DNA of 39,006 nt from Lachnospiraceae bacterium. Its GTDB lineage: Bacteria; Bacillota; Clostridia; Lachnospirales; Lachnospiraceae. The DNA lies in contig JAFTFD010000071.1 of NCBI GenBank assembly GCA_017449745.1, positions 1 through 39,006 of the forward strand, read 5' to 3'. Positions 1 to 39,006 of the stretch are shown here, one piece after another (within the stretch, counting starts at the first letter, position 1; the number at the start of each line of letters is the position of its first letter). The notes beneath the pieces are model-generated. The model was not told the origin of the DNA. It saw only the letters and a program-made list of their open reading frames with translations, and ran no database searches. Made by a program: the position numbers and the translations under genes.

Positions 1-716
1 CGAATGATAGGAGTCAGCTTTTTATAGAGCAGCATAGTCAAGACCGAGACGAGCGTTCCTTTAATAAGATTGATTGGCGCCACCATCAGCAGGACGAAGC
101 TCCAGATATCTTTAACGCCGGCATTGATCGCGGTCCCCATTCCCAGGATCACATCCAGCGGCATTCCGTAAAGCTTCGAGAACGCGGGCAGAAGGTAGAT
201 CGCATTGAAAGCCGTTCCAAAGACCGTCATGATCAGTGTTCCCGCAATGCATCCCATCAGCGCCGCTGTCCTTCCCTTGCGGAAGCGGTAGACCACGGAA
301 GCAGGCAGCACCAGCATGGAGCCGATCAGAAAATTGGCAAGATCCCCGACGAAGGCCGTGGACGTGGATTTCAAAAGAAGCTTGATCAGGACTTTCAGAA
401 ACTCGATCAGGACGCCTGCGACCGGCCCGAAGGCAAACCCGCCGATCAGGGCCGGCAGTTCCGAGAAGTCAAGCTTATAGAAGCTGGGGGCGATCGGCAG
501 GGCAAAATCGAAGCAGTACAGGATCCCTGCGATCGCGGAGAACATGCCGATCATAACGATCTTCCTGGTAGAGAGAATCCTTCCCTCTTCCCCGCTCTTT
601 TTCTGCGCCCCTTTTTCGATTCCGTAGGCGATCGCGACCATAGCCGCGACGACCGCTATACAGACCGCAACGAAGCTTAAATTTTCCCCTGCAGCAGCAA
701 AAAAACCTTGTTTCAT
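1..716 (-). CDS. ribU: RibU-like riboflavin ECF transporter S component (partial, cut by window edge)
   Basis: This is an open frame of 238 codons running off the left edge, so the C-terminus is missing. The ATG at 716 is preceded by GGGAGG (725-730). The translation is very hydrophobic. After an N-terminal membrane segment (about residues 10-32) and a charged linker (about 33-48) comes a region with FDFALPIAPSFYKLDFSELP and a GGFAFGPVAG motif, typical of S components of ECF vitamin transporters. These proteins bind the vitamin in the membrane and work with the shared EcfA/A'/T energy module. Riboflavin is the likely substrate because an FMN riboswitch and terminator sit directly upstream. 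The extra N-terminal helix and linker are longer than in a usual RibU of about 190-210 residues. Confidence 0.85.
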   Translation of the reverse strand, partial: MKQGFFAAAGENLSFVAVCIAVVAAMVAIAYGIEKGAQKKSGEEGRILSTRKIVMIGMFSAIAGILYCFDFALPIAPSFYKLDFSELPALIGGFAFGPVAGVLIEFLKVLIKLLLKSTSTAFVGDLANFLIGSMLVLPASVVYRFRKGRTAALMGCIAGTLIMTVFGTAFNAIYLLPAFSKLYGMPLDVILGMGTAINAGVKDIWSFVLLMVAPINLIKGTLVSVLTMLLYKKLTPII

Positions 717-724
717 TGATTTGT

Positions 725-730
725 CCTCCC
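725..730 (-). promoter_or_regulatory. Ribosome binding site of ribU
   Basis: GGGAGG on the minus strand lies 8 bases before the ATG at 716. It fixes the start of the partial riboflavin transporter. Confidence 0.7.
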
Positions 731-800
731 TGAGTGCAAACTGTAAATTACGGAAATGCTAAACCGAAAACTCTGCCGTACTGTGCAGCGCTTTCATTTA

Positions 801-829
801 AAAAGCCCCGTATCATCAGATACGGGGCT
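801..829 (-). terminator. Intrinsic terminator of the FMN riboswitch expression platform
   Basis: A perfect 11-bp stem (804-814 with 819-829) with a 4-base loop is followed on the minus strand by TTTT and an A/T-rich stretch. It lies between the FMN aptamer and the ribU ribosome binding site, the position expected for a terminator that forms when FMN is bound. The U-tract is short, so termination strength is uncertain. Confidence 0.75.
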
Positions 830-850
830 CTCATCCACTAAAAAATGACT

Positions 851-1024
851 GATCCTTTCTTCCATCCAGACTGATGACAGCACTGCCTTTTATGCATTGC
901 ACTGTCAAATACTGTTGGTTCCGGAATTTCACCGGATCAGCCGTTCTCCTCCGCAATACTGCAGAGGATACCGGGTCGCGGACTGTACCGCCAGTGGGGA
1001 ATCTCACCCCGCCCCGAAAAATCG
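851..1024 (-). ncRNA. FMN riboswitch (RFN element)
   Basis: The minus strand carries the hallmark conserved blocks of the RFN aptamer in order. They are GGGGCGGGGTGAGATTCCCC, ACTGGCGGTA with AGTCCGCGACCC, then CTGATCCGGTGAAATTCCGG, ACCAACAGT and the 3' block GTCTGGATGGAAGAA. The ends GATTTTTC (near 1023) and GAAAGGATC (851-859) can pair as P1. It lies between a promoter at 1054-1082 and a terminator at 801-829, upstream of ribU. FMN would therefore lower expression of the riboflavin transporter by transcription termination. Confidence 0.96.
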
Positions 1025-1053
1025 TTATTTAACCTGTTCAGTTGTCAAAGAAG

Positions 1054-1082
1054 ATTCTACTAAAAGTTACAAACTTTGTAAA
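1054..1082 (-). promoter_or_regulatory. Sigma-A-type promoter of the riboswitch-ribU transcript
   Basis: TTTACA (1077-1082) and TAGAAT (1054-1059) on the minus strand are separated by exactly 17 bases. Each differs from consensus at one position. Predicted transcription starts near 1047, about 20 bases before the FMN aptamer. The site lies between the murA stop and the riboswitch, so ribU is transcribed separately from murA. Confidence 0.65.
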
Positions 1083-1130
1083 TCACCGACTGTATTCTAT
1101 CTGCAGCTGCGGCATTTCCATCCGGATTTT

Positions 1131-2441
1131 TCATCCAACCACGCGGAAATTAAATTCATTGACCGCTCGCCGCTCCTCTTCCGCACTGTTCACCTTGGCA
1201 ATGCAGGCTCCGAGCGCACGCAGCTTTTCAGGAAAATCTTCATATCCGCGCTCGATATAATGAATATCATAGATATCGGAATAGCCATTTGCCGCAAGGG
1301 CAGCCGTCACAAGGGCGGCTCCTGCCCGCAGATCCGGCGCCTTGATATTCGCACCGGTATAGCCGCTCACGCCTTCGATGATTGCGGTATTGCCCTCAAC
1401 GCGGGCGGAAGCCCCCATCTTGGTCAGCTCATCAATATACTTGAATCTGTTCTCAAAGATGCTCTCCGTCACGATGCTGGTCCCTCTGGACAGCCCCAGC
1501 AGGATACTGATCTGCGGCTGCATATCCGTAGGGAATCCCGGATAAGGAAGCGTCTTGACATTCGTGTGCTCGAGTCTCTTGTTTGCTACCACGCGGACGG
1601 AATCGTCAGACTCCATGACTTCGCACCCCACCTCGATCAGCTTGGCTGTCAGGCACTCCAGGTGCTTGGGGATCACGCCGGTGATCGTCACATCGCCTTT
1701 TGTTGCTGCCGCCGCAAACATAAACGTTCCCGCCTCGATCTGGTCAGGAATGATGGAATACTCCGTCCCATGGAGTCTTTCTACGCCCCTGATACGGATC
1801 ACATCTGTTCCTGCACCGCGGATCCTTGCTCCCATACTGTTGAGGAAGTTGACGAGATCGACGACGTGCGGCTCCTTGGCCGCGTTTTCAATGATCGTAT
1901 TGCCCTTGGCCATAACAGCGGCCATGATAATATTGATCGTAGCACCAACAGAAACGACATCCATGTAAATATGGCTGCCGATCAGCTCGTCCGCTTCCGC
2001 GATCACATGTCCCGGAGGAATCATGCGCACGTCCGCTCCGAGCGCGCGGAATCCTTTGATATGCTGGTCGATCGGGCGAAGGCCGATATTGCAGCCTCCC
2101 GGCAGAGCCACTTCCGCCACCTTATGCTTGCCTAAAAGGGAACCGATCAGATAATAGGACCCTCTGATCTTTCTGACGGATTCGCTGTCCACAGGATCTC
2201 TGCGCACATTTTCCCCATTGATCACATAGGTATGCCGGTCCGGATGCTGCACCGACGCACCGATCTCCTCGATCGCGCCGATCAGCGCCCTGATATCGCT
2301 GACATCCGGAACGTTCTCGATCGTCACGGGCTTGTCAGACATAATGGAAGCAGCCAAAATGGGCAGTGCTGCATTCTTAGCACCGCCGATCTCTATCTCT
2401 CCCGAAAGAGGATTGCCGCCTTTTACTACGTAATGCTCCAT
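1131..2441 (-). CDS. murA: UDP-N-acetylglucosamine 1-carboxyvinyltransferase MurA
   Basis: The 436-aa product catalyses the first committed step of peptidoglycan synthesis in the cytoplasm: transfer of enolpyruvate from PEP to UDP-GlcNAc. It has the family's N-terminal GGNPLSGEIEIGGAKNAALP with the conserved Lys-Asn, and a PGGCNIG loop that keeps the catalytic Cys targeted by fosfomycin. The EPSP-synthase-like repeats extend to a normal C-terminus, and length is typical. The ATG at 2441 is preferred over a GTG at 2453 because GTGGAG (2448-2453) is well placed as its ribosome binding site and MEHYVVKGG is the usual MurA start. The gene has its own TTGACA promoter (2499-2527) and looks monocistronic. 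Firmicutes often carry two MurA paralogs; which one this is cannot be told here. Confidence 0.97.
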   Translation of the reverse strand: MEHYVVKGGNPLSGEIEIGGAKNAALPILAASIMSDKPVTIENVPDVSDIRALIGAIEEIGASVQHPDRHTYVINGENVRRDPVDSESVRKIRGSYYLIGSLLGKHKVAEVALPGGCNIGLRPIDQHIKGFRALGADVRMIPPGHVIAEADELIGSHIYMDVVSVGATINIIMAAVMAKGNTIIENAAKEPHVVDLVNFLNSMGARIRGAGTDVIRIRGVERLHGTEYSIIPDQIEAGTFMFAAAATKGDVTITGVIPKHLECLTAKLIEVGCEVMESDDSVRVVANKRLEHTNVKTLPYPGFPTDMQPQISILLGLSRGTSIVTESIFENRFKYIDELTKMGASARVEGNTAIIEGVSGYTGANIKAPDLRAGAALVTAALAANGYSDIYDIHYIERGYEDFPEKLRALGACIAKVNSAEEERRAVNEFNFRVVG

Positions 2442-2498
2442 AAATATCTCCACAGGATGGCCCCACAGCCTCCTGTATCATCACACTCAATCTGTTAT

Positions 2499-2527
2499 AG
2501 AATACCCCAGCTTCCGAACGATGTCAA
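2499..2527 (-). promoter_or_regulatory. Sigma-A-type promoter of murA
   Basis: On the minus strand a perfect -35 TTGACA (2522-2527) lies 17 bases upstream of TATTCT (2499-2504). It starts just outside the left end of the repeat element (2533), and predicted transcription begins about 50 bases upstream of the murA ATG. Confidence 0.65.
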
Positions 2528-2572
2528 TTTTCTGATAACAGTTACTATTCGCAGTACAGAAGAACATAATGA

Positions 2573-2619
2573 CTGAGGCGTCGTGCTTGCACGTAAGACG
2601 AAGGCAGTATGTTCTTCTG
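2573..2619. repeat. 47-bp hairpin module, copy 1
   Basis: This copy is identical to 2750-2796. It contains CGTCGTGC TT GCAC GTAA GACG, which folds as two stacked stems with a GTAA bulge. In this copy the module is closed by a 12-bp perfect inverted repeat between CAGAAGAACATA (2557-2568) and TATGTTCTTCTG (2608-2619). Confidence 0.8.
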
Positions 2620-2744
2620 TTTCCTGCGAAGCAGGAACCTCCACCCAATGAGCAAAACGCATTTGCGTTAGCAAATGAAGCACACGCGCAGCGTGTGGTT
2701 TTGCGAATGCAGCGTGGAGGAACTGCGAATAACAACTGTTATCA
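2620..2744. repeat. Core repeat unit A
   Basis: Successive hairpins are: TTCCTGC-GAA-GCAGGAA; an outer stem CCTCCAC ... GTGGAGG with inner GCAAAA ... TTTTGC; and within it CATTTGC-GTTA-GCAAATG (2660-2677) and CACACGC-GCA-GCGTGTG (2681-2697). It ends with the internal copy of the terminal repeat (2723-2744). Confidence 0.85.
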
Positions 2745-2749
2745 TCCTT

Positions 2750-2796
2750 CTGAGGCGTCGTGCTTGCACGTAAGACGAAGGCAGTATGTTCTTCTG
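2750..2796. repeat. 47-bp hairpin module, copy 2
   Basis: This is an exact copy of 2573-2619, placed directly before core unit B. Core unit C lacks this module. Confidence 0.8.
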
Positions 2797-2914
2797 TTTC
2801 CTGCGAAGCAGGAACCTCCACCCAATGAGCAAAATGCATCTGCGAAGCAGATGGTCCATGTGCGCAGCACATGATTTTGCGAATGCAGCGTGGAGGAACT
2901 GCGAATAACAACTG
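2797..2914. repeat. Core repeat unit B, with compensatory stem changes
   Basis: This unit has the same architecture as unit A, but the two inner hairpins read CATCTGC-GAA-GCAGATG (2837-2853) and CATGTGC-GCA-GCACATG (2857-2873). Four base pairs differ from unit A with both partners changed, so pairing is kept. The outer stems are unchanged. The terminal repeat at its end is truncated after CTGCGAATAACAACTG. Confidence 0.85.
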
Positions 2915-2927
2915 CTCTGTCTTGTTG

Positions 2928-3052
2928 TTTCCTGCGAAGCAGGAACCTCCACCCAATGAGCAAAACGCATTTGCGTCAGCAAATGAAGCACACGCGCAGC
3001 GTGTGGTTTTGCGAATGCAGCGTGGAGGAACTGCGAATAGCAACAGTTATCA
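2928..3052. repeat. Core repeat unit C
   Basis: This unit is nearly identical to unit A, with one inner loop changed from GTTA to GTCA (2975-2978). It ends with the right terminal inverted repeat (3031-3052). Confidence 0.85.
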
Positions 3053-3069
3053 TCCTATATCAACATTTT

Positions 3070-3096
3070 TGAATGCATCTGCGAAGCAGGAACCTC
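3070..3096. repeat. Short remnant of the core repeat next to the M23 stop codon
   Basis: GAATGCATCTGCGAAGCAG followed by GAACCTC joins the inner hairpin sequence of unit B to the start of a core unit. It lies outside the right terminal repeat and within 10 bases of the M23 gene end, suggesting a decayed additional copy or rearrangement. Confidence 0.55.
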
Positions 3097-3101
3097 GTAC
3101 T

Positions 3102-4676
3102 TCAGTTCAACACCGTACTCGGCGACACAGCAACGCCGTTCTTTCGCACCTCAAAGTGCAGATGCGGTCCCGTACTGTTGCCTGTATTTCCGGAGAGCGC
3201 GATCCTCTGCCCCTGGTAGACCGTCTGCCCGGCTTTGACGAGCAGCCTGCTCAGATGTCCGTACCGCGTCTGTCTTCCGTCAGGATGGTCGATGAAGATG
3301 ACGTATCCGTATCCGCCCTGCCAGCCGGCCAGTGTGACCTTGCCGCCGCTCGACGCCATGACGGCCGTTCCCGTCGGTACACCCAGGTCGTAACCGTTAT
3401 GATAGGTGCTGGCTCCTCGCTTGGGTGCGCGTCTCGGCCCGAATCCGGAAGTAATGTATCCTCCAGATACCGGCCAGATATAGGTCGGCGGCACGACCGT
3501 GCCTCTCTCCACGATCCTGGGGACAGCTTCCACCATGGTCTCCTGTTTGATGATATCCGAGGAGAGCCTGCTGCCATCCCGGTAACTGACGCGGGCGATG
3601 ACCTTGCGGTGCCCCGTGATTGCTTCCTGAATGACCTCTGTCCGGTTCGTAAACCAGGTGTCGTTGTTCTTGTAGATCGGGGCGGCCGTGTAATCCTCTT
3701 CGTAATACTCCTGCATGATATAGTCAACAGAGAGCTTCGGGCGGGCCACCCTCACGGTGATCCGGTCACCCGGACGGATCATTGTATTCTCATTTGCCAG
3801 CAGTGGATTGATCTCGATCAGCTCTGTCATGTTCAGGCCATAAGCCAGGGCTATACTCGAAAGCGTATCGCCGATCGCCACTTCGTGGATCGTGTCCGTC
3901 GCCACATTTCCTGTCACGTCCGCAACGGCATCCTCCAGCGTCATGATCTTATTGGCCGGCATGTAGGTCTCGACAGCTTCAACATTCTGATGGAATGTGA
4001 TGTACTGGAGTCCCAGGTCGTAATCCTCAAATTCCATCCCCACCGAAGGCGTCACCGCATCAAAGAAATCGGAAAGCCTTGCCTCGATTCCTGCGAGCGG
4101 CAGGACATTGTTCTGCTTCTCCGTTTTCTTTTCGTTCTCCGTGGTGGAGATGATCTCATCCGTGAACACGCTGATCTGCCGGCTCGCGTCCGGGATCAGG
4201 TTGACGACGTACTTGCGGTTCGGATCATAGGACTGCAGCACCCTCCGCAGCAATTCCTGGACGTCCTCCTCCGAGCGGAGGTTGATGGTATAGCCTCCGA
4301 GTTTTACGGTATAGCATCTCTCAAGGCTGCGCTCTTCATGGGAGGAGAGGTTCTGGACCATGTTCTCGATGATCACTTTTTCGTCTGTGGTCTCTCCCCA
4401 GAAGACTTCTTCTCCCTGTACCTCCATCTGCGCGTCGATAAAGAGCATCTCCGAGCTGGAGGCAGCGATCCTGCGCCTTGCCGCCCGCAGGTACTCCCCG
4501 GCCAGCTCTTCCTCGTCTACCACTCCCATTTCATCCCCGTTCAGGAATATGTGGAACATATTGTTGCCGTGGGAAGTAAACGGAATATAGCAGGGCAGCA
4601 AAAAAAAGCTCAGCACCATCACGCTGAAAGATATGGAGAAAAAATTCAGTTTCAGCTTCCTAAAAAAACTCGTCAT
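3102..4676 (-). CDS. Membrane-anchored LysM-G5-M23 peptidoglycan endopeptidase
   Basis: This 524-aa exported cell-wall hydrolase has, in order: a signal anchor (about residues 8-33), a mixed alpha/beta region, a LysM domain (about 260-305, HEVAIGDTLSSIALAYGLN), a G5 domain (about 310-385) and a C-terminal M23 metallopeptidase. The peptidase keeps the zinc motifs HxxxD (HNGYD, about residue 427) and HxH (HLHFE, about 508), so it should be active against peptide cross-bridges outside the membrane. The ATG at 4676 is chosen over an upstream in-frame start because the GATGAGGC ribosome binding site and the signal anchor follow it; the upstream 20 residues overlap the preceding gene. It lies 7 bases behind the coiled-coil gene and is the last gene before the repeat element, so it probably ends the operon. 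Confidence 0.93.
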   Translation of the reverse strand: MTSFFRKLKLNFFSISFSVMVLSFFLLPCYIPFTSHGNNMFHIFLNGDEMGVVDEEELAGEYLRAARRRIAASSSEMLFIDAQMEVQGEEVFWGETTDEKVIIENMVQNLSSHEERSLERCYTVKLGGYTINLRSEEDVQELLRRVLQSYDPNRKYVVNLIPDASRQISVFTDEIISTTENEKKTEKQNNVLPLAGIEARLSDFFDAVTPSVGMEFEDYDLGLQYITFHQNVEAVETYMPANKIMTLEDAVADVTGNVATDTIHEVAIGDTLSSIALAYGLNMTELIEINPLLANENTMIRPGDRITVRVARPKLSVDYIMQEYYEEDYTAAPIYKNNDTWFTNRTEVIQEAITGHRKVIARVSYRDGSRLSSDIIKQETMVEAVPRIVERGTVVPPTYIWPVSGGYITSGFGPRRAPKRGASTYHNGYDLGVPTGTAVMASSGGKVTLAGWQGGYGYVIFIDHPDGRQTRYGHLSRLLVKAGQTVYQGQRIALSGNTGNSTGPHLHFEVRKNGVAVSPSTVLN

Positions 4677-4683
4677 ATAAGCC

Positions 4684-5163
4684 TCATCCCCTGAGCAGCA
4701 GCAGGATCTGCAATGCCGCAACAGCAAGGACGGCAATAAAGGTAAGGATCTGGACAGGAGAAGCCTTCGGCGTCCGCTCTTCCTTTAACGGCGCGATCTC
4801 CGCCCGGATCTCCTGGAGCTGCTTCTGCAGCATCTGGTCCGTAGATGCCTGGATGTTCCTGTAGACCCTTACGTTCTCCTTGTGTGAAAAATCGTCTGAC
4901 TGCCGGATCCGCTCCGACAGGTTCTTTTCCGTATCATTAGCCGCAGCCGCTTCCGCCGCAAGGCGCATACTGGCAGCGGCCTCCTCATTCATGCGGCGCA
5001 GCTCTTCGATGGCCGCTGCATTTTTTTCATACAGTGCCTCCATTTTTTCCAGCTGCTGCGCGTATGTTTTGGCGGTCTCCCGAAGCGTGATCGTCTCAAG
5101 GGCTTCCGCCTCGCCGTTTGCGCGGATCATGGCGTCCGCATCCTGCAGATAGTCTTCGTTCAT
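4684..5163 (-). CDS. Coiled-coil protein with C-terminal membrane anchor, function unknown
   Basis: The family of this 159-aa protein is not recognised. Residues about 25-130 are rich in Glu, Ala, Lys and Gln with heptad spacing, predicting a long coiled coil. Residues about 137-158 (ILTFIAVLAVAALQILLLL) form one hydrophobic helix at the extreme C-terminus, so most of the protein should sit in the cytoplasm as a tail-anchored protein. The ATG at 5163 has AAGGAA 8 bases upstream and overlaps the end of the alarmone synthetase gene only by its untranslated leader. It is co-directional and tightly packed between the synthetase and the M23 peptidase, which suggests an adaptor or regulator of envelope enzymes; that role is inference. 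Confidence 0.75.
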   Translation of the reverse strand: MNEDYLQDADAMIRANGEAEALETITLRETAKTYAQQLEKMEALYEKNAAAIEELRRMNEEAAASMRLAAEAAAANDTEKNLSERIRQSDDFSHKENVRVYRNIQASTDQMLQKQLQEIRAEIAPLKEERTPKASPVQILTFIAVLAVAALQILLLLRG

Positions 5164-5176
5164 GTCAATAATTCCT

Positions 5177-5806
5177 TCAGTCCCTGATCTCCTGGATCTC
5201 ATTGTTCAGCTGCAGCATTTTCTCATCAAGATCGGATACGATCATGGCGCATTCCAGCAGCTCCTCCGCAATATTCTGCGGCACGTCCCGGGTAAATTTA
5301 TACTGGATCTTGTGCTCCAGGCTCGCCCAGAAATCCATGGCGATCGTGCGGATCTGGATCTCTACCTTGGTATCCACGATCCGGTCAGAGAGATAGACCG
5401 GGACCGATACGATCATGTGATAGCTCTTGTACCCGCTCGGCTTCGGCGTTGCGATATAATCCTTGATCGCAAGGATTTTGATATCGCTCTGGTTGCTGAT
5501 CATGTCTGCGATCTTGTAAATATCTGTTGTATAGTCGCAGATCACCCGGATGCCCGCAATATCATTACAGTATTTTACCATGTTGCTCAGCGTGGATTCA
5601 TACCCGTGCCTTTTGAGCTTTTTCACTATGCTCTCCGGGGTCTTGACCCTGGCCTTGATATGCTCGATCGGATTGTAATTGTGAACATGCTGGAACTCCT
5701 CGTTGAGGATCTGCAGCTTTGTCTGTATCTGTTTTAATGCGGCGCCGTAGATGAGCATGACCTCCTCATAGCTCTCGACGCCTTCGCCTTCGACTCTTAA
5801 CTCCAT
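5177..5806 (-). CDS. Small alarmone synthetase (RelQ/RelP-type (p)ppGpp synthetase)
   Basis: This 209-aa cytoplasmic enzyme transfers pyrophosphate from ATP to GDP or GTP. It has a complete RelA/SpoT synthetase domain: the ARVKTPESIVKKL motif, NDIAGIR with the metal-binding Asp, DYIATPKPSGYKSYH, EIQIRT and the catalytic Glu in ASLEHKIQYK. No HD hydrolase, TGS or ACT domain is present, so it is a stand-alone synthetase. The ATG at 5806 follows AGGGG and lies 14 bases after the previous stop; longer in-frame starts would run into the glycosyltransferase gene. Its position inside a polysaccharide operon suggests it is produced together with envelope genes. RelQ versus RelP cannot be settled by eye. 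Confidence 0.92.
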   Translation of the reverse strand: MELRVEGEGVESYEEVMLIYGAALKQIQTKLQILNEEFQHVHNYNPIEHIKARVKTPESIVKKLKRHGYESTLSNMVKYCNDIAGIRVICDYTTDIYKIADMISNQSDIKILAIKDYIATPKPSGYKSYHMIVSVPVYLSDRIVDTKVEIQIRTIAMDFWASLEHKIQYKFTRDVPQNIAEELLECAMIVSDLDEKMLQLNNEIQEIRD

Positions 5807-5820
5807 CTTAACCCCTGCCT

Positions 5821-6786
5821 TCACTGCCGGACCGGTTCCTGCTCCCAGAAAAGCGGACTCCCTGTAAATGCTCTGACCAGAAATCCGGGAAGGAAACTGT
5901 ATCCCTTGCCCAGTCGGTATCCTGCCAGACGGAACGCGCATCCTATAAGAAAAGCCGGGCTCTCTTTCAGCGCGTGATTCTCTTTCAGGTACCTAAGGAC
6001 ACTTTTGACGAACCGGATCCCCTCCCCCTCTGAGGGTACTCCGGCAAAAACCTCCGGGTGCTGTGCCTGTGATACACCCAGATCAAAATTTCTGTGAAAC
6101 TGCTGTAATGCTCTGTAATTGTGCGAGTGGTAGACCCGCGCCTCCGCTTCATAGCGGATCGCATAGCCTTTGCGGACTGCATGCCCGGCATAGACCATGT
6201 CTTCGTTAAAGATCATGGGCTCCGGAAAACCGCCTGCTTCCTTCAACAGATCCATCCGATAAGCGGCACACACGTTGGAACAGAAAAAAGTCTTGATCCC
6301 CAGTTTTGGAAGATCCGCTTCTGTCTTAGTCCTGGACTCCGGCGGATAATTAAAGCTCCTCGTACAGGTCTCCGCAGCTCCTGCATCCCTGTTGGGAAGC
6401 TGGCGTGCATACGCTGCGGCAATTCTTTCGTCTGCCTTCAGCGCATTTATCAGTCTCTCGATAAGATCATCCGCTTCCGGAAGCGCGTCCTGCGTCATCA
6501 TAACGACATAATCCGCTCCCTCCGCGAGCCTGACGCCCAGATTTCTCGTTCTGCCGTGGTCAAACTCTTCTTTACGGATGTGCAGGATCTCAAGGAACGG
6601 ATACCGCTTCTTCAGATCCGCTTCCGTCAGTCCGGCACCGGAGAGCAAAGCTGTCAGGCCTTTTTCTTCTGTATTGATCAGATGCAGTCTTCTGATCGGG
6701 ACTGTCTGTTCTTCCATCAGCTCCAGGATCTGCAAAAGACGCCGGTCCGGACTGTAGGACGGAATGACTACATCGATAATATCCAT
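5821..6786 (-). CDS. Family 2 glycosyltransferase, rhamnosyltransferase-like
   Basis: The 321-aa product has a GT-A fold start (DVVIPSYSPDRRL), an EFDHGRTRNLG motif typical of the RfbF/rhamnosyltransferase group, a QDALP segment at the DxD position, and the NEDMVYAGHAVRKGYAI acceptor-side motif followed by YHSHNY. It probably adds a sugar (rhamnose is the best guess from the dTDP-rhamnose genes in the same operon) to a lipid-linked glycan at the inner membrane face. The ATG at 6786 has AAAAGGG upstream. It is separated from the LCP gene by 66 bases in which nothing else was seen, and from the alarmone synthetase by 14 bases. Confidence 0.88.
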   Translation of the reverse strand: MDIIDVVIPSYSPDRRLLQILELMEEQTVPIRRLHLINTEEKGLTALLSGAGLTEADLKKRYPFLEILHIRKEEFDHGRTRNLGVRLAEGADYVVMMTQDALPEADDLIERLINALKADERIAAAYARQLPNRDAGAAETCTRSFNYPPESRTKTEADLPKLGIKTFFCSNVCAAYRMDLLKEAGGFPEPMIFNEDMVYAGHAVRKGYAIRYEAEARVYHSHNYRALQQFHRNFDLGVSQAQHPEVFAGVPSEGEGIRFVKSVLRYLKENHALKESPAFLIGCAFRLAGYRLGKGYSFLPGFLVRAFTGSPLFWEQEPVRQ

Positions 6787-6852
6787 AAATACCCTTTTCT
6801 TTGTCCCTCTTGCGGCTCATGCCATTCAAAGAGATCCGCTGCGGAATACAGA

Positions 6853-8286
6853 TCAGGTATGATCTGCATCCGTCATTTCTTCCGGCACGGCGCCCTCTGT
6901 CATATCTGCGATATGGTTGCTGCAGTACTGTACCATCTCCGATACCTGATAATCCGTATCATCAAACAGGAACTGATGGAGCCATACTACATTGTTGTCC
7001 AGATCTCTCGGAATGACGCAGTCTCCGAGCGCACCGCCGAGATTCGCCTGGATCCTCTGGTCCAGCTGCGGGAATCCGTTCTGCATCTCCTCCGTATTCT
7101 CCTGGGAGAAATTATATTTCTGCAGTACTGCGACATAGTCCAGGATCTCCTGCAGATCCAGAGATGTATAAACCTTGCTGAAGGCGTTATTGGCGATCTC
7201 GATCAGCTCTGAAGGGCTGGCCTGTTTTGCCTTGTCCGCAACGGCATACAGAACCTCTCTCTGTCTTGCCGCTCTCTTATAATCCCATCCGGCAGTGTAA
7301 CGTATACGGCAATACGCTGTAGCCTGCAGGCCGTTCAGGGTCTGGAGACCGGGCTCTGTGACCTCGTCATAGGTTCCGTTGCCGCGGTAGTTGATCTCCT
7401 TTGCCATCGTGGACTGATAATTGTTAAGATGGGAGATCTCATCCTCTTCCACGCTGATCTCAATTCCGCCGAGCGCATCAACGACATCGGTCAGGCCCCC
7501 GAATCCTACAGTGACAAAATCCGTGATATTCAGGTCCAGATTCATATTCAGCATGTTGATCGCCTGCTCCGGACCGCCCTTAGCATAGGCTGCGTTGCAC
7601 TTATTGTACTCATCGTTATAAAGATTCAGGAGCGTATCTCTGTAAACGGATACCAGCTTGACTTCTCCTGTATCCTCATTGATCGAGCAGATCATGATCG
7701 CATCGGAGCGGGTGTTCTGTTTGAGATCTCCTTTGGTGGAGTCAACTCCGAAGAAGACAAGATTCCGGTATCCCTTCATCATGCCCGTCTCAGCAGATTC
7801 CTTGACCTCCTCGCTGATGTTCTCCTCAATGACTTCTTCCGGCAGATCTGCCTTTTCGACCTTGTCGACCCGGGTAACCAGATACAAGGCACCGAGAACC
7901 AGGAGCAGCACCAGCAGTTCAATGACAAGAAAGACTATTCTGCGGCTGGATTTTCCCTGCTTTTTCTTATCTGCCCGGTCATCTTCCTCTTCGTAATAAG
8001 GATCCTCCTCGTACTCCTGTTCATACAGATCGGCTTCCTCATCCTCGTATCTCTCATAACGGGGAGCTCTGTTCTCCTGCCCGCGGGAATCATATTCGCG
8101 ATTTCTCGGAATATACCGGCGATCATAATCATAATCGTCATCCGCGTACCCGTCATAATCGGCATAGTCGTCATTGTCACTGTAGAAGCTGATTTCCTCA
8201 TCCGAACGGTTAAATCCGTCATCTTCGTACCCGTCTTCCGGGTAATAAAAATCATTTTCTTCGTCCTGTTCGTACTGTCTGGACAT
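6853..8286 (-). CDS. LytR-CpsA-Psr (LCP) family glycopolymer ligase
   Basis: LCP proteins move glycopolymers from the undecaprenyl carrier to peptidoglycan outside the membrane. This 477-aa protein starts with an unusual cytoplasmic tail of about 113 residues, very rich in Asp, Glu and Tyr. A membrane helix follows (about 115-138) and then the LCP domain (about 172-390) with FFGVDSTKG, NTRSDAIM and SVYRDTLLNLYN, including the conserved Asp and Arg residues that bind the pyrophosphate. The ATG at 8286 is preceded by GGAGG (8293-8297); a longer in-frame start would lack this site. It lies directly downstream of the glycosylphosphotransferase, consistent with attaching the polymer made by this operon to the wall. 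Confidence 0.93.
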   Translation of the reverse strand: MSRQYEQDEENDFYYPEDGYEDDGFNRSDEEISFYSDNDDYADYDGYADDDYDYDRRYIPRNREYDSRGQENRAPRYERYEDEEADLYEQEYEEDPYYEEEDDRADKKKQGKSSRRIVFLVIELLVLLLVLGALYLVTRVDKVEKADLPEEVIEENISEEVKESAETGMMKGYRNLVFFGVDSTKGDLKQNTRSDAIMICSINEDTGEVKLVSVYRDTLLNLYNDEYNKCNAAYAKGGPEQAINMLNMNLDLNITDFVTVGFGGLTDVVDALGGIEISVEEDEISHLNNYQSTMAKEINYRGNGTYDEVTEPGLQTLNGLQATAYCRIRYTAGWDYKRAARQREVLYAVADKAKQASPSELIEIANNAFSKVYTSLDLQEILDYVAVLQKYNFSQENTEEMQNGFPQLDQRIQANLGGALGDCVIPRDLDNNVVWLHQFLFDDTDYQVSEMVQYCSNHIADMTEGAVPEEMTDADHT

Positions 8287-8375
8287 TCGTATCCTCCATG
8301 GTGGAAACAAGATCCCCGGCATAGACCTGCACAGATGCTCCTGCTCCGCTGCTGTAAAACTCCCGCCTGCCGGAA

Positions 8376-9806
8376 TCAGTAGGCGTTCTTATTAATAAAT
8401 CCTTTGAAGATCGTCAGGAATAGGATCTTTATATCAAAGGACAGGTTCCAGTTTTCGATATAGAAAATATCATACTCGACCCTCTTTCGGATCGACGTGT
8501 CACCCCTGTAGCCGTTGATCTGGGCCCAGCCGGTGATACCCGGGCGCACCTGGTGCTTGACCATGTAGCGCGGGATCTCTTCCTTGAATTTTTCCACGAA
8601 CTGCGGTCTCTCGGGTCTTGGCCCGACAAGGCTCATCTTGCCCATCAGGACATTAAAGAACTGCGGCATCTCATCGATGCTGGTCCTGCGCAGAAGACTG
8701 CCGAATTTTGTCACCCTGCTGTCGTCCTTGGTCGTCCAGCCCTTCTGTTCCTGCGCTGCGCTCTGCACGGTCATCGTGCGGAACTTATACATGGTAAAGG
8801 GCTTGGAGTGGAGGCCGATCCTGGTCTGCTTGAAGATCACGGGTCCCTTACTGGTCAGCTTTGTGCCGATCGCAGCAAAGAGCATGACGGGGGAGAACAG
8901 GATGATCAGGAAAATGGCTCCGACGATATCCACGATTCTCTTGATGAGCGCATTCCAGGTGTTGGTCAGCGGCACGAACCGGATATTGATGACCGGCAGT
9001 CCCATCAGATCCTCTGTATAAGGCCTTGAAGGGAACAGGGAATTATAGTCCGGGATGAACTTGGTATGGACGCCCGATTTCTCGCACTGGTCAACGATGT
9101 TTTCCAGGTTATCGTAATCCTGCAGCGAGAGGGTAATCGCGATCTCGTCCAGTTCGTTCTCCGCAAGGAACTGCTGCAGGCTCTCCAGCGTAGAGAGCAC
9201 TTTTACGCCTTTATAGACCGTGCCGACCGGGACATGATCATCCAGAACGCCGTGCACGACATAGCCCCACTGCGGGTTTGCCGTGATCCTGTCAAGGTAT
9301 GCTTCGCCGGCTCTGGAATAGCCGACCAGGATCATGTGCTTTAAGTTGTTGCCTTTGCGCCTGATATAATACAGGAATTTGCGCAGGGCGTAGCGGTAGA
9401 GAATGGATGCGGCAATGTTGAACACATAGAACATTGCCAGGAACGAACGCGAGAAGTTCGTGATCTGGGTCAGACCGGGTCTTGTCAGGGCCAGGAAGAA
9501 GAACACCATGATGCCGGCAATACCGACCGTATTCGCCTTGAGGATCCCCGCGACCTCTGTCCTGACTCTGGTCGCTCTCTTGGATGTGTACAGGTTGTTG
9601 ATGGAATAGAGAACCAGATAAAAAGGCACGATTAAATAAAGGGCCGAAAAATACGTCTGCGCGGAAAGCGCAGTCTCGCCGGGCGTAGTATCCGCCAGAG
9701 GCGAGAGGAATTTTATGACCCAGGCCAGTGCGTAGCTGGCGGCAATAACGATGCCGTCCAGCAGAATATGGAGCCTGTTAAAAAATACCTGATTATCTTT
9801 GATCAT
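8376..9806 (-). CDS. Polyprenyl glycosylphosphotransferase (initiating sugar-1-phosphate transferase)
   Basis: The 476-aa membrane enzyme loads the first sugar-1-phosphate onto undecaprenyl phosphate and so starts the polysaccharide chain. Four N-terminal membrane segments are followed by a nucleotide-binding-like region (MILVGYSRAGEAYLD). A fifth hydrophobic helix (about residues 290-310) leads to the catalytic domain with KFRTMTVQ, RRTSIDEMPQFFNVL with the Asp-Glu pair, LVGPRPERP and RPGITGWAQING. It resembles the WbaP/CpsE group; the sugar (Glc, Gal or an amino sugar) cannot be told from sequence. The ATG at 9806 has GGAAG upstream and follows the previous gene by 21 bases. Confidence 0.94.
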   Translation of the reverse strand: MIKDNQVFFNRLHILLDGIVIAASYALAWVIKFLSPLADTTPGETALSAQTYFSALYLIVPFYLVLYSINNLYTSKRATRVRTEVAGILKANTVGIAGIMVFFFLALTRPGLTQITNFSRSFLAMFYVFNIAASILYRYALRKFLYYIRRKGNNLKHMILVGYSRAGEAYLDRITANPQWGYVVHGVLDDHVPVGTVYKGVKVLSTLESLQQFLAENELDEIAITLSLQDYDNLENIVDQCEKSGVHTKFIPDYNSLFPSRPYTEDLMGLPVINIRFVPLTNTWNALIKRIVDIVGAIFLIILFSPVMLFAAIGTKLTSKGPVIFKQTRIGLHSKPFTMYKFRTMTVQSAAQEQKGWTTKDDSRVTKFGSLLRRTSIDEMPQFFNVLMGKMSLVGPRPERPQFVEKFKEEIPRYMVKHQVRPGITGWAQINGYRGDTSIRKRVEYDIFYIENWNLSFDIKILFLTIFKGFINKNAY

Positions 9807-9827
9807 TATTCAATCTTCCGGGCAGTC

Positions 9828-10925
9828 TCACTCTGTGAGCCGCCGCACTGTATTGATCCAGAGAAATCCCTGAATACGCAGATAGTTCGGAAGGTGCCGC
9901 AGACGAAACGGCACTTTACCGGCCAGATACATGGGATAGACCGTATCCAGCTCATCGTGTTCCTGAAGGCAGCTCTCCTCCTTCAGGCTCTGTTTCGGGT
10001 AAGGAAAATCATATTTGCGGTCATAGGTCAGCTCGCGGATCCGCTGACGCAGGACCACTCCCCGTACGATACCGCTTTCATAAGCCGCGCTCAGGCCCTT
10101 TTTCCGGAAGTAGGCGCGCTTTACCGCGACGCCGAGCCGGATCAGAGGCCAGTTAAAAACATACTGCAAGGCCGGCATATTCTTGTAGAGCACGCAGGCA
10201 TTATTGCCCGGCGTCATCTCTTCCTTGAACGGGTTATATCTGGAGCCGGTAGTCGCACTTCCTGCATGATACACGAGTGCTTCCGGTTCAAAATAATTTC
10301 TGTATCCGTAGATCTGCGCCCGGTAACCGATATCCACATCCTCGAGGTAGCAGAAATGCCTTTCGTCGAAGAGCCCGATCTCCTCAAACGCCGACATTCG
10401 GTATATGGCGGCGCCTGCACAGGCGGAAAAGATCTCTCTCTCCCGCGAATACCGCTCCGCTTTTTTCCCTTTTCCGACGGCAAATCCCCATCCGAGTGCG
10501 CAGTACAAATCTCCAGCATCATCGATGACATCCGGATCCTGCATCGACAGCATTTTAGCCTGGACCGAAAACGCGCGCGGATGGCTGACGATGGCCCGGT
10601 GCAGGTTCTCGATGCAATGAGAGTCCACCGTAATGTCATTGTTCAGCAGAACGACATACGGCGTCGAGGTAAGGTGGATACCCGCATTGACTGCATGGCA
10701 GAAGCCCGTATTTGACCTCAGCGCAAGAAGCGTGACCGGTGCCTCTCTCGGCTCCAGATCCCGCTCGTATTCCTTCCGGATCAATTCACAGCTCCCGTCT
10801 GTAGAGCCGTTATCCACCACAATGATCTTCGGGATGACCGTCCCCTGCAGCAGGGAGTCCAGACATCCTTTCAGATATTTCATCCCATTATAATTCGGGA
10901 TGACGACTGTTATCAACTGATTCAT
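9828..10925 (-). CDS. Family 2 glycosyltransferase, WbbL-like rhamnosyltransferase candidate
   Basis: The 365-aa product has a complete GT2 domain: ITVVIPNYNGMKYL, VVDNGSTDGS, LLNNDITVD at the DxD position, a CAGAAIYRM motif and LFDERHFCYLEDVDIGYR. The C-terminal 120 residues look basic and amphipathic. Overall it resembles the WbbL/rhamnosyltransferase group that adds an early sugar to a lipid-linked acceptor. The ATG at 10925 overlaps the stop of the upstream gene as ATGA and has only a weak ribosome binding site, so translation is probably coupled. Donor and acceptor are not certain. Confidence 0.9.
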   Translation of the reverse strand: MNQLITVVIPNYNGMKYLKGCLDSLLQGTVIPKIIVVDNGSTDGSCELIRKEYERDLEPREAPVTLLALRSNTGFCHAVNAGIHLTSTPYVVLLNNDITVDSHCIENLHRAIVSHPRAFSVQAKMLSMQDPDVIDDAGDLYCALGWGFAVGKGKKAERYSREREIFSACAGAAIYRMSAFEEIGLFDERHFCYLEDVDIGYRAQIYGYRNYFEPEALVYHAGSATTGSRYNPFKEEMTPGNNACVLYKNMPALQYVFNWPLIRLGVAVKRAYFRKKGLSAAYESGIVRGVVLRQRIRELTYDRKYDFPYPKQSLKEESCLQEHDELDTVYPMYLAGKVPFRLRHLPNYLRIQGFLWINTVRRLTE

Positions 10926-12217
10926 ATCACTTTGGTCATAGTGGGATCCCATACGATCAGGTAACCCATCTCGGCGGCCTGTTTGCAGAAGGACAGGCTC
11001 CTGCGGACCAGCTTATCCTCTTCCTTCATAATATGGTCATCGTAGTCCGCATGGAAAACACTCTGATACAGAGGTCTTAATTCATCCCTGATCAGCATAC
11101 ACCGCACGTCAACAGCCGCTGCATCCTGTACCGTATCGGCACGGTGCATCGGGCCGCTTTCCATCTCATGCATTCCAAGAAAGGCGACATTTCCCTTTTC
11201 ATCCATCATGCCGCCGATAATCCTTCTCTTTGCATTGAGGATCTTGCCTCCGACGACGCCTACTTCCTTCCTGGCGGTAAAAATATCCGGCTCATAGGTC
11301 ACCGTATAAAAACCGCGGTGCCTTGAATGGCGGACGCTCGCATCGATCCTGCCCGCCCGGAAATACTCCTCGAGAGCAGCCTTTCCCGCCTCATAAGCGT
11401 AATTCTTGCTCCCGGGGTTCCCGGCCGTCGACTGGGTGTGCGTGCGCCAGTGATACAGGACCTTGGGAATGTGCACGATCCCCGACCAGGGGGCGCGGAG
11501 CATGAGATCATAATCCTGCGCTCCGTCATAGCAGCTGCGCAGGCGCAGCGCCAGAAACAGCTCCCTCTTCATCACAAGAAGATGGCAGATATAATTGTTG
11601 GTCAGCAGATAATCCGGATTAAAATCCGGTTTTCTGTTCGGTTCAAAAAACTGTTCTGCCTTGGCGTCGCATTTGTCCTCATCGGAATAGAGGATCTCGG
11701 GATCGCATTCCCGGATCCTGTTCGTGATCTCGCAGACCGCGTCGGGCGTCAGCAGATCATCGTAGTCCAGCAGTGCCACATAACTGCCGTGTGCGTTCTC
11801 CGCTGCGGCATTCGTGTTGGCAGAGATCCCCCCGTTGCGCCCGAGAGCGACATATTGGATCCTTCCGTCATTGAATTCCCGCACGACTGCCCTGCAGGTA
11901 TCTTCCTCCGTCGCGTCCGCCAGCACCACCTCAAAATTGCCATAGGTTTGGGCAAGACAGGATTCCAGCATCTGCCGCAGATATTCCGGGTTCGGCCTGT
12001 AGACCGGGACCAGAAAGCTGATGAGAGGATACTCCTTCTCCCCTCTCTTTGCCCATTCTGTTCTCTGGGCATCAAGAAGGTCCGCGCCGGGTGCCTCGTA
12101 TGTATACGGTGTCCCCAATTTTTCGCGGATCCTCTCCGCAGCGGCATACCAGGTATCGACGACGCCGTTGCGCTTCAGATATCGGATTGTTTTCTCTACA
12201 TCATTCAGCAGTGACAT
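10922..12217 (-). CDS. Family 2 glycosyltransferase with remnant second domain
   Basis: In this 431-aa protein, residues about 65-310 form a GT2 domain with ISFLVPVYRPNPEYL, GGISANTNAAAE, LLDYDDLLTPD and QDYDLMLRA. This domain is clearly paralogous to the first domain of the 668-aa protein at 13980-15986 (shared QTYGN, NGGISANTNA, NNYICHL and YYWR/YHWR-like segments). The C-terminal part (about 325-431, starting VGVVGGKILN) aligns only with the acceptor half of a second GT2 domain. The nucleotide-binding half appears to be lost, so only one active site is expected. The ATG at 12217 has no clear ribosome binding site and lies 14 bases behind the phosphohexomutase gene. Confidence 0.88.
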   Translation of the reverse strand: MSLLNDVEKTIRYLKRNGVVDTWYAAAERIREKLGTPYTYEAPGADLLDAQRTEWAKRGEKEYPLISFLVPVYRPNPEYLRQMLESCLAQTYGNFEVVLADATEEDTCRAVVREFNDGRIQYVALGRNGGISANTNAAAENAHGSYVALLDYDDLLTPDAVCEITNRIRECDPEILYSDEDKCDAKAEQFFEPNRKPDFNPDYLLTNNYICHLLVMKRELFLALRLRSCYDGAQDYDLMLRAPWSGIVHIPKVLYHWRTHTQSTAGNPGSKNYAYEAGKAALEEYFRAGRIDASVRHSRHRGFYTVTYEPDIFTARKEVGVVGGKILNAKRRIIGGMMDEKGNVAFLGMHEMESGPMHRADTVQDAAAVDVRCMLIRDELRPLYQSVFHADYDDHIMKEEDKLVRRSLSFCKQAAEMGYLIVWDPTMTKVI

Positions 12218-12231
12218 ATATTAAGTAGTCT

Positions 12232-13965
12232 TTACAGCTGCACCAGCTCCCTGATCGCCGCTGTAAGCGCTTCATTCTTTTTCTCTGCATCCTGGAGACC
12301 GCTTCCGCGGACTCCCATGTAAAATTTGATCTTCGGCTCGGTGCCGGAAGGTCTTGCGCAGCACCATGCATCGTCGGAGAGCTCAAAATACAGGACGTTG
12401 GATTTCGGCAGTCCGGTCTCCCCCTCTGTTCCATCCGCAAGGTGCAGCACCTTCCCCGTCAGGTAATCCCTGACGGAGAGGACATCCCAGTCTGCAAGCT
12501 TTTTCGGAGGATCCCGGCGGATCGCATCCATCACAGCGCTGATCTTTTCGGCGCCGTCCATTCCTTTCATGGTAACGGAGTACTGCGACTCTCTGTAATA
12601 ACCGTATTCCTCGTAGATCTTCAGCATCTGGTCCCAGAGCGTCAGCCCGTGCTTTTTATAGAAAGCCGCCGCTTCACAGAGCATCATGACCGCTGCGGGA
12701 GCGTCCTTATCCCTGGCATGGGTACCCGGAAGGCATCCATAGCTCTCTTCCAGGCCGAAAACATAATTCCAGGAATTCTCCAGCTCGAATCGGTGGATCT
12801 GCTCTCCGATATATTTAAAGCCTGTGAGGCACTCCACATAGTGGAGTCCGTATTTTGCAGCCACCGCCGCCGCCAGATTCGTCGTCACGATCGTAGTGAC
12901 CAGTGCCGGTTTTTCCGGCATGATTCCCATCTTCGTGCGCTCCCGGAGAATGTACTCGCCGATCAGCATGCCGGACATATTGCCGGTAAAGCCGATATAC
13001 TCTCCTGTTGCTGCATCCTTTGCGTAGATGCCAAGACGATCTGCATCCGGATCCGTCGCGAGAACTATGTCAGCATCCTTTTCCCTGGCCAGCTTAAGCG
13101 CCAGCGTGAACGCCTTCGGATCCTCCGGATTCGGGTACTCCAACGTTGTGAAATTGCCGTCCGGCTCCTCCTGCTCAGGCACCACGAATACCTGCTTAAA
13201 GCCCAGTTCCTTTAGGACCCTTGTGACCGGGACAAGCCCTGCCCCGTGAAACGGCGTATACACGATCCTGATCTCATCCGCCATCTCGCGGATCACATCC
13301 GGATGAATGATCTGCTGTTTAAGGGCCTCCATATAGGCGTCATCGATCTTCTGTCCGAAATAGACCAGCAAGCCCTTCTCCTTGGCCAGCTCCTCGGAGA
13401 TCGTCTTCACATCCTGATACTCCGTCACCGCGTTTACCTCCGCGATGATCCCGGTATCATAAGGCGGGGTCACCTGGGCGCCATCCTCCCAGTAAACTTT
13501 GTAGCCATTGTACTCCGGCGGGTTATGGCTGGCGGTGATCTCTACGCCCGCCTGGCATCCGAAATACCGGAGCGCAAAGGACTCCTGCGGAACCGACCGC
13601 AGAGTGTCCGACAGATACGCCTTGATCCCGTTTGCGGCAAGGCACAGCGCCGTCTCCTTCGCAAACTCCGCAGACATTCTCCGGGAGTCGTACGAGATCG
13701 CAACACCTCTGGAGGCGTCGCCGTTTTTATTAATATAGTTCGCCAGTCCCTGCGTCGCCTTCCGGACCGTATAGATATTCATCCGGTTCGTTCCCGCGCC
13801 GATCACGCCGCGCAGGCCGCCCGTTCCAAACGCCAGGTCCTTATAGAATCTGTCTTCGATCTCCTTTGCGTCATTCCTGACCGCCAGAAGTTCCTGTTTC
13901 GTTTCGTCATCAAAATACGGATCCGTCAGCCAGTACTGCAGCTGCTCTTCCACTCTAGCCAGCAT
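12232..13965 (-). CDS. Phospho-sugar mutase (phosphoglucomutase/phosphomannomutase)
   Basis: The 577-aa cytoplasmic enzyme interconverts hexose-6-phosphate and hexose-1-phosphate. It supplies glucose-1-phosphate for RfbA and other nucleotide sugars. Seen are FGTGGLRGVIGAGTNRMN near the N-terminus, the phosphoserine loop TASHNPPEYNGYK, the metal-binding DPDADRLGI, the sugar-specificity loop GLEESYGCLPG and the phosphate-binding RPSGTEPKIKFY near the C-terminus. It is the long PgcA-type found in Firmicutes. The ATG at 13965 follows AAAGGAA closely; the TTG at 13983 lacks a site. Its place between glycosyltransferase genes links it to precursor supply for this polymer. Confidence 0.94.
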   Translation of the reverse strand: MLARVEEQLQYWLTDPYFDDETKQELLAVRNDAKEIEDRFYKDLAFGTGGLRGVIGAGTNRMNIYTVRKATQGLANYINKNGDASRGVAISYDSRRMSAEFAKETALCLAANGIKAYLSDTLRSVPQESFALRYFGCQAGVEITASHNPPEYNGYKVYWEDGAQVTPPYDTGIIAEVNAVTEYQDVKTISEELAKEKGLLVYFGQKIDDAYMEALKQQIIHPDVIREMADEIRIVYTPFHGAGLVPVTRVLKELGFKQVFVVPEQEEPDGNFTTLEYPNPEDPKAFTLALKLAREKDADIVLATDPDADRLGIYAKDAATGEYIGFTGNMSGMLIGEYILRERTKMGIMPEKPALVTTIVTTNLAAAVAAKYGLHYVECLTGFKYIGEQIHRFELENSWNYVFGLEESYGCLPGTHARDKDAPAAVMMLCEAAAFYKKHGLTLWDQMLKIYEEYGYYRESQYSVTMKGMDGAEKISAVMDAIRRDPPKKLADWDVLSVRDYLTGKVLHLADGTEGETGLPKSNVLYFELSDDAWCCARPSGTEPKIKFYMGVRGSGLQDAEKKNEALTAAIRELVQL

Positions 13966-13979
13966 AATATTCCTTTCAA

Positions 13980-15986
13980 TCAATCCTGCACCTTCAGGCT
14001 GTAATCGCTTCTGTCCAGCGTGAAGTTCGGGTTATAATACGGGTCGCCCGCATCGAGCACTTCCTTCCATTTTGCCCGGAACTGCGCCGATTCCTCGTTG
14101 TAGCGCTGCGCATTTTCTCCCTGCAGGTCATCTCCCCGGGAAGCGGATTCGTAGTGATACAGCTCCGCAAAAGGAGTAAACACGTTAAGATATCCCTTCT
14201 GCCTGCATTTAAGGCAAAGGTCCACATCATTCAGAGAGATGCGGAAAGTCTCATCAAGGCCTCCCACTTCTTCATAGATGCTCTTTTTCACCATCAGGCA
14301 CGCGCCTGTCACGGCGGAGACATCCTGTGTATAGCAGAGTCTTCCCATATATCCCAGGTTTTCCCTGCGCTGCCTGTAATGGGTGTGGCCGGCTGTCCTG
14401 TGTGCTCCAAGCCCCAGAACGATTCCCGCATGCTGGATCGTCTTATCCGGATAATAGAGCTTGCCGCCCACGCACGCGACGTCTTCTCTCTGCGCATACA
14501 TCAGCAGCTCTTCGATCCAGTTGATCGCAATGACTTCCGTGTCGTTGTTAAGGAGCAGGACATACTCTCCCTTTGCAGCCGCGACGCCGGCGTTGTTCAC
14601 GCGGGAGTAGTTGAACTTCTCCCCTTCCGCATAGGCATATTCTACAATATGCACCCTGTCCTTGTATGGGCCGGACTGCAATTCTTTATAGTATTTTAAT
14701 GTCTCCGGATCTGTGGAGCCGTTCTCCACGACGATGATCTCATAGTTCTCATACGTCGATTTTTCAAAGATCGAAGTAAGACAGCGCTTCAAGTCCTCCG
14801 CATGATCCTTATTGGCGATGACGATGGAGACAAGAGGCTCCCCCTGGATCTCATAGGTGATCTTGAAGATCGTCTCAAATGCCCGGGTCGAGGTGATCTT
14901 GAAGTTCTTGTATCCGTGCCTTCTTAAATGTGCCGCCACAGCGCCTTTTGCGGCGTCGATCGCATAGGTCTTCGCCCCGATATTATCCGCCGTGGAACCT
15001 GCATGGGATCTCCAGTAATACAGGAGCTTCGGCACATGGACGATCTTCTGTGCCTTATCTGTCAGGCGCAGGATCATATCGTGGTCCTGGCTCCCGTCAA
15101 ATTCGGAGCGATAGAGCTCTTCTCCCTCCAGCAGATGCCTGTCAAAGCAGGACAGGTGGCAGATATAATTGTTAGCCCGCAGATTGTCAATCGCATAATC
15201 CGGCTTGAAGTGGATCGTCACAAAATGGTTCAGATCCGCTTCCTTGAAGGTCGTCTCATCACAATAGAGATAATCTGCATTCTGTTCATTGATCGCTTTT
15301 ACATACTCATACAGAACAGAAGGGTGCAGATAATCATCGTGGTCAAACGGCGCGATAAACTCGCCGGTAGCGAGCTCCAGGCAGGCATTGGTATTGGCGG
15401 AAATACCGCCGTTTTTCTCAAGCTTCCGGTAGCGGATCCGGCGCGCGAGCTCCTCGCTTCTGGCACGGTATTCCTCCACTACCTCCCCTACATAGGCATG
15501 CGCATCATCCGATCCGTCCGCCAGGCAGAGCTCCCAGTTTCCATAGGTCTGCTGCAGGACAGAGTCCAGCATGTCCTTGAGGTACTCCCTGGGCGTGTTG
15601 TAAAGCGGCACCAGGATACTGAACAGGATCTGCCGCGGCAGGGCCGCTGCCTCAAGGCGCTGTCTCTCCCGCTCATCCTCTTTGGGAAAGCTGGCCGTAC
15701 CGTAGCCCTTTTCCGCCTGTTTTTCCCGGATCTTGTACTGGATCTTTTTGACGACACCTCGGGCATCTCCCTGGTTGCGGATGCGGTCCGCCTGCCTCTG
15801 GATAAAGTGATAGACGTCTCTCAGAGGCTTGGAAGCTTTCCAGAGCTTATTATTCTTGATCCTGTCCAGCTTGAAATTCAGGTCATCGACCTGGTCCTCC
15901 AGCTGTGCGACCCTGTCTGCCAGAAAGGCAGCCTTGGCGCGTTCCCGTTCATATAATTCCTGAAAGTCTTTTTCTTCTTTCGGCAT
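13980..15986 (-). CDS. Two-domain family 2 glycosyltransferase with N-terminal coiled coil
   Basis: In this 668-aa protein, residues 1-60 form a coiled coil (ADRVAQLEDQVDDLNFKLDR) followed by NNKLWKASKPLRD, often seen in large polysaccharide synthases. GT2 domain one (about 120-370) has FSILVPLYNTPREYL, NGGISANTNA, PFDHDDYLHP and QDHDMILRL. GT2 domain two (about 385-640) has VSIVIANKDHAEDL, VVENGSTDPETL, LLNNDTEVI, AVTGACLMVKK and LNDVDLCLK. Both carry DxD-like motifs, so the protein could add two different sugars or linkages, as a chain polymerase. The ATG at 15986 follows AGGAA. It lies 12 bases behind the next large transferase gene. Confidence 0.92.
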   Translation of the reverse strand: MPKEEKDFQELYERERAKAAFLADRVAQLEDQVDDLNFKLDRIKNNKLWKASKPLRDVYHFIQRQADRIRNQGDARGVVKKIQYKIREKQAEKGYGTASFPKEDERERQRLEAAALPRQILFSILVPLYNTPREYLKDMLDSVLQQTYGNWELCLADGSDDAHAYVGEVVEEYRARSEELARRIRYRKLEKNGGISANTNACLELATGEFIAPFDHDDYLHPSVLYEYVKAINEQNADYLYCDETTFKEADLNHFVTIHFKPDYAIDNLRANNYICHLSCFDRHLLEGEELYRSEFDGSQDHDMILRLTDKAQKIVHVPKLLYYWRSHAGSTADNIGAKTYAIDAAKGAVAAHLRRHGYKNFKITSTRAFETIFKITYEIQGEPLVSIVIANKDHAEDLKRCLTSIFEKSTYENYEIIVVENGSTDPETLKYYKELQSGPYKDRVHIVEYAYAEGEKFNYSRVNNAGVAAAKGEYVLLLNNDTEVIAINWIEELLMYAQREDVACVGGKLYYPDKTIQHAGIVLGLGAHRTAGHTHYRQRRENLGYMGRLCYTQDVSAVTGACLMVKKSIYEEVGGLDETFRISLNDVDLCLKCRQKGYLNVFTPFAELYHYESASRGDDLQGENAQRYNEESAQFRAKWKEVLDAGDPYYNPNFTLDRSDYSLKVQD

Positions 15987-15998
15987 AAATCGCAGTTC

Positions 15999-18083
15999 CT
16001 AACGTACTACAAGCTTGACATCTGACCAGTTGACAAGCCGCTGTCTAGAAGTTTTATCGATCGCAAGCATTCCGATCTGATATGTGCCTTTCTCCATAGC
16101 CGTATCTTTGATCACTGCTCCGAATCCGGTCAGCTTATCGTTGATCTGATCCGTAAGATTCTCGGCGATGTCCAGGCGCAGCATATTTTCGATCTCGATC
16201 TCCCAGACGGGATCCGAAGCGCCATCCGGGCGCAGCAGAAGCCTGCGGTCATAGATAGCGTTATCGGCATTGATCACAAAGGAATACCCCTTGATGTAAT
16301 ACCCTTTGTTCAGAGTACTCTCGCCGGATTCTCCGGTCAGAGGTCCTGTCAGCCACCTGTCCAGGCTGTTGGCGAATTCAACGCCAAGGCGCAGTACGGG
16401 ATCCGTCCACTTCTCAGGCGGTGCGCTCCTTCTGACGGGAGTCACATAGTGCGGATTGCGCAGCTCCACATCCTCGGCTGCGATCTCAAACTGCGTGACA
16501 GCCGGATCCTGTACGAGATAATCATGATAGAAGGGATCTCTTCGGAAGAGATCGGGGTGAGCGGACAGGAGTGCCTCCTGCTCTCTGGAGAGGCGCTGCG
16601 CCTTCACTTCATCCTTCCTGTCGTCTCCGCGGCTGAGGGACTCGTGATGGAACAGGTACATATTGTTGCGGACGACATTGTAGTAGCCTTTTTCGTAGAT
16701 CTTAAGACACAGATCGATATCGTTGAACGCAACTGCGTATTTCTCCTCGTCAAATCCGCCGACTTCCTGGAACAGGTTCGTGCGGACCATCAGGCAGGCG
16801 CCTGTCACGGCGATCACATTGCGGACACCTTTGTTAAATCCAAAATAATGGACTTCTTTGTTGTCGCAGTACTGCAGCTTATGGATCGGGCCGGCATGCA
16901 CGTTCACAACGCCGGCGTGCTGGATGATCTCTGATCCCGGATACAGCAGCTTCATGCCGACGGCTCCGACATAAGGGAGCTTTGCCTTCTCGGAGAGATA
17001 GGCCAGCCACATCGGGCGGAAGATCTCGATATCATCATTCAGAAACAGGAGCAGTTCTCCGTTCGCCTGGGAGGCGCCGATGTTGCACATCCTGGAGAAA
17101 TTGAACGGCATCGGCTCATAGATGTATTCCGCTCTTCCCGTCTCGTTGTGCTTTTCCAGCAAAGCCTCTACCTTGCGCCTGTTTTCAGGGCTGCTGCCGT
17201 TATCCACAACGATCAGCTCGTAAGGTGATTTCGTATTGTTCTCGATGGAGCGGATACAGGTGCTGAGGACCTGCGGGTTATCCTTGCTGGGGATAATAAT
17301 ACTGACAAGTCTTCCGGAAGCGGACTCCTCCGAATACCTTCCTGTCAGCGAGCTGCGGATCAGATCCGAATCCCAGGGCTCCGGCTTTTTCGAGGCATGG
17401 AAAAGGATCTCGGAAATATGGCCGATGGGATATCTGCCTCTGTGGCGTTTTGTAAAGCCGCCGGCCGCCTGTGCCAGCTTCATGACGAGCTTGCCGTAGA
17501 TCCAGGATTTCTGGGCGACGTCAAGATCAGTCTTTGCGGCCTTCTCCTCTTCCTCCCTGTCTGTCTCGATTCTTGATCTGGGCTCTATATCCTGCGCGCT
17601 TCTCTGTCCCGGATTGATCATAGCCAGTTCAGAAGAGCGGAAGGCAAAAACACTGCCAAAATAGAAGGTAGAGAGGAAGGTATCCGGAGACCAGTCCGGC
17701 TTAAACCAGAAATCCCTCAGCTCACCGTCCTCATCGATCCTGTCCTCATCTCCGTAGACCAGGCCGATCCTCGGATTATCCGCGAAGAAATCTCTGATCA
17801 GCATTTCCGCGTAATCCGTCAGCACTCCGTCGTCATCGTGCGCAATAATAATGTCCGGCATCGTCTTTCCGGAAAGGATATAATTGCGCAGGTGCGAGTA
17901 GCGGACAGCTTCCACGGTGAATGCGTCCGCCGCAGTGTGGTCCTTGGATTCAATACGCCTGCTCAGTTCGTATTTGTGCTCTCTGTACCAGAGTGCATAG
18001 GTATTGCTCTTTGCCGCCAGTTCTTTCCTGTAGGCCTCATCTCTTTTTTCTGTGAGATGCTTTTTTATCGTCTCTTTGATCAT
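15999..18083 (-). CDS. Two-domain family 2 glycosyltransferase with degenerate first domain and C-terminal beta domain
   Basis: In this 694-aa protein, the first region (about 70-240) keeps the acceptor half of a GT2 fold (IIIAHDDDGVLTDY, LVYGDEDRIDEDG, FKPDWSPDTFLS) but lacks the usual nucleotide-binding start. The second region (about 258-520) is a full GT2 domain with VSIIIPSKDNPQVL, VVDNGSSPENR, LFLNDDIEIF, AVTGACLMVR and AFNDIDLCLK. The last 130 residues look all-beta (YYIKGYSFVINADNAIYD ... QIGMLAIDKTSRQRLVNW) and may bind carbohydrate; this domain is not recognised. The ATG at 18083 has GAGG upstream. It follows the methyltransferase-kinase gene and belongs to the same operon. Confidence 0.9.
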   Translation of the reverse strand: MIKETIKKHLTEKRDEAYRKELAAKSNTYALWYREHKYELSRRIESKDHTAADAFTVEAVRYSHLRNYILSGKTMPDIIIAHDDDGVLTDYAEMLIRDFFADNPRIGLVYGDEDRIDEDGELRDFWFKPDWSPDTFLSTFYFGSVFAFRSSELAMINPGQRSAQDIEPRSRIETDREEEEKAAKTDLDVAQKSWIYGKLVMKLAQAAGGFTKRHRGRYPIGHISEILFHASKKPEPWDSDLIRSSLTGRYSEESASGRLVSIIIPSKDNPQVLSTCIRSIENNTKSPYELIVVDNGSSPENRRKVEALLEKHNETGRAEYIYEPMPFNFSRMCNIGASQANGELLLFLNDDIEIFRPMWLAYLSEKAKLPYVGAVGMKLLYPGSEIIQHAGVVNVHAGPIHKLQYCDNKEVHYFGFNKGVRNVIAVTGACLMVRTNLFQEVGGFDEEKYAVAFNDIDLCLKIYEKGYYNVVRNNMYLFHHESLSRGDDRKDEVKAQRLSREQEALLSAHPDLFRRDPFYHDYLVQDPAVTQFEIAAEDVELRNPHYVTPVRRSAPPEKWTDPVLRLGVEFANSLDRWLTGPLTGESGESTLNKGYYIKGYSFVINADNAIYDRRLLLRPDGASDPVWEIEIENMLRLDIAENLTDQINDKLTGFGAVIKDTAMEKGTYQIGMLAIDKTSRQRLVNWSDVKLVVR

Positions 18084-18175
18084 TCATCTGACCTCAATTA
18101 GCAGCTGCACATGTGCTGCGCGCAGCTTTGTCCGCTGTGCGCCGTATCGTTTATGTCTGACCGGATGTCTGTCCC

Positions 18176-20398
18176 TTATAAACCGTCTGCCATTGTAGAA
18201 GGAATTCCCGCAAACTGCAGCGTAAAGGCGATGGAATCCGCCGGTGCGCCGTCATCGGTTCGGATACCGGCCTTTCTGCGGATCTTTTTCATGTCCCATT
18301 CAAACCAGGGATCGCTGCCGTCAAAGACCCAGCTCGCGCAGCCCGACTTTCTGCCGCAGCTCTTCACATACCGGACCATCATGTCCGTCAGATTCTTTCC
18401 TGCGCAGCGAACTTCCCGGATCCGGACGACGCCGGGGCAAAGCGAGGGATCGATCCTTAACTTGCGCACCGCCCGGGGTATGTCCAGACGGAAGGTGAGC
18501 ATTCCTTCTTCCTTGTACCAGTCATTAAGGAAGAAAGAGTCCTCTTCCTTATAACCGTCACCCATGTCGTAATAGATCTGCGGCGTCACCAGCGCGCGGT
18601 GGTTTCTCTCTTCTTCCTGCGCCCTGCGCTCCTCTTCTTCCGCCCTTGCCAGCTGTTCCCGGTAAGCGATCTCTTTCTCCTCGTCCGTCTGCAGAAGCGC
18701 CGGCTTGATGACCTCCGGTCCCATCTGTGCCCGGAGTCCTCCGAGCGAGAGGATCCCTCCCGTCACCTTTTTCTGGAACTGCGCCTCTTTTTCGGCGAGC
18801 TGCACCGCCTCATCCTTCGTGACGCCGATCAGGGAGAGCAGCTCCTCCTCCGGGATCAGCTCATACACTTTCCTGCGCCTTGACTGATCTTCCAGGAAAT
18901 AGCACAGTATGGAGCGGCACAGCAGTTCCCTGACCGGTACTGCCCCATCCACTGCCCATTCATAGTCGATGGCCGTCCACATATCCTTGCTGACGATGAT
19001 ATTGGCGAAGGTCATATCGTCGTCCGATGCCTTTGCGCCCTCTTCGCCCGCGCCGACACGCCTTGTGTACTCCCCGAGAAGCTCTGTGAAGCCTTCCCTG
19101 TCTCCGGCATCCAGCTTTTCGTCCAGAAGGCTCTCGAGCGTGCGCCCTTTGATATATTCGAATTCGACGCCTTTATGATCCGGCAGTACGCTGCAGGCTG
19201 CCACCTGAAGGTTCGGCTCCATATCGGCAAGAGAAAAGGCGTTTCCCAGTTCCCCGCTTCCATCGGCCTGCGTCAGATAGCGCTCGGATAACAGGCTGCA
19301 GGACTCCGCCATTTTCAATACATGCTGCAGCGCCTCTTCGGCGGCGGCATATTTGCGGACTTTCTTCTCTCCGTCCTCTTCTACGATCACCGTACTGATC
19401 CGGTACTGGGCGGCGCGATCCGTGCAGTACTTGCAGTAGATCACGGGAAGAGAGGGTCCGATCACGATCTCATAAGAATTGGAAAACAGCGGATAAAGGC
19501 CATCCTCCAGCAGTCCCTTATAAGCCTTGCGCTCATCGAACAGAAGAAGCCTGTCTCTGTCAAAATTCCGGATATTTTCGCTCAGCTGCGTATACTCCGG
19601 AAGCTTTTTGTCGGAATACAGCGTATCCATGAACTTGTAATCCGGGTATGGGTAATAGAAAGAATACTGCTCCTGTCCAAGTCCGCACTCTCCGAAGATC
19701 TTTTCCAGCGCCGGTCTCGAAAAGGTCCTTGCTGTGGGCTTCTGTGTATCGTAACTCTCGATATTTTCAAAATATTTGCCCGAGTGATCTTCCGCGCAGC
19801 CGGCGAAATATTTAAGTCCCAGGCGGTTCTCGATCGCTATGACGACGCGCCCCTCCAGAGCTCCGTTTTCCGGAGATCTGCGGACATGCTGCAGGATCCT
19901 GGTCAGCTCTGTGTGGAATGGCGCTTCCGTCGAAATATAACTGCCGGCATACTCAAAAACGCCGATCAGGAAAATATAGTCATAATCTCTGTCCAGCGAC
20001 GGCTCAACCTCTTCGAAATTGCCGACGTAGATCGTGATATTATCCCTGCTGCGGTTCCGATAGGCATTGATCTCCGAGCGCTTTCGGGAAAGATCCACGC
20101 AATCCACATGACCGCATTTGGCGGCCAATGTCCCCGTGATCGCCCCCGGACCGGCGCCGATCTCAAGCACCTTCTCCGTTCCGGTAAAAGGGATCCAGTC
20201 AACGATATTGCCCCTTGCGGTGGACAGGTGATACAGGATCTCCCATTTTTTCCTGTCACGGATGATCCCGTCGTACTGATCCGGACGATAATTGCGCACG
20301 ATCGACAGGATCTCATCCTCTGTCGGACCGTCACAATACAGATCCTGCCCTGAATAGTGGGTCAGATCCAGCGTTACATTCCCGATCTTCTCTGTCAT
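18176..20398 (-). CDS. Methyltransferase-kinase-coiled-coil protein, WbdD-like polysaccharide chain-terminator candidate
   Basis: The 740-aa protein begins with a class I SAM methyltransferase (about residues 50-260) with motif I VLEIGAGPG (77-85) and VDCVDLS. The next region (about 310-500) looks like an aminoglycoside/choline-kinase fold. It has basic residues at KKVRK, a hinge FEYIKGRTLESLL, a catalytic-loop pattern D461-xxxx-N466 and a metal-binding IDYEW with D478. A charged coiled coil follows (about 569-600) and then a beta-rich C-terminal domain (605-740). Methyltransferase, kinase, coiled coil is the order of WbdD, which caps and measures E. coli O8/O9a polymannan. The gene lies directly after wzt, whose product has a sugar-binding domain. 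Function is inferred; the kinase assignment rests on motifs only. Confidence 0.8.
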   Translation of the reverse strand: MTEKIGNVTLDLTHYSGQDLYCDGPTEDEILSIVRNYRPDQYDGIIRDRKKWEILYHLSTARGNIVDWIPFTGTEKVLEIGAGPGAITGTLAAKCGHVDCVDLSRKRSEINAYRNRSRDNITIYVGNFEEVEPSLDRDYDYIFLIGVFEYAGSYISTEAPFHTELTRILQHVRRSPENGALEGRVVIAIENRLGLKYFAGCAEDHSGKYFENIESYDTQKPTARTFSRPALEKIFGECGLGQEQYSFYYPYPDYKFMDTLYSDKKLPEYTQLSENIRNFDRDRLLLFDERKAYKGLLEDGLYPLFSNSYEIVIGPSLPVIYCKYCTDRAAQYRISTVIVEEDGEKKVRKYAAAEEALQHVLKMAESCSLLSERYLTQADGSGELGNAFSLADMEPNLQVAACSVLPDHKGVEFEYIKGRTLESLLDEKLDAGDREGFTELLGEYTRRVGAGEEGAKASDDDMTFANIIVSKDMWTAIDYEWAVDGAVPVRELLCRSILCYFLEDQSRRRKVYELIPEEELLSLIGVTKDEAVQLAEKEAQFQKKVTGGILSLGGLRAQMGPEVIKPALLQTDEEKEIAYREQLARAEEEERRAQEEERNHRALVTPQIYYDMGDGYKEEDSFFLNDWYKEEGMLTFRLDIPRAVRKLRIDPSLCPGVVRIREVRCAGKNLTDMMVRYVKSCGRKSGCASWVFDGSDPWFEWDMKKIRRKAGIRTDDGAPADSIAFTLQFAGIPSTMADGL

Positions 20399-20457
20399 CC
20401 TAATCCCTCTGTCTTTCTCGTGCGCTCAAGTACACTGTGCGCCCTGCCGCTTTTCTA

Positions 20458-21687
20458 TCACTCGACCGTGATCCTGGAGTTCATGTCATAATAACCGACC
20501 GAATTCTTATCCGAGACGACGGTCAGGCCCATCACGTCATAAAGGCGATGGTAAACAACAAAATCTTCCCTCTCATATCCGGTGACGCCGAGAGAGACAA
20601 GATACTCTCCTCCCTGCAGATCCACCTTCTGCGTAAACGTCACGGTCTTGGTCTCGCCTTTTTTTACACTGTCAAGGAAGGCCTTCTCAAACATGGTGTT
20701 GGTTCCGGAGATCTCGACACCGTATTTATTCTTTACCGTAAAGGCAAAGATCGGGGCCTGTACATCTTCCAGAAATTCAACGCTCATCCGGATCTTGCAC
20801 TCCGCTCCTTTCATGATCGCGGAGTTGACAAGTCCCTTATCGTCGATGATCTCGCTGGAGACGATCTTTGCCTTGCCGTTTCCGTACTCCAGCGCCTTCT
20901 CGTTTTCCTTGCGCTGAACGGTATCCGATCCTGCTTTTTCCGCATCGTACTGTCCTACCAGGACCTGCTTGTAGATATCGATCATCTCCTTGGCAGAGCC
21001 CTCTCCTAGCTTGACCCCCTGGTTCAGGCACACGACTCTGTCGCAGTATTTGCTGATACTGGAAAGGTCGTGGGATACGAACAATACTGTCTTGCCGGCC
21101 TTCTTAAACTCCTCAAATTTGCGGTAGCACTTGGCCTGGAAGAAAACGTCGCCAACGGACAGCGCTTCATCTACGATCAGGATCTCAGGATCTATGTTGA
21201 TCGCCAGGGCAAAGGCCAGCCGCATAAACATACCGCTGGAATAGGTCTTCACCGGTTGATGTACGTATTCTCCTATATCGGCAAATTCCAGGATCTTGGG
21301 CAGCCTCTCTTCGATCTCTTTGTCTGTGAATCCGATCATCGTGCCGTTGAGATAGATGTTATCGATCCCGTCATACTCCATATTAAATCCGGCGCCAAGC
21401 TCCAGCAGCGCCGAGATCCTGCCGTTGACGATCACTTCTCCGGAGGTCGGTGTCAGCACTCCTGTTATGATCTTGAGAATCGTGGATTTTCCGGAACCGT
21501 TTGTGCCTATGATCCCGACAGTCTCTCCTCTGTGGACGGTCAGACTGACATCGTTGAGCGCTTTGTACTCTGTATAATGAGGCTTCCGGGAGAGACTGAG
21601 CGCGTCGATCACCCGGTCCCGGTTCCTGGCATACAGTTTGTAGGATTTATTCAGATGGTTGACCTGAATGGCTATTTCTTTATCCAT
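20458..21687 (-). CDS. wzt: Wzt-type polysaccharide ABC transporter ATPase with C-terminal sugar-binding domain
   Basis: In this 409-aa protein, residues 1-245 form an ABC ATPase of the polysaccharide export type: Walker A GTNGSGKST, signature TYSSGMFMRLAFAL, Walker B EILIVDEAL and the switch His in FVSHD. Residues about 260-409 form an additional domain ending in VGYYDMNSRITVE. This matches the Wzt C-terminal domain, a beta-sandwich that in E. coli O9a binds the capped non-reducing end of the exported polymer. The ATG at 21687 has no strong ribosome binding site and lies 26 bases after wzm, so coupling is likely. With Wzm it would flip the lipid-linked polymer across the membrane. Confidence 0.94.
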   Translation of the reverse strand: MDKEIAIQVNHLNKSYKLYARNRDRVIDALSLSRKPHYTEYKALNDVSLTVHRGETVGIIGTNGSGKSTILKIITGVLTPTSGEVIVNGRISALLELGAGFNMEYDGIDNIYLNGTMIGFTDKEIEERLPKILEFADIGEYVHQPVKTYSSGMFMRLAFALAINIDPEILIVDEALSVGDVFFQAKCYRKFEEFKKAGKTVLFVSHDLSSISKYCDRVVCLNQGVKLGEGSAKEMIDIYKQVLVGQYDAEKAGSDTVQRKENEKALEYGNGKAKIVSSEIIDDKGLVNSAIMKGAECKIRMSVEFLEDVQAPIFAFTVKNKYGVEISGTNTMFEKAFLDSVKKGETKTVTFTQKVDLQGGEYLVSLGVTGYEREDFVVYHRLYDVMGLTVVSDKNSVGYYDMNSRITVE

Positions 21688-21713
21688 ATGATATATATCT
21701 GCATTTGCAGCTG

Positions 21714-22703
21714 TTACATGACATCTGCAAACTGAGGTTTGAGTTTCTTAAAGATCAGGGCCGATACGACAAAGATCAGTCCGGTTGCGATCCAAAAATA
21801 TGTCGAGGAATAGAAATGCTGCCAGAACCACTGCTCTCCGTAAATGGAGCTGCGGTATCCTTCCACGATGTAGGCTACGGGATTCAGCTTGATAAAGAAC
21901 CGGATCCTGTCCCATTTCGGATCATATATGTTCCAGAGGATCGGCGTTGCCCACATGCCTACCTGCATGATGATCGCTATGATCTGCTGCAGGTCGCGGA
22001 AAAAGACCACAATCGCACTGGTCGCATAACATAGTCCCAGGATCAGGATATACTCGCAGACCGTATAATACAGTACCTGGATCCAGTAGATAGAAGGCCG
22101 GTACCCATAAAACATGGAGATCAGCAGCAGCACGCCTGTAAATCCGAGATGCGTAAAGACCGCCGCATTGACTTTGATCATCGGCAGCATACTGACCTTG
22201 AATACGACCTTTTTGACCAGATAGTTATATTCCAGCAGAGAAGTCGTACCGCTTGAAAGCGCATCCGTAAAGAAGAACCATGGCACCAGACCCGCTGTCA
22301 GAAACAGGACATAAGGCACTTCGATCCCCTCTGTGACAGCCTGTCTTCCGGAGCCGAAAATTCTGTCAAAAACAACATAATACATCGCAACCGTCACGAT
22401 CGGCGGGACCAACGCCCAGATAACTCCCAGATAGGAACCGGCATAACGCTTGCGAAAATCATTTTTGGAAAGTCTCCAGATCAGCCTCCTGTTCTGATAC
22501 AGCTCGGAAGGGAGGAGCTTGACCTTGTCATACAGTCCTGTGACCAGCACACTGATAAACCCGACCAGAAGGCAGCCGCAGATCTTCTTAAGTCTTGCAG
22601 TATCCGGATCCTCCAGCGGGTTATCGTGCAGCAGCAGAACCGTGATCAGGGCAGCTGCCACACACCATACCAGTGTTAAAGTAATCGTTTTCTTTTTATC
22701 CAT
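21714..22703 (-). CDS. wzm: Wzm-type polysaccharide ABC transporter permease
   Basis: The 329-aa membrane protein has an ABC-2 permease core with the family segment LIWRLSKNDFRKRYAGSYLG followed by about six hydrophobic helices and a typical C-terminal KLNPVAYIVEGYR. It forms the channel through which Wzt drives lipid-linked polysaccharide to the outer face of the membrane. Two extra hydrophobic helices (about residues 7-25 and 42-60) precede the usual start, making the protein about 60-70 residues longer than common Wzm/RgpC proteins. The ATG at 22703 lies inside the end of rfbC (8-base overlap), so translation is probably coupled; the ribosome binding site is weak. Confidence 0.93.
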   Translation of the reverse strand: MDKKKTITLTLVWCVAAALITVLLLHDNPLEDPDTARLKKICGCLLVGFISVLVTGLYDKVKLLPSELYQNRRLIWRLSKNDFRKRYAGSYLGVIWALVPPIVTVAMYYVVFDRIFGSGRQAVTEGIEVPYVLFLTAGLVPWFFFTDALSSGTTSLLEYNYLVKKVVFKVSMLPMIKVNAAVFTHLGFTGVLLLISMFYGYRPSIYWIQVLYYTVCEYILILGLCYATSAIVVFFRDLQQIIAIIMQVGMWATPILWNIYDPKWDRIRFFIKLNPVAYIVEGYRSSIYGEQWFWQHFYSSTYFWIATGLIFVVSALIFKKLKPQFADVM

Positions 22704-23268
22704 TGCAGCGTTCTTTTCTGTAGGCCGTGATGCCTTCCCATTTCTGGTCCTTATCGGACAGGGTGAGCTCTACACCTTCCTGAAGAGGCCACTCGATCCC
22801 GATCTCCGGATCATCCCATTTAAGACCAGCCTCATCGTTGGGATGCCAGAAATCCGTCACTTTGTAGCAGAACTCTGCCTCGTCGGAGAGAACAAGAAAT
22901 CCGTGTGCGAAATTCTCGGGAATAAAGAACTGCTTTTTATTCTCGGCGGTGAGCACGATCCCGAACCATTTTCCAAAAGTCTCGGAGCCCGGACGCAGAT
23001 CGACGGCAACGTCAAATACCTCGCCTTTTACGACTCTGACGAGTTTTGCCTGCGGATAATTGATCTGAAAATGAAGTCCCCTTAAAACTCCTCTTCTGGA
23101 AGATGACTGATTGTCCTGTACGAAGGTACAGTCGATCCCTGCCTCGGCGAAATCCCTGGCCTGATAGGTCTCCATAAAGTATCCTCTGTCATCGCCATGC
23201 ACTGCCGGCATTACGACTTTAAGACCGCGGATCCCGCCGCAATCGTGTTCTACTGTGATCTGTCCCAT
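22696..23268 (-). CDS. rfbC: dTDP-4-dehydrorhamnose 3,5-epimerase
   Basis: The 190-aa cupin enzyme is the third step of dTDP-L-rhamnose synthesis. It has DDRGYFMETYQARDF, FVQDNQSSS, VLRGLHFQ with the catalytic His, VVKGEVFDVAVDLRPGS, FFIPENFAHGF and CYKVTDFWHP with the catalytic Tyr. The length is normal. The ATG at 23268 has AAAGGA 7 bases upstream. It follows rfbA by 67 bases and overlaps wzm by 8 bases. The fourth enzyme, RfbD (dTDP-4-dehydrorhamnose reductase), is not in the window. Confidence 0.97.
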   Translation of the reverse strand: MGQITVEHDCGGIRGLKVVMPAVHGDDRGYFMETYQARDFAEAGIDCTFVQDNQSSSRRGVLRGLHFQINYPQAKLVRVVKGEVFDVAVDLRPGSETFGKWFGIVLTAENKKQFFIPENFAHGFLVLSDEAEFCYKVTDFWHPNDEAGLKWDDPEIGIEWPLQEGVELTLSDKDQKWEGITAYRKERCNG

Positions 23269-23335
23269 GTAATATCCTTTTCCTTATTAATTTGTTTCTT
23301 CAGTCAATGCAGCCCGATCCTGTTACCGCGCCGGA

Positions 23336-24214
23336 TCAGAGCCCCTCTGCGATATCGATCAGGTATTTTCCGTAATTTGTCTTGAGCAGCGGCTGTGCGA
23401 GCGCGATCAGCTGCTCTCTGTCTATAAAGCCTCTGCGGTAAGCGATCTCTTCAATGCAGGAGATATAGAGTCCCTGTCTTTTCTGGAAGGATGCGACAAA
23501 ATCCGCAGCGTCGAGCAGATCGTCATGAGTTCCTGTATCCAGCCAGGCGAAACCGCGTCCCAGTGTCTCTACATGGAGCTTGCCCATTTCCAGGTAAGCG
23601 TTGTTGATGCTGGTGATCTCGATCTCTCCTCTTGCGGAGGGTTTGACATTGGCTGCGATCTCTACTACATCGTTGTCATAGAAATACAGGCCCGGAACCG
23701 CATAGTTGCTCTTGGGGTTCTCCGGTTTCTCTTCGATCGAGATCGCCTTTCCGTTCTCATCGAATTCCACGACGCCGTAAGCTCTCGGATCTCTGACGTA
23801 ATAGCCAAAGATCGTAGCGCCGCCGCATTCATGGATCCTCTCGTAAGTTGCGCGCAGCACCCTTGAGAAGCTCTGTCCGTAGAAAATATTATCGCCGAGC
23901 ACGAGCGCCGCAGCGTCGTCGCCGATAAAGTCCGCTCCGATAATAAATGCGTCCGCAAGGCCTCTGGGCTGCTCCTGTACCCTGTATTCAAAGTGCAGGC
24001 CCAGCTGCTCTCCTGTCCCGAAGAGCTCTTCGAAGACCGGCAGGTCCCTGGGTGTCGAGATGATCAGGATATCCCGGATTCCCGCCAGCATCAGAGTGGA
24101 AAGAGGATAATAGATCATCGGCTTGTCGTAGACAGGCATGATCTGCTTGGAGATCGCCTTGGTCAGCGGATACAGTCTGGTGCCGGAACCTCCGGCCAGG
24201 ATAATACCTTTCAT
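23336..24214 (-). CDS. rfbA: Glucose-1-phosphate thymidylyltransferase
   Basis: The 292-aa enzyme makes dTDP-glucose from glucose-1-phosphate and dTTP, the first step of dTDP-rhamnose synthesis. The nucleotide-binding [61 protein letters not shown] and the [13 protein letters not shown] loop are all intact. The ATG at 24214 with AAGGAG 6 bases upstream gives the usual MKGIILAGG start; a longer in-frame start extends into the hairpin spacer and is rejected. A 16-bp inverted repeat lies between it and rfbB. Confidence 0.97.
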
Positions 24215-24240
24215 ATTTCTCCTTTTCTTGTGAGACATGG

Positions 24241-24273
24241 GTGGGACACGGGGACATTGTCCCCATGTCCCAC
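24241..24273. repeat. Long GTGGGACAC...GTCCCAC hairpin between rfbB and rfbA
   Basis: Two 16-base arms (24241-24256 and 24258-24273) pair with a single mismatch around a minimal loop. There is no U-tract on either strand, so it is not a classical terminator. GGGACA/TGTCCC palindromes of this kind resemble REP-like elements scattered in clostridial genomes; that link is from memory. It may stabilise or reduce read-through from rfbB to rfbA. Confidence 0.75.
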
Positions 24274-24285
24274 TCTGCTTACGCC

Positions 24286-25374
24286 TCAGCTGAGCTTTGC
24301 AGAATACATATCCTCATAATATTTCTCATAGCTGCCGCTGGTAATGTGCTCCATCCAGTCCATGTGGCGGAAATACCAGTCGATCGTCTTGCGGATGCCC
24401 TCGCGGAACATCGTATCCGGCTCCCATCCCAGATCAGCGCGGATCTTATCCGGCGCGATCGCGTATCTTCTGTCGTGTCCCTTGCGGTCCTCGACATAAG
24501 TGATCAGATCATAGGTCACATGCTCTTTCCTGGGATCATCATCGGAGAGCTCCTCCCTGAGGACATCGATGATGGTCCTGACGATCTCGATATTCTGTTT
24601 TTCATTGTGGCCGCCGACGTTGTAGGTCTCAAAGAGCTTGCCCTTCTCCTGGACCATGTCGATCGCCTTGCAGTGATCCTCGACATAGAGCCAGTCGCGG
24701 ACATTCTTGCCGTCCCCGTAGACGGGCAGCTTTTTGCCTGCCAGCGCATTGTTGATCATGAGCGGGATCAGCTTCTCCGGGAACTGGTAAGGGCCGTAGT
24801 TGTTCGAGCAGTTCGTGATGTTGGCCGGGAAATGATAGGTATCCATATAGGCCTTGACCAGCATATCCGAGCTCGCCTTGGAAGCGGAATAAGGGCTGTG
24901 AGGGGCATAGGGTGTCGTCTCATAGAAATAGCCGCCGTCCTCCGGAAGGGATCCGTACACCTCATCGGTAGAAACATGCAGGAACCTCTTGCCCTCCTTG
25001 AATGTGCCGTCCGGGTTCTCCCACGCCTCCTTGGCGCAGTTGATCATGTTGGCAGTTCCGAGGACATTGGTCTTGACGAACAGCTCCGGCTCTACGATGG
25101 ATCTGTCCACATGGCTCTCCGCCGCGAAATGGATCACTCTGTCGATATCATTCTCGGCAAAGATCTTCCGGATCGCCTCCTTATCGCAGATATCCGCCTT
25201 CACGAAAGTATAGTTGGGGAGCTCCTCCACATCCTTGAGGTTCTCGAGATTCCCCGCATATGTCAGCTTGTCCACATTGATGATCCGAATATCCTCTCCG
25301 TATTTGCCGAACATATAATGAATAAAGTTGGAACCGATAAATCCGGCTCCGCCGGTCACCAGAAATGTCTTCAT
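24286..25374 (-). CDS. rfbB: dTDP-glucose 4,6-dehydratase
   Basis: The 362-aa NAD-dependent short-chain dehydrogenase-type enzyme is the second step of dTDP-rhamnose synthesis. It has the Rossmann motif [22 protein letters not shown], the catalytic [10 protein letters not shown] (Thr-Asp-Glu) and the YSASKASSD Tyr-x-x-x-Lys pair, plus [15 protein letters not shown] and [15 protein letters not shown]. The ATG at 25374 has AAAGGA about 10 bases upstream. It is the first gene of the polysaccharide operon, behind a promoter at about 25520 and a leader of about 135 bases with two strong hairpins. Confidence 0.97.
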
Positions 25375-25415
25375 GTATTGATCCTTTCCTGTTTAAAACT
25401 GAGGCCCCTGCACGG

Positions 25416-25504
25416 AAACAAGGGCAGCTGTTTCCTCATCCGAAACATATTCTCTGCCCCTGTTTATGCTGCGCAGCCTTCTCGCAGCTGCCGCAGGGCA
25501 TAAA
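25416..25504 (-). promoter_or_regulatory. Structured 5' leader of the polysaccharide operon (two strong hairpins)
   Basis: In the untranslated leader of rfbB two hairpins are visible. The first (25463-25504) pairs TTTATG/CATAAA, CTGC/GCAG and GCAGC/GCTGC, about 15 base pairs with small bulges. The second (25416-25465) pairs a 12-base arm, AAACAGGGGCAG, with CTGCCCTTGTTT using one G-U pair, and has an inner TGTTTC/GAAACA stem. The two share three bases at 25463-25465. Neither is followed by a U-tract. The position suggests control of transcription elongation through the long operon; the mechanism is unknown. Confidence 0.6.
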
Positions 25505-25515
25505 CATACAGATAC

Positions 25516-25524
25516 AGTATACCA
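25516..25524 (-). promoter_or_regulatory. Extended -10 promoter of the rfb/polysaccharide operon
   Basis: TGGTATACT on the minus strand matches an extended -10 element (TGnTATAAT) with one difference. No good -35 is visible at 17 bases. It lies between the GH25 stop (25566) and rfbB, with a predicted start near 25509. Confidence 0.5.
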
Positions 25525-25565
25525 TATTAATCCAACCCTTGCAGTAACAGTTCTCTCCCGCAGGA

Positions 25566-28500
25566 TCAGTATGCTCTGTACATCTGGTTCATATCTACAT
25601 TCCCGCTGATTCCGGAGATCCTGCCCCTGTCTGTATACTGCCACAGGTCGTACCGGGTCTTCGTATAGGTCGGTGCCGCCGCGTACTGCGCGAGCCAGAT
25701 ATGATAGTTTGCGATCTCCGCCGTGTTGATCTTCTCGTTGAACCAGTTGGTGTTGGCATAAACGCCAGCAGCATATCCCGAGGAGGCGATCGTCTGGCAG
25801 AATGCCTTGATCACCTTTGTGCGCTGCGTCGCGCTGATCGTGTCTCCCCTGCCTCCGCTGTACTCCACATCGAGGAAGACCGGCAGGCTCAACGAATATC
25901 CTTTCACCAGATCCAGTACCATAGAGGCCTCTTCGACAGCTTCCGCCTCCGTGATCGCCTGGGAGTAGAAATAGACTCCCGTCCTGATCCCGGCGGCCGA
26001 TGCCCCGCTCATATTGGCAGAGAACATAGAGTCTCTGACCAGAACGCCTGTCGCTGACCCTCTGTACCCGCAGCGTATGACCGCATAGGAGACGCCTGCT
26101 GCCTTTACCTTCTGCCAGTTGATCGTACCATTCCAGCCCGAGACGTCTATCCCCAGCTGCGTATTGGTCTGCAGGACTCCATCCGTTCCGAAATTGTAAG
26201 TCACGCCCTGGATCGTCTGCGTTCCGGTGACGGGATTTCCGTTTTTATCGTAATAGTAGGTCAGTCCGCCGATCGTCTGCCAGCCGGTGTATGCGTAGGA
26301 TTTGACGCCGCCCTTTTTGCGGTAGAATGTCTCAAAATTCTTATAATCCCTGACAAACGCTTCCCTGTAGACGCCGCCATCCCATACATAGAGCTGATTG
26401 CCGTTGGCATCCTTGAGCATGGCATCTTCATCCACTGCTGTGATGACCTTTACGGTCACCTCCGCCCTGCAGGAAGAATCTTCCGCGGAAGTCACTGTGA
26501 CGATAGCATCCCCTTCCGCCTTTGCCGTGATCGTGCCATCCGCTGCCACATCCGCGACATCCGTATGACTCGAACTGAACGTGACCGAGGGATTCTCGGC
26601 ATTTTCCACCAGAACGCCAAGTCTTTGTGTTTTCCCGGGCGATAGTGTGATGCTGATCGGCGAGACATTAACAACGATCGTCTTTTTCTCTGTCTCCGGA
26701 GCGCTCGTCTGCTCCTGCCCGCTTTCGCCTTCCGCTGTCTGCGCCTGCGCAGGATCTGTCACTGTAATGACGCAGGATTCGCTGTGAACTCCCCGGGCTG
26801 CCGTGATCGAACAGGATCCTGTACCCACGATATGGACCACGCCGCTGCTGCTGACTGTCGCGATCCTCATATCGGAAGATGTCCACTGGGCGTCTTCATT
26901 GACAGTTCCGTCGGACCATGTAACGGTGGCCTTAAGCGTAATATCCGGATCTCCTTTTACCGCACTTAGGCTCGTCTTATCCAGAATGACACTGGTCGCC
27001 TTTGCCTCCTCGACCACCGGCTCCTGTATCTGTTCCGCATTGCTGTCGGTACCGGCTGCCGCATCTGCAGGTGCACCGGTCTGTTCCGCGGCCGCCGCCT
27101 CAGCTGCTGTATCTGCTTCCGGTGCTGCGGCTGTTGTGTCCGCTTCTGCTGTTCCCTCTGCCGGTGCTGCCTCTGCCGTCACTTCCTCCAGAAGGCGAAA
27201 GGATCGGCTGCGCAGGCCGGAATAGGCGATAATGTAAGGATCAGGGATCTCCGACTTCTGTACCTCTTCATACTGGTCAGCCGTCGGATCATCACTGGCC
27301 TGCGGAACCTCGACCTCTACCTGTGTGGATTCCGTCCATTCGACAGTATCCTCGATCACGCTCTCGACAACGGTATCATTGTGAGCCGTGTCCTCCGCCG
27401 CCACGTTGATCTGGGATTCATTCTTGATCTCGTCTGCTACGTCGATCTTTTTGTATTCGATCTGATCCTTTACCTCTACTGTCTGGGCATTTTCGGGAAT
27501 CTTATATCTGGAATACAGCTGGTATTGTTCATCCTCTGTCACATCGTCTGTGCTGAGCCGCGCCATATCTACCAGGGGCAGGATCTTCACCGTGTATTTG
27601 CCGGCTTTGACAGAGCTTCTGTAAATAATGCCGTCCCTGTCATCGTCTTCATATTCGGCTGTCGAGCCGTCCGGCAGCGTGACCGCCACATGAAACGGAA
27701 CGCCGGCGATCAGCGTCATACTGGAGGTATCCCGGATCTTGATCTTCAGATCGCTCTGCAGAGAAGAGAGCGCGAGGTCTACAGGAACTGTTCCCGCCTG
27801 AGCCAGAAGCGCCTCTTTCTTTTCTTCCAGTTCTTCTCTTGCCCTCTGCTCCTCCGCCAGTCGCTTTTCTTCCTCTTCCCGGGCAATTCTGGCGGCGGCG
27901 ATGAGTCTCGTCGTATCTTCTCCGCCGATCCGCTCCCGGGAATTCAGCTGAGCCCCCACAGAGGCAAACTCCGCCTCTTTTGCCTTCACCTCGCGGATCC
28001 CGTTATAGCGATATCCGATCACAAAGAGGACCAGTGCGATCGCAACTCCCAGGCCTCCTATCACAAAATTCAGGATCTTTCCCCCTGAGTGATCCGGTTC
28101 TTCATCATCTTCTGATGCTTTCTCAGCTTCAAAGCTTTCTTCACCGGCAGGCTTCTCAGCACTTTCTGTTTCATATGCCTCCTGCGCCGGTTCCTCCTGC
28201 TCTTCCTCGGAAGGATCCTGCGCCAGCTCATTTTGAGCCTGCTCATTCTGTGCCGTTTCCTTCTGATCGTCCGCCTTCTCCTTTAAGGCAGCCGCGGCCG
28301 CCTGAATGACACTCGATTCGATCTCCGCTGTCAGCGCGTCATCCAGATAGTCCGGTTCGTCCAGATAATCCGGCTCATCCAGAAAATCTTCATCGTCGAG
28401 AAACTCCACAGTCTGCAGCTGCTCCAATGACTCAGGTACAGCTGATTCCGCAGCTGCGGACACTTTTTCGGATACCTGCCCGGGAACCTGTTCCTCCTTC

Positions 28501-28709
28501 AGGGCAACGACTGCTGCCTGCACCTCTTCATCGTCAAGGAATCCGGTATCGTCAAAAAAGCCTTCGAAACTTCCCTCTTCGAGTCCGGAATCCGGCACAG
28601 GCGTCTCAGACAGCTTTAGCTCCTCGATCACACCGGTCACATCGAAAAAGCCGGTCTCACTCATATTACCGGTCTTCTGCAATTGTCCTTCCCGGATCTT
28701 ATTCTCCAA
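25566..28709 (-). CDS. Membrane-anchored GH25 lysozyme with Big_2 and choline-binding-type repeats
   Basis: This 1047-aa cell-wall muramidase candidate has these parts in order. First is a cytoplasmic tail of about 210 residues, very acidic, with short repeats such as YLDEPDYLDEPDYLDD (about 115-123). Then a membrane helix (211-233), a charged coiled coil (about 240-300), a beta-rich and Ala/Glu-rich spacer, two bacterial Ig-like (Big_2) domains (about 570-660 and 675-760) and choline-binding-type repeats (GWQTIGGLTYYYDKNGNPV). Last is a GH25 catalytic domain (about 850-1047) with LGIDVSGWNG and the DVE acid pair in FLDVEYSG. The start is a TTG at 28709 with GGAGG 6 bases upstream (28716-28720); the next ATG, at residue 16, has no such site. 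It lies 21 bases behind the MetH reactivation gene. Confidence 0.92.
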   Translation of the reverse strand: MENKIREGQLQKTGNMSETGFFDVTGVIEELKLSETPVPDSGLEEGSFEGFFDDTGFLDDEEVQAAVVALKEEQVPGQVSEKVSAAAESAVPESLEQLQTVEFLDDEDFLDEPDYLDEPDYLDDALTAEIESSVIQAAAAALKEKADDQKETAQNEQAQNELAQDPSEEEQEEPAQEAYETESAEKPAGEESFEAEKASEDDEEPDHSGGKILNFVIGGLGVAIALVLFVIGYRYNGIREVKAKEAEFASVGAQLNSRERIGGEDTTRLIAAARIAREEEEKRLAEEQRAREELEEKKEALLAQAGTVPVDLALSSLQSDLKIKIRDTSSMTLIAGVPFHVAVTLPDGSTAEYEDDDRDGIIYRSSVKAGKYTVKILPLVDMARLSTDDVTEDEQYQLYSRYKIPENAQTVEVKDQIEYKKIDVADEIKNESQINVAAEDTAHNDTVVESVIEDTVEWTESTQVEVEVPQASDDPTADQYEEVQKSEIPDPYIIAYSGLRSRSFRLLEEVTAEAAPAEGTAEADTTAAAPEADTAAEAAAAEQTGAPADAAAGTDSNAEQIQEPVVEEAKATSVILDKTSLSAVKGDPDITLKATVTWSDGTVNEDAQWTSSDMRIATVSSSGVVHIVGTGSCSITAARGVHSESCVITVTDPAQAQTAEGESGQEQTSAPETEKKTIVVNVSPISITLSPGKTQRLGVLVENAENPSVTFSSSHTDVADVAADGTITAKAEGDAIVTVTSAEDSSCRAEVTVKVITAVDEDAMLKDANGNQLYVWDGGVYREAFVRDYKNFETFYRKKGGVKSYAYTGWQTIGGLTYYYDKNGNPVTGTQTIQGVTYNFGTDGVLQTNTQLGIDVSGWNGTINWQKVKAAGVSYAVIRCGYRGSATGVLVRDSMFSANMSGASAAGIRTGVYFYSQAITEAEAVEEASMVLDLVKGYSLSLPVFLDVEYSGGRGDTISATQRTKVIKAFCQTIASSGYAAGVYANTNWFNEKINTAEIANYHIWLAQYAAAPTYTKTRYDLWQYTDRGRISGISGNVDMNQMYRAY

Positions 28710-28715
28710 ATTTAA

Positions 28716-28720
28716 CCTCC
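28716..28720 (-). promoter_or_regulatory. Ribosome binding site deciding a TTG start for the GH25 gene
   Basis: GGAGG on the minus strand lies 6 bases before TTG (28707-28709). No ATG or GTG is available at that distance. Confidence 0.65.
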
Positions 28721-28730
28721 GATTACTATA

Positions 28731-29390
28731 TCAGCGTCTATATGCGCATTCTGCGGATGCGCTGCATTCTTCACATCCCTGCAGGATGCAGGGCTGCTCC
28801 GTTCTGCTCAATCCTATCAGCGCAGTGACGGATTTGGATGGTATCATCAGCAATGAATCCGTAAGACTCACGCCGATCGACACAGGCATCCGCAGAAGAT
28901 CTGAAAAATTCTTCTGGTATTCCAGCGGAAAATCGCCGTAGCCGGGAGAAAAACGCGGACGGCAGTAGTATCCCTGCTGCGCTGCCTCCTCCCTGATCGC
29001 GCTGTTGACAAGGTCACACCACGCCTCCACGGCTGCCGCGCCGGCCGCCTGAAATATGGCAGCTTCCAGCATGTCGTGCAGCTGTGCGCGGGCAACGAGC
29101 CTGTCCGCCTCCACACCGATCGTCACAGCAAGAAGGCATACTCTCTCGCACCCCTTCAGATTACGGAGCAGTCCCTTGCTCTCGATCTCCATACCGGCAG
29201 CGCGCATATTCTTTTCTCCGACCTCCAGGTCGTAATAAGCGTGTACCTGTCTGGGCGAAACCGCCCCCAGCAGCTGCCCTGTACAGGCACGGATCCTTCC
29301 CGTGATCTCCTCCGACGGGGTGATGCCGCGATATCCAAGATACCGGTACACTTCGCGGACCGGTATTTCTGTCAGTCTCAGTTCAGTCAT
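28731..29390 (-). CDS. Stand-alone MetH reactivation (activation) domain protein
   Basis: The 219-aa cytoplasmic protein matches the C-terminal activation domain of cobalamin-dependent methionine synthase, which binds SAM and remethylates oxidised cobalamin. The RFSPGYGDFPLEYQ motif that holds SAM is clear, followed by SVTALIGLS and a Cys-containing tail (CILQGCEECSASAEC) common in stand-alone clostridial versions. The MetH protein at 30815-33286 ends after its B12 domain, so the two should work together. The ATG at 29390 overlaps the stop of the MATE gene by 4 bases (ATGA), suggesting coupled translation. Confidence 0.9.
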   Translation of the reverse strand: MTELRLTEIPVREVYRYLGYRGITPSEEITGRIRACTGQLLGAVSPRQVHAYYDLEVGEKNMRAAGMEIESKGLLRNLKGCERVCLLAVTIGVEADRLVARAQLHDMLEAAIFQAAGAAAVEAWCDLVNSAIREEAAQQGYYCRPRFSPGYGDFPLEYQKNFSDLLRMPVSIGVSLTDSLLMIPSKSVTALIGLSRTEQPCILQGCEECSASAECAYRR

Positions 29391-30745
29391 ATGCGGTCCT
29401 TGCCCTGCATGTGCATTCTGTAAAAATAATAGCTCACCTCAATGATGCAGCATGTCACCCAGCCGACGGGGTATCCGAAGCCGACCGCCTTCGGGGTATT
29501 GATAAAATATCTCGTGATAACGAACAGATAGACCTGCCTGATCGCCACAAACGACAGGAGCATGATCACCATCGGCGCTTTTGCGTCTCCCCTGCCTCTT
29601 AAGGCGCTGGCGAGGACGTGATTCACGCAGTTAGCCAGAAGGAAGAACACATTTGTCCTGATAAACATGGTTCCGTAATCCACAACCGAGGCATCTCTTG
29701 AAAACAGTCCGATCGCAGCAGGGGCATACAGAAACAGGCCAAGTGCAATCACCGCTGTGATGCCGACAGACATAAGGACCGTCGTCGCCGTTCCCTGATC
29801 GGCGCGCTTTCTGTTCCCTGCGCCTATGTTCTGGCTGACAAATGTCGTAGCCGCCATGGCCATACTCTGCATCGGCAGCATGATGAACTGATCCAGCTTG
29901 TTGTAACAGCTCCATCCGGCCATGACCCCGGACCCGAAATAATTGATATAAGACTGCACGAACACATTGGAGAATGCCGTGATCACGGACTGTATGCCCG
30001 CGGGAAGGCCTACCTGCACGATCTGGCCGAGAATATCCTTGTCCACAGCAAGGTCTTTCCAAACCATTTTGTAGATATCCTGCGTCCGGGTCAGCAGCCG
30101 CAGGATCAGTGCCGCTGAAATAAACTGCGAGAGGATCGTCGCCCAGGCAACGCCCGCGATCCCTGCATGGAACACGACCACGAACAGCAGGTCAAGAATG
30201 ATATTCAGTACACTGGTCAGGATCAGGAACAGGAGAGGCCTCGTCGTATCCCCGACAGCCCTTAGGATCCCGCTCCCCATGTTGTAGATGAGAAGTCCCG
30301 AAATACCTGCTATATAGATCACCAGATAGACGGTCGCGTCCGCAAAGACATCCTCCGGGGTATCCATAAACCGCAGCATGGGTTTTACTCCCAGGATGCC
30401 GATGATCGTAAAGATGACGCAGAAAATAAACGTGACCGCCATGGTCGTCTCTACGGAGCGGTGCAGCCTTTTTAAGTCCCTGGCTCCGAAATCCCTGGCG
30501 ATGACCACCCCGGCTCCGACGGAAAATCCGTTGAAAAAGAAGACGATCATATTGGTGATCATGGAGGTGGAACCCACGGCTGCCAACGCCTCTTTTCCGA
30601 CAAAATTGCCCACCACGATCGAGTCGACCGTGTTGTAAAGCATCTGGAATATATTGCCCAGCATCAGCGGCAGCGAAAACAGGATCACCTGTTTCACGAT
30701 CGAGCCGCTGGTCATGTCCCTTGCAGAAGTCTTCTGATTCTTCAA
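29387..30745 (-). CDS. MATE-family multidrug/toxin extrusion transporter
   Basis: The 452-aa membrane protein has about 12 hydrophobic helices. It shows the MATE N-terminal pattern SGSIVKQVILFSLPLMLGNIFQMLYNTVDSI (about residues 12-42) and the repeated second half beginning GLPAGIQSVITAFSNVFVQ. It probably exports organic cations or small metabolites by Na+ or H+ antiport; the substrate is unknown. A TTG at 30745 is chosen because AAGGAG (30751-30756) sits 5 bases upstream; an in-frame GTG at 30763 has no site, and the first ATG would leave only about ten residues before the SGSI motif region. It lies between metH and its reactivation gene. Confidence 0.92.
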   Translation of the reverse strand: MKNQKTSARDMTSGSIVKQVILFSLPLMLGNIFQMLYNTVDSIVVGNFVGKEALAAVGSTSMITNMIVFFFNGFSVGAGVVIARDFGARDLKRLHRSVETTMAVTFIFCVIFTIIGILGVKPMLRFMDTPEDVFADATVYLVIYIAGISGLLIYNMGSGILRAVGDTTRPLLFLILTSVLNIILDLLFVVVFHAGIAGVAWATILSQFISAALILRLLTRTQDIYKMVWKDLAVDKDILGQIVQVGLPAGIQSVITAFSNVFVQSYINYFGSGVMAGWSCYNKLDQFIMLPMQSMAMAATTFVSQNIGAGNRKRADQGTATTVLMSVGITAVIALGLFLYAPAAIGLFSRDASVVDYGTMFIRTNVFFLLANCVNHVLASALRGRGDAKAPMVIMLLSFVAIRQVYLFVITRYFINTPKAVGFGYPVGWVTCCIIEVSYYFYRMHMQGKDRI

Positions 30746-30750
30746 TGCTT

Positions 30751-30756
30751 CTCCTT
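30751..30756 (-). promoter_or_regulatory. Ribosome binding site deciding a TTG start for the MATE gene
   Basis: AAGGAG on the minus strand lies 5 bases before TTG (30743-30745) and downstream of the alternative GTG at 30763. The TTG is therefore the better start. Confidence 0.6.
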
Positions 30757-30814
30757 CAGTCACAGCACATTGTGCACAGGCTCCATGGCCTTTATTCCAT
30801 AGAGCCGTCCTTCG

Positions 30815-33286
30815 CTATTTCATGTCAACCAGAAAAACCGTATCGGCATAGCGGACAGTTGCCATGGCATCCGGTCCGTAGAAATCCGCGCCGATCGCAT
30901 CCGCATATTCCTGCGTCATGACGGCGCCGCCGACGGCCACCTTGCAGTCCGGTTTCCTCTCGCGAAGGAGTCTGATCGTCTCCTCCATATTCACGACCGT
31001 AGTCGTCATCAGGGCGGAGAGACCGACAAGGCGGATGTTCTCCCTGACAGCGGTTTCCACGATCGTCTCCGCCGGGACGTCCTTGCCGAGGTCGATCACC
31101 TCATAGCCATAGTTTTCCAGCATGACCTTGACGATATTTTTTCCGATATCGTGGATATCCCCCTTGACGGTGGCCAGTATGATCCTGCCTTTGATCTTCT
31201 GGGGCTTCCCTTTCATGGATTCCTTTACCACGGCAAATGCGGCCTTTGCCGCCTCTGCGCTCATAAGGAGCTGCGGCAGGAACATCGTGCCGCTCTCAAA
31301 CCCTTTTCCGACACGGTCGAGGGCGGGGATCAGCTCTTCATTGATCATGGAAAGACCATCCCGGCTCTTCAGCCCTTCCCGCATCGCTTCCGCTGCGGCT
31401 TCTTTCATACCGCGCTCGACACATTCGCCAAGGGAAGCCGGTGCCGCCCCTCCGGCAGGAGCTGTTCTTCCCATTCCGCCTGCTGCACCGGGAGTCTTTC
31501 CGGCTCCGCTCCCGGGGCCTGCGTTCTGCGCCGGACTTCCCGAGGCTTCCGTGTAAACAAGCTTCACATCTTTATAGGCTTCAATATACTGCATGCACTG
31601 CGGATCGCAGTCCAACAGCGCAAGGCTTGCCCTGTAGGCGCGCATCATGGACTCATTTCCCGGATTCATAATGGCGCAGGAGAGTCCCTCCGCGATCGCC
31701 ATGGAAAGAAAATGGGAATTAATGATCTCTCTCTGGGGAAGTCCAAAGGAAATATTGGAGACTCCCAGGATCGTATTTCCTCCCAGCTCTTCATGGACTC
31801 TTCTTAATGTTCTAAGAGTCGCAAGCGCTGAAGAGGTATCGGAAGAGATCGTCATCGCGAGGGCATCCACCACGATGTCCGCGGGACGGATCCCGTATTT
31901 TGCAGCTTCCTTATATATTTTCTCCGCAATGGCGAATCTGCCCTGCGCGTCCGCGGGGATCCCGCTCTCATCCAGTGTCAGGGCGACGACAACTCCGCCG
32001 TATTTCGCGACAAGAGGAAATACCGTGTCCATGCTCTCCTGCTTGCCATTGACGGAATTGACCATCGCCTTGCCGTTATACAGGCGAAGAGCCCTCTCCA
32101 AGGCTGCAGGATCTGTCGTATCGATCTGCAGAGGGAGCGCCGTGACCTCCTGAAGGCGTGTCACCACGGTCTGCATCATCTCCACTTCGTCGATCTCCGG
32201 CAGGCCTACATTGACATCCAGGATATGCGCCCCCTGGTCCTCCTGCCGGATCCCCTCCTGCAGGATATAGGGAATGTCATGACTTCTGAGCGCTTCCTTG
32301 AACTTCTTTTTCCCGGTGGGATTGATTCTCTCCCCGATGATCACGGGAACCGGGCCGATCTCCACCGCCTGTGCGTACGAAGTCACAAAGGTGCGGTCTT
32401 TTGGCGTATTCCTGCGGAAAGGCTTATTCCTGACCAGTTCGATCGTCCTGCGGATATATTCCGGCGTTGTCCCGCAGCATCCGCCGACGACCTGCACGCC
32501 AAGATCAGCGATCTCTGCCATACAGGAGGCGAACTCTTCCGGACCGACGTCATAAACCGTCTTTCCGTTTTCTGTCCTGGGAAGTCCGGCGTTTGGATTG
32601 ACGATAACAGGAACCGAAGCCGTTTCCACGAGCCGTTTTACGATCGGCAGCATCTGCCTGGGGCCAAGGGAACAGTTGATCCCTACAGCGTCCGCATGAA
32701 GACCCTCGAGCATGGCAACGACCGCCTCGACACCCGCGCCGGTCAGGAGCTTTCCGGACTCATCATACACGGTCGTCACAGCAACGGGGAGGTCGCAGTT
32801 TTCCTTGGCAGCAAGGAGTGCCGCCTTTGCCTCATAGGTATCATTCATCGTCTCGATGAGGACCAGGTCTGCGCCTGCTGCCGCCCCGATCCTGACGACC
32901 TCTCCGAAAATATCGACCGCTTTCTCAAACGGAAGGTCACCCAGAGGCTCCAGCAGTTTTCCCGTCGGTCCGATATCCAGAGCGATAAAAGCGTCCCCCC
33001 TGCCGCTGAGCGTCCTCGCTTTTTGGGCGAGTCTTACACCCGCCGTCACGATCTCCTCCAGGTCTTCCGGGTATTTTAACCGGTTTGCGCCGAATGTATT
33101 CGTGTTGAAAATATTGCAGCCGGCATTCAGATATCCGCAGTAAAGATCCAGAATATCCTCCGGTCTGTCCAGATTCCATCTCTCAGGAAGTTCTCCGCCT
33201 GCCAGTCCTTTGGACTGAAGGATCGTTCCAGTGCCGCCGTCACAGAACAGCCATTCTGATCCCAGTTTTTCCAGAAATCGATTCAT
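30815..33286 (-). CDS. metH: Cobalamin-dependent methionine synthase, three-domain form without activation domain
   Basis: The 823-aa enzyme transfers a methyl group from methyl-tetrahydrofolate through cobalamin to homocysteine. Its homocysteine domain (about 1-290) has FCDGGTGTILQ and the zinc ligands in GINCSLGP and GGCCGTTPEY. A pterin-binding domain (about 320-570) has IIGERINPTGKKKFKEA and ILDVNVGLPEIDE. A Gly/Ala/Pro-rich linker (about 578-620), a helical cap and a B12-binding domain follow, with GDIHDIGKNIV holding the cobalt-ligating His. The usual C-terminal activation domain is absent and is encoded separately at 28731-29390. The ATG at 33286 has GGAG 5-8 bases upstream; the ATG at 33298 has none. 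It follows metF directly. Confidence 0.96.
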   Translation of the reverse strand: MNRFLEKLGSEWLFCDGGTGTILQSKGLAGGELPERWNLDRPEDILDLYCGYLNAGCNIFNTNTFGANRLKYPEDLEEIVTAGVRLAQKARTLSGRGDAFIALDIGPTGKLLEPLGDLPFEKAVDIFGEVVRIGAAAGADLVLIETMNDTYEAKAALLAAKENCDLPVAVTTVYDESGKLLTGAGVEAVVAMLEGLHADAVGINCSLGPRQMLPIVKRLVETASVPVIVNPNAGLPRTENGKTVYDVGPEEFASCMAEIADLGVQVVGGCCGTTPEYIRRTIELVRNKPFRRNTPKDRTFVTSYAQAVEIGPVPVIIGERINPTGKKKFKEALRSHDIPYILQEGIRQEDQGAHILDVNVGLPEIDEVEMMQTVVTRLQEVTALPLQIDTTDPAALERALRLYNGKAMVNSVNGKQESMDTVFPLVAKYGGVVVALTLDESGIPADAQGRFAIAEKIYKEAAKYGIRPADIVVDALAMTISSDTSSALATLRTLRRVHEELGGNTILGVSNISFGLPQREIINSHFLSMAIAEGLSCAIMNPGNESMMRAYRASLALLDCDPQCMQYIEAYKDVKLVYTEASGSPAQNAGPGSGAGKTPGAAGGMGRTAPAGGAAPASLGECVERGMKEAAAEAMREGLKSRDGLSMINEELIPALDRVGKGFESGTMFLPQLLMSAEAAKAAFAVVKESMKGKPQKIKGRIILATVKGDIHDIGKNIVKVMLENYGYEVIDLGKDVPAETIVETAVRENIRLVGLSALMTTTVVNMEETIRLLRERKPDCKVAVGGAVMTQEYADAIGADFYGPDAMATVRYADTVFLVDMK

Positions 33287-33344
33287 AGTATTCTCCATGC
33301 CGAAGCGTCAGCGAAGGCATAATGCCGGCCTTCTTTGGCGCGCT

Positions 33345-34208
33345 TTAATCCATAATATGCGACAGGCTCTGCATGATCCCCGCCGCGATCTCGGGCTTAT
33401 TCATGGAATAGACGTGAATATGCGTCACGCCGTTTGAGATCAGGTCTATGATCTGTTCCGTCGCATAAATCACGCCGGCCTGCTTCATCTGCTCGGGGTT
33501 ATCACCAAAGCGGTCTACCATCATCCGGAAGCGCTGCGGGATCGTCGCACCCGAGAGCGCCACGCTCCTGGAAACCTGTTTTGCATTGGTGATCGGCATG
33601 ATCCCGGGCAGGACGGGAATATCGATTCCCTTCTCCCGGATCCTGTAGAGGAAATTGTAGAGAGTATTGTTGTCGAAGAACATCTGCGTGGTCAGGAAAT
33701 CACATCCCGCTTCCACTTTTTCTTTCAGATGCTGAATATCTTCAGAAGGGCGCTCACATTCCACATGGCCCTCAGGGTAGCAGGCGCCGCCGATGCAGAT
33801 CTCAGGATCCTGGGATTTGATATCATAGATCAGCTGGGAGGCGTGATCATAATCAAAGATCGACCTGCCCTCTTTGGGGATATCTCCCCGAAGAGCCATG
33901 ATATTCTCGATCCCTTTCTCTTTATAGACGCGGATCATCTCGCGGACATGCTCTTTTGTGGAGGAGACGCACGTCAGATGGGCCAGCACGGGCGTTCCGT
34001 ATTTATTCTGCAGGTCCGCCGCAATGCCCGCCGTATTCTTGCTGGTGCCGCCGCCTGCTCCATAGGTGACGCTCATGAAAGACGGACGAAGGGCGGCAAT
34101 TTTCGCCGCAGCTTCCTCCACCGCCGCATACTTATCGTCTGTTTTAGGCGGAAAAACCTCAAAAGAGATCGTCACTTCCCGTTCGTTTAAAATATCCCTG
34201 ACTTTCAT
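33345..34208 (-). CDS. metF: 5,10-methylenetetrahydrofolate reductase
   Basis: The 287-aa flavoenzyme reduces methylenetetrahydrofolate to methyl-tetrahydrofolate, the methyl donor of MetH. It has ISFEVFPPKTDDK with the catalytic Glu, SVTYGAGGGTSKNT, LAHLTCVSSTKE, MALRGDIPK and QMFFDNNTLYNFL with PVLPGIMPITN. The length is normal for the bacterial single-domain enzyme. The ATG at 34208 has AAAGGAG upstream. It lies 32 bases behind the SGNH-like gene and 58 bases ahead of metH; no SAM riboswitch or T-box was seen in front of it. Confidence 0.96.
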   Translation of the reverse strand: MKVRDILNEREVTISFEVFPPKTDDKYAAVEEAAAKIAALRPSFMSVTYGAGGGTSKNTAGIAADLQNKYGTPVLAHLTCVSSTKEHVREMIRVYKEKGIENIMALRGDIPKEGRSIFDYDHASQLIYDIKSQDPEICIGGACYPEGHVECERPSEDIQHLKEKVEAGCDFLTTQMFFDNNTLYNFLYRIREKGIDIPVLPGIMPITNAKQVSRSVALSGATIPQRFRMMVDRFGDNPEQMKQAGVIYATEQIIDLISNGVTHIHVYSMNKPEIAAGIMQSLSHIMD

Positions 34209-34240
34209 CCGTTCTGCTCCTTTCTTATAAGCTGTCCGGT

Positions 34241-35455
34241 TCATTCGGCCACAGCCAGCGAATTGGCGTCGTATTCCGCGTATTCCTCCAGGAGTACCTT
34301 GTACACAAAATGATCTGCGATCTTGGTCCTGCCGTCTGCATTCAGGTGCATGTTATCCGTCAGATATTCTTTATAATTGCTGTCATTAACGGAACCGTAA
34401 TAGTTATCCAGAAAAGAGACGGACATCTCCGCACATGTATCAAACGCCCACTGCCAGTACTGGATCAGCGTTCCGTTTCCCAGATCCGTCGTCCGCCCGT
34501 CCGTGTAAGAGCCGTCCTCCGCCTTGTGCTGCATATAGGTCGGCGAGAGAAAAACGATGCGGATATGCGGATATGCGTCCCGTATCAGCTTATATGCATT
34601 GCGCATGGCCCCGGTGTATGTGGTCAGCTCGTCCTCGTATTGCATGTTAACGATCGGCATCCCGTTTTCGTAATCCGTGGAGTCATACATGATCGTGATG
34701 ATATCGACCTTGTCGAGGTCTACGTTCTCCAGGGTCTCGATAGAATTCGTATAGCGCGGATCATCCGGATGAAGCCCTGCCACGGTCTTCAGTGATTCAT
34801 AATTATCCAGGGATAGCGCATAGGCGACGTAAAACAGATTGAAAATATCCTCAAGGTCCTCTATGGACTCCGTCTCATATTTCGGATTCAGGCAGGTCAC
34901 CTGGGACTCCGGGAAGGATGCGTTGAGCACCTCGACCTCCCTGCCGAGCGCTTTTTCTCCCAGCTGCTCGATCTGGGCAGCCAGTCCTGTTTCCGTAAGA
35001 TCATCGGAAAAAGGATTTCCGCCGAGGCACAGGACCGTCGTGACGCCGTCATCCTCCCGTCCCTCCAGCCTGGAAGCCGGCAGCAGCACCATGCTGTCGT
35101 TGACTTCAATGCTGAATTTGCTCTGCAGGGAAGGATCCACTTCGTTGCGAACGCCCTTATTCCAGATCTTCAGCCGGATCACTGCTGTTACAACGGCCGC
35201 TGCGATCACCAGCAGGATCAGCAGGTGGACCCAGATGGGAACGCCTCCTGTTTTTTTCGCTTTCCCGCCAGTTCTTTTTGCATTTTGAGCCTTCCTGTTC
35301 CCGGTTACGGGAGCTTTCGCGGGAGCTGTTCCCACATCTGAATTCCTGCCCCTGCCGGTCTGCCCTCTCCTGTTGGCAGAGGGCTCATATTCCTCTGATT
35401 CCGCCAGCAGATCTTCCAGGTCATAGATCTCAAGATCATCCGATATTCTTTCCAT
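34241..35455 (-). CDS. Membrane-anchored SGNH/GDSL-hydrolase-like protein with altered block I
   Basis: This 404-aa protein has an acidic, then basic, cytoplasmic tail (1-70), a membrane helix (about 73-93) and an extracytoplasmic domain resembling SGNH hydrolases. The block V DxxH motif (DNMHLNADG) is clear and a YDSTDY segment fits block III. Block I reads LGGNPFSDD, so the usual Gly-Asp-Ser nucleophile is not visible, and activity is uncertain. Such proteins often add or remove acetyl groups on glycans. The ATG at 35455 has AAGGAAG at a long distance (about 13 bases). It follows the propeller-phosphatase gene by 48 bases and precedes metF. Confidence 0.75.
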   Translation of the reverse strand: MERISDDLEIYDLEDLLAESEEYEPSANRRGQTGRGRNSDVGTAPAKAPVTGNRKAQNAKRTGGKAKKTGGVPIWVHLLILLVIAAAVVTAVIRLKIWNKGVRNEVDPSLQSKFSIEVNDSMVLLPASRLEGREDDGVTTVLCLGGNPFSDDLTETGLAAQIEQLGEKALGREVEVLNASFPESQVTCLNPKYETESIEDLEDIFNLFYVAYALSLDNYESLKTVAGLHPDDPRYTNSIETLENVDLDKVDIITIMYDSTDYENGMPIVNMQYEDELTTYTGAMRNAYKLIRDAYPHIRIVFLSPTYMQHKAEDGSYTDGRTTDLGNGTLIQYWQWAFDTCAEMSVSFLDNYYGSVNDSNYKEYLTDNMHLNADGRTKIADHFVYKVLLEEYAEYDANSLAVAE

Positions 35456-35503
35456 ACGGCAATGAACTTCCTTTTTAATACTGCCTGGCCGCCCTGACAG
35501 CGG

Positions 35504-38500
35504 TCAGTTTCTGTCTGTTCCCTCTTCCGTTGCACTATGACGGCCCTTGTACTCAAAGCACATCATCGTAAGATCGTCAAACTGCTCCGCACCCTGAACA
35601 AAATCCCGGACCGCGTGGCGTACCGTCCTGAGGATCTGTTTCGGAGCAGCAGCGTGATCCCTGTTTAAAGCCTCGAGCATCCGATCCATCCCGAACATGT
35701 TGTTTTCAGCGTCTGTCGCCTCGGGAAGGCCGTCCGTATAGACAAAAAGCTTTGAGCCCGGTTCCAGCTGCATTTCATATTCCTTGTAGTGGATCCCGTC
35801 CATTCCCCCGATGACAAAACCATGCTTGTCCTTGACTACTTCAAACCTGCCGTCCCTGCCAGCCAGTACCGGATATTCATGTCCGGCGTTGGCCGCCGTC
35901 AGCTTTCCGGTCGAGATCTCGAGTATCCCCAGCCAGACCGTAACGAACATCTGCTCCTCATTGCTCGAGCAGAGCGCCTCGTTCGTCCTGTCGAGAATCT
36001 CGGCAGTCCTGACGCCCAGCATAGCGCAGCTCTGCAGGATCACTTTGGAAATCATCATGAACAGTGCCGCCGGAATACCCTTGCCGGAGACGTCCGCGAT
36101 GACAAGGCACAGGTGATCCTCATCGATCAGGAAGAAGTCATAGAAATCTCCTCCCACCTCCTTTGCCGGTTCCATCGTGGCATAAATATCGAATTCATTC
36201 CTGTCCGGGAACGGCGGGAATGTATGAGGCATCATCGAGGCCTGGATCTGCGCGGCCATATTGAGCTCCGTATGGATCCTCTGCCGCTCCGCCTCTTCCT
36301 GGTGTTTCTTCTCCAGCGCGCGGATCTTTTCATTCACGTAGAGGCTTACGCCCGCCGCAATACAGAAGATCAGGAACAGGATGGAGAGGAAATAGAACCA
36401 GATCTGCTCATAGATCGCTTTTCTCTTCACGATGGGAACTGTCAGCGTCTTGCTCGCACTGCTCACGGAATCATGCAGATGCATGACGAAGCTGTAGTTT
36501 CCTCCCGGAAGCTTTGTATATTCCATAGGCGCGAGACTGTCACGGCTGACCGTCACAGGCTCCTTGTCGTATCCGACCAGCTGACAGGTCACAAGGGGAT
36601 TTACCAGGGAATAATTAAAGACACACCCGTGTATCGTCACCTTTGTCACACCGGAAGGGATCGTAAAGCCTCCCTCTTCGTCCGGATAGATCCTCTCTCC
36701 GTCCGCATCGATAAACGGTACGGCGACTTTCAGGTCACTGACCGTGTTGGACGGTGTCTCAATATTAACCTTCGCAACGCAGCTGCCGCCCGCAATATAA
36801 AGGTTCCCGTTTTCGTCCAGATAGCTGTAGGAGTTGGCGGTCGCGATACAGGGCAGCCCGTTTGCCCTTCCGTAATAGACGGGCGTTATCTCACCGTTTC
36901 TGATCATATCTTCCGAAGGCAGTACATAAATGCCGTTGCTGCTGAGGATCCAGAGATCCCCCTTGGAAGTCTCATACAGGTCAAAGTTATTGGTGTAAGG
37001 AAAATCCCTGATCGTCGTCACCTCAAGTTCGGAGGAGAGATAGGCGATGGAATTGCTGGTAATGACCCAGTAAACGTCATGTACCGTATCCTTTTTGATG
37101 CGCATAATGGTCTCGGAGGTGAGTCCTTCTTCCAGACCGATCCGTCTGCCTCCCTCCTCGTCGAAGACAAAGATCCCTCCGCCATTGGTACCCAGCAGGA
37201 TCGTCCCGTCAGGTCCTTCACAGACAGTGAGGCTCTCCGAATTGGTAATTCCTTCCTCCTTCCCATAACTCTGCACTATGCGGTTATCCTGAATCACCTG
37301 CACGCCGCCTGTCAGGGCGACCAGCATGGAACCATCCCTGCATTCACTGACCGCTCTGATCCTGTCGGAGTAGAGACCGTCTTTTTCCGTGAAAGCCACC
37401 ACATCCCCGTCATCGTACAGCAGCAGTCCGCATTTGCGCCAAGTAGAGATCCAGAGTCTTCCGCGGGAGTCCTTTATGATAGAGCGCACTCTTCCCCCGC
37501 CTATCAGTTCGATCAGATCGTCCGCTTCAAGATCGGTCCCGGAAGCTGTCACAGCTGATTTAAGCGGAACTGCCTGCGGCTGCCCGTCCTTGTCCAGCAC
37601 CCGTAATCCTGCGTCTGTCCCGAAAAACAGAAGATCATTATAAATGCAGGTCGTATTGACAACTTCTTCCGGCAGGCCAAACTCCTCATAAAGATCTGTG
37701 AACTGGTTTGCCACGATCTTCATTACGCCCTGCCGGTTCGATGTAAGCCACAGGTTTCCCTCGTAGTCCTCCATGATATGCTCGACCGAGTTATTGATCG
37801 GGACGTTCTCCAGCAGATGAAAGCCCTGGCTGTCCAGGATCCCTACGCCGTTTCCGCCGCAGATCCAGATATTTCCCTGGATATACTCCATTGCCTGGAT
37901 ATAGGAGATCTGCTCCAGTCCTTTCACCTCAAGTTCCCTGAATCCGGTTCCCAGGCTCCCATAATAGAGTTCCGTATTTTCTGTTCCCAGATAAAGATAG
38001 CCCGGCACGATCGGATCCGGGAAAACACAGGAGATACCCTTGACCGGATTTTCCTTCTGGCTTAAGAACCGCACGATCCTTCCGTTCTTGAGGGTAAAAA
38101 TATCCCCACCGGATGTCGCTCCATAGATCAGCCCGTCCTCACCTGTACTGAGGTCTTCTATGTATCCGTCTGCGATCTTCTCGTCATCCAGAGTCTGCAG
38201 GTTCAGGTCAGCATCTATGGCTGCAACGCCCTGCGTTGTCGCCAGATAGATCGTTCCCTCGGAGTCCTCTGCAATATCCGTGATATGGTGTGATTTAAGC
38301 CCGCCTGAGGTATTCCACCTTACGACATTGCCCTCTTCCATCAGCACGGCACCGCTGTCAGTCGTTCCTACCCAGAGCCTGTCCCTGCTGTCCACATACA
38401 GGCTGCCGGCACTGGCGGCACCCTCTTCAGGATCGATCCGCTCAAAGGTCTTCCCATCATACCGGATCAGCCCGCTATAGCTGCCGATCCAGATAAATCC

Positions 38501-38731
38501 CTCTTTCGTCTGGACGATCGCGTTTGCCTCTGATGTCGGGAGACCGTTCGTATTGTCATATAAGATAGCTTCAAATCCCTCTTCCTGTTTGACAGGATTC
38601 TGCAATACCGTTGTGGTATGGCGTAACGTTGAAGCACAAACATCTGCACCAGGCAGTATGATCATCAGAAAAGTTATAAGGACTGAACACAGCAGTACTC
38701 TTACAGGTCTGTTCTTGGCATTCAGGTTCAT
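35504..38731 (-). CDS. Beta-propeller sensor fused to a SpoIIE-type PP2C phosphatase
   Basis: The 1075-aa membrane receptor has a signal sequence (about 1-33) and then about 600 residues of two-component-regulator-propeller repeats (GFIWIGSYSGLIRYDGKTF, DRLWVGTTDSG, GRLWISTWRKCGLL). A Y_Y_Y-like beta domain follows (about 670-765) with YTKLPGGNYSFVMHLHD. Then come a membrane helix (about 772-795), a coiled-coil linker and a cytoplasmic SpoIIE/RsbU phosphatase (about 850-1065) with EVGGDFYDFF, IADVSGKGIPAAL and the C-terminal FDDLTM. The PP2C metal-binding Asp residues are present. It probably senses a ligand outside and dephosphorylates an anti-sigma-factor antagonist inside. The ATG at 38731 has GGAG upstream. 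A cre-like site lies at 38772-38785. Confidence 0.92.
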   Translation of the reverse strand: MNLNAKNRPVRVLLCSVLITFLMIILPGADVCASTLRHTTTVLQNPVKQEEGFEAILYDNTNGLPTSEANAIVQTKEGFIWIGSYSGLIRYDGKTFERIDPEEGAASAGSLYVDSRDRLWVGTTDSGAVLMEEGNVVRWNTSGGLKSHHITDIAEDSEGTIYLATTQGVAAIDADLNLQTLDDEKIADGYIEDLSTGEDGLIYGATSGGDIFTLKNGRIVRFLSQKENPVKGISCVFPDPIVPGYLYLGTENTELYYGSLGTGFRELEVKGLEQISYIQAMEYIQGNIWICGGNGVGILDSQGFHLLENVPINNSVEHIMEDYEGNLWLTSNRQGVMKIVANQFTDLYEEFGLPEEVVNTTCIYNDLLFFGTDAGLRVLDKDGQPQAVPLKSAVTASGTDLEADDLIELIGGGRVRSIIKDSRGRLWISTWRKCGLLLYDDGDVVAFTEKDGLYSDRIRAVSECRDGSMLVALTGGVQVIQDNRIVQSYGKEEGITNSESLTVCEGPDGTILLGTNGGGIFVFDEEGGRRIGLEEGLTSETIMRIKKDTVHDVYWVITSNSIAYLSSELEVTTIRDFPYTNNFDLYETSKGDLWILSSNGIYVLPSEDMIRNGEITPVYYGRANGLPCIATANSYSYLDENGNLYIAGGSCVAKVNIETPSNTVSDLKVAVPFIDADGERIYPDEEGGFTIPSGVTKVTIHGCVFNYSLVNPLVTCQLVGYDKEPVTVSRDSLAPMEYTKLPGGNYSFVMHLHDSVSSASKTLTVPIVKRKAIYEQIWFYFLSILFLIFCIAAGVSLYVNEKIRALEKKHQEEAERQRIHTELNMAAQIQASMMPHTFPPFPDRNEFDIYATMEPAKEVGGDFYDFFLIDEDHLCLVIADVSGKGIPAALFMMISKVILQSCAMLGVRTAEILDRTNEALCSSNEEQMFVTVWLGILEISTGKLTAANAGHEYPVLAGRDGRFEVVKDKHGFVIGGMDGIHYKEYEMQLEPGSKLFVYTDGLPEATDAENNMFGMDRMLEALNRDHAAAPKQILRTVRHAVRDFVQGAEQFDDLTMMCFEYKGRHSATEEGTDRN

Positions 38732-38771
38732 ATCCAGCTCCGGGTATTCTGACCTAATATCTACAAATCAT

Positions 38772-38785
38772 TGAAAACGTTATCG
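38772..38785. promoter_or_regulatory. cre-like operator (CcpA/LacI-family site candidate)
   Basis: TGAAAACGTTATCG matches the CcpA consensus TGWAARCGYTWNCW at 13 of 14 positions. It lies about 40 bases upstream of the propeller-phosphatase start, inside the presumed leader or promoter. Binding by CcpA or another LacI-family regulator is inference. Confidence 0.4.
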
Positions 38786-38830
38786 ACTATGTTCCAATAG
38801 TATTCGCATAATCCATTTATTTTACCATAT

Positions 38831-38862
38831 TTTATACAGTTATGGGAACTGCAGGCTCTCAA
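38831..38862 (-). promoter_or_regulatory. Weak promoter candidate for the propeller-phosphatase gene
   Basis: TTGAGA (38857-38862) and TATAAA (38831-38836) each match consensus at 5 of 6 positions but are 20 bases apart, which is too long for a good promoter. The surrounding region is A/T-rich, unlike the coding DNA. Confidence 0.25.
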
Positions 38863-38888
38863 GCATCCGTGACCGCTCTCACAAATAT

Positions 38889-38960
38889 AAAAACTGCGTC
38901 CCCAGAGGGCTGCCGCAGGTCACGCTTAACCATGACCGGGCATCCTTTAAGGACGCAGTT
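38889..38960 (-). terminator. Rod-like hairpin with U-tail (terminator or 3' part of a small RNA)
   Basis: A perfect 10-bp outer stem pairs 38892-38901 with 38951-38960. Inside it a second interrupted stem pairs GGaTGCC/GGCAgCC and GGTCA/TGACC. On the minus strand the structure ends in TTTTTATATTT. It may terminate a gene beyond the right edge of the window, or be the 3' part of a non-coding RNA. Confidence 0.55.
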
Positions 38961-39006
38961 CTTTATATCATTTAACAGGCGCTTGCATTCACCGGGCAGG
39001 ACTTCC

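What the first reader, a model, noticed from the sequence alone, without database searches (positions are those of the whole stretch)
18176..21687. WbdD-like methyltransferase-kinase-coiled-coil capping protein next to a Wzt with sugar-binding domain, in a Gram-positive
The 740-aa protein has a SAM methyltransferase (VLEIGAGPG), a kinase-like region (D461-xxxx-N466, D478 in IDYEW), then a coiled coil. This is the order of WbdD, which caps E. coli O8/O9a polymannan and sets its length. The adjacent Wzt has the extra C-terminal domain that in O9a recognises the capped end. Together with Wzm, a glycosylphosphotransferase and an LCP ligase, this suggests a terminator-controlled, cap-recognised export route for a wall polysaccharide in Clostridia. 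What is seen is the domain order and motifs; the capping role is inferred. The beta-rich C-terminal domain (605-740) is not in WbdD as far as I recall and could be a second glycan-binding part.
Basis: partly seen in the sequence, partly recalled or inferred. Interest (0 to 1): 0.85.

Follow-up and report, generated by a model that had tools for sequence, protein, structure and literature searches.

The report
Sugar-chain capping enzyme with matched exporter
A gut-type Gram-positive bacterium (inferred Lachnospiraceae) carries a two-part enzyme that looks as if it caps a rhamnose-containing wall polysaccharide with methyl-phosphate, beside an exporter with the kind of domain that in E. coli reads such caps; the pair recurs in about half of the sampled genomes of its family.

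Summary
The 740-aa protein (18176-20398, minus strand) and the neighbouring Wzt are as described, and the main idea holds, but the closest relative is a different one. Residues 1-316 are a SAM methyltransferase. Residues 317-566 look like a divergent kinase that no Pfam model caught; K349, D461, N466 and D478 are identical in 76 of 76 aligned proteins. Wzt carries Wzt_C (E 4.6e-40) and is 37% identical over its length to E. coli O9 Wzt. WbdD, read from E. coli HS, matches the family only around the SAM motif. A Pseudomonas protein laid out like the Klebsiella O7 terminator ORF6 matches over methyltransferase, kinase and C-terminal domain (E 7e-47). ORF6 is reported to put methyl-phosphate on a terminal rhamnose. 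Of 148 genomes with the strong Wzt_C type, 138 have the enzyme at E<=1e-10, against 8 of 151 without. The coiled coil called in this protein is not conserved; a conserved coil-like stretch sits on the separate two-module GT2 protein. Best reading: a terminator-coupled ABC export pathway for a rhamnose-containing, probably wall-anchored glycan. Gram-positive S-layer systems are partial precedents. Structure prediction could not be run, and no activity was tested.

The parts
18176..20398 (-). methyltransferase-kinase (MTK), 740 aa, predicted chain terminator
   Evidence: ORF; methyltransferase families; homologous over methyltransferase, kinase and C-terminal domain to a Pseudomonas protein with ORF6^O7 layout
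19451..20398 (-). methyltransferase domain, residues 1-316
   Evidence: Y21, Y56, G81, G83, Y150 correspond to ORF6^O7 Y28, Y66, G91, G93, Y158 (with PMC11231755)
18701..19450 (-). kinase-like domain, residues 317-566; K349, D461, N466, D478
   Evidence: identical in 76 of 76; weak profile matches to protein kinases; matches kinase parts of 7 relatives outside the family at E 6e-23
   Evidence: segment 561-606 is 46 residues against a median of 22 in the others
18179..18586 (-). C-terminal domain, residues 605-740, possibly CBM-like
   Evidence: profile match to P. asturiensis 567-695 (E 3.5e-4 in a set of 21 proteins; also within); ORF6^O7 is modelled with an Ig-like CBM at this place (PMC11231755)
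20458..21687 (-). Wzt, ATPase of the exporter with C-terminal domain
   Evidence: ABC_tran and Wzt_C; 37% identity over residues 5-407 to E. coli HS O9 Wzt
20482..20892 (-). Wzt_C domain (PF14524)
   Evidence: E 4.6e-40 on the protein; genome place
21714..22703 (-). Wzm, membrane part of the exporter
   Evidence: PF01061 E 3.5e-13
13980..15986 (-). GTb, two GT2 modules with an N-terminal coil-like stretch; likely polymerase partner of the terminator
   Evidence: 38.6% identity over a 549-column alignment to the C-terminal part of the P. asturiensis fused protein; joined to the kinase part in L064, L073, L077, L081
15807..15986 (-). coil-like stretch at the start of GTb, about residues 1-60
   Evidence: heptad z above 2 in 83 of 100 GTb sequences against 14% for a control stretch (score of my own)
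15999..18083 (-). GTa, GT2 protein
22696..23268 (-). RmlC-like 3,5-epimerase (dTDP-rhamnose)
   Evidence: as phmmer query it picks the 178-aa Citrobacter gene annotated rfbC; no family scan of the window ORF
23336..24238 (-). RmlA-like nucleotidyltransferase (dTDP-rhamnose)
   Evidence: as phmmer query it picks the Citrobacter gene annotated rfbA; no family scan of the window ORF
24286..25374 (-). RmlB-like dTDP-glucose 4,6-dehydratase
   Evidence: GDP_Man_Dehyd and Epimerase families; as phmmer query it picks the Citrobacter gene annotated dTDP-glucose 4,6-dehydratase
12232..13983 (-). phosphohexomutase
   Evidence: PGM_PMM I-III
8376..9806 (-). initiating undecaprenyl-phosphate glucose phosphotransferase (WcaJ type)
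   Evidence: TIGR03023 507.6 bits, cut-off 410.75
6853..8322 (-). LCP-family ligase, probable wall attachment
   Evidence: PF03816 E 2.9e-33; TIGR00350 above cut-off

Best explanation
MTK is the chain terminator of an ABC-exported, rhamnose-containing wall polysaccharide. In the cytoplasm GTb (two GT2 modules), with GTa and other transferases, extends an undecaprenyl-PP-linked chain. The MTK kinase domain phosphorylates the non-reducing terminal sugar, perhaps O-3 of a rhamnose; the methyltransferase domain then methylates that phosphate, and growth stops. The C-terminal domain of Wzt binds the capped end and lets Wzm/Wzt export only finished chains, and the LCP protein attaches them to the wall. 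Shown here: domain homology, conserved catalytic residues, gene order, co-occurrence, fusion of terminator and polymerase parts in relatives, and covariation of methyltransferase and Wzt_C. Inferred: the reactions, the sugar and position, cap reading and attachment to the wall.
For: (1) Family profile against a P. asturiensis protein with ORF6^O7 layout: 628 columns over methyltransferase, kinase and C-terminal domain, probability 100%, E 6.8e-47 for this one comparison. Its residue numbers fit those published for ORF6^O7 (Y28, Y66, G91, G93, E112, Y158 exactly; D443 for D441, PMC11231755). ORF6^O7 was reported there to add phosphate, then methyl, at O-3 of a terminal rhamnose; D441A gave no product. 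(2) K349, D461, N466, D478 identical in 76 of 76; N466 in 37 of 37 and the other three in at least 90% of a more diverse set. (3) Of 148 genomes with strong Wzt_C, 138 have MTK at E<=1e-10, against 8 of 151 without it; 87 of 110 MTK places have Wzt_C within 400 bp upstream on the same strand and 12 more within 5 kb. (4) Wzt is 37% identical to E. coli HS O9 Wzt including the C-terminal domain; [quoted passage not shown] (5) Methyltransferase, kinase and GTb-like parts are one polypeptide in P. asturiensis and L067; kinase plus GTb in L064, L073, L077, L081. (6) With rml distances held fixed, methyltransferase distances follow Wzt_C (0.48, permutation maximum 0.24) more than Wzt's own ATPase part (0.28, maximum 0.26). 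(7) rmlBACD-wzm-wzt-MTK in the same order on a Citrobacter plasmid, with a transposase gene between rml and wzm.
Against: No fold was obtained, and PDB profile matches of the kinase part to kinases are weak and not top-ranked (E 0.012 behind ThreeFoil at 0.0011; 0.15 behind two designed proteins for the broader set). The sequence of ORF6^O7 itself was not available; the link runs through published residue numbers, layout and P. asturiensis. 11 of 110 MTK places have no strong Wzt_C near, though at least one (G277) is on a contig of 4115 bases. Catalytic residues are not universal in outside relatives: Citrobacter has Glu for the DFG-like Asp and its kinase part hardly matches the family profile (E 0.04); L218 has Asn for D461 and for D478. 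An LCP gene was seen in 4 of 60 and 5 of 80 fetched stretches, most of which are too short to reach its place. No paper seen reports methyl-phosphate on a Lachnospiraceae wall glycan.
Confidence: 0.7

Rival explanations
1. The protein modifies internal or side-chain sugars rather than the chain end: a decorating kinase-methyltransferase, with Wzt_C reading some other feature of the glycan.
For: No assay places the modification at the end. In split forms the methyltransferase is a separate protein of about 300-340 aa, which could act apart from the polymerase.
Against: Direct adjacency to Wzt_C genes, covariation with Wzt_C and homology to a protein reported to modify the chain end (PMC11231755) point to the chain end.
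Confidence: 0.13
2. Only one of the two domains is active: a pure O-methyl cap, as reported for WsaE and E. coli O8, with the kinase part as scaffold, or a phosphate cap without methyl.
For: WsaE is reported to cap a Gram-positive rhamnan with 2-O-methyl (PMC2943079 passages). The C. difficile Ox247 S-layer glycan is reported to end in a (cyclo)phosphorylated rhamnose (PMC6254364 passages). Two outside relatives lack kinase Asp residues (Citrobacter; L218).
Against: All four kinase residues are identical in 76 of 76 proteins; of 60 picked loci all but one (L088) had a kinase match in or within 76 bases of the methyltransferase gene at the threshold, and L088 has one by profile.
Confidence: 0.11
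3. True WbdD orthologue with a coiled-coil ruler.
For: Same domain order and same D-x4-N...D pattern (D351, N356, D369 in WbdD, PMC3482155); the weak kinase alignment lands on that loop; next to a Wzt related to O9 Wzt.
Against: Only the region of the SAM motif aligns; kinase probability 0.7%; H132/H133 face E149/Y150; no conserved coil.
Confidence: 0.03
4. The pathway makes an S-layer or secreted glycan rather than an LCP-anchored wall polymer; the terminator logic is the same but the fate differs. (A variant of the best explanation; its odds overlap with it.)
For: The Gram-positive examples of a capped glycan plus Wzm/Wzt found in the papers seen are S-layer glycans (PMC2943079, PMC6254364).
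Against: An LCP gene is in the same block (6853-8322) and in L034, L042, L043, L085.
Confidence: 0.15

Closest known systems
Klebsiella pneumoniae O7 terminator ORF6^O7-N (Kelly et al. 2024, PMC11231755)
   Same: N-terminal methyltransferase, then a kinase domain that was unannotated there, then a CBM-like domain; rhamnose glycan; matching SAM-site residues and catalytic Asp.
   Different: In ORF6^O7 the coil and two GT2 modules are in the same polypeptide; here they are a separate gene (GTb). Gram-positive setting with an LCP gene instead of LPS. The parts of the paper read name relatives in alpha- and gammaproteobacteria, cyanobacteria and Methanoculleus; a search of its main text for Gram-positive, Clostridi and Firmicutes found 0.
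WbdD, E. coli O9a / Klebsiella O3 (PMC3482155)
   Same: Works alike: methyltransferase plus kinase beside a Wzt with C-terminal domain; same catalytic-loop pattern.
   Different: Only the region of the SAM motif aligns; kinase not recognisably related; H132/H133 not kept; no conserved long coil.
WsaE, Geobacillus stearothermophilus S-layer glycan (PMC2943079, passages)
   Same: Gram-positive rhamnan, methyltransferase joined to two rhamnosyltransferases, Wzm/Wzt export with cap binding predicted by the authors.
   Different: 2-O-methyl cap, three domains described and no kinase among them; S-layer protein as acceptor. Its sequence was not compared here.
C. difficile Ox247 S-layer glycan locus (PMC6254364, passages)
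   Same: Clostridial rhamnose-containing glycan, two-component ABC exporter, phosphate on the terminal rhamnose, proposed by its authors to work like O9a.
   Different: No gene assigned to capping in the passages seen; cap proposed as 2,3-cyclophosphate; S-layer acceptor. Its sequence was not compared here.
RgpCD-type rhamnan export of streptococci and lactococci (PMC4931226, PMC10821137, passages)
   Same: Gram-positive rhamnose wall polysaccharide exported by a two-part ABC transporter.
   Different: In the passages seen no methyl-phosphate cap is described; lactococcal rhamnan is 'possibly terminated' by a GlcNAc.

Membership tests
ORF6^O7-N type methyltransferase-kinase terminators | SAM-site residues Y28, Y66, G91, G93, E112, Y158 | tested here: met
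   Window Y21, Y56, G81, G83, D102 (D in 58, E in 18 of 76), Y150 (through P. asturiensis); E112 is conservatively replaced by D in the window.
ORF6^O7-N type methyltransferase-kinase terminators | Unannotated kinase domain with catalytic Asp D441 | tested here: met
   0 of 38 hit a Pfam kinase; homologous to the P. asturiensis kinase part; D461 identical in 76 of 76.
ORF6^O7-N type methyltransferase-kinase terminators | Ig-like CBM after the kinase | tested here: inconclusive
   C-terminal domain homologous to P. asturiensis 567-695 (E 3.5e-4 in 21 proteins; part); the fold could not be predicted.
ORF6^O7-N type methyltransferase-kinase terminators | Coiled coil and two GT2 modules in the same polypeptide | tested here: not met
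   Separate gene GTb in the window; joined in P. asturiensis and L067, and with the kinase part in L064, L073, L077, L081. The paper says some orthologues end after the coil, so this is a variable feature of the family.
ORF6^O7-N type methyltransferase-kinase terminators | Adds methyl-phosphate to a terminal rhamnose | not testable with these tools
   Needs an assay.
WbdD (E. coli O9a) | Methyltransferase then kinase; D351, N356, D369 | tested here: met
   Order, and pattern D461, N466, D478; the alignment with WbdD lands on this loop but is not significant.
WbdD (E. coli O9a) | Kinase of the same sequence family | tested here: not met
   hhalign probability 0.7%, 23 columns.
WbdD (E. coli O9a) | Phosphate-methyltransfer residues H132, H133 (and R203, Y16) | tested here: not met
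   H132/H133 face E149/Y150, identical in 76 of 76 (the alignment has probability 65%); R203 and Y16 not compared.
WbdD (E. coli O9a) | Long C-terminal coiled coil acting as ruler | tested here: not met
   Segment 561-606 is short and not conserved.
Wzt with cap-binding C-terminal domain | PF14524 domain after the ATPase; similarity to O9 Wzt | tested here: met
   E 4.6e-40; 37% identity over residues 5-407 to E. coli HS O9 Wzt.
Wzt with cap-binding C-terminal domain | Binds the capped end | not testable with these tools
   Needs binding or export assays.
WsaE-type methyl terminators | Methyltransferase fused to two rhamnosyltransferases, no kinase | tested here: not met
   Kinase-like domain present, GT2 modules on another gene; WsaE sequence not compared.

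The most novel reading that the evidence does not exclude
About half of the sampled genera of a major gut family (inferred Lachnospiraceae) make a wall polysaccharide that is sized and exported by O-antigen logic: a kinase-methyltransferase puts one methyl-phosphate on the terminal sugar, the exporter's Wzt_C reads it, and the length ruler sits on the polymerase rather than on the terminator. This would be a one-per-chain cap of a peptidoglycan-anchored Gram-positive glycan that repeat-unit NMR could easily miss.
Probability: 0.5. Interest if true: 0.72.

Novelty: new variant of a known kind. Interest (0 to 1): 0.58.

Why it matters
Chain-end capping coupled to export is well worked out for some Gram-negative O antigens and only partly for Gram-positive S-layer glycans. 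If right, the same logic governs a wall glycan in many gut commensals, gives a direct explanation of chain-length control there, and predicts a specific chemical mark (methyl-phosphate on the last sugar) and a binding partner (Wzt_C) that can both be tested. It also outlines a kinase-like domain that no Pfam model caught.

Tried and rejected
Structure prediction of A2 (window protein plus 75 relatives from the search for related loci) was asked for 29 times and always answered 'machine is busy', so no fold search was run.

The raw tallies of 163 of 299 and 253 of 398 at E<=1e-3 were not used as counts of the family: many weak rows cover only about positions 65-130 in frames of about 300 aa, which I take (by recall) for RsmA/KsgA sharing the SAM motif. 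For counts I used E<=1e-49 or 1e-10 and say so.

WbdD orthology was tested with the E. coli HS protein and dropped. The coiled coil as a ruler in this protein was dropped; MTK 540-612 could be heptad-scored in only 15 of 76 sequences because windows with proline were skipped, and about a quarter of these passed z 2. The heptad score is a simple one of my own. A first mirror-tree run gave nan partial values and was repeated with length filters and without GTb (88 of 140 loci had all genes, 79 after removing near-copies). Pfam scanning of 38 kinase domains gave only scattered non-kinase hits; PHROGs only methyltransferases. A methyltransferase profile against the PDB did not show WbdD among the best 60 of 134. 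blastn of the Citrobacter gene in E. coli genomes: no match. The link to the R. gnavus glucorhamnan was not tested; the paper I wanted is not held.

Mended on checking: I had first written that K349 falls on the beta3 lysine of STK33; it falls one residue beside it. The Citrobacter rfbC is 178 aa. Confidence lowered from 0.72 to 0.70 for this and for the relatives that lack kinase residues.


Full report
What is there. The window holds a block of genes on the minus strand: rmlB-, rmlA- and rmlC-like genes, wzm, wzt, the 740-aa protein (MTK), GTa, GTb, a phosphohexomutase, two more GT2 proteins, a WcaJ-type glycosylphosphotransferase and an LCP protein. The window's rmlA, rmlB and rmlC products pick the genes so annotated on a Citrobacter plasmid. 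MTK starts 59 bases after wzt ends, wzt starts 26 bases after wzm ends, and wzm and rmlC overlap. A full RmlD lies elsewhere in the genome (contig C355), so dTDP-rhamnose can probably be made.

Domains of MTK. Methyltransferase families match within residues 77-170. Pfam, NCBIfam and PHROGs gave only methyltransferase matches, and none of 38 kinase-domain members hits a Pfam kinase. In the PDB, a profile of 41 proteins (window included) finds methyltransferases and then JAK1 kinase at E 1.5e-4 over profile positions 332-448. With the kinase part alone the best hit is ThreeFoil (E 0.0011), which I take for chance; the next is STK33 at E 0.012, aligned so that D461 and N466 fall on the catalytic-loop Asp and Asn and K349 one residue beside the AIK lysine. 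A broader kinase profile does worse (best kinase E 0.15, behind two designed proteins). R328, T336, K349, D461, N466, D478, E480, W481 and R495 are identical in 76 of 76 proteins; in a more diverse set N466 is identical in 37 of 37, and K349, D461 and D478 in at least 90%.

Which known family. E. coli HS (O9) supplied a 708-aa protein between wbdA and wzt. It is annotated only as a methyltransferase, but its length and its D351, N356 and D369 are those of WbdD in PMC3482155 (Results and Discussion read). The window family aligns with it over 103 columns around the SAM motif only (probability 65%, E 6e-5). There WbdD H132/H133, found essential for methylating the phosphate in that paper, face E149/Y150. 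The kinase profile against WbdD gives probability 0.7%, though its best piece is the catalytic loop. By contrast, a 1457-aa protein on a Pseudomonas asturiensis plasmid aligns over 628 columns through methyltransferase, kinase and C-terminal domain (probability 100%, E 6.8e-47). Profiles and Pfam place its methyltransferase, kinase part, C-terminal-like domain and two GT2 modules in that order, with a coil-like stretch before the GT2 modules seen by eye. This is the layout described for the Klebsiella O7 terminator ORF6 (PMC11231755; abstract, part 1 of the terminator section and part 1 of the Discussion read). Its residues fall on the published ORF6 numbers: Y28, Y66, G91, G93, E112, Y158 exactly, and D443 for the catalytic D441. 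In that paper ORF6 phosphorylated and partly methylated a repeat-unit mimic at O-3 of the terminal rhamnose, and D441A gave no product. Kinase profiles of 38 window-family members and of 7 outside relatives match at probability 99.5%, E 6e-23 (the 7 were found through the family's own methyltransferase or kinase matches). Not every outside relative keeps the kinase residues: Citrobacter has Glu for the DFG-like Asp and hardly matches the kinase profile (E 0.04), and L218 has Asn at both Asp positions.

The C-terminal domain and the coil. The coil is another matter: segment 561-606 has 46 residues in the window and a median of 22 in the 75 others. GTb, the separate two-GT2 protein, is 38.6% identical over 549 columns to the C-terminal part of the P. 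asturiensis protein, is joined to the kinase part in L064, L073, L077 and L081, and GTb residues 206-666 match the end of L067, which also has methyltransferase and kinase parts. Of 12 large proteins compared, GTb was not found in 3 (L072, L080, L088) and only about its second module in 3 (L086, L087, L089). GTb begins with a coil-like stretch that scores z above 2 in 83 of 100 sequences, against 14% for a control stretch. So the ruler, if there is one, is more likely on the polymerase, and fusion in relatives argues that terminator and polymerase work as one complex.

Pairing with Wzt_C. In 299 genomes of the family (298 genera), 148 have a strong Wzt_C (E 3.8e-35 or better) and 146 have MTK at E<=1e-10; 138 have both, 8 only MTK, 10 only Wzt_C, 143 neither (Fisher p 1e-61, which ignores kinship). 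At E<=1e-3 all 148 have a match, but that threshold admits SAM-motif background. Of 110 MTK places at E<=1e-49 (106 genomes), 87 have Wzt_C within 400 bases upstream on the same strand, 12 more within 5 kb, 11 none; of 150 strong Wzt_C places 99 have such an MTK place near. Of 60 loci I picked, 58 hold a Wzt_C gene, 54 within 400 bases. Of 80 loci in named genomes 73 have it adjacent, 3 within 4 kb, 4 none, three of these four at a contig start. Over 79 non-redundant loci, with rml distances held fixed, methyltransferase distances correlate 0.55 with the kinase, 0.48 with Wzt_C, 0.35 with Wzm and 0.28 with the Wzt ATPase; Wzt_C with its own ATPase 0.46. Permutation maxima of 300 were 0.17-0.26; the 0.28 barely exceeds its own (0.26).

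Outside the family. In a phylum sample of 398 genomes the listed rows show 11 genomes outside the family with matches well beyond the SAM motif (counted by eye; the list is cut), two of them (G634, G656) the cytidylyltransferase-fused relatives named below, and one more genome (G320) with the C-terminal part only. Of twelve stretches fetched, five hold a methyltransferase within 1.6 kb of a Wzt whose C-terminal domain is confirmed: by Pfam in L215, L216, L217, L222, and by a family profile in L212. L213, L214, L218, L219, L220, L221 and L223 do not show this. A Citrobacter braakii plasmid typed conjugative has rmlBACD, a transposase gene, wzm, wzt with Wzt_C, and an MTK homologue in that order.

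What is known and new. Cap-coupled export is established for some O antigens. In Gram-positives, WsaE of Geobacillus is reported to end a rhamnan with 2-O-methyl, with Wzt predicted to bind it (PMC2943079, passages), and a C. difficile S-layer glycan is reported to end in a phosphorylated rhamnose, compared by its authors with O9a (PMC6254364, passages). So the logic is not new to Gram-positives. What I did not find in print is an MT-kinase terminator paired with Wzt_C in a Gram-positive wall-glycan cluster with an LCP gene: searches (for example Lachnospiraceae with Wzt: 2 papers, neither on this by title). The library lacks most subscription papers. I rate it a new variant of a known kind.

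Limits. No fold, no assay, no glycan structure. Gene calls in loci are mechanical ORFs. Genomes are related, so p-values overstate. The family boundary to weak matches is a choice of threshold.

Noticed in passing
L220:8927-11200 (+), L221:8433-10694 (-), L223:8299-10677 (-): Related proteins of 753-792 aa whose match runs from the later methyltransferase part through the kinase part, with weak or no methyltransferase families and a C-terminal cytidylyltransferase-like domain (PF01467). Possibly another glycan-modifying kinase architecture.
   Followed up: partly
L203:1207-12496 (Citrobacter braakii plasmid pF217-3): A plasmid typed conjugative carries rmlBACD, wzm, wzt with Wzt_C and an MTK homologue in the same order as the window, with an IS630 transposase gene between rml and wzm. 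Its kinase part has Glu where the family has the DFG-like Asp (EREW).
   Followed up: partly
L080:4723-9393, L073:5907-9089, L088:9371-15043, L214:9328-13458: Very large fusions: kinase part with GT2 and GT4-type modules (L080, L073), methyltransferase and weak kinase match with transferase modules (L088), methyltransferase with WbsX and RgpF-like domains (L214).
   Followed up: partly
window 5177-5941 (-): A RelA/SpoT-like synthetase (PF04607) lies directly beside the glycan genes.
   Followed up: no
window 28731-35455 (-): A methionine block: B12 methionine synthase activation domain, MetH-like protein, MTHFR (TIGR00676), with a MatE transporter between, and a 404-aa ORF at 34241-35455 with no NCBIfam match (not scanned with Pfam). 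It could bear on SAM supply; not examined.
   Followed up: no
window 25566-28709 (-): A 1047-aa protein with Big_2 domains, a choline-binding-like repeat at the cut-off and a GH25 lysozyme domain next to the rml genes; a possible wall hydrolase linked to the glycan.
   Followed up: no
own genome, contig C355:13685-14521: rmlD is on another contig, not in the rml block of the window.
   Followed up: yes
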